This document shows, piece after piece, positions 1 through 64,000 of a stretch of 64,000 bases of DNA. The stretch is taken from the NCBI GenBank assembly GCA_027475525.1, contig JAMWFC010000009.1:1488001-1552000 (forward strand), written 5' to 3'. The stretch is from Macrolepiota albuminosa. Taxonomy: Eukaryota; Basidiomycota; Agaricomycetes; Agaricales; Agaricaceae. Within the stretch, counting starts at the first letter, position 1. Each line of letters opens with the position of its first letter. Position numbers and translations under genes: made by a program. The notes beneath the pieces are model-generated. The model saw nothing but the letters and a program-made list of their open reading frames with translations, was not told the DNA's origin and did not search any database.

Positions 1-451
1 AGGGAGGGGTTCGAGCGGGTGGAGCGGCGGCCGGGTGATGACGAGGGGGGTAGTCGGGGTAGGGGGGTCCTCGGGGTTCTCGGGGTTGGGGGACGGGGCG
101 CTGGTAACCGTAGTAGGGGGTGGGTGCAAAGGGGCCCTCGCTGGGGGGAATCGGGCGAGGCCCACTGGGTACAGGAGGGGTCTCCGGCAGGCCCCCGGGA
201 ATGCTCCGGTACGAGGGGACCTCCACGGGTCGTGCCATGGCTAGGTTGGGCGGAGGGGCCCAACTGGCTGAGGGCCCCAGATCATAGAAGGATGGGTCGG
301 GGGCCCAGTGGCGGTGGAGGTACTGAGGTTCGTATGGGAGGGGTGGGTAGACAGGGCGGGGGGTCTGTGCGGAGTAGTGGTCGGGTACCGGGCGTCCGTA
401 AGGGTCGGTCTGGTACCCCGTGGGGTAGTAGGTGTGAGTATACGTAGCCAT
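1..451 (-). CDS. Partial Gag-like protein of an LTR retrotransposon (N-terminus; runs off the window)
   Basis: An open frame on the minus strand begins with ATG at 451 and stays open for 150 codons to the window edge, so its C-terminus is outside. The product is very rich in Pro and Tyr (for example MATYTHTYYPTGYQ at the start, then many Pro-Pro and Arg-Pro runs). It begins just downstream, in its own orientation, of what looks like the 5' LTR at 485-1279. Position and composition suggest a Gag N-terminus, but no zinc knuckle or pol domain is visible, so Ty1 or Ty3 type cannot be decided. The plus-strand frames over the same bases are Gly/Arg-rich shadows. Confidence 0.5.
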   Translation of the reverse strand, partial: MATYTHTYYPTGYQTDPYGRPVPDHYSAQTPRPVYPPLPYEPQYLHRHWAPDPSFYDLGPSASWAPPPNLAMARPVEVPSYRSIPGGLPETPPVPSGPRPIPPSEGPFAPTPYYGYQRPVPQPREPRGPPYPDYPPRHHPAAAPPARTPP

Positions 452-484
452 CAAGAACGGTGTAAGGAAAGAGTCTTGATATTA

Positions 485-1279
485 TGTCAGGTTCCGCTGA
501 ATCGGGGGCTTTCCGGGAAAGCGACGCCCTTACGATGCGGACTTGATCTACGGATACTCGGGTGTCTGGAACTCCGGGGCTAGGACTCCGGGGTTCAAGA
601 CGAGGACAGGGTAATCCCGGGAGAGGGGACTAGAGTCCGGGGGTTTTGGATGAAAGTGGCTGGGAGTTAGAGGGGGTCGAGTCGTGAACCGGAGGTTCTA
701 AGACGAGACCAAGTTAGTAACTTAAGAGTCGCGAAGTGCGTACCAAACTTATAGCACGCGAATGCTAAGGCGTGCCAGTCGAAGCGTACCAAACGAGGCG
801 TACCAGTCAAACAAAAGGGCACGCAATATCCAAGTAACAGTTATGCAATATCAAGACTAGCGAATACAACAAGGAACTACGCTATAAGTACTACGGGGCC
901 GGGTCTCGGGGTTCCGGGATGTCTGGGATGGGTTCCGGGGGTTATTGAGTAGCGGCAGGGGGTGCGTACCGGGATCGCGCGTGGGGAGCGCGCGATCAAT
1001 TGGCGCGGAGGGAGTCGTGATGCGTGGGGCGTGATGCGTGATGGCTTGATGCGAGCCGCGTGATCCGATCGTCGATGGCGGTTGATCCCGGGGTCTGTGA
1101 TGCAGGGGTCCCGGGGGCTGGCTGATGGCGATCGGTGGCGGTTGATGGCGGTCCTGATGCGCGTGATGGCGGTGTCGGCGGTCGTGATGGCGGGGCGTGT
1201 CCTGTGGGGTCGGAGGGAGGGTCCCGGATGGTGTTCCGGGGGTGTCCCGGGGTGGGCCCGGAGGGAGGGGGTCGTGACA
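485..1279 (-). repeat. Probable 5' LTR (about 795 bp), GC-rich
   Basis: Read on the minus strand the block begins TGTCACGACC at 1279, the same kind of start as the intact element's LTR (TGTAACGACC). It plausibly ends in ...CTGACA at 485. The GC-rich body carries many short tandem GATCG/CATCACG-type variants around 1000-1230. The right edge abuts the truncated tail of the KDZ gene, so this element appears to have inserted there. The second LTR and target duplication lie outside the window, so the inner edge is an inference. Confidence 0.5.
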
Positions 1280-1299
1280 CATAGACAGAAATGGAGTAT

Positions 1300-4200
1300 T
1301 CACTTACTAGAGAGTTCACTCAAGGCAAGCTCCACGGCAGCAAGTTCCCGACCAAACCATCGCATAAGGTTGACAGCTTCAACTTCTAAGCACCGGCACT
1401 CCTCCTGACACCGGTCAAGCTTCAGCTGAGCTCGAATTCCATTGCGGACATTTTTGTCCTCAAGCCATCATGGTACTTTCTCCGTAGGGCAGCTAATCCA
1501 CACATCCTGCATAAGATGAGGAGCATCACGAAGAGGTTTGAGTTCGTTGGGAAGAGGTTCTGGAAGTGGAATGCCCCAATCTGGCCAGTACATAGAGGTG
1601 AGGGTTGCACAAAGGTCATTGTACTTCTTGATTCCAGCCATAAGTGCTGGCGCACGTTTCTTAATGGCAGCACGAGTGGCCTGATGAAGCTTCGTCCCTT
1701 CAATCATTTATTAGGTAAACATGTAAGTTGACAGACAGATACTACACACCGAGAGTCTGTTCATGACCGCCGGTTGCCTGATCCAGTCTATCCCACTCGA
1801 AAAAACTTCCAATCGCTCGTTTTCGAACATTAATCTTGAGGTCTCGAACAATTAAAAGAGTCCTGACAAATTCGAGATCAACTCCATCAAGTTCAGGAAA
1901 GGAATCCTCAATGCAGAGAGATGAATATAAATCTTCAATGATGTCCTTGCGTAGCTCGTGATGCTCCTGAACCCTGGCAAGTGCTCGAAGTGACTGTGGA
2001 GAAGGAGATCCTTTTGCTAAAGAAAGCCGCATGGACTGAAGGGTTTTTTCAGATGCATCTGCCTCAGCTTGGAGCGTAAGAATGTGATCAAGTTCATTTT
2101 TCAAGCGAATGGGGGCTTCTAGATGTATATATCAGTCTACAGTCTGCTCAAAGATAGCAGGATTGAAGCTTTACGAGCACGGATTGAAAGCTCTGATGCA
2201 CGCTATAATCCCCATTTGTTACGCAGTATGCCTTCTTCAATGCCACAAAACGCAAGTACTTGTTCAGCTTTTTGGCGTTGAACCTCAATACCTTTGTTGA
2301 CACGACGCCGAATCCAAGACCCAAGGTCATCACGAAGATCTTCACCAATTGAAGTAACGTGTCGATCAACAATATATAAACGACGTGATCTCTGCAATGC
2401 ATCATTATGAATTCAAGGGAATAAGGCTAGTACATACTCCAGATAACCTTGTCACGGCTATCAGCTTCCGCATCCGGGACCAGAGCCATTCGACACGTTC
2501 CCCATCAGTTAGCCCAAGACCAGTACGTATGCGGAGGTTGTAAACAATTTGACATGCCCATTGATGAACGAACGCATGCATAGCACTCGTTGCCAATGCC
2601 AGGCCTTTGGTTATATTGGGAGAAAGAAAATCGAACTGAATCTGGAATGAGCATCAGTGGAAATATATATGTTTGATGTAACTCACCGAATGAAGACTAC
2701 GATCCAATACACAGGCAACGTCATAAAGTAGGGAGACAGTCGCAGCTGGTGGGAGAAGACTGAAAAGATGCTCAATCAATGTGACAGCATATTTCTGTTG
2801 CTCCCCGGGCATGTCAATGTTTGCTAAGAAAATAGGAATGTCATGACAACAGACGAGAGCCATCAATCCACCATCATCAAATTTCTCCATGTTGGTCTTG
2901 ATATTCGACCCGTTTCCAGCTGTGTGTGAAGATTCACATTCATTTACAGCCTCATCTGGGACAACAGGTCTGCGTAGTCTAGGCTTGACGGTCTTTCTAA
3001 GACTCTCAATGCGTGCGCCGACAGAGTCAACAGCATCTTTTGGAATAATAAATTCAGGCTCGTAGAATTTTGGAGAATCACCTGCAGAGCGGAGGTGCCG
3101 ATGGTTAAAATTACCATCTACACACACATGGATGTCACCCCCACTATGGTAAAGTTAGTCAGATAGCAGCAGTATCTCTCAAGAATGCAACGTACTCTTT
3201 CTCAAGTGAGCGACCAAAGAGATTCCCCCCAAAGCAGGCAGGACACCTTTGCTGCAAGAGGCGTGCACACTGTCCTGGTATCAGCAATGAAGAAACAAGA
3301 GGCTCGTTGTCTGGTGGTGGATGCAAGACCGAAGTTGATTGTACTGTTTGTTGTATACAGCTGTCGGCCTTGGCAATGGCAGCCTCTACGTGATGCTCCA
3401 AGCGAATCTGGAGGTTGTCGTACCATTGTGCTGCACGACCCAGACCTCGACGAAAGGCATCTTGTATTGGCACACCCTACAATCATTAGCGGTGCTGAAA
3501 TGGCCATGTTCGAGATGAACCTACTTTTTTGTTCAAAAGAACAAATCCTCGACGCTTATAAAAAGTATTGAGGGCACTAGCCATAGCATTAACTGCATCG
3601 CACTATCGTTCAAAGAGAGCACGGTAGAAGTCAAGAAGGTGGATCGAGACTGCAATGCGAGGGTGTTGAGGTGCAGTTGGAAAAAGTCCACTACCAACAA
3701 GGACTTGTAAGAGGTCTTCGCAAGAACACCAATCTACTGTAAGCTTTTGAAAGTCTACAGTAATGGGAAAGCCAGTCAGGGCTGTAGAGATAGAATAAAA
3801 TGAAACAAAGAAAGAAATACGCACAGTCTTGAAACAAACATAGAACTTCGCTGCTTTTTGTCATACAACCTCCCATGCACTTGGATTTGAGACTCGTCAC
3901 CCTCTCCGGGATTTTGCCGATCGACCTTGTTGTATACTCCAGAAGAGGAGTGATGAGTTGCGAGAGGACGTTGGCCCAGTTCGAGTATAAGTTGTTGGTT
4001 GCCTGGTCAGGTACTATGCGTCGCGACGCGCATTCAGTTGCCGGCGAGGGATGCACAAACTCTGCATTCGGAGCATCATGGAATGGTAATGGGTGGGTTT
4101 CATCGATGGGCATAAAATCAATGGTCTCTTGAAAATTGCCAGCGACGGGAGGGGGCGTTGAAGCCGATGGCCTGGCAATGCGCCGCTTAAGTGTTTCCAA

Positions 4201-4359
4201 TTTTGTCCTAAGTCGACAAAGATCATCGTCTCGAGTTAGTGGCTGAACAATACGTTGCGCCTTCGCCTTATTGCGTCGTTTTGTCGGGCTGGAGAAACTC
4301 TTGCCGAAGCCTGAGGTAGTTGGCTGTCTGGCCCGTGTCGGTATCTTGGGGGGGACCAT
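1300..4359 (-). pseudogene. KDZ (Kyakuja/Dileera/Zisupton) transposase, two in-frame stops
   Basis: Transposase of the KDZ DNA-transposon superfamily, common in agaricomycetes. Starts at ATG 4359 with a basic, low-complexity N-terminus. Then come a Cys-containing segment (VDWCSCEDLL) leading to FPTAPQHPR, CPACFGG (about 3225-3250), GDIHVCVDGNFNHRHLRSAG (about 3070-3135), NIDMPGEQQKYAV, LYDVACVLDRSLHS, AMHAFVHQWACQIVYN, WLWSRMRKLI and DLGSWIRRR, in the usual KDZ order. Several short introns splice cleanly in frame. Two stops interrupt the frame: TAG at 2203-2205 (after RNKWGL) and TGA at 1468-1470 (before WLEDKNVRNGIRAQ). Past each stop the frame continues with family-like sequence. Coding reaches a consensus 5' splice site (GTAAGTG) near 1307 and is cut off by the LTR element. 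A dead or dying copy. Confidence 0.88.
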
Positions 4360-5096
4360 GACTAACAGGCCTAGGCGTGGATGGAGAACATCTTAGATCA
4401 TTATAATATGCAAAGTAAGATCGTTATAATACATAATACACAAAGTCATCAAACGCTGGAGGTTGGAAGCCATGTAGGTCCGGTCAGAACCTACAAAGTG
4501 GAGGAAAGTCAGAAACCTCCGACCTCCAAGCGGATCGGATATCTCCATGAGGTGCTATTTTTAGTAAAAGAAGCCATCAACCTCCTGTGCGGTTGTCGTG
4601 AAGGCCCATTTCTATTATCACAAGAATGGGCCTAAGAGCCCATCAAGAAGCATGCACTGTCGTGTCTGAGGTGCGTTTTTTAAAGGAGAGATACCTCGCT
4701 TGGGGTTGGACCCACAGATCTACTCATGTGACGCTCTTGTTACTGCATGAGAATGCATGAGAAAACCGATCACCAGGATACGTGATTTTGGAACAAGGAT
4801 CACGTTGTTCTGTCAAAGGTAAAGATATATTGGACCTACAATACACAAATACCTCTTAAAGGACTGCCCCTTCTCATATCCTGCCCCGTCCACTTATGAG
4901 TTCCTTCTCTGACACGCTGGCCTTGACCCGAGTTCGCTCTCAATCGTTCGTATATCTCAGTTTACTGTATAACTCTGGTTCTTCTGATTCATTCGAATTA
5001 CAGGACGCCTGATTATCAACCAGGTTCAGCATCGTTTGCATTCTTTCACTGTTCGATTAATTCCCTCCTTTCTGATACAATATTGTTAATAGGACT
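4360..5096. other. Intergenic, KDZ/kinase spacer
   Basis: About 740 bp between the KDZ start and the first recognisable exon of the kinase-like gene. It probably holds the promoter and 5' exon of that gene, because the exon at 5097 opens right after a TAG acceptor and has no in-frame ATG. A candidate upstream ATG lies at about 4897, but I cannot prove the splice. No RNA gene or repeat seen. Confidence 0.4.
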
Positions 5097-7526
5097 TTGA
5101 ATGAACTACTTCGTTTCTTTGGAAGCGCACCCTCTGTGCTGACAGCAGATGAACGGTATCATACTACCTCAAATAGTACTCGCAAGCCTGGAATATTTGA
5201 CAAACACCTCCATCACCGCCTCAGGCTTAAGCGCGTCGTCAAGCTCCCTGGTCTACTTCAAGACCTTCTGGACAATGCGATGCATGCTTTATTATCCTAC
5301 GAGAAAGATCTACCAGCCCCCAATACACTATTTCCCTACGCAAGTAATGTAGAACGTACTTCAAGGGCCCATCGACGTGATATTCATAAGGAAACTGATG
5401 TCCAGTCTGCTTATCAATCTGGTGTCGCCAGATTTTGTGCAACGGTTGCTGCGACACTTGAGTTTCAGCTCGGTAACTGGTTCTCGAATTGTCTTCAGTG
5501 GTCGACCACACGACTCTCTCACAAAGACATACCCGGCGTTCGGCGTGATCAGGCACTTGCAGACGGATTCCTTAACATGTCGGATAAAGGATCCAAGAGA
5601 CATGCAACTCCTCGTGAACGACTCATTCTTGACACCTTTCCTGTGATTGCAATATGGGAGTTCAAAAACTTAAACTTTGATACTCCAGATGGCCAAATGG
5701 ACTCGAAGGCTCGAGCGGAGGTCTTCCATGAAATGCTGAATGGGTTTCTCGATAGTGTCTTTCCCTGGGAAGAATGTGAAAGGGGAGACAACTGTGCAGT
5801 AGTCCATTGGAAGATTGGCACAAGCGCGTGCCCTATGGGTAACAACGCCACTTCTTCCTCTTGCCAGTCTTACGACATTGCTCGTAAAAATGCACTGTCG
5901 CTGCCAAAAGGACCACCGACTGGATACGAATCTGGAACGAAGCATTCTGCCCGGGATATTCTTCAGCAGGTAAATCTTCCTTCAAATGAGAAGATCGGTT
6001 GACAGATCTCGCTTCGATTAGGCATGGACTGAGGCAATGGTCCATGATTGTACTTTCCTCGTCATCAACGCTGGCAATGTCGAAGTTATTGGAATGAGGG
6101 ATCGACTTACCCAGACACTTTATTTGTCCGACGTTTTCCTCGTCAATGATGCTAAATACCCCTATTTCCAATTACATACTGGATTGTATGTTTCTGCAAT
6201 TCGAGATGCCCAAGACCGCGCAGAAAGTATTCTACGGAAAGAGATACCTGACACGTGGTACTTACGTTCTGGACTGGATTGCGGCAAGATTATGGACTTG
6301 TCGCAACCAGAATACAAAATAAAAAAGGTCGGCGCAAACATATAAACATGTCAGTATACTAAACAGGTTTTAGAACGTGATATCTCGATTGTTGCTCGAA
6401 GCAGGACAAAGACCATGGCTTGTAATTTTGCCTGCAGACCGTGAGCCCTCGCGCATGATATTCACTATGAACAGGTATCAGCGCATCCAGGAGCTTCCCA
6501 TCGACTTTCGCATTTTGTATGAGAGCGACGCTTCTCAGGGTTTCGAAGGAGATTGGATGTCTTCCTCTCAGGAGTCACATGACTTGTACTGGGCAACAAC
6601 CGGCTCACCCTCACCTGAGATGGAAGCTTGGTATTCCTCACAATCATCAGGATCACAAACGTCTTGTTCCTCAATCCCTCTCACGGATAACGGAGCTGTG
6701 GAAGATGGCCCAGACGTTACCACCGTTTTCGAGGTTCATGCCAAGGAATCGTTCCATGGCCTCTGTATTTCTCGTGCAAAAGTTGAAATACCTGGAGTCA
6801 ACTATCCCAAGAATTTTAGGGAGGCTGATAAGCCATGGATTGTTTTGAAAAATGCTTTCACAACGGAGGATATCTTTCTTTTGGAAAACGAAAACAAGGT
6901 CTACGATGCGTTGTATAAAAAGCACGTACAGTCACTTCCACAAAAGTATGGCTTCTTCCTGTCGATGGATCCCTCAAATAAGGATGCCAACTTTGCCGCT
7001 CTCCTGCTTGAGGACAAAGGGCATTCTCTGTCTTACATGAAGGCTAACTCGCCAGGAATGAAATTCCGCGTAACTCGGAGAGAGAAGTTCGTCTTTTCTT
7101 GTACAGCGTTCGACTGACCTCATACTGAGTCTACCTTTTATCAGAATCAAATTCCATTCTTTGCTGAGGAAAATACACGATGCTGGATACCTGCATGGAA
7201 AGTTGACGAAGAACTCGCTTTTATTCACGCCGGAACGACACAACATATCTATTATTGGATTTGAACACTCAACAAGTCTTGAGTACTTACACACAGAATC
7301 AGGTACACCTAAACCAGCTGAACTAGACTGGAAAATTCAACAAAAGAAGGAAGAACATAGAAGGATGAGAGTACTTTTAGGGCCATTTTCTCTCCGAAAG
7401 ACAACCGTCAAAGAAGAGGACGCCCGACGTGCGGCAAGACGTCTGGCAAAAAAGAGTGAATCCATGGTGCCAGTTCGTATCAAGTCTAGAAACAAAAAGA
7501 AAGAGGCAGTTATCCGAAAAGGTTGA
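5097..7526 (+). CDS. FunK1-like fungal protein, predicted pseudokinase
   Basis: Multi-exon gene of the expanded agaricomycete family that ends in a fungal-type protein-kinase (FunK1-like) domain. Exons: about 5097-5966, 6034-6327, 6374-7086 and 7145-7526, joined in frame by 46-67 bp introns. The N-terminal half contains VIAIWEFKNLNFD and then ARDILQQ joined to AWTEAMVHDCTFLVINAGN, the family's signature region. The kinase-like part keeps WIVLKNAF (Lys of the N-lobe). However, the catalytic-loop position reads LHGKLTKNSLL (Lys where HGD/HRD has Asp) and the DFG/DFD position reads IIGFEHS. Both catalytic Asp are missing, so phosphotransfer is unlikely. The first exon is unresolved. The last exon ends in a Lys/Arg-rich tail that may not be the true C-terminus. 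It lies head-to-tail with a paralogue at 7603. Confidence 0.72.
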
Positions 7527-7602
7527 ATCTTGTATAGTTATTAGTTATGTATGTAATTACTTACATAAGACGGGGTTTGATGTCCGGTCCGATGTTTATC
7601 TC

Positions 7603-10136
7603 ATGGTTGGACGAAACTCCTGTGTTCATAATTTCCTTTCAAGTCTTCGTCTGTCAACCCTAATGCGAAAATCTCCTGAACCCCTGCATGCTGCTTTCCA
7701 ATCTGCATTGAATTTCAACCCCAGTGTACCTGACGTACAAGAGAAATCACCTTGCCCCAGATTAACGCACCCTCTCTCATTCTACGACTGCCACCTCGAT
7801 AGACGACTTGCACTAAAAAACGTCAAATCTATTCCATCTTTTCTTTCTGACTTGTCACAATCCGTAGGCATCGTCTTACAGAAGATTGCGAAAGATGGAG
7901 TCAATTTGCCTTCAGTCGACAAGTGTTTTCCAGACCCAGAGAGTTTAGCACTTTTCGTCAGCCCAAGTCCTGCCAAGGATGCTGATGACATTGGTGAAAT
8001 ATATCGGGCCTCGATCTCACCCTTTGCTTGCGAACTTGCATCCATGCTATTACTCCATCCTGCCGCCAGAGAGTGGAGTACAGCTGTCCATATGACCGTC
8101 AGAATCGTCTCTCCACATCGGAAGTACTACGATATGATTGAGGACTACGTACCAGAAATCCTCGACTCGTATGAACCTATTTCTGGTAAAGAATATACTA
8201 TGGTCAGCAAAGCAGCGTGGGCGGTTCTAAGTGATGATGATCGGAGACTTCTTGAAGAGATGAGGAGAAGATTCACACGGATGGCGGTTTGGCAGATGTT
8301 TTTTGCCTGTCGTGAAGCTGAAGATGCGTTGAAAAATCTAGATCGGCTTTTTTCTATGGCAAAGTTTCCTGAGGTCACTCCCTTGACAATCGTTAAGCAA
8401 TGGACACCCATCAATATACCCCTTGCTGCGTCGCCAGACGCTATTAACACTGCATGGGGAACCACTTTATTATCTTGGGTCTCGACATCCCTACCAGAAA
8501 CCAACGCTATTCCTGCACTTCCCACAGGTGGTACGCAATTCCTTCGAAGGAGTCTTCGACTGTTTACTAGAGACAAACTCGAACAGTCCTTGAAGGAAAC
8601 AACAAAGAGATCAAAACAGACGATTTCTCCTTCAACCATCGAATCAAAATTACTTTGGCCCACTGTCACAATTTCCGCTCGGAAACGGGACCTGGCTGCT
8701 ATTGACGAAGACATGGCCACCTCTTTGATCCAACACGTGATGATCAGTCCTAGCTTTGTCTACTGCTATACTAATAATCGCTTGCATGTCTAGGCATGGT
8801 CAAGAGCCGCTGAAAGGGATTCTTCTTTCATTGTTTTTCATTGCGGGACTTTTGAGCGAATCGCGTTCCGACATCGATCCAGTCAAACACTCATCTTGTC
8901 CGACCTCATTGATATCACACATTGCAAGGACCCTGCATATGCTCATATCCATCTAGGGCTTTTGATATCTATTATCGATGACATACGTGATCGAACTCGC
9001 CAACTTATCGCACAGGAAGCCAAGTCAAAACCTGCGAAACGTAAAGGAGTAGCCTTGGTATCTGATAACATCAAGCGTCCGAGGACCAGACTGAGTGTTT
9101 TTCGGGAGGAAGCGCGGAAGCTAGATTATAAAAAACGTCTGAAGGTATGCCCACATCTTTTTTTGAATGTTCTCTGTCTTAAGAAACCCAATTGACAAAG
9201 GCTGTATTTAATGGTATCGCTAACCGTAACCTGGCCTTGCTCCGGATACAGCACGGTCCCTATAATTCACCCGCTCCATCTTCGTTTTTACGTGTCTCAG
9301 ACTCGGACAAGGTTATGTCGCAAGAAAAATATCGACCTCATGAATATTTCCGCATCACTATTACCTCAGAAATAGCTCGCGGCTCAACAGGGGATACGCA
9401 TGCTGCCACGATCGATTTTCTTGATACAAATGAAAAGACTGTATCTTTTCCCGATGCTGTCGTGAAATTTGCCTTCGCTGCTGTTCAGAAGAAGAGGCTG
9501 CGGCATGAATTTGATGTTTATTCCTGCTTAATGTCTGCCAATGCTAGAGGAATTCCACTTGTGTTTGGTCTATTTGAAGACATTGAAACCGAGGCTCTCG
9601 TACTTGTTATGGAGCATGCTGGATTAACCCTTTGGGACTGCAGACTTCCTGACAAGAGTCGACGACGTCAATTCGTGATTTCAGAGTCTGAGAAGTAAGT
9701 ACTAGTCTTGTCTGTTGCTATGGGATTATGAAAACAATGATCCACTTCGCAGATCTGCTTACCTGGATGCTCTGGAGTCTATCCATGAGGCTGGTGTCCG
9801 CCACCGCGATCTGCGGCTAGAAAATCTCACGATCAAAAGCAACGGAGAACCATGCATTATAGACTTCGATCGTGCTGAAATGGCGATCTGCGGCTAGAAA
9901 ATCTCACGATCAAAAGCAACGGAGAACCATGCATTATAGACTTCGATCGTGCTGAAATGGAAGCTGACGAATCATCTTTGAAACTCGAGAAAGAGAAGCT
10001 CCAGAACGTGCTTGATGGACAACATGAATATCGTATTTCCCGTGAGACTACGGAAGAGGATGCAAGCCCTCTTGAGGAATGGGATAACGGAACTGAACGC
10101 TCAAGCAGTTCAAGCATTCAAATTGGCGTATTGTGA
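7603..10136 (+). CDS. FunK1-like fungal protein kinase, frame broken by a 77-bp duplication
   Basis: Tandem paralogue of the upstream gene. A long first exon runs from ATG 7603 (7663 is an alternative) to about 8732 (IQH). It splices to AWSRAAERDSSFIVFHCGTF at about 8794, then KRLK joins AVFNGIANRNLALL near 9199. The kinase domain follows: ITSEIARGSTGDTHAATI (Gly-rich loop region), DAVVKFAF (Lys), ALVLVMEHAG (hinge), an intron at about 9697-9754, HRDLRLENL (catalytic loop) and IIDFDRA (metal-binding Asp). Both catalytic Asp are present. In the sequence as given, 9806-9882 is repeated exactly at 9883-9959. This shifts the frame and stops it at TAG 9895-9897. Ignoring one copy, the frame runs on to TGA 10134-10136. 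The duplication is probably an assembly error (see findings), so I annotate a full gene. Confidence 0.7.
9806..9960 (+). repeat. Exact 77-bp tandem duplication in the kinase catalytic loop
   Basis: 9806-9882 and 9883-9959 are identical and directly adjacent, and the match extends to 78 bases at an offset of 77. It covers codons for the RDLRLENL loop through DFDRAEM. Being 77 bp it breaks the frame. It shares its exact offset with six other duplications in the next 7 kb. Confidence 0.95.
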
Positions 10137-10680
10137 TGAATTCAGAATTTATATTTTTAAATCTTATTTTTCTTTATTTGATTCCTCTACTCGACTTTTC
10201 TTCGATCCTACCTGTTGTTTACATGCTTTCTTTTTTGGGTGGTGTAAGATGGCAGACGCCCTTGATTACATGCTTTCACTACGTACAACTAACATGATTG
10301 AATACCCATTGTTTATCCTGCTTTATCATGCTTTAGTTGGAGCGTTTGAGTGATTTGGTCTATACCGTATTCAGATGTTGTCCATATGTGGCTTTCAAAT
10401 GAGCGAACAGAGCCGGTGATGTGTTTCGGCGCATTATCATCGCTGTAGATGGACGTAAGGCCCCTCAAACCGAAGAAATCAAGGAGTATACACTCAAGGT
10501 AACAACACTGTTACTCATCTGGATTGAGCAGTCCAATCGCAAAACTTCGCAATGTCTGAATTTCTGAGTCTCCATTGTGTCCGGCGCTAAAAATTGCATC
10601 TCCCTTCGGTTCTGAATGAATTATGATATAACATAGGATTTGAAAATGACTAGACGTTTGGAGATAATGGCAAATAAACA
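10137..10680. other. AT-rich spacer downstream of the kinase gene
   Basis: No convincing coding sequence. Probably 3' UTR, then start of the transposon island. Around 10530-10600 a short motif (GCAATGTCTGAAT ... CTCCATTGTGTCCGG) resembles one near 50835-50880. Confidence 0.35.
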
Positions 10681-10689
10681 TTTTTGAAC

Positions 10690-11710
10690 CTTCAGAAGTA
10701 CCAAAGGAGCAGGACAAACTGAATGTGTTCCTCTCGGAGAATTTCAAGTCCAGAAAAATCCACCTCTCAAAGTCACTCATGGCCCCACCAGTGTTCTTCA
10801 TCAAGAAGAAGAATGGCTACTCTTGGATGGTCCAGAACTATTGCATGCTCAATGCAATGACCTTAAGAATTGCTACTCACCTCCCCTCATCTCAAGCTTA
10901 TCAACAACCTCTGAGGTGTGCACTACTCACCAAGTTAAACAACTATTCAAGCTACAACAATATACACCTCCAAAAAGGGGATGAGTAGAAGGCAGTGTTC
11001 TAGACCAACTGCAGGCCGTTCAAACTGCTAGTAATGTTTTTCAGACTCATTAACAGCTCAGCCACCTTCCAAATAGTGATGAATGGCATCTTCTGGGACC
11101 TCATCACTGATAACATAGTGTGTGTATACCTCAACAACATTCTCATCTACACCAAAATGTTGGAGGAGCACTACTGCATCACCTGAATTGTTTTGAAATG
11201 TTTCTGCCAGCACCAACTCTTCCTCAAGCTGAAATGTGAGTTTGAACAGATCTGCATCAAGTACCTTTGTCAAAGTAAATGACAAATGACTACGGAGTGT
11301 TACCTCAATCTCGCATCATACATGATGCATTCATGACGTATGTTTTATCCTTTATTCATTTCACTTTATCTTGTTACATCATGATAAAATTCTACAAAAT
11401 TCTAAATGTCTCATATTTAGGTATAAAATATGTACTCATACCTGAAGTTTGAATTGTCCTTGATTTCGAACTTCAGGTACGTAACTAAACAGCTTACTTA
11501 TTGAATCGTCCTTGATTTTGAACTTCAGATTGTACTATATATGTGAAATATATATATTCTGCATTATGCTGCAACAACCTTGGACTTGTCATCTCCCATG
11601 GAGTGGCAAAAATGGATCCTATAATGGTGGCTGGTGTCTTTCAGTGGCCCAAACTCTGGAATAAAAAGAAAATACAGGCCTTTTCAGGATTCACCAACTT
11701 CTTTCATGAT
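10690..11710 (+). pseudogene. Decayed Ty3/Gypsy reverse-transcriptase fragment
   Basis: Plus-strand remnants of a Gypsy RT: PPVFFIKKKNGYSWMVQNY, ALLTKLNNYSSYNNI, LVMFFRLINSSATFQ and CVYLNNILIYTKMLEEH (YLDD degraded to YLNN), then FEQICIKYL at about 11245-11275. After some 290 bp of unrelated AT-rich sequence the next piece resumes at about 11571: LGLVISHGVAKMDP ... KKKIQAFSGFTNFF. Frames carry several stops, and typical residues are replaced in ways that fit C-to-T decay (Asp to Asn, Arg to stop or Cys). No gag, RNase H or integrase attached. A different family from the intact element at 51 kb. Confidence 0.8.
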
Positions 11711-12375
11711 AGAGTTGATACACTCTGATAGAAGAACAGAAACTCAGAGTGTTTTTGGACACATCTAATAGAGTTTATTTACCTAGTAGAAGAACAGAAA
11801 CTAGGTAAAGTAAGTAACAAGTAATTGCTGTATATGAGTTGAACCTCACCTCAGAGTGTTTTTGGACATGTCTGAGGTAGGCAGTACATAACTATGTGAA
11901 TATATGTAGTGCAGGTAATAACAGGTAATGAAATAAGAGAAGGTGCAGGGTCAAGGACAGAAAATAAAGAGAGTATACTAAAGGGGGAAAGACACACATA
12001 TAACAAGGGTATGTATGGGATTTTTGACCTGGTTTGTTTGAATAGGTCACTGACAGCCATTCCAACATATCAGCAGTTCATTTTTCTCACTATGCATGTC
12101 TACTATTTAACCTCATCAGGAAGAATATTGCCTGGATCTGGGAGAAGCTGGAGCAGCAGGCCAATTGATTGAAGTTGAACATGTCAAATTAGTACTAACA
12201 AGGTCAAATGACATTGTTTATACTTCCCACAAGGTGTTTCCATCTTCTACTGCTGAAAAGTATTTAGAAAACATGAAAATTAAAGTGAGTCAAAAACTGC
12301 CCCAATGATTAAATATTTTGTTTAATTTATTAATAGGTGAGTTCTTGTCCAAATCACATGATCTATACATTATTA
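11711..12375. other. AT-rich repeat-derived spacer
   Basis: Contains two imperfect copies of an AGAAGAACAGAAACT motif and of a CAGAGTGTTTTTGGACA motif (11730-11880), suggesting LTR-like debris. No gene supported. Confidence 0.35.
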
Positions 12376-12778
12376 TCTATATAGAATGGGACAACCGTTT
12401 CGTGGGAATGATATGCTTAGTCAGTTTTGACAGTTTCTGGCTAAGGCTGACAAAGGCTGACCAAGAACCTTCCTTTTAGGGTAACAACATAAGAGTTGGC
12501 TCATTTGAGTATTAAAAAATTCCAAGAAAATCACTAAAAATTCAGGAAAAATTCAGGGACTAATGATACACCGATTTAGATTTTCTTTTGAGATTTATAA
12601 ATGCTTAAATAAGTCTGAAGTTTTCAAGAAAAATTCAATTGGTGTGTTTTTCAGAAGATGTTAGTGAAAATGCTCAAATAATTCCAGGAAAATCAACAGA
12701 AATTCAGGAAAAATTCAAGGGCTACTGATATACTGATTTTTGTTTTTTTGGAGATTTATAAATGCTGAATAAGATGTG

Positions 12779-12930
12779 AAAAATTCAAGAAAAATTCAAT
12801 TTAGCTTATAATAATGCTTTGAGAGTTGTGGATTAAGCATTGAGTTGTGAAATGCAAAAATTCAAGAAAAATTCAATTTAGCTTATAATAATGCTTTGAG
12901 AGTTGTGGATTAAGCATTGAGTTGTGAAAT
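12779..12930 (+). repeat. 77-bp offset tandem duplication (75 bases matched)
   Basis: 12779-12853 matches 12856-12930 exactly at an offset of 77. Inside Helitron-like unit A; member of the 77-bp series. Confidence 0.9.
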
Positions 12931-13133
12931 ACCGAGGCCTTAACCGAACGAAGTGAGGTTGAGGCTGGGAATAAGCACTGAGTTGCGAGATGCGGAGGCC
13001 TTAACCGAACAAAGTGAGGTTGAGGCTGGGAATGAGCATTGAGTTTTCCATACATACTTGGAGCCCTAACCGAACGAAGTGAGGTTAGGGTGGAGGCTTA
13101 GTTGGGGGGGGGTTTGGGGGCGAAGCCCCCAAT

Positions 13134-13172
13134 GAGCTACGAAATTCGTGCCGAAGGCACGAATCGTAGCTC
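13134..13172 (+). other. Long terminal hairpin of Helitron-like unit A
   Basis: Arms starting GAGCTACGA and ending TCGTAGCTC form a stem of about 17 bp with a 2-base bulge and a GAA loop, one base from the unit's 3' end. A second hairpin, GGGGGC-GAA-GCCCCC, lies just upstream (13116-13130). Rolling-circle transposons use a 3' hairpin as transposition terminator, and this fits that role. Degenerate equivalents sit at the ends of unit B (about 15733-15753) and unit C (about 16510-16548). Confidence 0.65.
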
Positions 13173-13959
13173 GTCTATAATATATGGGACAACCGTTTCA
13201 TGGGAACTATCTGATTAGTAAGGCTGACCAAGGCTGACCAAGAACCTTCCTTTTAGGGTAATATCATAAGAGTTTGCGTACTTGGAGTCTCAATTTTGTA
13301 CTTAGAGTATAAAAAATAAAATATGTATATTGTAAACTTCAATATTAATATAAATACCATATTTGGACATTTTTGGATTGTGTCCGGATGAGAAGAGGCC
13401 AAACGCGATTTAGTGGACACCAGTTTTCACGCCTTGCGTGTTCTTTGACCACACATGACCAAACAAACTCGAAATTCACTGTTGTAGTGAGAAGACACTA
13501 CAAACAAAGTAAGTGTCAATTTGTTGATTGATTGATCAAATGTTTACAAACGTTGAATTCAGCTTATTTGACACTACAAACAAAGTTACAACAAAGTAAG
13601 TATTGGCTTATTTATTATTGATCAATTAATAAACATTCAATTCAGCTACAAACAATTCCGAAATCGTTACAACAAAGTAAGTATTGGTTTGTTTATTATT
13701 GATCAATGCTAATAGACAGTGAATTCAGCTTATTAGTGAAAGCTTGACAACATTTAGCTATTGATATACTAGATATATCATCATGTAAGTAACTTTCAAA
13801 GAGTTTGAGCTATTAAAATGCTTAAAAAATCAATAATCTAGGCAATCTTCAACTACTCATTCTGAACCCAGGACTCCTGAAGGTCAAAGACAGCAGGCTA
13901 GGATTGAAAGCAGGCTTCAACAGTTGCAAATGACTGATCCTGATGATTGTCGTGCACAT

Positions 13960-14115
13960 AGAAGTAGAAGATCTACTTCAGTGGTTATACCACTTGATTT
14001 TGGAACTGAGGGTATGGGATCTGGGAGTATACAAACAGAAGTAGAAGATCTACTTCAGTGGTTATACCACTTGATTTTGGAACTGAGGGTATGGGATCTG
14101 GGAGTATACAAACAG
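13960..14115 (+). repeat. 77-bp offset tandem duplication (79 bases matched)
   Basis: 13960-14038 matches 14037-14115 at an offset of 77 bases. It duplicates the start of the repeat-bearing ORF. Member of the 77-bp series. Confidence 0.93.
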
Positions 14116-14275
14116 GGGAAATACAAACAGGGGGAATACAAACAGGGGGAATACAAACTGAGGGAATGCAAACTGGAGGAATACAAAATGGAGGTATACA
14201 AACTGGAGGAATACAAACTGGGGGAATACAAACTGGGGGTATACAAACTGGGGGAATGCAAACTGGGGGAAGAGG
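14108..14275 (+). repeat. 15-bp coding minisatellite (IQTGG)
   Basis: About eleven tandem 15-bp units of the form ATACAAACTGGGGGA, varying at a few positions. The period preserves the reading frame. Probably a true repeat, since the units are diverged. Confidence 0.85.
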
Positions 14276-14585
14276 GTCTGGAGATATGCCTATTGCTCAG
14301 GATCCATTTGCTATTGTCATTCCTCAAACTCATTTGCCTGAAGGATGGGATGCACCTTTACAGAATCCCATACCTAGAATGGTGCCACCTCTACCTGTTT
14401 CTACATCCAGAAGAAACAATAGGCCTAGAATGGTACCACTTCTACCTGCTCTACCTCTTCCTATACATAGAAGAGACAACCTGCCTACTATTGCTCCACT
14501 TTCTGTGGACATTCCTGAAACTGTTCTGCCTGAAGGATGGGATACTCCTTTACAGAATCCTATGCCTATAGTGCCACCCCTACCT

Positions 14586-15122
14586 GCAGTTTGCCTTTGG
14601 CTAAACTGGCTTTGAAGATTGGAGTTCCTGTCATGCTTCTCAGGAATCTGGACACAACCAAAGGACTTTGCAATGGAACAAGAATGATTATCACTCACAT
14701 CAGCACTAGAGTTCTCAGATGTCGTATTATCAGTGGAGATGCCAAGTTTGCAGGTTCAACTGTTTTGATTCCAAGGATCAATCTAGATGCCTCTGAAGAG
14801 GATTTGCCCATACCATTATGCAGGAGACAGTTTCCAATTCGATTGGCCTTTGCTATGACTATCAACAAGTCTCAAGGGCAATCAGTCAAGCATGTTGGAT
14901 TGGACCTTTTCCAATTCGATTGGCCTTTGCTATGACTATCAACAAGTCTCAAGGGCAATCAGTCAAGCATGTTGGATTGGACCTTTGATCATCGGTTTTT
15001 ACACATGGCCAACTCTATGTTGCACTTTCTCGATGCACATCAGGAGATCGTATCAAGGTGATTTTGTCAGAAGAAAATACATCAAGAGCGACTGCAAATA
15101 TTGTGTATCAAGAAGTTCTTAA
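14586..15122 (+). pseudogene. Pif1/Helitron helicase C-terminal fragment
   Basis: Reads [49 protein letters not shown] (helicase motif region V/VI) and, after a local duplication, [20 protein letters not shown] ... [11 protein letters not shown] and a stop at about 15121. This is the classic end of the Helitron RepHel/Pif1-like helicase. The 77-bp repeat between 14831 and 14986 makes an artificial second copy of the INKSQGQS stretch and a frame break. Without it, the C-terminus reads through. Walker A/B and the Rep domain are absent. Confidence 0.88.
14831..14986 (+). repeat. 77-bp offset tandem duplication (79 bases matched)
   Basis: 14831-14909 matches 14908-14986 at an offset of 77 inside the helicase C-terminus, breaking its frame. 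Member of the 77-bp series. Confidence 0.95.
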
Positions 15123-15568
15123 TGGTTTACAAATGTAAGTGTGATTGTTAATTATATACTTATTACTAACTTTATATTTTAGCATCTAACTTGATACTGT
15201 ACATATAACTTGGAATTGTAGCATTATTTTTTGGGTTTACAAATGTGAGTATGATTGTTAATTACCTACTTATTACTAACTTTTATATTTTAGCATCTAA
15301 CTTGATATTTGTTGATACTGTACTAATAGAATATATATAACTTGGAATTGTAACATCATTTCTTGATAAATGTGAACTTTCTATTCTTTAACAACATATG
15401 CTTGAACCAGTAAGACATAATGAAAGTAAGTCATGATAGAAGTTGAGTTATGAATATACATATTTGGAACCCCTAACCGAACAAAGTGAGGTTGGGGTGA
15501 AGGCTGAGTTACTTATATACATATTTAGAGCCCTAACCGAACAAAGTGAGGTTGGGGTGGAGGCTAAG

Positions 15569-15720
15569 TTACTTATACATACTTGGAGCCCTAACCGAAC
15601 GAAGTGAGGTTAGGGTGGAGGCTTAGTTGGGGGGGGTTTGGGGGCTTACTTATACATACTTGGAGCCCTAACCGAACGAAGTGAGGTTAGGGTGGAGGCT
15701 TAGTTGGGGGGGGTTTGGGG
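15569..15720 (+). repeat. 77-bp offset tandem duplication (75 bases matched)
   Basis: 15569-15643 matches 15646-15720 at an offset of 77 in the 3' part of Helitron-like unit B. Member of the 77-bp series. Confidence 0.9.
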
Positions 15721-15923
15721 ACGAAGCCCCCAACGAGCTACGAATCGTAGCTCGTCTATAGTATATGCGACAACTTTTGTGGGAATTTGATGTGATGACT
15801 AAAAATTTGTCAGCTGAGTCATTGATGACTAAGGCTGACAAATAGTTGTCTTTTTGGTCTGTTTTGAATAAATGTTGGTAGATAATGCTTAAAAAATTCA
15901 GATAAAATCACTAAAAAATTAGA

Positions 15924-16079
15924 AAAAATTCAAGGCTTACTGATACACTGAGTTTAGTTTTTCTGAGATTTATAAATCCTTAATGAAATCTGAAAATTTC
16001 AAAAATTCAAGGCTTACTGATACACTGAGTTTAGTTTTTCTGAGATTTATAAATCCTTAATGAAATCTGAAAATTTCAA
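15924..16079 (+). repeat. 77-bp offset tandem duplication (79 bases matched)
   Basis: 15924-16002 matches 16001-16079 at an offset of 77 in unit C. Member of the 77-bp series. Confidence 0.93.
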
Positions 16080-16279
16080 GAAAAATTCAATTGCTCTGTT
16101 TTTTAGGAGATGTTAGTGGAAAATGCTCAAATAATTCCAGGAAAATTACCAGAAAATGAGGAAAAATTCAAATGCTACTAATATACTGATTTTTAGTTTT
16201 TTAAAGATTTATAAATGCTGAATAAAATCCGAAAAATTCAATTTAGTTTACAATAATGCTTTGAGAGTTGTGGAAAGAG

Positions 16280-16434
16280 GACTGAGTTGTGAAATGCGGA
16301 GGCCTTAACCGAACGAAGTGAGGTTGAGGCCGGGAATAAGCACTGAGTTGTGAAATGACTGAGTTGTGAAATGCGGAGGCCTTAACCGAACGAAGTGAGG
16401 TTGAGGCCGGGAATAAGCACTGAGTTGTGAAATG
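16280..16434 (+). repeat. 77-bp offset tandem duplication (78 bases matched)
   Basis: 16280-16357 matches 16357-16434 at an offset of 77. It creates the odd doubling ...GTGAAATGACTGAGTTGTG. Member of the 77-bp series. Confidence 0.95.
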
Positions 16435-16549
16435 CCAAGGCCTTAACCGAACGAAGTGAGGTTAGGGTGGAGGCTTAGTTGGGGGGGGTTTGGGGGCAAA
16501 GCCCCCAACGAGCTACAAAATTTGTGCCGAAGGCATGAATTGTAGCTCG

Positions 16550-17552
16550 TAAAGCTAGGATGCAGTTGTATGTCATGTGATTTTCTACAATTTTTTGCTT
16601 AGGTAATTGTTGTGCACCATGTGAATCTTTCCAAAAAGGCCAAATATTGAGGCAGTTTTTTGAGGCAGTGTAAGTAGATGCTGTGAATTAAACTAAATAA
16701 TAAAAAGTCTGTCTGCCTAAGTGCATAGAGGGCACAAAACAATGTCAAGTGCCAAGGTGAAATGCCAAGCTGTCAGTCATAGGGAATTGCCATCATTCCA
16801 ACTCATAAGTGCTGCTATTGGTTAGTTGTACTATTTGCCAATAGACTGATGGCATCTGCCACTTATCATTTCAGCTGCTGTTGGCACTATCACTGATTGG
16901 ATTCATTACTTGCCATATGTAGCCATTGGAAATGGCCTAAAATAGATAAATGGTGGATGCCAGATTCAGGTTGTATGTGCCAAGGGTTTCTAGAGCCAAT
17001 GCTGAGTTGCTATGGCCTGCCATTGGTGTGCCTAGCCTGTGTAAAGTCTATCATCTCCCCCCAACTGAAAAATTGACTGTCCTCAGTCACAAACATAGTT
17101 ACCATTATTATTTTGTGACCGGTGGCCTGTGTGTTTGCTAAAATCTGCTTATAGTCCTAATGCATGAGTTGGGACTTCACTTCATTTTTCTGAAAACCCC
17201 TGGCATTCTCATTAGAAAAATGTCCTTCTGCATTCCAACTCTGTACCCCATCTCCACTTGTGAGGCTCAAGACACAGCCCATGTGTATATTGCCATGGCA
17301 AACAATTTTTATCAAGTGCATTAAAGATGTAGATGCAGAGGCACCAAAAAATTTAATTGTTGATGTGATGTGCCTGTTTGAGTGATGATTGGAGGTCTGG
17401 ATGCTTGGCATGAGTTGAAACTATAAAATAGAAGTGCAGGAGTAGTGCCGCTAGTGATATGTAGAGCACATGGGTGCTGAGTAGCTGGCACCATTTTCTC
17501 ATTTCATGAGTGTCTGTTTTCTCTTGCCACATTGCTAACTGATTGTGCCCCT
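16550..17552. other. CpG-poor region without recognisable gene
   Basis: Short frames only (for example 16950-17141 plus and 17157-17411 minus), none with a recognisable domain. Probably decayed sequence of unknown origin. Confidence 0.3.
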
Positions 17553-17890
17553 AGGCTTCGCTTCCCATCCCAACAATTGAAGATGAGTTAGAAGACACCT
17601 TGTCTGGTACCTTGCCAATGATAGTAAGTGTGCTTGTGACTGAGTGAGTATCTCTGACTTTGTCTGGACTTAGCTGTGGTCTGACTTGTTCCCTCACAAC
17701 AAACAGGAGGTCTTGGCACCCCTGGCAAGGCTACAGTTGCAGCAGGAGGAGGAGGAAATATTTGCCACTGCTGCTGAGTACATGCTAGCTCTGATCAAGG
17801 CCTAGGAGAAAAAGGAGCTGGCAAAAAAAGAAGAGGTTGCCAAGAGACAAGATTCTGTAATTGGTGGCAATAGTGTAGTGGAGTCATGAC
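17553..17890 (+). pseudogene. Small spliced gene fragment, unknown
   Basis: Two acidic/Gln-rich exons appear joined by a clean GTAAGT...ACAG intron: LPIPTIEDELEDTLSGTLPM, then EVLAPLARLQLQQEEEEIFA, an in-frame TAG, a Lys/Glu-rich stretch and a stop just before the LTR at 17891. The stop follows an Ala-rich helix. Not recognised; it may be the decayed 3' end of a host or transposon gene. Confidence 0.35.
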
Positions 17891-18115
17891 TGATACATAT
17901 ATGGTCACATCTGACTACAGTAGGTCCTTAATTACTGACCTGCTCTGACTCATTAGTTATGATTATCAAATTACCTGCAGTAACACCATAGTATATAAAG
18001 ACCTAGTTGATTGTATATTAGGCAGCTTTACAATATTAGGACTTACACCAGTTCTATAGTGAGGCTCTAACTCTATGTGACAAAACACTACTCTATTGGA
18101 TAGACTTCCATTACA
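17891..18115 (+). repeat. Decayed 5' LTR related to the intact 51-60 kb element
   Basis: 225 bp, almost exactly the 226 bp of the intact LTR. It starts TGATACATATATGGTCAC (intact: TGTAACGACCGTGACCAC), has a TATATAA box in the middle and ends in ACA. It is followed at once by TATTTTGAACTTCAAAAG, matching the intact element's post-LTR sequence TATTTTGAACCTCTCAAAAG. This anchors the start of the plus-strand remnant. Confidence 0.75.
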
Positions 18116-21100
18116 TATTTTGAACTTCAAAAGTCTTAACTACTCTATAAACCACCAACTCTTGCACTATGGGCATATCCTAGTCTGATTAACTGAATTC
18201 ATCCTAGCCATGAGTCTTCTGTGTCAGTATGTCTACTGATAGCAGTTCTTGCGGATATAACTTTTAATGCCTCCAACCTGATATTGCTATGCCAACAAAG
18301 GTTGCAGTACACAGGTTTGGAGAGATATCCAAGGAATCTGGTCAAGTTGTTTCACTGAATATCTCAGATTCAGAAAATTGAGGTAAATCTAGTCCTGACA
18401 AGGTGGCCACCAGCTCTCTATTGTCCAAGCCTAAGGATGATGAGGCCAATTCCCCTTTGCAAGAAAGGGAGAAACCCCACCTGGAAGGTGAAGGCCAATC
18501 AGCTAATGAAACAAGTCCAGGAGACTCGGAGGGTCAGGACAATGATGACAAACCAGACATCAGTTATGGCGATACTTTAGGAAAGAATGATGCCACAGAA
18601 AATAGCTAGAATAAGGATCAGAGAAGCAGGAATGGCCACTTACTAACACAGAAACAAGCTGACACAGTAGAACTAGCTCATTGTCAGTTAACAGCAGAGC
18701 AGAGTAAATTAGTTTCTGACCAAAACAGAGCTTTGAATATCCATCCTGGGATGAACCCACCCCCAGGAGCAGGTTCTTCAAACAGAAAAGAGAAAAAAGT
18801 AGATCCCCAAGAATGGGAACAACTCAATATGGAGAATGAGTTAGAATTGGATCCTGAGGTTCAGAAACAATTATTAAATAAGTACAAGACCCAACAGCAC
18901 CAAAACAAGATTGACTCTTTGGATGAGGACACAAATTCTAACTATGAACCAGATGCAGAGAAGTCCAGTAACAATGGCCTGGATGGGAAATCTGATTCTG
19001 GGACTGAGAAGAGATCTTTGAAAAGGAAACAGATAGCTGAGCTAGAATCACAGCTTAAATAGTTGAAAAAAGAGCTGAGAAAAGAGAAAGAAAGAAAAGT
19101 CAGTAGATGCTTGGATTGTTGACCCTCAGAAGCCCTATTCAACAAACTGGATGATCTGATCAGGAGAGTGACAACCCATTGGTCAGAATTTAGAAAAAAA
19201 AAATCTAATAAGAATGCTGAGAAGGGAGACCCCAGCATGTACATTGGAGCAAACAGTGCATTGGGCCATGCCTTTCAAAGAATCCAGGAGGATAGAGACT
19301 TGGATTCCAAGTCTGACTCATCTTATGAGTATAGCAGCAATAAGTATGAGCCATGTTCTTTGTTTAGAAAGGAACAGACCCTGCAGAAAATGAATAATAG
19401 GAGTCCCCAGTATCATTATAAAGAAAGAAAGGAATTCTATCAGACTCTCATTAACCCCCAGAGAAATATAACAGAGAGCCTGACCTTGGGCTATTTCAAC
19501 AGTGTATGGCTCAGAGTGCCTTATACTTAAAATTTGGCTATGTGCCTCAGGACTGTCACATTTTAACCATCTTTGGCTTCTTGAAAGGGCAAGCTTGGAC
19601 CTATTACTCATGAGTGGCATCACGAGCTCCTGAGGAATGGTCCTTGAATCATTTTTTGTCAGGTTGTTTAATGAATGCTTTCCTCTGAACTTCCATAATA
19701 AACAACAAGAAGCTCTTAAGAACTACACCCAAGGAAAGCTTACCATATGTGATTATTCTGCCAGATTGGAGGAATTGTTCACTGTGGTGAGACATGTCAG
19801 TAACAGAGAAAAGGTGGTCAAACTATTCAACAGATTCAGAAAAGGGGTTCAGAAGCGTTTATACTTGATGGAATTGAATTCTGAGACCTCTGAATGGGAT
19901 AAAGTAATAGAAAAGGCCACTTATGTAGAATGGGCAGATTCTCTAGACTGAGATGATAAAAGCACTTGACAAGGTGAAAGCTCCAACAGAAAAGGGGATA
20001 GTGCTCCTAGTATAAAGACTGGTAATCAACAAGGATTCTCTGGCAATCATAAAGATAAGGGAGCCCAACATCATCCGAAGAAAGAAGGCTCGAGGTCAAA
20101 CTCCTTTGGACAGCATCAGTTCTCATCCAGGAGTAGTGGATCACACAATAAAGATAAGGCTGCCTGTAATTCTAACAGTAACCATGTTCAAAATAAAAAA
20201 AACAAGTGCAAACTTACTAAGGAAGAGGAAGCTGAGTACTGGACAGCAAACAAGTGCTTCAGCTGTGGAGGAGTGGGGCACTTTAGTCATAACTGTCCTC
20301 AAGGCAAAACTACTAAATCAGGATCCTCTAAACCACTGAGGATGAAATCCTTTAGTATTCATGTACCTACTGAAAAGTCTTTGTAGGACATTGAACTGGT
20401 CAATACAACAGAAAGAATTCAAGTGTCACTGGCATCATTTGACCTCCTACCTTTGAACGAGAATGAATCTGACAAAGAAAGTGAGTCAGGAATGGAGGAA
20501 ACTGATAACAGTCTTCTGGACTTACAAACTGCATCTGAATTGGAATACAAGAAACTTCTGTTGTGATGCATGGTATCTGATTCTGGAGAAGAGGAGGAGG
20601 AAATAAGTTTGGCCCCTTTCCAAGAATTTGATAAGGCCTACTCTTTCGAAGTACCAATGGCAGAGGAAAAATTATACCAGCTATAGATAGAGGAGGCCTG
20701 CTAAGGCAAGCCATCTCAATTGGGAAAAGCTGAGGCTTATAAGTTGGAGTATATGCTGGAATCTATACAGCCATATCCAGAGGATCTGGCAAACATGTTG
20801 CAATACCAGGAACAGAGATTCTTCTCTTATGGAATTGTAATGGATGACTTGTGTCTTTACAATCATATATGAGGGAGTGACCTATGTAATCATCTCAAAA
20901 GTGTTGGTGATATGACAAGACTTTGAAATAGGAAGATGATATGCCAATTGGTGTAGCCACAAGGCTGACTCTCTCATTCTCCCAATTCTCAGTTTGGCCA
21001 AACACTCTGACATGATGTATGGGCCTGAAACACCAAGCAGGTGTTAGAGCTTAGGGCACCTTATATAAGTAATGAAGAGCTTTAAAATAGAATAGTGGGG

Positions 21101-21904
21101 GGGTGATTTGGAATCTCCCTCCAAGGAAATAGAATGTATGACATCTACAACCATCATATCATCTTCCAAGTCCAGATCCATGGGAGCCATCTGAGGAACA
21201 CTTACTTCAACATAGTTTCCTGGTACCAGGTACAGTTGAGAAAAGAATTTGACCACTTGAAAAGAGGCATGTTTGGGTCAGAAGATGATAATTTCTTCAA
21301 CAATAGCACAAATGATGATGTGGCTCAGTTTCTGGAAATGGGTGCCTGGCCCATTAAGAAACTAGATGAGGACTTGGCTGAATTGGCACATCTGTTTTAT
21401 GGAATGAAAAGGGTCCAGTTTAGAGAGACAGAAACCCGACTTCACGTTATCAAGTTGAATGGCCTGCAGGTGGAAGCAGGGACATATCCTGCTCTTCAAA
21501 GGAACACTGCTTGATGTAAAGCTGAAAGCAGGTTGATATCTAAACCGCTGGTCATTGTAGTGCAGATCAACAGCTATCCTGTGCATGCTTTAGTAGACAT
21601 GGGATCTCTAGATAACTTTATGTTAACTACAATAGCTGAATAGCTTAAAGTGGAGAAACATGAGTTGCTGGAGGTGCTTCCAGTCCAACTAGCAGTACAG
21701 AGATCTAGATTCAAAGTTAGTTATGGGGTATCAGCACATTTTAAATATCAAAAGATAGACTGCGTACAATATTTTGACATAATGAACCTTAATAGATATG
21801 ACCTGATATTGGGGACTTCCTAGTTATATCAACATCAGATAATGGTAGGTCTGAACCCTAGTGGGAAGCATTTTTCTGCTGCCTATGGAGGGGTGAGTGA
21901 TGAT

Positions 21905-22170
21905 GCCCAAATCAAGCTGAGTACTGCATGCACTATCACTAGTACAACTACTTAGCCAATTATAGCTTTGAGCATGTTAAGTATGTGAAAGAGTCCTGGA
22001 CAGGTCCCAGAAAACATATGGTAGACAAGAAGTTGGTAGCAAGAAAAGTGGATGATTGGAGGCACTTGCATAAGGCTCCAAAATGTGGTTACAGGATGCT
22101 AAGAGTCACCAAGGAAAAGTGCTAAGAGATGCAGAAGAGTCGCTAAGAAAAGGCACTAAGACGTGGATGC
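21905..22170 (+). repeat. Inserted repeat, inverted copy at 28.2-28.5 kb
   Basis: A roughly 265-bp block that interrupts the remnant between protease and RT. Its reverse complement, diverged, occurs at about 28200-28510. The distal half is made of GCTAAGAG/CACTAAGAG-type short tandem units. No coding sense. Likely an independent mobile repeat or nested fragment. Confidence 0.7.
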
Positions 22171-23860
22171 CAAATTGACTGATGCCAAGTGTCTGTATAA
22201 ATGTATAGCCTTGGAGTGCAAGTGGCAAGGTATGGTGAGGTGTCAACAGTGGTGCAAAGAATAAGTAGTGCCATAAGATGTGGTCTAAGAATAATTGAAG
22301 TCTGTAGCTGCAAGTTATTAGTGTAAAAATATAGAAAAAATAGTGCTGGAAGAACTAGAGCATGGTGCTTCTGGTGGTACCAGTGTGCTAATGTAAGGTG
22401 CAGGTATTGGTGCTATCTGTAGCCAGCCATAGTAGAAGCTTATCATTGGATGTCACTCAATTGACATCTAGAGCAGTACAGTTAGAGGAAGAGACACTAG
22501 AGAAGGCATATTCTGAACTCAGGAAATACACCAGGCCATTGTGTTGACCTGCTAACAAGACATCCTTATCCCCCCTCCATGCCATTAAGCATGATATCCT
22601 GCTCATTGACAAACAAAAAATATATCCTTGGAGGCCATCCTGCTGCCCAGAAGCTCTTAAGCTGCAATAGAACAAAAAGAGAACTGCCTACATCTAGAGT
22701 GGCTGATAAAAGGTAACTATGGGGTCGAATGCAGTACCAATAATGTTTTTAAGGAAGTCAGAAAAACTTGGAGAACCACCTCAGTTGAGAATTGTAAGTA
22801 ATTTGCAGATACGCAATGCCAACATATACAAGAAATCCTCACCATTACCTGATATGAAAGGGATCTTCAGGAGAGCATTGTGAGCTAAGTACCAGTCAAC
22901 CATTGATGGCTAGTATGTCTACAAACAGATCCATGTAAATCTAGAACATGTGGAATGCACCACTATGACCCACTCCAAATGGTAACATGGTTAGTTATGT
23001 AGTACAACAGGATGACTATAATGCACCTGCAACTTATCAGGCCCTCATGAGTTACTTGTTTTCTCCTTACCTTGGTAAATTTATGGACATATACTTAGAC
23101 AACATAGTTATTTATTTGGATATTCTAGAAGACCATGTGGCACATGTCAAGATAATTTTGGATATGTTAAAGTGAGAAAAGCTTTATCTTAGTAAACGGA
23201 AGCTTAAGTTCCTATATAAGAAACTGAGGCTTTTGAGTCATGTTATAAATGATGAGGGCATCCAGATGGACTCTGACAAGGTGGATGTCCTAATAAAATG
23301 GAAGACACCAATGAATTGAGACTTACTTCATAGTTTTCTAGATGCAGCTGGATATCTGGCAAAGAATATTGACCACATAAAGGTGCCAATAGATGTCCTT
23401 CATACCATAATGAGAGATACAGTACCATTCCAGTAGGATTACATACATCAGCACACATTTGAGGATATTGAGAGACTTGCCCTCACATGCTGAGACCATC
23501 ATCAGAAACTGTTGAATTATAAGCTGGGGATGCCACCTGTTAATATTGTAACAGATGAATGCATGACAGAGATTGCTGGTGTGGTGAGCCAGGAGAAGGA
23601 CTAGAAGACAGCAGATATTGCTGCTTTTTTCTCAGAAAAACTAAATGCCACACAGTAAAACTACCCCATACATGAGATTGAAATGCTGGTGGGAGTGGAG
23701 ACAATGCTCTGTCACCAGAATATCTTGCAAGGAGTCAGTACTTATTACACAGACAATGGATGCACTAACTTGCTGGCCAGATCAATCCTCATCTTGGTAT
23801 TGATGTTAACCAACAATATTGAGGCTAAAGAAGCCTGAACTGGAGTAGAGGGGTGAATGG

Positions 23861-24078
23861 AAGATGGGGAAATATAGCCCGTGTCGAGACTGGCATTGCT
23901 ATAAGTCTCAATGATTGAGATTCATCCCTACAGGGTAGTATAGTCCACTTTCAAGGTACTCATAACCCTGAGCATATTCACAAGCTAACAGCATGTGAAG
24001 GCAAATCATGTTGTCCTCTGTAGATATCTGCCAGTCATTTCAGTGCTAGATGGCAGGTGGTTCTCCATAACGGTCTAG
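23861..24078. other. Junction between plus- and minus-strand remnants
   Basis: Short anonymous sequence after the truncated RNase H. No 3' LTR matching the 17891 LTR could be found here. Confidence 0.3.
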
Positions 24079-27000
24079 TCAATGATGTTGTTCATTGTCG
24101 ACTTCATAGAACTGGTCAATTGATGTGTTTGCTGCAAAAAAGTGGTTTTTGAGGTAGACCACACTGAAGGTATAGGCATGGTCTACCCACTCAATGGGGA
24201 TGCTGTTGGCTGACATAGTGCGCAGAATGTTGGCATCATTGATGTTGATGGCTGTGGCAGCATTGAAGTGTGGAGCACAGAACTGGACATTGGTCCAGCT
24301 CATTGGCACAAACAGGGTGAGCGAGTTTGCCACATTGTAATCTGCGACAGCCTCACAATACAACCTGGGACAAGCAAGGATCAAGGCTAGCAGCCTTGCA
24401 AATTGTCTCCAGGCTCTATCTGCGGGTGACAATCTCTGAGTAAGAGCATGCCATATCAGTATATGCCAGTGGATGCAATAAGCATGATCCACTGCAATAC
24501 TATACACTGAGTTCATCATACCTGGTTGACAGAAGTAGAGCACATTCTGCACCAGCTTGTTTAGGTCAAAGATGAAATGCACATCTTTGGAATCAAATCT
24601 GGTCAATATGAAAAACGGTTTCTCTGCTCAGTCCTTTCATCACAAATATCTTTTCAGAGTCAGCATGACTACTATATTCATGTGATAGGAGGAAAGGTCT
24701 AGGAGAGGCAAAATGTGCTTGTACTCTAATATATACATCAGAGCCATTGTTCTATCCTACAGGGAGATATAGTAATTGATGCTGATGTGCTGAAATTTAT
24801 GCAGCAGATAGTATGCTCCAGTGCACAATGACACTGACTTGAACTTGTTCTGTGAAAGCTTATATAGCTTTCTCAACTATTGGGGATTTATAGAAAATCC
24901 TCTCAGAACCATCCAGTCAATCTCCTTTGAGGTATGGTAATATCTTTCTTCTTTCTCCTTTTTCAATGTCTTTGCTGCTAAAGCCTCATTGCTCATGAAA
25001 ACAGTGTTTGTGAACTGTGAATAATAAAAGTAGCAGTTCAGGGCCCCACCATAGAACCAATTGAACTGTTCAATGGTTGTCTCATCAATGAACATGCCTA
25101 GGCCATCTGGAATATGGCCCATTGCTTGCTCTTCCCATTGCCTCATGCTTTCTGCTTGCATTTCTTTTCTAAACACACTCAGCATTTAGCAAGGGTCTCT
25201 CCTTCTGAGGGAGTGTCATCTGATGACTCCCTATAATTACTTTCATTGCTTGGTCCATCCAGGCTGAGTGCTGCTAACGTAGGAAGCTGTCTCTCCACTT
25301 CATCATCTGTTTTTGTATCCTCTTTCAGGATGGCAGACAAATACATATTCAGTGGTGCTTCAAACTGCAGCACTGCCCCAAAGTACATCACCACACTATC
25401 TGCTTCTCACAGCACATTGGCTCCAAACTCTACAGGTAACAACAACACCTTGTCCTGCTTTTTTGTGATCCCTGATTTCAGGGAAGGTGCATGTGTTGAT
25501 GAGAACAATCCTTGTAAACTGGCATCTATCTCCATGAGCTCATTGTACAGCTTGGACAGCATTGGCATGAGTTTCCCAGCTTCTCTTTGCCTCATAGGTG
25601 CCTGTTGCACCTCTGACCTGACTGCTTCCCACAACCCAGCCTCCTGTACTACATCATGTGCTCTGAAGCATTTTGCTTCAGACTCCTCAGACAACAATGG
25701 CCACTTCTTCATGGTATTTGTGAATGTCTTGATAGTATTGTTGTTATGCTGCTGGAGCATAACAATCTCATTTAGAAGACTAATAATCACTATCTGGGTC
25801 ACAGGATCTGCCAGAAATGTTAATTTTGGTGGCACTTGCTGTCCAGTGGAAATGAGTTGTCTTCAGACAGCCTCTGCCTGTAGATCTAGTATCTCTGAAG
25901 GTGTCCTGATCTCCTTTCTTTTTCCCTTTTCCATGTACAAAAAGTGCCACAGAGATGTCACACAACAAAAAGATGGGAATGCTTGGCAAAGTAGTGTTCA
26001 AGATTGGAGTTGACCTCGATTTTGCACTCTTGATGCTGGCTCATCTCGCCTGCATCCTACTACTTCCTGAGGCACTCCTCCTTGTGCCATGACACTCCTT
26101 GAAGGCAATCACCTCTGATCTCTCCTATATGATTCTCATGGGGGCAGCATCCTATCTTGTTGTTGTCAAGGTTGCACTACCTTACTCTTTCCTTGTGGCT
26201 GATGCCCCACATCATCATCAACCTCCATGGAAGCTACCTGTGGCACAGTTAGTGCTTTCTCATCTGAAAGGAGTGTACTTGCACTCTGAGTCTGCATCTG
26301 TTGCATTGGCATTGGCATACCCCACATCACCTGTCCCTCCATCTGCTGTCCAGGGCCAGCCGATCCTGGAAAATACGGCATTTGAAAAAAGGGTGGAAAA
26401 AACTGCAGAGATTGTCCAAATTGGGCTGGTGTAAGGGTGACCTCTAGAGGCTGTGGCTCAGTCACACAGCTGGCAGAGGGAGATCCAAAGTGTATTAGAA
26501 TATATACTGACAATATCAAGGTAGCTACTCACCTGGCAGAGGAAGATCCAAAGAGAACAAGTCTGGGGATTCCCTATGCCAGGTTGGACGCTTCTGGGGC
26601 CTCTGAAGCATGGGAAACAACTGTACAGTACAACAAAACCTTAAAAACTCGAAAATTGACTAACCAAACAAGTGTGCAAACAAGGGAGGAAAACTCCGGA
26701 CTTTAGAAGTCAGAAAGGCAAACTCTGGCTTATCTAAGCAGCCTGGAGCGGTGCTGAAGGGCCCACACTTGTCTGAGTGATAGCTAAAGAACCAGAGCAC
26801 CTCAAAGGTTGAGAATAGTACTAACAAATAGTGTTGAAAAAGTAGTAACAGCAAAATGAGAGAATGATAGAAGAAATAAGGAAGTGAATGAAAGGAGAGT
26901 GAAGAAATAAAGAGTGAAAGAAGAAAGGAATGAGGAGTCCCCTGACAGCTGGGTTTTGCCCAAACTGAGACATTATAGGATACAATGCCACACCCAGCAT

Positions 27001-27090
27001 TGTCAATGGCTGTTGTTGTTGTTGCTGAGGATAACTCTGTAGGTTCTGAGGATGTGGCTGACTAGTCATACCTTGATATGGGTATGACAT
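24079..27090 (-). pseudogene. Large decayed gene of unknown function, split by a solo LTR
   Basis: A series of collinear minus-strand frames looks like one protein of several hundred residues. It starts MSYPYQGMTSQPHPQNLQSY with a poly-Gln tract (27090). After the LTR at 26430-26947 comes a Met/Pro/Gln-rich stretch (FPPFFQMPYFPG, MGMPMPMQQMQ-like). Helical segments follow at 25407-25835 (ADPVTQIVIISLLNEIVMLQ, EAGKLMPMLSKLYNELMEID), 25185-25394 and 24877-25185 (EQFNWFYGGALNCYFYYS). The C-terminal piece is 24079-24606 (SPADRAWRQFARLLALILAC, VANSLTLFVPMSWTNVQF). Breaks are mostly single stops in otherwise sensible sequence. No family recognised. It sits downstream of a minus-strand Gypsy integrase fragment, so it could be an extra retroelement ORF, a captured host gene or an old viral insertion. 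Confidence 0.5.
26430..26947 (+). mobile_element. Solo LTR 1 (518 bp) with target duplication GCTGG
   Basis: Starts TGTAAGGGTGACCTC and ends ...CCCCTGACA. GCTGG stands immediately on both sides (26425-26429 and 26948-26952), a perfect 5-bp target duplication. Homologous over its length to the LTR at 30061-30550 in reverse orientation. No internal element domain remains, as expected after LTR-LTR recombination. It splits the coding frame of the unknown minus-strand gene. Confidence 0.9.
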
Positions 27091-27141
27091 AGAAAATACA
27101 AAAATGTATAAGTCCCTTAGTGGAAAAAAAAAAAAAAACAA

Positions 27142-27571
27142 GAAAATTCCCAGCTATCAGGTTACATAATCTGATCCAATCACTATCCACCACACCTCAA
27201 TCTGCACTATTTTATCAGACAGATAATTATCTCCATTTTATCTATCCAATATCTAACTGACCTGATCAGGATCAACTCAGCTTCAAGATCCGAGTTCTGG
27301 CTGATCCAGTCTAGATCTTATCATATTTATTTGACTAAGCATATAAGTGCTTAGCAAGCTGACTTGGGCATTTCATGCCCTGCAGCTCTAAGTACTGATC
27401 TAATGCTGCCAGTTTGGCACATGTGTGATACGACTCCTATGTCATATCACCAGCACTCCATTGTATCTCAAGTTCAAGGTATGTTCCTTTCTGCTATCAA
27501 TGGCCTAGAATGTCCTTGACAAACTACTCCTGTTTGTCACTGGCACCAAAGTTATATGCCTCAGATGTCAT
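27142..27571. other. Spacer between decayed genes, AT-rich
   Basis: A short A-tract (27124-27137) stands just before it. Otherwise no coding sense; several ATC-rich imperfect repeats (27180-27320). Confidence 0.3.
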
Positions 27572-28199
27572 TCAATTCAGAAATATAGCATCATTGTTTG
27601 TATAATAGGGCCTAAGTAACAACACATAAAACTTAGGCACGATGTGATGTGCTTGTAAAGCTGCAGACAGCTCTAGAACATAGTTCGATGTGCTTAGTTC
27701 TGTCACCAAGACCTTGTATGGTCCAATGAACCTTGGACACAACTTTTTTGCACTCCCCTTTGAGAGGTTCAGATTCTCAGTCAATAAGTATACTAATGTG
27801 CCAGGCATTAGTGCAAGCTCATTACTCTACCTATCATTCATGTGTCATGCCTGTATGTCACATGCTGCAATGATAGCATTGTGTGCATTGGCAAGATTCT
27901 CCAATGCTTTTTGCCCAAAGTCTTTTACACCTTTGTGAATGACCTCATCTTTTCTGAGTTCCCAGAGCATGAAGGGCATGTATCCTCCATTGAGTTTGAA
28001 GAGTGTGTATTTTATAGTCTCTGACACACTCACATCAATTGTGAACTCAGTCAGAGGTATTTTATCTACCCAGTTGCATTGGTCCAGTTGGACTACTGTA
28101 CAGAATATCTGAGCAATACTCCTATTTTTTTTTTCTCTCTCTAGTGCCTTGCAACTATAGCTTGGCATTTATGCTTAGATCTGCTAAGCAATTCTGTTT

Positions 28200-28510
28200 T
28201 TTTATTATCCTATTCTAGATGCTAACACTTAGTGCCTCTTAGCAACACTCTTCCGCACCTCTTAGCGCCTTCCTTAGCAACTTTCCTGCACCTTTTAGTG
28301 CTTCCTCTTAGCAACTCTTAGTGCCCTGTAGCCATGTTTTAGAGCCTTACACAAGTGCCTCCAATCACCCACTTTCCTTGCCACCAACCTCTTGCTTACT
28401 ATGTGTTCTCAGAGACCTGTCTGGGACTTTCTCACATACTTAGTGCATCCAAAGCTATATTGGCAAAGTAGCTGTACTAGTGATAGTGCATGCAATACTC
28501 AGCTCAATTT
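28200..28510 (-). repeat. Inverted copy of the 21.9-22.2 kb repeat
   Basis: Reverse-complement match to about 21905-22170, including the GCACTAAGAGTTGCTAAGAG-type short tandem units. It lies between the protease and integrase pieces, where the pol core is missing. Confidence 0.7.
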
Positions 28511-30060
28511 GGATGTCATTATTGAATGTCTATTCAAACATATAATGAGGTATAGGTTGATCTTAGATCAACCAATTTGTCTGTGTGGAGGATGTTTTGT
28601 CCTTCATCATTTCCTGTTTGTTATCCACCACAAGGTCCTCAATCTTGACTCAAGACGATGTCGGTTGGCATTTTATGCTTGTTGTATGCTGAGGCTTCTT
28701 GTCCTCAGACTTACTCTGTCTTTTACACTTCTTCTTGAGGCTTTCTCCTCTCTTCAGAATATATTTGTACTCTAAAGCCTCACTTTCCAGCACCATCAAC
28801 ACTGGACTATTTGCTGGCAAGCTTGCATAAGCTTGCTCTTTATCCTCTCCATTCTTCATGGTAGGCACTTTTCTGCCACCGTCTAGTCAGTGTCATCTGA
28901 CTAGCAACTTCTTCTCTGTGGCATGGTGTTAATAGAGACATCTATTGCTATTGTCCACAGTCACTCATATGGCAGGAATGGTGTCGCCATCTACCACTAT
29001 CTCATTCTTCTTGAAATCAAGAAGGACATTGTGCTTCCTCATATAGAGTGTCCCTATAATCATGTTATAGCAATCGAAATTTGCTACATCCAGATACTCT
29101 CTAGTTCTTGATTTTGCACAGACAACACTTGCTTGTGTCTCAAACTGCACTGCAGCTCAACTGTCTACAGTGCCTAACTGAAGGAATAGTGGCTCCTTTA
29201 GCTCACTAATGTAGATATCATGCACTTGACAAAACTGAGGTGTCACCCCAGTAGTTGTGCTTCCTGAGTCCCACAAGGTCCATGCCTTGTGGCCATTCAC
29301 CTCTACATAAAATGCAAGGCACTCCTTGTTCTTGTGCTTCAGCACTGGTCTTGCCAGTTTCTCCAGAGCCTTATTTCACATTGGCTGCCCTGATTGGTCG
29401 ATCAAGTGTGCTGACCAGGTAGTCCATCAAAGCTCTCATGAACTCTGAATCTGACTCCTGGGCATAGTAATCATTGTTGTATACATCAACCTTGATGTAC
29501 TCATTATCTGACAACTCTTTTGGATTAGATGTGTTTCCAGCCTCTGATGCATTGTTGCTGAGGTTATCCTCCTCATCATCTTCAATATCAGGTTCATTAT
29601 CTGAATCTATCTCTTCTACATCAGGGATAGCTGTGTGTGCTGCACATACATATGTATGTGGCTTGGCCATGGGCTATCCACCACTTTCTGGGCATGCATT
29701 TGCATAATGTCCAGATTAGCCACATTTGAAGCAGGTATTCGCCATAAAGGGGCGACTTGCTTCAATCCTTGGCAGCCCATTTGGCATCTTGGCAACATTA
29801 GCAGCCTGTTTTGGTTGAGTACCCTCTTAGTGTGGACTCTGCTGAGGATTCTGTACCAGTAGGTCCCTCCGCTCTGCTAGTCGGTCACTCCAGAAGCATC
29901 ACTCTCAGCCTGGTGCTGACCTTACTATAAACCATGGGTTCATATTACCCACCATTTCCTTTCAATGGGCCCAGAAGGTGCCTACCTTCTGAGGTTCAGG
30001 CCTCTTTGCTGGTTAAGTCTTCAATCAATGCAGATCAAAGTGCTTGGCAATCTTGTGGGC

Positions 30061-30550
30061 TGTCAGGAGACTCCTCATTTTTTCCTTCCTTCACTCTTTA
30101 TCTCTTCACTCTTCTTTCATTCATTCTCTTATTTCTTCTGATATTATTTTATTTTACTGTTTCTATTCTTTCAACACTATCTGTTAGTACTATTCTCAGC
30201 CCTTGAAGTGCTCTGGTTCTTTAACTACCATTCAGACAAGTGTGGGCCTCTCAGCACCGCTTTCAGACCACTTACATAAGCCAGAATTTGCCAGAGTTTG
30301 CCCTTTATATTGTTTGTGTAGGCAATTTTTGAATTTTTAAGGTTTTGTTATACTGTACAGTTGTTTCCCATGCTTCAGAGGCCCCAGAAGCATCTAACCT
30401 GGCATAGGGAATCCCTAGACTTGTTCTTTTTGGATCTCCCTCTGCCAGATGGGTAGTTATCATGATATTGTTAGTATATATTCTAATACACTTTGGATCT
30501 CCTTTGCCAGCTGTGTGACTGAGCCACAGCCTCTAAAGGTTGTCCTTACA
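30061..30550 (-). mobile_element. Solo LTR 2 (490 bp) with target duplication TGGGC
   Basis: Minus-strand LTR starting TGTAAGGACAACC at 30550 and ending ...CTGACA at 30061. TGGGC flanks it on both sides (30056-30060 and 30551-30555). It is inserted in the decayed Gag of the second Gypsy family: the Gag frame reads CYEQAH up to the LTR and continues with HKIAKHFDLH beyond it. Same family as solo LTR 1, opposite orientation. Confidence 0.9.
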
Positions 30551-31586
30551 TGGGCTTGCTCATAGCACAGTGCATGCACTATGAATTCCTCTACTGTATT
30601 CACTTTGGGAGATAGTCCATTGTTGCAGATGAGAGACTCTCTCATCACATTGGGTATCCTGCACAGGAATGTATCAATCATTACCCAGTTGTTTGGGTAA
30701 ATGGACATGTTTTGTGCATAGTCAATCAAGATGTCATAAAAACCTTGTACATCCAATTTCTCTATGTAAAAGGTCACAATGAACACCTTCCAAGCATTCT
30801 GCATGGTGGATGTGCTTACAAATATATTGAATAGTTTAAAAATTACATCCTTGAATGTCTACTGCTGTTTTGCACGATTGTAGTGCAAAATATAATATCA
30901 GAACCAGGCCTTGGCAGGTCCATCTAAAAACTTGGGGAGAACAAAAACACATTCTCTGTCCAGCTGATCACCACCATACTGGCATGCTGCTAGATGATTG
31001 CACACATCCATCATACAGTTTTTCAAGTTGCTGAACTTGGACTCTCCTCAATACAAATGGATATGCTTTGATTTTGCCTTTCATAGTTTTATATCTTCTA
31101 GTAGGTGCAATGCTACACCTACCACATCATCAATGATACTACTGAGGTGCTGATGCATATTTTCAGTATACACCTTTGTCACCTCAGCAGGCATTTTATT
31201 CCTGCCTTCAGCAGGAGAAACCACAGAGAATGCTTGTACAGGTCGCTGACCTGTATAGTACGGTTTCTCTACTTCATTCCAGTGAGGTGGGGCCTCTCAT
31301 TCCCCTTGTTCCTCTGCTGCCTATTGGTCAGGAACTTGACTTAGTTCTGAAGAGGGAGGATTCCCTCTCCCACTGTCCAGCTGTTGTGTTCGTTGGACAT
31401 ATTGCTGTCTCATCTCATCAAATGCAATACTCTGGTCATCAATCCAGGAGTGTCCCTGGTGATTCAGGTCTTGATTTTGCATGTGCTGATAGACAACTAT
31501 CTCCACAAACTTATCTGCCAATGGCACTTGATTTGTCAGTGGAGTCTTCTCCACTGATTCCTATTTTATGTGAGAGTGCCTCTTGA

Positions 31587-33551
31587 TGGGCACTTGATCT
31601 TGATGCCTGTGCTCATGGATAGTGAGGAACAGAATGCACAAATCAAATATAAAAACACAATATTTTTTTTGGAGGGGGTATATTATGTACTCAGTCTAAA
31701 TTTTTTAAGAGGAAAGATTCAAAAATTGAGAGCTTACTGCACATTGAAATGCCCAAAAAGAGTTGCTAATCTAATCCTAACAGGCAAAAGTTCAGAATTT
31801 TATACACGAAGAGAAAGCATGGATTTGGATCAGGTTTTAATAATTCTGTAGCAAAATTGTGAAGATGCTGATTATAATCCAAGTGACAGACACTTGGACT
31901 CTGACTAAGAGAATGAACGTGAAGATTATTGGGGTACCTATACACTGCTTGTTGCAGTCAGCAAGTCTGTGAATAAAGAGAAGACACACACAATGAAGAA
32001 TTCCTGAGCTTGGATAAATGGTGGCTTCTGTCACAATCAGTCTATATGTATAAGCATATTAGACCTTGTGACTTTGTGATGTGAGAGTCAGTCATCTTCA
32101 TCTCAGGAAGTTCTTCATCCATTGACTCTGCAGCCATTTGATCTTGCCTATTGTCTGGTTGTTTGGTTATGAGGTCCCACTTTATGGAAGGGGTGTTTAG
32201 TATGTTATTTGTGGATGAAATTTCATTTGGTATTTTATTAATACATATAATGTACAGCCAGACTACATATTATACTAGATAACTGTATATAAATATATGC
32301 ATAAGAGGAAGGGAGAGAGAAGACTTATATAGAGAACAAACTTGATATACTTCCTATATATGTTTTTTGGCATATATTATATTGACAATAACTGTATGTG
32401 AATGTGAATAGCAGTAGCAGACAATAGTATAACAAATAGCAGACAATGATAATAAAACAGACGAGTTTAAAGTTGTGATGATGATGATGATGACGTTGAA
32501 TACTAAACAAGTAAACGAGACAAAAGAAGTACTAATATAAGGAACTTAATAATAGATAATAAGGAAATTAATTGAAACTTCTAGAACATTCCAGAGCATC
32601 ACATGATCTGCAGTAAACTTGTGAGGAACTGTTAAAGAACCCTTTCTCTTACTTACGTAAGAGAGTCGGGAAACATAGCACCTTTCCAAATGAAGGCACG
32701 TCATGCAGGAAGGGTGTATTTTGACATGTGACCTTAGCGTCCGGGCGTGACCTGGAATTAGATGTCTAGCGATAGTGATAAGTCCTACAATAATACATCC
32801 TTAAGAAGGGTATATCTCAACATTCTAATCTTCCCTGACACGGTGTCCATAGAATGGGTGAGAGACTCTCTGCATGAAAGGTATTCCCCCAAAATAGGGG
32901 TCACATCGAGGAGAATACATTCAGGCAGAAAGGACTGGGATACACCTGCGAGTCAGTGCTGAGGAACTGACCCCCAAACGTGTGGACAAAATGTCATGGA
33001 AAGAAAAGAACATCGCATCAAAATGATATCACAAAGAGGCAGCGGGTGGGTGGGCGAATAAAAAACGACTAGGATAAGAGTAATATACGTTTTGTATCAC
33101 AAAAAGTTCTGCTAATGAATTCTGTTCGAGCGACTAGTTGGAGGGAGAGAGTCAAACAGCTTGCGGTCACGACGCGGCGCAGCCGACAACACGTGATGAG
33201 CGCAGCTCATATTCATTCTCTGACAGTAAGTCCCCCTTCGTCTACGGTTTTCGGAATGTTTAAGGGTATATTTGGGGGACTAGGTACTTTCTTTTGTCTG
33301 CCTCGTGATTGACGCAGATGTACCGACAATATACATGGTTCACACTTCCACAGGTAACATTGTCGCGCAAGAAGATTGTAGCATATATTTTTAGTAGAGT
33401 GCCGTAGGACAGGTCGAGATACAAATCACGTTGCATTCCAGGTTTGAAACGGTGGTATCCATACCTCTTATCCAAGCCCTGTCACAAGGTAGTGCCAGCA
33501 AAAGCTGAAGTCAATTGCATCCATTTCTTTCCTGAAGAGCACTTCAATCTC
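31587..33551. other. Edge of the transposon island, no gene recognised
   Basis: AT-rich with a GAT trinucleotide run (about 32475-32495) and TATATA tracts. At 31800-31930 an acidic gag-like stretch (DADYNPSDRHLDSD) suggests more retroelement debris. CpG returns from about 32.7 kb. 33.1-33.5 kb has normal host-like composition and may be the 3' UTR or terminator of the F-box gene. Confidence 0.35.
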
Positions 33552-35147
33552 TCAACGTGAACTCTGGCTCTGCTCAACTTCTGGCGGCCTTTTTTGTTCA
33601 TCAATGGTCTCCAGCTCAGGTAACGACATCCAAATTGCCCGTCGTATTGCATCTGGATTAGACTTGGCATTCCAAAAAGATCCGGAGAACGTCAAACGCT
33701 TGAGTGATGGAAACATCGGGAAAAACTTCAGTAGATCAACGAGAGTATCGTGGTCCGGGGGAATATTGACGGAGACCTCTAGCTTGGCGACGTTAGGTAT
33801 CTGCTCCAGAATCTCCGTTCCCACGCGCATATGGATGGATCTTAGCCATGTATTCAGCCCATAGAGTCCTGCGTCAGAAACGAAGCGTAGGTTGAGCGCA
33901 ACGTTGCGTCCGCGCGCCGCGATACGACATAGAACAGTATTGAATTGACGCATCTCATAATCAAGGACGCGGAAGCTACTGATGTGGCCTGTAGCCATGG
34001 TGATGGTCTGCAGGTTTGGAAAGGCGGAAGGCGGTTCGAGGAAATGAGCGAGATATTCGGAATTCGCGATAAGGTGGTCGAGGTTGGGGAGTAATTTTTG
34101 TGAGGAGAAGGGTTTGAGGTGGCCGATGGCAGTATTCCTGGAAAGATCGAGTGTCGTGATGGAGGAGTGCCTAGAGAGAAACACCTGTAGATCAGGGAAG
34201 GCTATGTTCACACATCCGAAGGAGATGTGCGACAAGGTCGGAATTGACAACGTCGAAAGGATATATTCCCAATCGAAAAGCGTGAGGTCGCTGTCAGAAA
34301 AAGAAAGCTTCGTGATAGGGGACATTGCAAGGGTAGCCATTGTCCAATGGAAGAAAGGAAGCTCCATTAGGACTGGAGAGTGAATATGAAACTCTTTCAT
34401 ATGGGAGGACGGTGGTGGCGACAAGGCGACATCACAGTTCCTTGTACTCCGTTCCATTGCATTGGGGTCCAGGTCCTCATCAAGTGACACTTGTACAGCC
34501 CGAGATTTCAACTTTGCAACAATCCCTTCGATCAGACGTCGAATAGGACGTATCAAAGAAGGAAAGAGGTCCTTTCTTCTGCTCTGGGCTGGATTAAGTT
34601 GGACATTATCGTGAAATCGGGGATGACAAGGAACAAATGGTTCCACATATTCGTAATGGAAGGGCCTGCCTAATGTTTTCCAGTGTTGTCCGCGACCCAC
34701 TGTGAGCTGGGAATGCGACATTGCAACTACAACGTTCATTACTTCTGCCAGCAGCTTGGACCATCGAGGACTGAGTGTGAAGTTGGATCCCTCAAGAGGT
34801 GACAGTCGGAGGTCGCAGCTGACTCGTTCGAGGCGCAATAGGAGAGTTCGTAAAGCCTCTAAACTTTTGAAGAGTTGAGGTGTGTGGTGAAGAGTGAGTC
34901 TTATTTCCGGTGTGAACGTCAAACTTTGTTGAAGGAGGCCTTGAACTGTATGTCCATCGAGAGATAGGGACCCTGCTTCTATCAAGGATTGCAGATAGGA
35001 TAAATGTTCCCCGTCGACGACTGCCTTTATGATTTGTCGAAGTTTCCGGTCTGTCTGCGCGATACGGTGTAAGGCAAGGTCATCGAGTCTCTCGAAAACC
35101 TCCAAAAGAATTTCGTTTGGCAGGTCACACAGACAGATCAATGTCAT
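33552..35147 (-). CDS. F-box domain protein
   Basis: 531 residues from ATG 35147. I prefer this start to the upstream in-frame methionine at 35315 because the F-box begins here (LCDLPNEILLEVFERLDDLALHRIAQTDRKLR, shown in part: LPNEILLEVFERLDDLAL). F-box proteins are substrate-recognition subunits of SCF ubiquitin ligases and bind Skp1 through this motif. The rest holds irregular leucine-rich stretches (LPNLDHLIANSEYL, FPSLKRLTFSG) that could form an LRR-like substrate platform, as is common in the large agaricomycete F-box families. No intron needed. Substrate unknown. Confidence 0.85.
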   Translation of the reverse strand: MTLICLCDLPNEILLEVFERLDDLALHRIAQTDRKLRQIIKAVVDGEHLSYLQSLIEAGSLSLDGHTVQGLLQQSLTFTPEIRLTLHHTPQLFKSLEALRTLLLRLERVSCDLRLSPLEGSNFTLSPRWSKLLAEVMNVVVAMSHSQLTVGRGQHWKTLGRPFHYEYVEPFVPCHPRFHDNVQLNPAQSRRKDLFPSLIRPIRRLIEGIVAKLKSRAVQVSLDEDLDPNAMERSTRNCDVALSPPPSSHMKEFHIHSPVLMELPFFHWTMATLAMSPITKLSFSDSDLTLFDWEYILSTLSIPTLSHISFGCVNIAFPDLQVFLSRHSSITTLDLSRNTAIGHLKPFSSQKLLPNLDHLIANSEYLAHFLEPPSAFPNLQTITMATGHISSFRVLDYEMRQFNTVLCRIAARGRNVALNLRFVSDAGLYGLNTWLRSIHMRVGTEILEQIPNVAKLEVSVNIPPDHDTLVDLLKFFPMFPSLKRLTFSGSFWNAKSNPDAIRRAIWMSLPELETIDEQKRPPEVEQSQSSR

Positions 35148-35675
35148 CTCCACAAAGGAAGTTAATGAATACAAAAGTTTCAAGCTGTTGTAGCTATAGG
35201 AAAAGATATGTACAAGTAGGACAGGTCTGACTTGAATTCGAAGACAGCTGCTATACTCATGTTGATCAGCGTTGTGCTTGGTCGCCAGGCCGCCGATGCA
35301 CATTCGTTTTCCCATGGGTCAAACTTACCTGACTGTGGGTTCCAGCTCTCATTCCACACTCACAACCTTCTGATTCTTTCTCAAAGTTCATCTTTATATG
35401 AATGCATGAATGCTACCTTTCTCTCTAGTGATCTAAAGATTTGGAAGGTTGAGACAATCCCGTTATTTCAGGATTGAAAATATTTGAACCCATACACAGA
35501 AATTGCGGATGACGCATGATACTGTTATCAATACATAGAACGGCGTGACAAAACAAGAAACCCTGATGCAATGCAAAATGCCAGGGAGAATTTACACGTC
35601 TAATGTACGATTAGTGGCTTCTCGTCCGACTCGGAATTTGAAGGTACTCGCAAAATTAAACTCATTCTGAAGAGT

Positions 35676-36645
35676 TTACTTGCCCCCGTTATTCTTCTTC
35701 AATGCAGCTTTCTCTTGCTTCTCCTTCTTTGCCGCCTCCTTTGCCGCTTCCACCTTTGCGATTTCATGCGCCTTGTCATTCAATCCAAGCCTATTTCTCG
35801 AAATCTAGAAGGCATGTGAGGAAAGTTACGTAGAGAGGACAAAGAATGCAGGGCGTACTTCAATTGCATAGAACTAAAGAACACGACATGTGAGTATGAT
35901 ACATAGGACATATTGGACGGCAGTTATTACCTGCATTCGTGTGACTATCGTGAAACTGGTATTGAGCTTCAAGAAAGGCGAACAAAAGTCCAACGCACCG
36001 AAGATAGTGCTCTTTTCGCCATACTCCTCCTCCGCGTTAGTGCGAATCAAACATCCAAAGTTGTGTTCCTTGACTTTTTTCTCGTACCTTGACGCAAACA
36101 GAATCAAGCAAGGGATCGAGAACAGAAGCGTGGAAACACATACAACGCATGGAAAGCCCGCCACCGTTTTTTCCCATCTTCGCTCTTCAGGAAGTCCTCA
36201 TCCAATTTGATGAGCCTAGCGTTGTCATTCTCAAAGAGTTCCGGGAAAGTTTTCTTGGTATCGTTGAAAATGTCGTCGTCATGCCTGTATCGCGATGAAC
36301 GCGTTTGTTTGCGAGCTCAAGATCTCCAGCTGACCACGTACTGTGTCAACTTGAGCTCTCGAGGTGACACCTTCTCCAGGAGGTTCCAGTATGTCTGCAG
36401 GGATACGTAGAATGGTTGGCGGTGTTGGGTGGGACCATGATGACATACCTGAGCCTGCTCAACCGTCTTCACAGCAAACCTAATAGTATGAAAATGAGCT
36501 TGGAGAAGGACCACGCGATATGATTGGGTGTCGACTTACTGCTTCTCAATCTAGGTTATCCATCAGCATTAGAATATAGGAGTGATCAATTTCCCCTGAC
36601 CTCCATGAGATTTTGAGCATTTTGAGGGTCAAATTTTCCAGCCAT
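35676..36645 (-). CDS. PBDC1: PBDC1/Chp1 (YPL225W) family protein, eEF1A-biogenesis chaperone homologue
   Basis: Spliced gene, ATG 36645 to TAA 35676, with about seven small exons. Reads MAGKFDPQNAQNLME, IEKQ, FAVKTVEQAQ, YWNLLEKVSPRELKLTQ, HDDDIFNDTKKTFPELF, DGKKRWRAFHA, YEKKVKEHNFGCLIRT, EKSTIFVTRMQ, FYAIEISRNRLGLND and a Lys/Ala-rich tail. These match the family's conserved blocks (AMEHAEVYYNL, LKLT..DD.IY, KWR.F, FNYGTLLR, FFAIEIARNREG). Members are small cytosolic proteins; the yeast member is reported to assist folding of new eEF1A at the ribosome. Introns of about 50-70 bp; each join above keeps the frame. Symbol by homology only. Confidence 0.88.
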
Positions 36646-37579
36646 GATGAGACAACGAGAGTCAGAAAAGAGTGCAGGGAAATGGCGACGTGGCAGAAAC
36701 TCCGGAGTGGTAGCGTTCAGGGATTTCTCGCTTCCGCAGGGGAGGGCATGTGATGTCCAGATATCTTATCTAATTAAGCTGATTTCGACGATACTCTGCA
36801 TTAAGTAACTCTGAGGACATGAGGTGCAGTCTCAACCACAAGAGTTGGAGGACTTTGGCCAGTCAATCGCATTTCCTATCTGTATTTCGAACTCATGCAA
36901 TGAGTACACGCCCTAGCCTAATTTGTGATGGACAATGAATTCATTCTCACTGCTCAGGGTTGAGCTCGACAAAGGGACATTCTCGAAGCTGCAAGATCAT
37001 GGCCCGGCGTTTAGAGCAGGTGTTCAAACGGACATTACAACGATAAAAATAATTGACCTTTGATTAGGGCAGTTCGGCGATAAAAAATCAGCGATTCAAA
37101 ATCTAGGATATGAGAGATATGTGTATACATGTGTACCAATTCAGGGCTCGCTGGAAGATCAAGTGGAGTCGAGCAGATAGTTCGGCAGCGCCGTTTTAAA
37201 TTTCACAGGAATGCGGCAAGCCGTGTGTAAATTTTGGGGTTTTTGTGAGTTGGCCTTGGCACGAAAGACTATAGTAAAAGATGGGAAATTGTAAAAGACA
37301 TCCTTCAGTGGTTCTGCACAATATGTGTACATATCCTGTCAGTCAACATATCGACTCATGGTAACCCTGTATAGTCAAGTCAAGTGGACAAGATAGCTGT
37401 CGATCAAAACATCGGCCCAAGTGCCACCTGTCGCGAGCAAAGTTCCTGACAGATTTGACCCATTTAATCATTTGTTTGTTGGCTCAGTCAGATGTTGCTC
37501 TGGTAGGTGGCGACGCCGCATTCATTCCTCGCTTCAAAAACACCCGAAAGTGTATTACTTTACAAAAGAAACTCTTCGA
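36646..37579. other. Intergenic, promoter side of PBDC1-like gene and terminator side of reductase
   Basis: About 930 bp of normal composition without a supported gene or repeat. It should contain the PBDC1-like promoter at its left end and the 3' UTR of the reductase at its right end. Confidence 0.4.
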
Positions 37580-38867
37580 TTACTCCGGAGGAATGTTGAC
37601 CTCGTGCCCTTGCGCAAGCCATTTCTTCTCAAGCGCTAAGAGGCTGTCAACAGTGTCCAATATCGTATCCTCCACTGTATGAAAATCATCTTTGCTCATA
37701 CCCAATACCTCCTCGACTCTCTTGAAATCAATGGGAGTTCGATCGTGAGAATAAGAGGGTGGGGTCTTGTTCGTGAGTCGTTCCTTGAGCTCTGGGCGGC
37801 TCTCCGCGATGAGATCGATAATAGCCTTCGGATCAAACCCATGCGGTGACGCAATGAGGATACGCTTGTGCCCCACGGCGGACGTCGGTGGAGAAGTCAG
37901 GGCCAACACGTGGGCGTGGGCAATGTCGCGAACGTCTGCATGTCCAGCAGACGCCATGAACCCGCCATTAGGGCTGAGGAAACGGTAGATGTACAAGTCT
38001 GTGGAGAGTGCGTTGTAATTTCCAGCGGGCGCTGTCAATGTCTCTGCCAAGGGACCATAAAGATAAGGTGGGTTGACTAGAGAGCAGATGAACGCCTGTG
38101 AAAAGGAATCAACCATGTGAATGTCTACTTACGGGTTGTAATATCCAGGTGAGGATGAGCCTCGTTGAACTCCCAAAGCTCCTTCTCGGCCAAGGTTTTC
38201 GCGGCACGATAGGTGTCCGATCCAGATGTTTTGAGGGCTTCCTCCTTGGTGATAGGGTACCAGTCTAACATAGAGTTGAAGTGTTTGTTAGGTGAAGGAA
38301 TATTTAGAGTGACCTTTGTCAGTAAAAGTCATCGCCGGGGTGTACACGGTGACAATCGAGCTTGTGACGACGATTCTCTTAATTCCTGCTTTCTCTGCTT
38401 GACGGACGACATTCAATGTCCCATCAATTGCGCTCTGATCAAGATATCAGCGGTGCTCCCTCTTTACCAAGGCAAAAAGACGTACCGCAAGCATACCCTC
38501 AACATTCTGCCGTCCTGGTAATGGAGCAGCCGAATGAATGACAGCGTCAATACCCTTAAGGGCATCAGGGAACTGGTCGGTGCTGATGTCTGAGATTGCA
38601 ACTGTGGAAAATCTCTTGCCAAACTTTTTGTAGCTTTCTGCAAGCTCGGATACGCGAGGTTCGCGAGCTGCACTGTGAAAGAATTAAGTAAAGTTTGCTG
38701 GTAAGGCAGGATCGACGGCCACTGACGCTCGAACGCTATATCCCTTGTTCAATAATTGCAGCACAATATGCGATCCGAGAAATCCTGAGGCACCAGTTAC
38801 CTTGGTCGGACGGTCAATCCACAGCCATTGAATGCTGCAAATCACTCACAAAGATTGTTTCAGGCAT
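37580..38867 (-). CDS. NAD(P)-dependent epimerase/reductase (extended SDR, DFR/GRE2-like)
   Basis: Spliced gene, ATG 38867 to TAA 37580. Exon 1 encodes only MPETIF, then a GTGAGT intron, then VTGASGFLGSHIVLQLLNKG, the glycine-rich nucleotide-binding motif of extended short-chain dehydrogenases. Further blocks: AISDISTDQFPDALKGIDAV, VIHSAAPLPG, IVVTSSIVTVYTP, and DTYRAAKTLAEKELWEF, where a Tyr followed by AAK stands at the catalytic YxxxK position. The last large exon (from about 38101) reads VNPPYLYGP ... HADVRDIAHAHVLALTS. This resembles dihydroflavonol-4-reductase or methylglyoxal/aldehyde reductase (Gre2) relatives that reduce carbonyls with NADPH; the substrate cannot be told. Divergent from the SANT gene, with about 390 bp between starts. 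Confidence 0.85.
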
Positions 38868-39259
38868 GGGTTGGAGTTATCCGCCGCGTTTGCTAGTTGA
38901 AGGTCGTTTGTCTAACGTTGCGTTCATCGATTAAACAATTTTATAACCGCAGGGCCTTGGATATTCGTCATTCTGAAACCCCTTGAGATTACAAAGATAT
39001 AGAGCTCCAATGCTCTTCTAGTATAGGTACAAAGATGAGCAAGCACTCCTTCACCGTCATCTGGACTCACGATTGTTTCAGTCTCACCATTCATTTTTCT
39101 TAGTCGTTGTTGTGGAACGGAGAGAAGGGGTGATAGCCGAGCGTGGGAAGAATTATGACTCTCGTGTCCAAGCAGGACTTGACAGGAATTCTCTGCATCT
39201 CCCCTTTAAATTTTACTTGTTTACTCGTACTCCTTCCGTTCAATGATTTTCAGGTTTCA
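38868..39259. promoter_or_regulatory. Bidirectional promoter region (reductase / SANT gene)
   Basis: 392 bp between two divergent start codons. No clear TATA box or binding site can be claimed. Only the arrangement is evident. Confidence 0.5.
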
Positions 39260-40529
39260 ATGGAAGACAAGCGCGCCCAAACGTAAGAGTATGGCCTTGT
39301 TTGAGGATTTCTCCTGCTAATAACGAGTGGACAATGCAGACTCGAGGCGCTCGAGGCATTCATCTGCTCGCAGAAAGCCCTACTTGCCCGTACACACTCC
39401 GACATAGCACGTCTTCAAACCTTGAGAAACGATGCTTTCGCACAAACGGAAGAGTTTACAGTGAATTTTGAAGAGATGGTAAGCGATCTGACAGCTGCAA
39501 GTGCGCTGGACTGACGAATTTTTCAGCTCAAGGAAGACTCATTCCAGCTCAGTGATGTCCGGTTGACCCTACCTCGTAATATCGATTGGACGGTATATGA
39601 GAAACATGGTATGTCTCTGCCTTTTTATTCCAGGGAAGACACTCAACTCATGTCTGTCGGTAGATCCGCGGGCCTTGCAAAATTTGGACACTGATTTGCA
39701 ACATCGACGCGATCAGAAAAATAGGCCTTCGACCCATCAGCGTTCAGAGCTTTCTGCCCTACAGAAGCTGGTCAAAGAAGCCCGACGAACTATCGTTGAT
39801 CCCATTCTCGCCATCTACGAAGGAGTATCAGAACCAGAGGATGAGTCAGACGAAGAACTGGATCCTCAAGAAATTAGGCGCCAGATTGAAAAGGAAAAGT
39901 TGCGTGAACTTAAGAAACGCAAGATCCACTCATTTGGAGGTCTCACACTGCCGTCGCGAGGATTATCTGGCGTTTATATCCGTCATGACGTTGAAGACGA
40001 AAGTCCTGATGTAGATATAACTGACTGCCCCGCTCTCCCGGTGTTCGTGGACCCGCCTTCGACCGTGCTAGATTTAAATCACTCTCAACTCGAGCAATCA
40101 GATGCTCCGAAGACACCTGCACGTAACCGTAAGCCATCAACAAAAGCTCGGAACTTGAAAAAGGCTTCCACTGTGCCTACCAAGCGGAAGGCAAAATCGC
40201 CCCTGCCATCCGATGTTGGTTCCTCCCCTGAACCAGCGACAGAGCAACCCAAGAAGCCGCCACGCGGCAAAGACAAGCCAAAGCCGGAGACGTACAAGCA
40301 GCAGTGGTCAATGTCTGAACAGCACCTTTTGGAACAACTGCTGGAACAGATCCCGGATGGGGAGAAGAATCGGTTCGTTTGGTCGATTATGTTGTGATAT
40401 ACCTTCATTGATGTTTTTTTCTACAGGTGGCAGAAGATATCGCGCGCAATGGATGGGAAACGAACTCCGAGGCAGGTGGCGAGTCGTGTGCAGAAGTATT
40501 TCGCGAAGCTAAAGCGATTTGGTGTTTGA
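39260..40529 (+). CDS. SANT/Myb-domain nuclear protein, ZZZ3-like
   Basis: Five exons: 39260-39282, then from about 39341 (TLEALEAFICSQKALLARTH), from about 39528 (LKEDSFQLSDVRLTLPRNIDW), from about 39664 to 40375, and a last exon from about 40429. The N-terminus is a predicted helical/coiled segment. The middle is acidic then basic and low-complexity (EPEDESDEELDPQE, many Lys/Pro). The C-terminus is a single SANT/Myb repeat: QQWSMSEQHLLEQLLEQIP ... RWQKISRAMDGKRTPRQVAS ... YFAKLKRFGV, with Trp residues at the first and second core positions. This placement resembles animal ZZZ3, an ATAC-complex subunit, and its fungal relatives. A chromatin or DNA-binding role is inferred. Confidence 0.78.
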
Positions 40530-40956
40530 GATTCCTCTTACCCTATATTTTCCTGCTAGGCTGTATTTAGGTCCTCGACCGCACGTTAATATAGCTTAGG
40601 AAGAAGAGCAGGTAGGGAATGAATATGGAAATAAAGTTATAATGAAGTCAGGAGAATACGAGTGAACTCAATGGCCAAACAAGTTGTGCCAGAATGAGAC
40701 TACGCGTCAGAAATGCTGACCTTTTGGTCCATGCTGAGTAGTACGGGCGGTGGCGCACCAGTGGATCGACATCTGAGAGCTGCCCAGCGGTCCTGCTATG
40801 CCTCTTCAATTTTTTCCGATAGACGTACTTATGTACCTGCTTTAACGCGCTATTGTAGTTGTAAATAAATAATTCTGGCTTGGTCACACTATAGGAAAAT
40901 TGTGACAGATCGTGAACGTGACATAATACATTCCTTCGCCACGACGGTTCAACGCG

Positions 40957-43900
40957 ATGGATGACCCAGAAGTCATTGATATTTCCTCAGGAGAATCGGA
41001 TGCTGAGCCCAGCGTCGATAGGCGCGCTATTCTGCGACCAGTCATTGGCAGAGTCGTGGATGCGTTGGGCGGTTATGAAGGGAGCACATACCGAATGGGA
41101 GACGAGGTTAGCGGGTGTCTGAAGGATTTGAAGAAGCTATGGAGGAAGGACGATACAGACGACGAACGCACTGTGGCTCGTATCTTCTGGGAAACCCGTG
41201 TCTTACCCAACGATCTCATCCCCATTCTCCTCGAAACGGCAGGCAAGGGTTTGGTGGAAGACAAGCGCGCAATCGCTTGTGCAGACTTGATGACCGCGAT
41301 GACATGGCCAATTGATATGGCGGAGGAGCTGAAAGAGCTTGACGATGAACTAGACAAGGGTACGGATTACACGCAGCTGCTGGAGAGCCACTTGCACTAT
41401 AAGGTTGCCCTTCTGAAGCCCAAAGTCATGCAAGCACTGTTTGGGATAGTCCTTCCTCCCCTCGCCAAAACCGCAAAGGAACGTAAGGAGAGGGATGGGC
41501 AAATTGTCAACGTCGTCTTGCATCTGGTCCGAAACCTTGCATTTATCAAGGACTTGCCCTACAATACCCATCTCAGTGCAGACCAGGCAGAATTTTCTTC
41601 TCTTCAATCCAAGCTCATACGAACGCTGTCAGAAACCCACATGCTACAGCTTCTGCTTACTATTGCTGCGAATACCAACAACGATTCTCTCTTTAATAGC
41701 TGGAATACGCTCGTTCTCGAAATATTCTATCTACTCTTCCGTGGCGTTAACCCCACAAACTTGTCGAGAGACCAAGCCAAGGTCGGTTTAGGCTACGATC
41801 CATTATCTTCTTAATCAGTCTGACAAGCACGACAGCAACCCACAGAAACCTTACAACGACTTCTTGCAACCGAGGAACGCACACGTAGAGAGTTTTCAAG
41901 GAAGGCGAATTCGCGCCATTCGCGTTTTGGTACCACAATTGAGGTCAAACTTAACCCGAACAAGAAAGCCAAGCCTGCTGAGGAAAACGACAACGGGAAC
42001 GAGGCTGACTCTGAAGTGGATCCTAGTTCCTCACGATCATTTATTCTCCATCGCCAGCAAGCTATATCTAGCGAGTCTGGAAGTATCATGGACATAACGA
42101 AGCGACAAATGACGAAAAAAGGTAATAAAGTGGACGAGATGGGGCGTGAGGATCGTCTCTCCGTGGAGGCCAGGGTTGTACTACAGAACTTGGCTGTCGA
42201 GTTTACCGAGGCCTGCTTTAATCGTAAGTTTACTTCTCTTCAGGTCTTCCATCCTACTCATTTGTACCCCATTTCACTAGCTTTCCTGTCGGCCCTCCTC
42301 AGGGACATTCGGTCCGAACGGGCGAAGATAACAGAGAAAGACAATCTCCGTCTCCTGTTCGTCACCAAATGGATTTTGGAGTTCTTCTTGTCAATGCGCG
42401 CTAAAGAGAAAGCTCAAGGTGGCGAAGGTCGTTGGAAATTTGATTTGATTGCGGAAGTTACAGAAAGGGCGTGGATCATCTGGGTTCTGAAGCGTATGAG
42501 GGAGGCAGTCGAGGAAAAAGTAAGTACTCGATCGCAGTCTTTGCCACTATCTCATGCACGCTGGCCGTGCTTCTCAGCCCAAACCTTGGACCGAACTGCA
42601 AGCAGGAATAGAGTGTCTCACTCAGCTATTGCTTCTCATCGACACGATGTTGTCCGCAGACATTACTGATCCTAACTTGAAAGAGGCCGCGGACGTTCTT
42701 CAGCAGCAGCTCATCTACAATGGGGAAGTATTGGATATTGCCTTTGAAAGTCTGCGATCATATAAGCCGGGAACACAATCACTCGTGTACTTGGATTCAA
42801 GCATTTATCTTTCTTATGCGTTATTGAAGATGCTAGAGAAATGGAGTAAATCGAAGGGCGGTGATGTGTACGTACGCAAGAGAAAGGCGAAGAAGCGCAA
42901 GAGTACCAAAAGTCAGTTTCTTCATCACCGGTTTTGATCTGCGTTCATGTATTAGGCATGGGAGAGGACGATGGCATTCCCGATGTCGAAGATGAACCTG
43001 CAGAAGAAGAGGAAGTCGTTCATGAGACTGTGTTTACTTTCGAAGTTTTTGAAACGGTCGGTGCTTGACCCCACTTTCTATTTGATTACTCACAACACAA
43101 ATCATGTCCAGAAATTTGCACACGCTGATATTACGCATACCCTGCTGACATATCTGGCACGTTACAAGGACTTTTCGTCTCCGGAAAACATGCGCCGTGT
43201 GGTAAGCTTGATGCACCGGCAGGCTGTCAGGGCCAAAGCAGAGGGCCTCTTTTTCAAGGTTTTTCGAACCCTTTTGACGTGTGGCGTCAAATGTTGAGCT
43301 CAATTGATTGTTCTATCCCTTGATTACGTAGGTGTCCACTTTGAATTTGTTCAAAATGATCTTGGCCGATCAAAAATCGTTTCCACGAGACCAACCTTAC
43401 AAGGACCTCGTTAACCTAATCACATTCATCTTGCGCCAGTTTTTTAAGGCTCTTGCCGAAGAACCATTCTTGGCTGTCGAGGTCCGTCCATTGTTTTCAT
43501 AGTATAATCCTTCGTTCGATTCTCTCATAAAATGTAAAACTTCCAGGCATTCTTTCCGAAAAACCGCGGACATTGGAAGCAGTTTTCCAGCTGGGAACCT
43601 GAAAAACCTGGCAAGGAGGGAAAGACTACTGAAAATACGAAATTCCCACCTGATGTCGAAGTCAAGAAGGGCTATTCTTGGAGTGATCAATTAGGAATAA
43701 CGATTGCCTCGCTTGTTGAGGCTGGTGAAACTGAGCTCGTTCACTGGACAAAAGATGTATGTATTGGAATAGACTATTTCCGTGTCGGCCTTTGACAGTT
43801 GTACATCTCAGATCTTGGCTGTTGTTATCGCTCAACGTCAGCGAATTATTGACGAGACGGACCTGCAGGACGAAATTCTATCAGACGATGATGATGATCC

Positions 43901-44923
43901 GGATGCAGAAGCCGCACAAGCACTGAGATTGAAAGGACCTTCGACTGAGGCGATGGCCAAAATCACTGACTATCGTAAGCACTGAACTTTAGGCCCATGA
44001 TTCTTTGTTAACAGATATTTCAGTTATTCCGTACCTCAGCGATGAACAAGCCAATGCAGCGACGAGACACCCTCATTTGAAACTTCTATTCCGTCTATGC
44101 AAATTTCAGACTTTAAAGAACGGTAAGCATTCACGCTTTTCGGTTTGATGGTCGTCTCATTTTGTGCCCATGACTAGAAACTGACGAGCTAGAGTGGTAT
44201 GTACCTGCGGGTGTCGTTCCAGCAGACCTTCGTAGCACTCTCATAGTCATCGACCAATTCTTGAAAACTCCTATCGATTTGGAGGGAAAGAAGGCTTCGG
44301 ACCTCTTTGGGAAGAAGCGGCGACGACGACGAAGGAGATCGCCTTCACCAGAATCAGGCAGTGATGGCGTCCTCGATGATGATGGACCGAGAAGAAAGAA
44401 GAAAGAGAAGAAGCAGAAAGAGAAACAACAATACAAATCGGCGCAGTTCATCGAGGATAGTGACGAAGAATACGGCGATATCGAGGCTTTCCTTGAAAAG
44501 GAAAAGGTTATGAGGGAAAGGGCGCAACGAGCAGCGGAAGCTTCGGGAGTCCAAATAAGTAATATGAAGGCACAAGGAACAAGGAAAAGGCGCCGGAAAA
44601 TAGCGAACGACTCACGAAATAAGAGACACAAACCTGATGATATCGCGAATGTCGCTGGATATGAGAGTCCCGACAGGGGTACGGGGGAAGAAGATGATGA
44701 TAACGCAAGTGTCGCTGATGAACCTAGTGACCCGTCTCCCTCACCCCTTCGACCTAAACCACGGCCACTGGGCAAAAGTTCACTCTCATCTCCTGCGGCA
44801 ACCCTTACAGCCCAGTATTTCTCTGATACTTCTGAGACTAACGAACCTTCACCGGCTACTACGATCATTGGGACAGCACTCAAACGTAGTCGAGTTGTTA
44901 TTTCAGATGAAGATGATGATTGA
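40957..44923 (+). CDS. TOF1: Timeless/Tof1/Swi1 replication fork protection factor
   Basis: Large multi-exon gene of the Timeless family, ATG 40957 to TGA 44921-44923. It partners Csm3/Tipin to stabilise stalled replication forks and support the S-phase checkpoint. Domain order: acidic N-terminus, then the Timeless domain (LKDLKKLWRKDD, CADLMTAMTWPID, LHYKVALLKPKVMQALFGI, VLHLVRNLAFIKDLP). Then ATEERTRREFSRKANSRHSR, RFGTTIEVKLNPNKK, a middle helical part (VTKWILEFFLSMR, HADITHTLLTYLARYKDF, FKMILADQKSFP), YSWSDQLGITIASLVEAGE, and a long Lys/Arg/Asp/Ser-rich tail (44261-44923). I count about ten introns of 45-90 bp. The intron at 41780-41833 ends at GACAG and gives QPTETLQRLLATEE; the next AG would shift the frame. 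Confidence 0.92.
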
Positions 44924-46889
44924 CCTATTGTATTCCCATTCTTCTTACCATCTACTCTGGCTGTATTAGTGCAATCTTCATTCTTATGTGTCTTACTTCT
45001 CCGATGGGTGTCCCGGATTCTTGCGATTTGTCAGAATGATTAAGTTTGCGTGCTGTTCATCAATAGGTGGTCTCTCTGACGGCCGCCTGCAAAGGTGTAT
45101 ATAGTAATTAGTTTTGTATAATCTCAATAGGTATTGTTTGTCACAAACAAGCACTCGTTTGAATCACGGATGCAGTATACACCTCGTGAACAACGCCGCT
45201 GTGCCTCCAGTATTCGATGCTAGATGTCTCTTGAATCAGGCGGTACTAAGAACAGAGTTTCGTTAAATTGACATGATCGCGCAGGTAAGGCGGTATAACA
45301 TTTTTTGACAGCTTATTATAAACTAGAAAGCTAAAAGTGCTTGGAAGCAGAGACAAAGACTCATAGACCCTTTCGATTTAGAATGCTTGATTAATTGGTT
45401 GAAAGCTGAATATGGCTGCCCGCACGAGTTGATTCATTTTGAGAAGTATGTTCTATGTTGTCCCCTCAAATATACGAACCTCGGGCCCATGGGTAATGCG
45501 ATTTAACATTATCCCGCTGGGACTTTGGTTATAGCCAAACGCAAGATGATGTATGTATATATTGACAACGGACCTTAGCGCCACCACAGCATATCCCCAG
45601 GTTGACAAATCGGAGATCTTTCGACAAGTCACATATACTCGCGGAGGTCAAGGCTCTTGTATCTTGGAAGCAAATCGGCGAGGGATCGATGTCTTAATCT
45701 ACAAGACCATTTTATGTCGTCCTGTAACACGCATATTCTGAGCCGTGATGCTCGGCAAAGTTTGAGAGCCAAGTATCTGTCCACTTGGAAACATGTGGGA
45801 CTTGTCGATGAATTTAGGCAGTATATTATCAGAAAAGAACATTATGGAAAAACAAGTCACTGGATGCAGACACGTAGCCTTACTTTAGAATCAACAAAAT
45901 TGGATAATCATGACCACATATGTGCCCCACTTCCTGGCTATTGGATGTACACTAAGAAATGCAGGAATTCTGATGAGGGAGCATGGCCTTGAAATGGTGG
46001 GTCCTTAATTCCACACGGAGGTAGCACTGAAAGACGGATTAAAGTTCGACCAGCCGGCCAGTGATATGAGTCCAAATAGGCTCTGTGTGCTTCATTAGTA
46101 CCTCTCTGGAAAAGGCATCGATGCATTGTGCATTGCAGGCTATTCCCTCTCACAGTGGTAGTGGGCATTTTTGTATTGCTTTGATGAACCTTAAAGTGTC
46201 CGGATTACGCGATACATGTTGATCCCTTGGTTCTTGGGAGTCTTAAGTGACATTTGCGTAGGATATGCTGATGAATGAATGAACAGAGTTTTACGACGCA
46301 GGGTTAAGACGCCACTAAGCCATTTGGATTAGACATGTCTCAAGTCCTTACAAAGTTCGTTCCAGTGTCGCGGAGTTCGGAGCTTGAATTCAGTTCTGTT
46401 CAGCGTCCATCAACCTTCCTGGCAATTTGCGAGTGGTTCGTTGATCCCCGATCAATGGAAGTAATTTGTCAACATAAAAATCTCAGCGACGCAACGGCCG
46501 TGCTGCCGATACGGCAAACTTGAAGAAGACCCAAAACTAGGGGAATGGGAAGCACCGAATCATTCCAAAAAGAGCTGCACTCATAGTCTGCTATTCCGAG
46601 TCCAGAACACATCAACAAGGTAACATATCGATCGAAGAGGGCCTCACCTTGATGTGGATATTGAAATCGGGCCAATAATCCAGGTCTTAGGGTCACCCGG
46701 TTTAAAGCTTTACACCTGATCGAGGACACAATCGGGCACAACACAACAAACACAGATTTCGGGAAGTAAAGTTCAAACCTAAATGTTCGGGAGCCCCGCT
46801 AGTCAATGATATAAGTCAGGCGAGTCATTTCCATCTACATTACCCATAACCTGTCTTGGTCTTTCCTCCCCATCGTTACGTTATTCGGA
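44924..46889. other. Long intergenic stretch
   Basis: About 2 kb with only weak open frames (for example 45553-45992). None shows a domain or clean splice pattern. It may hold untranslated regions of the flanking genes or a non-coding RNA. Confidence 0.35.
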
Positions 46890-48032
46890 ATGTCGTCTAT
46901 AACTGGCCATGCGGTGCAGATAGAACGCCCGGAACGTAGCCGTAATGCAAAAGCCCAGGCCAGGCATCGAGCGAAACGAAAGGCTTACATCGAACAAGTA
47001 TAGTCCACTTGATCTTAGGAGTGGAATAGTGTTGAACCAACCATTGACTTCAGCTGGAACAAACCGTGACTAAGCTTCAAATGTCTCTGGGTCTTACCCA
47101 CGAAGACGTTGCAGTCCTTCCACCACCTCTCATCCGGATCCGAGAGCTGGAGCAAGAAAACTCGAGATTATCCAAGGAGAATGAGGACTTTCGTCGAATG
47201 CTTACCGAGCTTGGTCGTTCCCCAGAAGCACTACGTCGCAATTCCATTTCCACTTATTCGGACGCCTCTCGTATCCACGATCGTACCGGCGAATACAAGA
47301 AAAAAAAATACAGTGGTAATTCCGAAGCAGGAGGATATATGGTGAGGATCTATAATGGCCCTGGATTCTGATACATGAACGCTTGACTTCTGGACCCTGT
47401 AGAGCCCAAGCGACACACCACCAGAGATGCACGAATCCATCCGTCCACCCCCTCTTACAATCCCTCAGTCAATGACCCACTCTTATCAGTATCCGTCCTC
47501 GAGTCAACATGTAATTTCAGGCCCGTCTTCGCTCTTCAATATCCATGCGACTTCAACATTTCAGATGCCTAACACGCCATCAGGCTCGAGCGCCACATCT
47601 AGCCCCCCGTTTTCGGCAAGTGTCATTTCATATACGTGACGCTGCAGCACAGCAGCGCCTGCCTTTTGAAGAGTTTGAATCATAGTAACATTCCTTGCTT
47701 TCAGCCTGCTCAGATGCAAGAACCTCTCCACTCGCCTGTGGAACATCGACCTTCTCCAATGACAGGAACACAACATCTATCAAGTTACTCGTCTCGCACA
47801 GGTCACTACGGTTCAGTGAAGGTCGAAGATGACAACTACATAGTAAGTCCTTCCTGCGTCATAAATCGGGTCCAATCTCATGCCCTGGTTATAGACTCAT
47901 CCAGGGCATTATTCGCTTCCCCCTCCGACAGAATCTTACTCGCATAGTAGCAGTACTAGTAACTCACATAGTAGTAGTATGGATGGACAGTGGCACAGCT
48001 ATTCCTCAGAACGTGGCCATCTCCATAGATAG
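46890..48032 (+). CDS. bZIP transcription factor
   Basis: Exons: 46890-46997, 47054-47340, about 47400-47615, 47705-47842, and a last exon from about 47895 to TAG 48030-48032. Exon 1 carries the basic region RSRNAKAQARHRAKRKAYIE, with the N-x7-R DNA-contact signature, running over the first intron into the zipper LEQTVTKLQMSLGL. A second coiled-coil stretch follows (IRELEQENSRLSKENEDFRR). The remainder is Ser/Pro/His-rich (THPGHYSLPPPTESYSHSSS at the end), typical of an activation or regulatory tail. The third intron starts GCAAGT and ends CAG: a probable GC-AG intron that joins FS to PAQMQEPLHSPVE in frame. Predicted nuclear DNA-binding regulator; targets unknown. Confidence 0.85.
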
Positions 48033-48514
48033 TCCCTCAGTCACCTACTGCTAACCATTGCTTAGATTATACCCTTCTCCACTGTTGACCTTTTTGCAAT
48101 ATGTCAAACTAAGTAGAACCTTTCGACTCCATGCTATTGGTAAATTTACAATTGCTACCGCATTACATCCTTATCCCGGAAATACATGCAGGGGTGAGAG
48201 ACAGGTACCAGTCGAAGACCGGAAGCGATCTATTATGCAGATCAGGTTCGTCATTCGGCATGTGAGCTATGTAAGAGCATATGCTCCAGATGATACCCGA
48301 AAAATAATGACCTGACAATAAGTGACCGGTTGCCAGTTTTGGGGAGGGCACTGACCATCCATGGTGGCCATGCCACGCGACATGCGATTGTTTCTGTTGC
48401 ATTGGCCCCATAGCCATTGCATTGTTTCCCAAAAGATATGATAAATCGATCAAGTGGCCGCAAAGCTCAAGTTCACAAACCATTAATCATATACCAGATA
48501 TACCACACAAGGAA
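48033..48514. other. Intergenic between bZIP and transaldolase-like genes
   Basis: About 480 bp with no gene recognised. An in-frame methionine at 48422 could extend the next protein by 31 residues. Confidence 0.35.
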
Positions 48515-50118
48515 ATGAAGAGAACTGGAAATTCACGCAAAATTCGACTTGAAACACTGATCCAAGATTCTACAGTCGCGCTTATAGGAGATACTTTGGA
48601 CTTTCAAAGTAATTTTTTCTGTACTTGTGATGCGACGGATTCCCATTAATCGGCACCTTTCAGCCCTCGGATTCTATGACCTACATGGATCAACACTGAA
48701 TCCAAGAAGTATAATTGACTCAATCAATGCAGACGGGGTGTATTACCATGTGTGGGCGGCAGTAAAACACACTCTTGATGAACGGTACGTCTAAATACCA
48801 CCTGATCTAAAGGTTTGACTCCGAGCTTTTTTATTCAGCGATAGTCGCGGAATACCCATGGGCAGCTTGCTCAAAGCCTCCATAGAGCGTTTTGTAAGTG
48901 ATTTTATTAGAAAATCCAGATACAAACATACTATATGCAAATTATCGGCGCAGCTGTTTGAATTAGCAGATGTGATACTTCCTCGAATTGATGGACCCCA
49001 CTTTACCTTCGTAGATCCCCGCAAACATGACGATATGATTCCGATGATTCGGAATGCCCAGCGCCTCATTGCTCTCTTCGAAGAAAAAAGTGTACCAAGA
49101 AACAAAGTAATCGTGAGCGTGAGCTGATCCCTCTCTCCTGTCCAGCCCCATCCCTCATATCGTTATGCAGATACCTGCGACATTCAATGGAATACGAGCC
49201 GCCCAAGTGCTCGAACAGGAGCATGACATTCACACGAACCTATACTTGGTATCTAGTCTTCTCCATGCAGCAGCTTGCGCAGAAGCGACAGCCACAGCAA
49301 TCACCGTCCCAGTCGGTCGTGTAAGTGGCATATCCCAGGAACGTGCTCTTTATTCCCGTGATGACCGTTCAACCAGCTGTTTGACTGGTATGAAAGGAGA
49401 CGAAGAACAAAATTTAAAGATCCATCAGTCCACCCCGGTACAGAAGCAATTCAGGCTGTTACTCAATACTTCAAACTTCATGGAATCAAGACGAAAGTTA
49501 TCGGGTCTGAATTTCGCTCGGTGAGTTGACAAGGAGCTTCCAATCTCCCTTTTGTTTGAGCTTGGCTGAGACACTTGATCTGTGATCAAGCTGTCTGAAA
49601 TAGTCCCGCTGACCGGTCTTGACGCCATCTGCATATCGAAAGATCAAGCCGACGGCTTGAAAGGGTGTCAAATGGGTATATCCACCTCGTCAACTAGTCC
49701 ATCACCCGCTGCCCTGTTGAGAGCCCGTCAAGCACTATATCCAACGGAGCTCCTGTCAGCACAGTCAGGGTTCCTGGACGCGATGTCCACTGAGACTCGG
49801 ACCATGATTACAACAGTCCTTCACGACTCCCTAAGCGAGCTGAAGTACCACATGGACGAACTGGAGGGCCTGATCGCACTAGAGCTTGCCCACCAATATA
49901 ATTCAAGGACTCTGGACTTGAAGTCCCTTTATCAAACCTGGAATGGGGAACCGCGCAGAATAAGGGAAGGCAGAAAGGGTAAGGTTTCTCCACCTGGGGA
50001 CCAGTACCAGGAGACCAAAAAAGAGTTTCATCCCAAAAGGAGTTTGGAGAGCGATTTCAGGCTTGAGGAGACACAATGGACAGCGACTGACGTTCATGAC
50101 ATAGATGATGAATTCTAG
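48515..50118 (+). CDS. Transaldolase-family protein lacking catalytic residues
   Basis: Spliced gene with the transaldolase fold order: VALIGDTLDFQ spliced to TLGFYDLHGSTLNPRSII (Asp of the ADTGD region and Asn of the TNPS region kept), then ERFVSDFIRKSRYK, HFTFVDPRKHDD, MIRNAQRLIALFEE, NKVIVSIPATFNGIRAAQVL, NLYLVSSLLHAAACAEA, ITVPVGRLFDWYERRRR, HPGTEAIQAVTQYFKLHG and VIGSEFRSLSEIVPLTGLDA. Transaldolases form a Schiff base through a Lys in the IKI(P/A)(A/S)T strand; here that position is Ser (VSIPAT). The Glu of the STEVDAR motif aligns with Phe (FTFVDPR). Activity is therefore doubtful. The C-terminus (49742-50118) extends past the usual end. An alternative splice near 49119 would shorten the strand and fit less well. 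Confidence 0.75.
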
Positions 50119-51241
50119 GCTTAGCCACAATGTATTTTTAGCTGACAATTATATATCTTTCAGCGACGCCTCCTTGCACAACAATAGAATACTCATCAGA
50201 CCTTTCCAAGGCTTCAAAGGACATGAGGTCTAGTAATTTAACACGCCTCATGTCACACTGTGGGAAGACACAGCACATCTCATCCATCGGGCATTCTCGC
50301 CGGTGGGATAAGATCATATTATCAATACAGCGAAGCCTGAGAAAACGGGGCACCCACACCAGCTGAGGTGGTAATAGCTACCTGGGCCCATGATTATCCG
50401 TGCAAGTCATCTTAGACCGATTTAAACAGGGAAGAGAAGGACAGCACCCCGAAATTTCTTGCCACAGGCTATTTTCAAAGTGACAAGTCAGAGCAGGCCA
50501 ATGCTCCAGACCAACTTAAATTCGGATCGTTGCGGAGATCCCGTTAGCTGTGTGTCGAAAGGTAGATGAATACTTGGTTCAAAAGAGTCAAGAGATCTGT
50601 TGTCCGAGATTTTTTGAAGGACGACAGGCACTTCGTCCGGTTCCCGCTAACTGATTCAGGTGAACAGAGACCGCAAGATTGGTACGAAGGGCAGTCTGGG
50701 AGACTGTCAATCTTTTCATCTGGGGTGTCTTATGGGCGCTTGGCCTGGAACGCAGACCGGGCATGAGAAAAGCATCTGTCATGAGCAGTTATCTGCCTGT
50801 TCAGCTTAACGCGAGACAATGCTCGAGTCTTGACTGCTTGCAACGTTTGAATCTCATTGTCTCCGGTAGACCCGGACGGCAAAAGAGAACCAAAAGCTTC
50901 AACCTTCAGGAAAGGCCAGAGCAGTAACTCGACCAGGTGAAAGTCTAGTTTCATGAGTGCACAAGCATGGCGGAGATACGAACAAATGCGTTCTATGTGA
51001 AGTGATAGCTAATCAACGCTTTGTTAGGGAATATATTCCCCGTTGTAGAGACAAGCCACCATGATGCCATGTCATTGAAGAATAATAAGCCGATCTGTGC
51101 TGCAACTGCCGAGTAGTTGCCTCCGCGTGTTGTGTATAATGTCAATGCAGCGTTAAACCGATTATGGATGGTGAAAATGAAGAGAAGTGCTTGTGTTTGG
51201 ATCTTCATGGGAAGCGCGTGGCACCAGAACCCAGGACGAAG
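50119..51241. other. Intergenic region left of the retrotransposon
   Basis: No supported gene. Before the insertion this would have been the upstream region of the phosphatase gene at 60096. Confidence 0.4.
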
Positions 51242-51246
51242 GATGT
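51242..51246. other. Target-site duplication, left (GATGT)
   Basis: GATGT abuts the left LTR and recurs at 60043-60047 directly after the right LTR. A perfect 5-bp duplication, normal for Ty3-type integrase. Confidence 0.93.
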
Positions 51247-51472
51247 TGTGGGAACAGCGTCTGTGACGGTGTTACCACAAGAGAGATCGAGTCTTCACAC
51301 AAGTAATAGAACCGGGTTAAGTCCTGTTAATTGGGAAGAAGCTGCCGTACTCTAGCACTGTACTACCTTATATAGTCTCGGTTATACAGAGTACCCGGTA
51401 GCGACAAGAATCATAAGATAAAGTCATAACACAACTAAGGGTCGAATAGCTAAGGTGGTCACGGTCGTTACA
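51247..51472 (-). repeat. 3' LTR of the intact Ty3/Gypsy element (226 bp)
   Basis: In element orientation it starts TGTAACGACCGTGACCACC at 51472 and ends ...GTTCCCACA at 51247. I see no difference from the 5' LTR at 59817-60042. A TATATAAGG box lies in the middle. Just upstream in element orientation is a short purine-rich GGAGGGCGTA (51473-51482), a possible polypurine tract. Confidence 0.96.
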
Positions 51473-51647
51473 TACGCCCTCCAGGTATCGAGAACGGGTG
51501 AAGGATACCTATGAGTAAATAAAAGAGAGAGTAAATGCAGATACGTGACACCCTTGAATGATCAAAAATAAAAGGTCGAGAGGGGATCGAACGCGAGGCC
51601 TCTTGTTAGATGAAAGATAACGAAAGATAACGAAATATTGCCGATCT

Positions 51648-54600
51648 TTATGCGACGGCTTCAAAGAACGCGGAGTCGATGGTCATTTCCTCGAGAGCAG
51701 CGAGAGGGTCGACAGTGGGGGATGCGGGGGATGTCTTGCCGGTACGCTTCTTCTTGTGATCAGTGAAGAATGGGGGTAAGTCGAACCCGTCGGGTCTAGC
51801 ATCCTCCATACGACGTTTTTTGAACTCCTTTTCCCTGCGGCGCGTCTCTGATCTGGCCTGGTTACGGACCGCCTCACGGTGAGGGCGGAGCAGGGCATTC
51901 TTCAAGCTAGCCCAGGCGTAAGCGTCGATGTCGCCTTTATCGTCTAGTATGCCGAACGCACGTAGCTCCGCGTAGCGAGGGTCGAGGTTGGGGAAGGTGA
52001 TGACGGAGCGCGGGATGGGAAAGTTGTCGTAGTTCCAATCTCCGGTGGCGGCGTCGCGGGTGATAAATTCGCAGGGGTTGTCTCCCTTGGAGGCGTTATA
52101 CGCAATGGCAAAGGATTCGTAGCCGGCAGGCTCGGAGGTGGCTGCCGTGACTTGTCTACGACGTACTTCATTGTCGTAATCGAGGAATTTTAATAACTGA
52201 GCCGGGTGAATAATGATGCCGGGGTCGACGGAGGTAAGTTGTACGAAACCATCGGGGCGCTTGGCGAGGCAGGGATGGGGAGTATAGTGATTTTTAGGAC
52301 GATGAGACATGTGGGCGGCAGGTGGTCGAAGTTGGGAAGTAGCTGGCTCTGACAACTGGCTGGGGTGCTGAGGGGGTTGTTGGGTTGGAAGAGAATGGGG
52401 GGTATTTATGTGTTCGGGATGGATGGACCCTAGAAAAACTTGAGGGTCGTCAGTTGGAGGTTTTCCCGTCCCTTCCGGAAGCTCGTGAATTAACTCGACA
52501 TTGAGGGCTTCCAGGTACGGGGAGAGGATATCCAATTCCCGGACTTGATCATATTGTAACCAGGTCCTGTCCCCAGCACGCCATAACACTTCAAAAATTG
52601 CATCGGTCTTTGACCCTGCGTGGCTCACGATCTTATCGGCGGACCACTCATTATCTTGATCTGGTTCGATTTCAGATATTATTTGGGAGTATAGTCTTCC
52701 CGGAAATCTCCTATCGTCGTTAGGGCGATGTATCCGTAGTAAGGAGGCATGAAATGAATTGTGAATGCCTCTCTGTCTCATGTGAGCAGGCAATTGTACT
52801 CTAAAGGAATGGTTGCCAAAGTCCTTTAGAAGTAAATAAGGACCCACAAATTTGGGGATCAGCTTACGTGCTAAGCCTTTAGGGAACGTCATGTTTTCAG
52901 TGGACACGTATACGAAATCACCTTCCTTGAAGGGGACTGGGATTCGCTTTCGGTTGGCGTCTCTTGTCTGTTTTACACGAGCGGCCAATATACTGTCATG
53001 GGCCGCTAGTATTGCGGACCTCAAACGTTGCGCGAATACTCTAACGCCGGGATACTCGTCCCTTCGTGCAGCATTCCAGACCATCGTCCTGGGCATTCTT
53101 CCGTAGTTGAGGAAGAAGGGGGAATACCCTGTGCTTTCGGAGCGGGCACTATTAATTGCGAATTCTATCGCAGGTAATTTAGATACCCAGTCCTTTTGGT
53201 TTGGACTAACACATTGTCTGATCATTTGAGTTACGGTGCGGTTAGCACGTTCAGTTGCTCCATCCGTTTCAGGGTGGTACGCACTCGACATCTTTAGTTG
53301 CGTGCCAATCAACTCATGCAAGTGAGACCAAAATAAACTAGTGAAATAGGAGTCGCGGTCGCTAACTATGGCTTTCGGAAGCCCATGTAACTTGTAGATT
53401 TCAGCAAAGACTAGTTCTGCAACGTTCCTAGCGGTGTAACTGGTCCTGCTGGGAACTAAGTGGATCATAGCCGTCAAGTGGTCTATTATAACCGTCAGCG
53501 AGTTATACGTCGCATCTCGGTCCTTGGATTCAGGTAGCGGCCCTACGAAATCTATTCCAATGACTTCCCAAGGCTGAGTTGGGACTGGTAGCGGGTTTAA
53601 CATACCATATGGTTTGTGATTCGATGGTTTGCTTCTTGCGCAGACAACGCATGATTCACAGAATAGGTGTACGTCGTTACTCATATTTTTCCACCAAACG
53701 TTATCTCTTAAGTAAGTAAGCGTCTTTCTTGCTCCAAGGTGGGCTAACATGGTATGTGCTTCAGATATTACTATCTCAAGGATACTTCGGCCATTGACCA
53801 TGATCCTTGGGATGCATAACACTTTTTTTCCGTTGCTATTCAGATATAATAATCCGTTCTCGGTATATTCGAAGTTCTTATGTTCTCTAGGCTTACTCAC
53901 TATAATTGATAGTGTCGAATCATCGTTGTATTTTCCCCTTATGGTTTCTAGTAGATCGATCGGCTCGCGCCCTCCTGCCATCAGCTCAGTTAATGTTACT
54001 GGGCTGAGCCTTTCCATTGTTTGTTCCAGCTGCTGGGATCGCTTCGCAATTTCATGCTCGTGTTCCTGTTCTAGATTCAGGGTCTCTAGATTATTCGTTA
54101 TACTTGACAATTTGTCTTGTCTCTGTTTTCGGGCAGGAATTCGGATGGTGAGCTTTCTGTGTCCGTCACCCTCGCCCTCCTTTCGTTGCTGAGGGCCTTT
54201 TAGCACGAAATTCTTAGTCATTCGAGCTGCAAACTCCTTAGAAGTTTCCGCTCTACCAGTCTCAGCTGGGGGGACCACCTTTCGTTGGTAAGCTCTTTTC
54301 TGTTTTGGCCCTGGTGCCTTATCCGATCGATGATACCTCCCATTGATCTCAGGAATGCTATTCTCTGCCTCAGTTGCGCGTTCCGCATCCTTGCCTGAGT
54401 TTATACTCTCATCTGATAGGGACGCGCCCTCGCCCTCCACTCCGACCAACACTGGCATCGAAATGAGGTGCGTTTCCAGCAAGTCATTACTTATTATGTC
54501 ATGGTAGGTGTATTCTCCGCGAGCCCGCACCGTGCCTGGCTCGTCGTAAGAGTATAGTCGAGATAGTGAGTCCGATAAAATATTTTCTACTCCGGGGACG

Positions 54601-57600
54601 TATACCACATTGAAATCAAACCCAGATATCTTCTCAAGCCATCTGGCCTGTCGTCCTGACAGGTTCCTCTGGTTCAGCAGATGTACCAACCCTTTGTGGT
54701 CGGTATACCATGTGAACTTGGTACCTTGCAGGATGTCTCGGTAACGTAGCATCGTCTCTACTCCAGCTAACATTTCTATCTCATGTACTGGGTAGTTTTG
54801 CTGAGCTGAGTTGAGCTTTGCGGAGTAAAAGGCTGCAACCTTAGCCTTCTGCCAATCTTTTCCTTGACTGATGACTCCTGCAATGCCGGTTCCGCACCCA
54901 TCAGTAATAACGTTTATTGGTTGAGCGTTTTCTCCATATTCAAGGGGTTTTCGGTGATGGTCCTTACAGATCATCGCCAAGCGCTTGATGTCCTCAAACG
55001 CACGTTGATGCGTATATTCCCATCGAAATGGAACGGCGTCACTGGTGAGTCCATGCAATATTCCCATTGGTATTCTGACCCTGTCGATGTCATCGGCGAG
55101 GTATCCCGCGGCTCCTAAAAACCCCCGTAGTAAGTCACGATTCGTGGGTGTTTTCCATCGCGAGAGCGCATCCACCTTGTCTGGATCCATTCGGATCCCA
55201 TTATCGTCAACGATGCGACCTAAAACCTTCATCTCCGGGCACAAAAACTGGAGTTTGTCTTTACCCAGGTAGAGTTTCTCTTTTCTGAGTATGTCGATTA
55301 TGATTTTAACATGCTCAATATGTTCTTTGAGACTTTGAGAATAGATGATGATATCATCTAAATATACGTCCATGAAGCGTCCAATGTGCGCAGAAAATAT
55401 ATAATTCATTAATGCCTGATAAGTGGCCGGAGCGTTACAGTCTCCTTGTTGTACTACATTACTAACCATGTTTCCGTCTGGGGTAGTTACTGCGGTGCGT
55501 TCAACATGTTCTGGTATCACGCGAATTTGCTCGTAAGCGTCCTTTCCATCTAAAATGGAGCGGTATTTACCTCGGGCCATTCTACGCAGGATGCCATCAA
55601 TGTCTGGTAGCGGCGAGGACCTCTTTACGGTATTGGAGTTTCGCGCCCTGAGATCGAATACAGTGCGGAGCCTGGGAGGTTCTCCTGCCTTCGAAGGCTT
55701 GGGAATTAGCATCATGGGAACTGTATTTCCACGGCTGGTGATCTTCCACCTTCCATTCTTGATGTATGCGTCCCGTTTCTCGGTCCACTGGTCCCTCATA
55801 GCCTCGGGACAGCGGGACGGTCGCCATGGGTATATCCTGTTGGGATCAATCAGATCAATTGTATGATTGATAGCCCGAAGTGGCGGTAAAGGTGTGTCAC
55901 TTGCCGATTTGCATATGGATTCCGCATACCGTCGCAGTTCCTCTCTTACACTCTCCAGATCCTGCTGGTACAACTCCATTGACCTCGATGCAAGCTGTGC
56001 CACGCCGGACCCCTCTAAGGGTAGGGAAGCGTTTGAGCCGATCATCACTCGAGTGGGATTGATGCCAAAGGTTACGCGGTGTTGAAAAAGAAAGGGGGTG
56101 CCGAGGATGAGATCGTATCCAGACAGATTGATGACGTCGAAGTAGCGTTGTTCGGAAATTGATTGGTACTGAAAGCGGGCTGTAGCCCCAAAGTTTATCC
56201 GGGAGCGGGAACCTTGCACGGCCAGTTGAACCGGTAATGGGGAGGTAAGTTCCTTCTTTGGAATGCCGAGCTGCTGGGTTAACGTACTGGACATAAAGTC
56301 TCCCAAGGACCCTGAGTCAATCAGGGCACGAGCTGGATGTCCATTAATTTGGACGACTACGACCAGAGGCTTTGGGATTAGCCTAGACGGGTCCCTTGCA
56401 CAGGCCGCATTGCGTTGTACAGATGGGTAAGTACCCATAGGTATCTGTTGGCCATTTAATTCAACCATGCAGAGGCGGCCATCTTTGGCTTCGATTTTCA
56501 GCTGCCCGGCGGTGGACAGCCAAGTTTTTATCAAATCTATGTCGGAACCTTCCTTCTCCACGTTTGGAGGTTGGGGGGCCTGCTCATCAAATAAGCAGGC
56601 AACGTCATATTGAGGATCGCAAGGCAAGGCATGTGCCTCCGCGCCCAACTTCTGGAACTTCCTTGTAATCTGCTTTCGGTACCACTGAACAATATCGAAT
56701 TTCTCATTCTTAATTAGTCGAGTGCTTAGTTGGGAACGGAAACCCAAGTGGCGATCATAGGCTAGGTAAGTTCCTTCATCGGAAATCACCTCAAACCGAT
56801 GATACTTATGAGTATATTTATCATCATCATATGGGTAAGGGGCTCCGTTTTCAAGCGCACGTTTCGCATTCCATGCGAAAACGTCCACAATCAGACAGGT
56901 CTGATAAAATGTCCGGTTAGTGTATGGGGCGCCTGCCCGCATACAGCGAATTTTCGCATACCAGTCGCCTATTTCGAAGTGCCGTTGTTCAACTTTGGAT
57001 CGGTTAACCACCTCAAATTCGTCGAAAACCCTGTCATGGACGAGTATTTCATTGTGGGAAGCCGTCGAAGCCACAAATCGCCTTCCTCTGAACTGAAGAA
57101 CATTGACAGGATCGCCAGGGTAAGGTTGCATGCTTTCGAGCATTTCTTCCAACTTATTGCAGGCTGCGTTTCCTAAACTCTTACGCTTAGAATCAACGTC
57201 AAGCATGACGAGTTTCTCTTCAGCTGATTCGACTGGCATCCAGTACGTCTCGTAAAACTCAGCTGGTGGCGCGAGTAGGGTTTCGTCACCATAGATATTT
57301 ATCTCGGTTTCTGTAAGCACGGAAGTAATTCCTTTATCATCCCAGCCTGAGTCTGAATCCGTTACTGACTGAAGGTCCGGGATGGTATCTCCATCGCTAT
57401 CATATTCTCGTTCAAGGGTGCTGGAAAAATGCATCATTCCAATAGAGAGTTCAGTCGTCTCTCCCAGACTGTCGATACGCCTTTGTTCAGTTTGGTTTAG
57501 ATCCACTTGGATCCCAAATGCACTTATTCCCGGCGGTTTGCCACCGTTCGACTTCGCCTGTCCTTTAGTTGGGCAGTTTCGAGCGAAGTGTCCTTCCTGA

Positions 57601-59687
57601 CCACAGCGGAAACATTTGTTTGCTGCACGGTATTCCTCCTTCTCTTCCTTACTCAGAAGAGTCTTCTGCTGCCCCGCAGATTGTTTTGCATCCGTTTTTT
57701 TACTTCCATGGGGCTTCCATTTATTACTATTGGACCCACTCGCCTCATTGTAGTTGGACGACGCCCCGGGGACATTGTTTGTCTTTTTTCCATACCCTGA
57801 TTTGAAGTTTCGTGCTCGACGCGACGAATGGGAAGACTTTCCCTCCTTGCCCTGTCCCTCATGCATCCCGGGAGCTTGGGAGCTTTGGGAGTGGCGTGAT
57901 TGATTGCCTGAACGCTGGTTTACAGCTGAGTCACGGTAATCTATATTGTCTGCTAACTCTTGGTATTCAGCTTCGCGGACAATCTCCTTCCAGGAGCTAT
58001 ACTCAGGATTCAGGTGAGCGCGCAATAACGCTTTTCGAAGAGACGATCTTAGTCCGTTGAAGAGTTTCACAACACGAGCTCGTTGGCTATCGGCGCCTAC
58101 TATGGTGAATAGTTCATCAAGGTCTGCCACATATTCTCTAACGGACTTCTGTCCTTGATTCAGGCTATTTAGCCTTTCCCTCTGCTGACTTCGGAAATCG
58201 ATGGGGAAGCAGTAGTTGAAGAGCTCAATGAAAAACTTTCTCGTCGACCATTTCTCAGGTTCGAACGCCACACGCCGGGTGTAAAAAGTGTAAGCTTTTC
58301 CCGTTAAGAACTCAGATAATACTATGACCTGACGTCTCTTTTCGACATATCCGTACTTAACATAGGCTGTTCCATGGGTTAAGAATCGGTGGAAGGCACG
58401 TACATCCACCCTGCCATCATACTTCTCGGGCGGAGTGGGTTTTATAGTTGAGCGATGCGTTGATTTTCGTTTTGATCTACGAGCACGACGACGTCCCCGT
58501 GGATGGGATGATGAATCCGAACTCGAGCCGGAGGTAGTGGAGTCAGACTCGTCATCTGAGCTCTCATATCCTGAGCTGGAGTCCGAGTCTGATCCATCCG
58601 TGGCGGAAGAATCGGGTGATTCATTACCCGCGTCAGATCCCCTTGGTCCCTGACGCTTTTCGAGTCGTTTAAATGCTTGTCCGAGGGCGCTCTCACCGGT
58701 GATTTGCGTTATTGGCTCAGTGGCCAAATGCTTACTGGGTTTCGGTTTATCACGGTTATCAGTACGTTTATACTTGCGTCTATTCTTCGAGCCTTCTGCT
58801 ACCTTTTGGATTAGGGCAGCCATCTCTCCCGAGATAGGCTCAGATCCAGTACGTTCCTTACGCTTCTGGTGAGAGGTTTCCCTCTTCTGACGGAGTCTCT
58901 TGATCTCGCGTTCTAGTTTCCTTTTATTACGTAGGTAGTCCAACACGTCTTTACGAGAAACTTCATATTTTTCCGCTACATCAGTGGTTTCCCCTTCCTG
59001 GGCAGCTTCGCCGCCGTCGATCATCTCAGGCTCGACGTCTTGGGTGTTGTGCTCAAGTTCGGTTGTGGGTGACTGGTGTTCACGGTTGAGTCTCTCGTTG
59101 TACCTTGTGAGTAACTCCTTCTGTGTCTGGAGATTGATTTCGATCTCATTGAGATCGATGTCTCCCCAGTTCCGGGGGTCCACCCCCTTCCCCTTGTCGG
59201 AGGGTTCCCCAATATCATCTTGAGTCTGGGTATCGTTGGATGTCACTCTATCCATCCTTCTATCGATGCGTTCTCGTTCTGCCTCAGTCAGATGGCTCCT
59301 TGCCTTGGCTAAAGTCTCTTCCATCTCGCGACTTCGATCGTCGCGGGATTGATTATTATTCTGGTCGTTAAACTTTACAGTGTCGTCTTGACTATCTATG
59401 GTATGTAACCCATCCTGCTCGTTATCAGACGGGGAACTAGTTTCACTAAATTCCTCTAGGCCATTTCCCCCCAAGGGTTGGGCTTCCTCACTGGCCTTGG
59501 GCTCAGCGGCATCCACATCAATTTCAGTGGGCATCGCGGGGTCGTCACCGCTCGCGGCATCAAGTATATGGTCTGTTTTCAGCGTCCCAAAGCGCGGTAA
59601 AGGTCCCGTGTTACGTACTGCAGTAGGGCTGAGTCGGCGGACAGGTCCTCCTGTTTTTACGGTTCGACGGGGATATCTAGTAGACAT
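51648..59687 (-). CDS. Gag-Pol polyprotein of the intact Ty3/Gypsy element
   Basis: First ATG in frame is at 59687 (MSTRYPRRTVKTGG); the frame upstream opens with GTG. Gag has a long charged coiled part, a Ser/Asp-rich stretch, the capsid-like region (FFIELFNYCFPIDF) and zinc knuckle CFRCGQEGHFARNC near residue 691. Protease: ALIDSGSLGDF near 1117. RT: SILDGKDAYEQI near 1375 and FMDVYLDDIIIYS near 1437, with both Asp present. RNase H: VITDGCGTG near 1591, HEIEMLAGVE, WYTDHKGL near 1660, SDSLSRLY near 1705. Integrase: HLG...CESCVVCARSK zinc site near 1974-2016, then Asp in IGIDFVGP, Asp in VSDRDSYF, Glu in DGATERANR (DDE set complete), GPY-type module near 2274. Chromodomain-like segment near 2346-2384 (SADKIVSHAGSKTDAIFEVL). 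About 290 further C-terminal residues are unassigned. No frameshift separates gag and pol. Confidence 0.95.
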   Translation of the reverse strand: MSTRYPRRTVKTGGPVRRLSPTAVRNTGPLPRFGTLKTDHILDAASGDDPAMPTEIDVDAAEPKASEEAQPLGGNGLEEFSETSSPSDNEQDGLHTIDSQDDTVKFNDQNNNQSRDDRSREMEETLAKARSHLTEAERERIDRRMDRVTSNDTQTQDDIGEPSDKGKGVDPRNWGDIDLNEIEINLQTQKELLTRYNERLNREHQSPTTELEHNTQDVEPEMIDGGEAAQEGETTDVAEKYEVSRKDVLDYLRNKRKLEREIKRLRQKRETSHQKRKERTGSEPISGEMAALIQKVAEGSKNRRKYKRTDNRDKPKPSKHLATEPITQITGESALGQAFKRLEKRQGPRGSDAGNESPDSSATDGSDSDSSSGYESSDDESDSTTSGSSSDSSSHPRGRRRARRSKRKSTHRSTIKPTPPEKYDGRVDVRAFHRFLTHGTAYVKYGYVEKRRQVIVLSEFLTGKAYTFYTRRVAFEPEKWSTRKFFIELFNYCFPIDFRSQQRERLNSLNQGQKSVREYVADLDELFTIVGADSQRARVVKLFNGLRSSLRKALLRAHLNPEYSSWKEIVREAEYQELADNIDYRDSAVNQRSGNQSRHSQSSQAPGMHEGQGKEGKSSHSSRRARNFKSGYGKKTNNVPGASSNYNEASGSNSNKWKPHGSKKTDAKQSAGQQKTLLSKEEKEEYRAANKCFRCGQEGHFARNCPTKGQAKSNGGKPPGISAFGIQVDLNQTEQRRIDSLGETTELSIGMMHFSSTLEREYDSDGDTIPDLQSVTDSDSGWDDKGITSVLTETEINIYGDETLLAPPAEFYETYWMPVESAEEKLVMLDVDSKRKSLGNAACNKLEEMLESMQPYPGDPVNVLQFRGRRFVASTASHNEILVHDRVFDEFEVVNRSKVEQRHFEIGDWYAKIRCMRAGAPYTNRTFYQTCLIVDVFAWNAKRALENGAPYPYDDDKYTHKYHRFEVISDEGTYLAYDRHLGFRSQLSTRLIKNEKFDIVQWYRKQITRKFQKLGAEAHALPCDPQYDVACLFDEQAPQPPNVEKEGSDIDLIKTWLSTAGQLKIEAKDGRLCMVELNGQQIPMGTYPSVQRNAACARDPSRLIPKPLVVVVQINGHPARALIDSGSLGDFMSSTLTQQLGIPKKELTSPLPVQLAVQGSRSRINFGATARFQYQSISEQRYFDVINLSGYDLILGTPFLFQHRVTFGINPTRVMIGSNASLPLEGSGVAQLASRSMELYQQDLESVREELRRYAESICKSASDTPLPPLRAINHTIDLIDPNRIYPWRPSRCPEAMRDQWTEKRDAYIKNGRWKITSRGNTVPMMLIPKPSKAGEPPRLRTVFDLRARNSNTVKRSSPLPDIDGILRRMARGKYRSILDGKDAYEQIRVIPEHVERTAVTTPDGNMVSNVVQQGDCNAPATYQALMNYIFSAHIGRFMDVYLDDIIIYSQSLKEHIEHVKIIIDILRKEKLYLGKDKLQFLCPEMKVLGRIVDDNGIRMDPDKVDALSRWKTPTNRDLLRGFLGAAGYLADDIDRVRIPMGILHGLTSDAVPFRWEYTHQRAFEDIKRLAMICKDHHRKPLEYGENAQPINVITDGCGTGIAGVISQGKDWQKAKVAAFYSAKLNSAQQNYPVHEIEMLAGVETMLRYRDILQGTKFTWYTDHKGLVHLLNQRNLSGRQARWLEKISGFDFNVVYVPGVENILSDSLSRLYSYDEPGTVRARGEYTYHDIISNDLLETHLISMPVLVGVEGEGASLSDESINSGKDAERATEAENSIPEINGRYHRSDKAPGPKQKRAYQRKVVPPAETGRAETSKEFAARMTKNFVLKGPQQRKEGEGDGHRKLTIRIPARKQRQDKLSSITNNLETLNLEQEHEHEIAKRSQQLEQTMERLSPVTLTELMAGGREPIDLLETIRGKYNDDSTLSIIVSKPREHKNFEYTENGLLYLNSNGKKVLCIPRIMVNGRSILEIVISEAHTMLAHLGARKTLTYLRDNVWWKNMSNDVHLFCESCVVCARSKPSNHKPYGMLNPLPVPTQPWEVIGIDFVGPLPESKDRDATYNSLTVIIDHLTAMIHLVPSRTSYTARNVAELVFAEIYKLHGLPKAIVSDRDSYFTSLFWSHLHELIGTQLKMSSAYHPETDGATERANRTVTQMIRQCVSPNQKDWVSKLPAIEFAINSARSESTGYSPFFLNYGRMPRTMVWNAARRDEYPGVRVFAQRLRSAILAAHDSILAARVKQTRDANRKRIPVPFKEGDFVYVSTENMTFPKGLARKLIPKFVGPYLLLKDFGNHSFRVQLPAHMRQRGIHNSFHASLLRIHRPNDDRRFPGRLYSQIISEIEPDQDNEWSADKIVSHAGSKTDAIFEVLWRAGDRTWLQYDQVRELDILSPYLEALNVELIHELPEGTGKPPTDDPQVFLGSIHPEHINTPHSLPTQQPPQHPSQLSEPATSQLRPPAAHMSHRPKNHYTPHPCLAKRPDGFVQLTSVDPGIIIHPAQLLKFLDYDNEVRRRQVTAATSEPAGYESFAIAYNASKGDNPCEFITRDAATGDWNYDNFPIPRSVITFPNLDPRYAELRAFGILDDKGDIDAYAWASLKNALLRPHREAVRNQARSETRRREKEFKKRRMEDARPDGFDLPPFFTDHKKKRTGKTSPASPTVDPLAALEEMTIDSAFFEAVA

Positions 59688-59787
59688 AGTTAATAAAAAG
59701 GTTTTGTGTTTGTGACTCACGAGGTTGGATGCCCGCAGTTGATCAGACTGAGGGAGGCCAAAGCACGAGAGTCGAATCGAAAGCTAG

Positions 59788-59816
59788 TAGGTAGGACTTT
59801 TGAGAGGTTCAAAATA
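59788..59816 (-). promoter_or_regulatory. Presumed primer-binding region with conserved hairpin
   Basis: Directly after the 5' LTR, in element orientation: TATTTTGAACCTCTCAAAAG. The arms TTTTGA and TCAAAA can pair across a 5-base loop. There is no TGG at the LTR border, so a standard match to a tRNA CCA end is not evident. The decayed relative keeps the same sequence after its LTR (18116 onward). Confidence 0.5.
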
Positions 59817-60042
59817 TGTGGGAACAGCGTCTGTGACGGTGTTACCACAAGAGAGATCGAGTCTTCACACAAGTAATAGAACCGGGTTAAGTCCTGTTAA
59901 TTGGGAAGAAGCTGCCGTACTCTAGCACTGTACTACCTTATATAGTCTCGGTTATACAGAGTACCCGGTAGCGACAAGAATCATAAGATAAAGTCATAAC
60001 ACAACTAAGGGTCGAATAGCTAAGGTGGTCACGGTCGTTACA
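59817..60042 (-). repeat. 5' LTR of the intact Ty3/Gypsy element (226 bp)
   Basis: Same sequence as the 3' LTR. The element's transcription should start downstream of its TATATAAGG box (around 59936-59945), running away from the PHO13-type gene. Followed by the right target duplication GATGT at 60043-60047. Confidence 0.96.
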
Positions 60043-60095
60043 GATGTGCCTGATTCGGATAATCATCAGCATCCGATACAACATTTTGGTGGCCA

Positions 60096-61305
60096 ATGAG
60101 TATTCGACTTTCTTCTACAAAGGATTACTCCTCTTTACTAGAAAAGTATGATACATGGATGTTCGACTGCGATGGTGTTCTATGGCACGGCGATCGCCTG
60201 ATCGATGGGGCTGTGGAAGTCCTTGAACTCCTCCGGCGTAGAAGTAAGTCTCGCTCCTGTCAGCATCTGGCCTACATCGTTGTGTACAAATTCTTACTCG
60301 CCCAGACAAGAAAGTTCTATTTGTCACCAACAATGCCACCAAATCGCGCAAGAGTTACAAAGGCAAGTTTGACCACCTAGGGGTGGAAGCGCATGTGGTA
60401 TGTGCTGTAACCTTCCGCGGCTGAAACTCATCAAGTCCGCTTTAAGGACGAGATATACGGTTCTGCCTACGCTGCAGCAGTCTACCTCTCTACCGTGGTC
60501 AAACTTCCTAAGACGAAGAAAGTCTATGTCATTGGCATGGCTGGGCTCGAGGAAGAACTGCAGGAAGAAGGCATTGCCTTCCTCGGTGGCACAGTACGTA
60601 ACTCTGTCTATCTATAACGCGTCTTACTTGGCTCGGCCATGACAGGATCCTGCAGACAACACCCTCACACCTTTCACACTCGCAAATTTCACACTTGACC
60701 CGGATGTCGCGGCCGTAGTGTGTGGACTTGATACCCAAATAAACTATACCAAGGTGTCGAAAGCATTTCAATACCTGACGCAAAACCATGGATGTCTGTT
60801 CGTTGCCACCAACGAAGACAGCACGTATCCAAGTGCAGATGGTCTATTGCCAGGTGCCGGCGCGATCAGCGCTCCACTTAGGTTTGCTCTTGGAAAGGAT
60901 CCTATTTGTACGGGCAAACCATCATCGACAATGCTGGACTGTATCAATGCTAAGTAAGTCAGTGATAGCTGATTCATTTTGGACTTGGGCCATCGCTTAT
61001 CTCCTTGGTCCAGAGTCCACTATAACCCCGAACGAACCATCATGGTTGGAGACAGGTTGAACACTGATATTCTATTTGGGAAGAGCGGTGGTCTTGCTAC
61101 GCTTCTCGTCTTGAGTGGTAAATGGCTCCCCTGATCGTCGATTGGCGCTTTGAGCTGATTTCTATCTGTTTTTCCCGTCTATTCCTGGTTCATTGTTTCT
61201 CCTGTAGGTATTACTCAGGAGTCCGAGGTCACAGGACCGAACATTTCACCGATTATTCCAGACTATGTTACTGATTCTATTGGTGACCTTCGTGCTGCGA
61301 TGTAG
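60096..61305 (+). CDS. PHO13: HAD-family phosphatase, PHO13/PGP (4-nitrophenylphosphatase, phosphoglycolate phosphatase) type
   Basis: Six exons from ATG 60096 to TAG 61303-61305. It has all HAD motifs: [11 protein letters not shown] (nucleophile Asp in motif I), [13 protein letters not shown] (motif II), [11 protein letters not shown] (Lys, motif III) and [14 protein letters not shown] (motif IV Asp). The C2-type cap region includes VGIM-like [13 protein letters not shown] and [15 protein letters not shown]. Enzymes of this group are cytosolic, Mg2+-dependent and clear phosphoglycolate and other side-product metabolites. Introns splice cleanly (for example GGT joined to DPADNTL; INAK to VHYNPERT). 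Length about 300 residues, as usual. The retrotransposon LTR ends 53 bp before the ATG, so its promoter has probably been displaced. Confidence 0.93.
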
Positions 61306-61548
61306 TTCTATCTCATCGCCATCGCGAAGATAAATTGAAGTAGAGATACAGGATATTGCTAGTTACTCATCCTTCCTGTACCCATAGTCTGGGATATCGG
61401 GCGGATTTAGAAAAGATAGTGATATTATAGAACAAACAAGATTTCATATGGATCAAAACTTGTAATGAATTCGTAATGTTATACACTTGTTTATGGCTCA
61501 ATAAACCTTTATCTATTAATAACCAGACTGGTTATGGGAGAATCACCA

Positions 61549-62693
61549 TCAGTTACTTTTCTTCTCGCGCCGTTGATCTAAAGAGCGAATATGCTCATCG
61601 GCAAGATGCACCGTGGCACTTGCAGTCAGCGCCAAAAGAGAGGCGATAACATAGCCTAAAATTGCAGCATACGCAGGCGTCAGCGGCCACGCCTGGCCAA
61701 ACAACGCATTGTCAGAAGGAGTACGGAATAATCGGAGCCGAACGGCCCACCTGCCACGGACGATCCCAGTCTAACGCAGTAGGTATTACTCCAGCCCAGC
61801 ACCCTAAAACAGTGCCGATAGCGGGATAGACCAGAGCCCTTTCAACAGGGGTGTGTAACCTATGATTGTTCGGACAATGGGAGTAATTTAATTGAGAATC
61901 AGGGAGGACAAAGTACATTTTTACTCACCGGAATTCGGCGAAAAGCCGAACCCAGGTCAAGCGATTCACAAGAGCATGTGAGTCGTTGCCAAAGAAATCG
62001 GGTCGGCCGAGCGAGTAGGCAGGTGGGAAGACAGTCAGGAGAGATATTAAGAGCGCCAGGAGGTATGTCTGAGGCACATGACTAGGAGCAAATGTATTAA
62101 TCCTCGAATCAGCCGAACTCATAGGAGCGTACCTGGTGAGCGGAGCTCCAAAGAGCACTAAGATAACGTAGAGAATACAAGAGGCGGCAAATGCAGTTCC
62201 CCAAGCAGCTGCTAAGTTCTAGGCCCGGTCTGTGAGCAATGCATGGAGATGTTGTAGAGATAGATCGACATACCGTGCCTCGTTCTTTGTCCGCAGCAAC
62301 CTTATCCAATTTTTTCTGTTCATCGGATCCCCGGAGCGAATATTCAATGAACCAGTCTCTCAACCACCCACCCCACCACCCTTGCAGCAAAAATACTCCG
62401 GCACATAGGCATATCAGTGTTGACACGGGACTAATCGTAAGCTCCTGGAGAAACGGGTGCTGAGGACGATCTCGCGAGGTTTGAAATGCCGAATCCAACG
62501 AAGGCTTGGTGAATTGGAACAAAAATGTTGTACGAGGTAAATAGAGTGCAGTAAACGTCAAAAGTGTTGTGTGCACGCCAACCACGGATATGTACCGTGC
62601 AAAAGGAAAGAAGCCTGGGGCAGACGGTGGTCCGTGTGTCTTCTGCTGTGGTTCAGAAACGTTTGCATGCGTGTTAGTCCGCCTTTTCGCCAT
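61549..62693 (-). CDS. GPI11: GPI-anchor biosynthesis protein PIG-F / Gpi11
   Basis: Start chosen at ATG 62693 (MAKRRTNTHANV). An upstream in-frame ATG at 62912 would add 73 residues unlike the family. Exons end at 61549 (TGA). The first exon gives membrane segments ARYISVVGVHTTLLTFTALY and ISPVSTLICLCAGVFLLQGW, then GGWLRDWFIEYSLRGSDEQK. Later exons give LAAAWGTAFAASCILYVILV, TYLLALLISLLTVFPPAYSL, ERALVYPAIGTVLGCWAGVI, PTALDWDRPWQ (family signature) and AWPLTPAYAAILGYVIASLL. PIG-F is an ER multipass subunit that supports the GPI ethanolamine-phosphate transferases (PIG-O/Gpi13 and PIG-G/Gpi7). Convergent with the phosphatase gene, 243 bp apart. Confidence 0.9.
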
Positions 62694-64000
62694 AGAGGAA
62701 GCAGGGTTTTCGCTGCTTCGAAGTACCACGTGTTGGTCTTTGTGATTACCGCGTTCCGGCGGGACCAGACAGCCGTCGGCAACTTGATGCCGTACACTGT
62801 TTACCCCTTTCAACGAATATATCACTTCACCGATACGGCGTTGAGTCTGACGAGCCTCAAACACATCGAATCGGTCGTCTCCCTCCGGCGAGCTGTAACG
62901 CCTTGACAACATCTCAAAGCCCGATTGACAGCATGATACTGTGTTCCTTGTCCATCCTTCACGGCTATCTGATAGACAAGAAGGATCTCAACTTCACTGT
63001 CATTTTTCCCGAACAGAATTGATATTTTCCTGTGCGTTCAAGGCATGTTTGATTGTATCCATAGACAGAGTCAACCACAAGAAAAACGTGGGTACAGATT
63101 TTTCCTGGGATATACCTGGTTGATGGGCGCTCAGCGCAGATGGACATAAAACCCAGATCTTGAGGTTTCCAAACAATCAAAAAGAAAATAATCACATTCG
63201 ATTGAGACGATCTATAATACCGGCTTTGGCACGCCTTCATGTGAGAATCGAGCCTTTGAGCCTGTCACTGTCTCTGATTCATAATGATTTCCCCACATTG
63301 CGTAGGTGTGTTAGGCGCGGTGACTCGGGCATTTTGGCTACGCACTTAGGTTGGTGGCGCATGTCAAACCAACGAATTCTACCCATTGACGTATCTTACC
63401 GTCTGAAAGTTGCGAAATTTGCCCAAGACTTGATCACGGCGGTTCACGGGGGGCAAAGACGTGGGGAAAACGTACTAAATTATCATTTGTGTGCGATCTT
63501 CCATCCGTAGATGTTAGAAATGTCGACGTATACGGACATCAAGCTGCGCGCTGACGCACAGGTTGAAAACATGATTCTGATTGTGGAGTAGCCCGCATCT
63601 TTCCGCCGACATTGTGTATAACTCCGAGGGCAGACAGGAATTATCAAGGTGTACGAATTCAGGCCTCATTGTTTGAACGGTTTCAAGACACCTTGGGCAT
63701 GTGCCTCCCATGTGCTTCTTCTTTTTTTGACGATATATTAGGTTCAAGATGCGCAGGAAAGTTCTAAAGGTGCGGAAATGAGGTGCTTATGTTGCTCATG
63801 GGTTCTAGATTGCTTTCACTTCGAAAGCTAATCATTAATCGTTCTGTCATGAGGATATAGCAAGGCTAGAAGAAAGCTTAAAAGTCCAGAGAAAGGAAGA
63901 GAAGGGAAGGCTGGATTCCCGTTTTCCGGTGGTAAAGAGACCGCTGAACTATTCCAAGATTGTGAATAGCAGTGACCGACAAATATGTAAAAACACCGTC
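62694..64000. other. Right-hand intergenic region
   Basis: About 1.3 kb. Contains the PIG-F promoter at its left end. No convincing gene, repeat or RNA seen; short frames at 63160-63510 and 63514-63747 have no recognisable features. Confidence 0.35.

Follow-up and report, generated by a model that had tools for sequence, protein, structure and literature searches.

The window analyzed here is a stretch of 64,000 nucleotides from Macrolepiota albuminosa (C122:1488001-1552000), taken from an assembly of 100.1 Mb in 129 contigs. Within 6.6 kb of it there are seven places at which a 77-base unit is written twice, in a protein-kinase-like exon, in a Helitron-related element, in a Pif1-type helicase frame and at the edge of a minisatellite family (Table 1); the remaining 57 kb contain no such pair. 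The same region contains a genuine array of 61-base units and another of 15-base units.

Table 1. Doubled 77-base units in the window, with positions counted from the first base of the window
Feature	Position	Strand	Observation
Doubled 77-base unit (2 x 77), protein-kinase-like exon	9806..9959	.	run 78; L002 doubled alike, L003/L004 single; right-hand fork
Doubled 77-base unit, G to A at position 76 of copy 2	12779..12932	.	3 other genome places all G, flanks differ
Doubled 77-base unit, Helitron-related element frame, frame shifts	13960..14113	.	run 79; 13 loci with unit
Doubled 77-base unit, Pif1-type helicase frame	14831..14984	.	run 79; T/C fork, phase +1
Doubled 77-base unit, G to A at position 76 of copy 2	15569..15722	.	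79 genome matches; left-hand fork A/G
Doubled 77-base unit	15924..16077	.	run 79; left-hand fork A/G, 25 genome matches
Doubled 77-base unit, edge of 61-base minisatellite family	16280..16433	.	run 78; left-hand fork G/C, phase +1

A preliminary description of this DNA had reported exact direct repeats starting at 9806, 12779, 13960, 14831, 15569, 15924 and 16280, with matches of 75-79 bases. All seven starts were correct, the spacing was exactly 77 bases in each case, and the exact runs measured 78, 75, 79, 79, 75, 79, and 78 bases in site order. Five of the pairs are indeed exact, whereas the pairs at 12779 and 15569 carry one mismatch. Both of the 75-base runs proved to be full 77-base units, in which a single G to A change occupies unit position 76 of copy 2 and position 77 agrees again. 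At no site in the window, consequently, do the two 77-base copies differ at more than one base. At the two mismatched sites, copy 1 has the G of the family and the changed base of copy 2 adjoins the right flank: position 76 of the 12779 unit is G in all 3 other places found in the genome, and that of the 15569 unit is G at the other genome places among the matches listed out of 79, with the exception of C114:5928567.

Tandem Repeats Finder put the copy number at 2.0 for all seven sites, and in every case the two copies abut directly. At offsets of 20-299 other than 77, after filtering for low complexity, the window yielded no exact run longer than 29 bases. These observations bear on the idea that the pairs are a minisatellite or the target-site duplications of a transposon, which could draw on the presence of true 61-base and 15-base arrays and of a Helitron-related element in the same region. 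However, a minisatellite needs more than two copies, varying between loci, and the count was 2.0 at 7/7 sites; target-site duplications would have an inserted element between their copies, and nothing lay there at any of the seven. In addition, each site has its own sequence, while all share one length. We rejected both forms of this idea and regard it as practically out of the question.

The contexts assigned by the preliminary description (kinase, Helitron and helicase) were borne out to different degrees. The helicase label stood on the window sequence itself, with a match to Pif1_2B (E = 3.4e-17) in the open reading frame at 14534-14935. The two kinase-like pieces of the window that were tested matched no Pfam family, and the kinase label held only through the undoubled exon at the paralogous locus L003, which matched Pkinase with E = 3e-7 and 30.5 bits, slightly under the cut-off of 31.7. 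Similarly, the Helitron context held only through the relation of this element to loci elsewhere that contain Helitron_like_N; in the window copy, the helicase piece was the only part confirmed. Because 77 is not a multiple of 3, a doubling inside an exon shifts the reading frame. Around 13960, the open reading frames 13837-14571 and 14010-14615 overlap with shifted frame, and the helicase frame 14534-14935 stops inside copy 2 of the 14831 pair. Where exons are hit in this way, the consequences extend to gene models, to the calling of pseudogenes and to the ages given to transposons.

We then compared offsets in a sample of 234 kb, consisting of the window and 17 stretches of 10 kb from the same genome. 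The 170 kb outside the window are non-random: C122 contributes 8 stretches next to the window, C110 contributes 8, of which 6 lie near kinase-like paralogues, and C1 contributes one. Self-matches of at least 40 bases were counted at offsets of 20-1000 after removal of low-complexity runs. Offset 77 accounted for 34 of the 38 exact self-matches; the others were one each at 136, 345, 775, and 852. Two of these, at 775 and 852, differ by 77 in offset; they are window matches in which the doubled unit at 15569 takes part. An excess of offset 77 beyond the window, which the preliminary description had named as a check on its reading, was thus observed: 27 further pairs were present in the 170 kb. 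These pairs fall on C1, C110, and C122 at densities of 0-6 per 10 kb, with 5/17 stretches having none. Counting all loci examined, exact pairs occur on 10 contigs (C1, C11, C47, C65, C72, C73, C95, C110, C122, and C126), seven of which (C11, C47, C65, C72, C73, C95, and C126) were added by loci from genome searches. One examined site (L032) has an offset of 78 and another (L023) a one-base length difference. Under a laxer criterion, in which the whole unit had to be 90% alike, a few short-period arrays appeared, with periods of 30, 45, and 61 in the window and of 21, 24, 27, 31, 50, and 136 elsewhere.

The sample rate is 145 pairs per Mb over the 234 kb. If the sample were typical, there would be ~14,500 sites in the genome, with a Poisson range from the count alone of 10,100-20,300, and the assembly would contain about 1.1 Mb of false sequence. 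In other assemblies, a fault of this kind would come to light in a simple tally of exact tandem pairs per offset, as one sharp spike.

The lengths of the matching runs were compared with a model in which an overlap of exactly 77 bases is extended by chance, with a probability of 1/4 at each end. Among the 30 exact pairs of the 234-kb sample, we observed 16, 8, 4, 1, and 1 runs of 77, 78, 79, 80, and 81 bases, where the model predicts 16.9, 8.4, 3.2, 1.1, and 0.3 (chi-square in three classes, p = 0.80). The remaining 4/34 pairs are 77 bases long with one mismatch each. Extending the set to 271 kb of non-overlapping loci gave 43 exact pairs, including those 30, with 25, 11, 4, 1, and 1 runs at 77-81 bases and one of 83 (p = 0.93). 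The run lengths therefore have no spread beyond chance extension. Since the longest run among the 43 exact sites is 83 bases, none of them is a three-copy site.

In de Bruijn assembly, a contig ends at a k-mer with more than one continuation. If the units mark such ends, then a doubled unit is expected to occur elsewhere with a different base at its edge, because the contig ends where the k-mer path forks. We examined this in the 271 kb, after dropping 8 overlapping loci (L001-L004, L025, L027, L035, and L036) and disregarding the false adjacent bases that a doubling introduces. The unit is present in another locus of the set for 11/43 exact sites, and the 32/43 that have no such paralogue fall outside the test. 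A paralogue with the same 77 bases and a different base exactly at the edge was found for 9 of the 11 doubled units. At ordinary positions with a paralogue, the corresponding fork was present in 688/25308, 1324/25364, and 1923/25420 for 1, 2, and 3 phases (2.7-7.6%), and when the background was restricted to positions of like locus and copy number, as 10 of the units allowed, it was 2.5-13%. The 11 sites represent 8 distinct units, and a fork in 6/8 corresponds to a binomial p of 4.6e-6 against 7.6% when units are taken as independent, although two of the 8 overlap each other and a single repeat family supplied the loci of most tested units. The two units with no fork among the examined paralogues are L026:1332 and L028:1267. 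Of the 32 sites outside the test, two in unique DNA (L018:979 and L006:9525) were searched against the whole assembly, and neither unit had a further copy at up to 3 mismatches; a fork at either would therefore have to stem from an allele or copy missing from the assembly.

In searches of the whole assembly, all seven window sites showed a fork. On the right-hand side, the base following the 9806 unit is G in the window and A in L002. The 13960 unit occurs exactly in 13 loci, in which the next base is A in 8 and T in 5 while the previous base is T in 13/13. Read in phase +1, as its 79-base match allows, the 14831 unit is followed by T in the window and some copies and by C in most of the matches listed out of 125. 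On the left-hand side, the base before the 15569 unit is G in the window and most of the 79 matches, with A in others (for example, on C1 and C85); the base before the 15924 unit is A in the window and most of 25 matches, with G on C21 and at C58:259649, where the unit is otherwise exact; and the base before the 16280 unit, in phase +1, is G in the window versus C in the 61-base arrays, among the matches listed out of 230. For the 12779 unit, the 3 other places in the genome differ among themselves on both flanks. The units at 12779, 14831, 15569, 15924, and 16280 have 4-230 genome matches, and forks are probably commoner in the large families among them than in the examined set; the quantified test is therefore confined to the examined loci, with the overall and the matched backgrounds. 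The preliminary description had placed the pairs mostly at repeat borders; their location is better given as the positions where the k-mer path forks.

Some paralogues of the doubled units are doubled themselves and some are single. The 13960 unit is doubled in 3 of its 13 loci (the window, C47, and C65) and single in 10/13. For the kinase-like exon, the 9806 pair is also present at the corresponding position of L002, which shares ~93% identity with the window, whereas L003 (95.5%) and L004 (81%) have a single unit there. We had entertained the thought that finding a doubling at more than one paralogue speaks against an artefact. This was dropped, since one graph vertex is the junction for every path that runs through it; the 9806 unit is doubled in L002 too, and the 13960 unit on C47 and C65. 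A shared vertex that was trimmed in some paths and not in others explains the mixture of doubled and single loci; independent real duplications at the identical base would not be expected.

Could the pairs nevertheless be real? A cellular process that makes tandem duplications of a fixed length of 77, for instance by staggered nicks at fixed spacing followed by fill-in, would account for the presence of the pairs in the assembly, for the pair in a paralogue at 93% identity, and, if they are read as signs of ageing, for the four pairs with one mismatch. Such a process would not be expected to stop where paralogues diverge, as 9/11 units do against 2.7-7.6% of ordinary positions. In addition, the run lengths have no spread beyond chance extension, and the units lie in open frames and break them. 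Natural tandem duplications, for their part, have variable lengths and breakpoints that are independent of paralogue differences, and neither property was found here. Given the edge forks, the run lengths and the broken frames, we rejected biological duplication of fixed length, which we consider extremely improbable. A narrower form, in which not every pair is an artefact and duplications of exactly 77 bases arise across the genome with a preference for places beside bases that vary between repeat copies, for example by mismatch-triggered paired nicking and fill-in, likewise has a negligible chance of being correct.

Judged on the sequence, the doubled stretches are almost certainly an assembly artefact, namely a 77-base overlap of a de Bruijn graph that was left untrimmed. 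The preliminary description had offered this reading. Support comes from the offset spike, which that description had named as a check, and from two tests that it had not proposed, on run lengths and edge forks, as well as from single-copy paralogues and broken reading frames: the offset is constant over unrelated contexts; matches reach at least k with geometric extension (30/34 exact); and a branching vertex lies at the shared k-mer in 9/11 tested units and at 7/7 window sites, though it was unseen at the two units in unique DNA. On this reading, the sequence derives from segments of a de Bruijn graph, with a 77-base vertex common to each two adjoining edges. Many junctions would have kept these 77 bases twice, turning a true x-K-y into x-K-K-y, and such junctions would sit at path forks, directly to the left or right of a base in which repeat copies or alleles disagree. 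Single bases in some copies were probably altered by base correction at a later stage. If this explanation holds, the fork at the units in unique DNA lay in the reads, for example as a second allele. The sites of the pairs may thereby mark variants that are absent from the assembly.

Pure concatenation would be expected to give exact pairs, and against it stand the 4/34 pairs with a mismatch, together with L032 and L023. The G to A changes in copy 2 at 12779 and 15569 could come from read-based correction of a false junction, and the 78-base offset and the length difference look like small corrections made after joining. We infer that the assembler, working on short reads or in hybrid mode, used the vertex length as its k, that a trimming step failed and that polishing made the single differences. 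A final k of 77 is usual for SPAdes.

The largest contig that we met is 5.3 Mb, and with contigs of this size, more than short reads was probably used. The overlap error may have arisen in a later step, when a gap filler, a scaffolder or the merging of two assemblies placed k-overlapping short-read contigs end to end in a long-read assembly. Megabase contigs, a window free of N and the signature of a short k suggest such a hybrid pipeline, and the spread of the pairs is uneven (all 7 of the window fall within 6.6 kb of its 64 kb, with 0-6 per 10 kb elsewhere). However, clustering of forks in repeats also predicts an uneven spread, and the sequence cannot separate a later step from a primary assembler that wrote untrimmed paths. 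We give the later step a little less than an even chance, as one form of the untrimmed overlap.

The pairs are to be taken as a warning about the assembly and not as a discovery; they represent no biological feature. Searches limited to open-licence papers turned up no description of this fault. The edges of a de Bruijn graph are given a length of -k, meaning an overlap of k between neighbours (PMC7850483), and SPAdes leaves overlapping sequence at contig ends, which Unicycler removes (PMC5481147). The likeness to SPAdes-type graphs lies in the fixed overlap k between neighbours (PMC7850483) and in contig-end overlaps that can be removed later (PMC5481147). The difference is that overlaps are there removed or accounted for, whereas the present assembly, with contigs on the megabase scale, has apparently retained them at a sampled rate of ~145 per Mb.

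The pairs can also be set beside another known fault of assemblies. In false (haplotypic) duplications, a single genomic sequence is written twice from two graph paths. Those duplications are long and of varied length and derive from two alleles. The pairs described here, in contrast, have one fixed short length and are nearly always identical.

At window position 14587/14588, the N-terminal coding part of the Helitron-related element is joined to its Pif1-type helicase part. When 40 of the 318 candidates were scored, all 39 carriers of the helicase part other than the window copy had it beginning exactly at the position corresponding to 14588, and none of these 39 contained a copy spanning the join. 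As judged from these sequences, the join may be private to the window copy. The N-terminal and helicase parts are separated by 5.4 kb in contig C47 versus 0.9 kb in the window. The join arose either by an internal deletion within the element or as a chimeric join made by the assembler.

Across the whole assembly, at least 150 scored matches to Helitron_like_N (PF14214) were found among 393 candidates. Because many of these matches have identical scores, the Helitron_like_N elements may have spread recently.

The remaining features are located in the table. The C110 relatives of the window's kinase-like gene span ~130 kb, with 81-95% identity. The 61-base minisatellite has sequence in common with the doubled 77-base unit at 16280, and among the matches listed, contigs C20, C26, C45, C65 and C110 contain long regular runs with 61-base spacing. 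By its appearance, the long open frame may encode a Ty3-type retrotransposon polyprotein.

Locations of repeat, gene and retrotransposon-like features
Feature	Location	Strand	Remarks
Uninterrupted open frame	window 51648-59783	minus	2711 residues
Gag-like piece with zinc knuckle	window 19634-20386		apart from 2711-residue frame; gag-like match below its cut-off
61-base minisatellite	window 12907-13045		~2.3 copies
Relatives of kinase-like gene (n=3)	C110:3.16-3.29 Mb		loci L002/L007, L003/L005 and L004/L008
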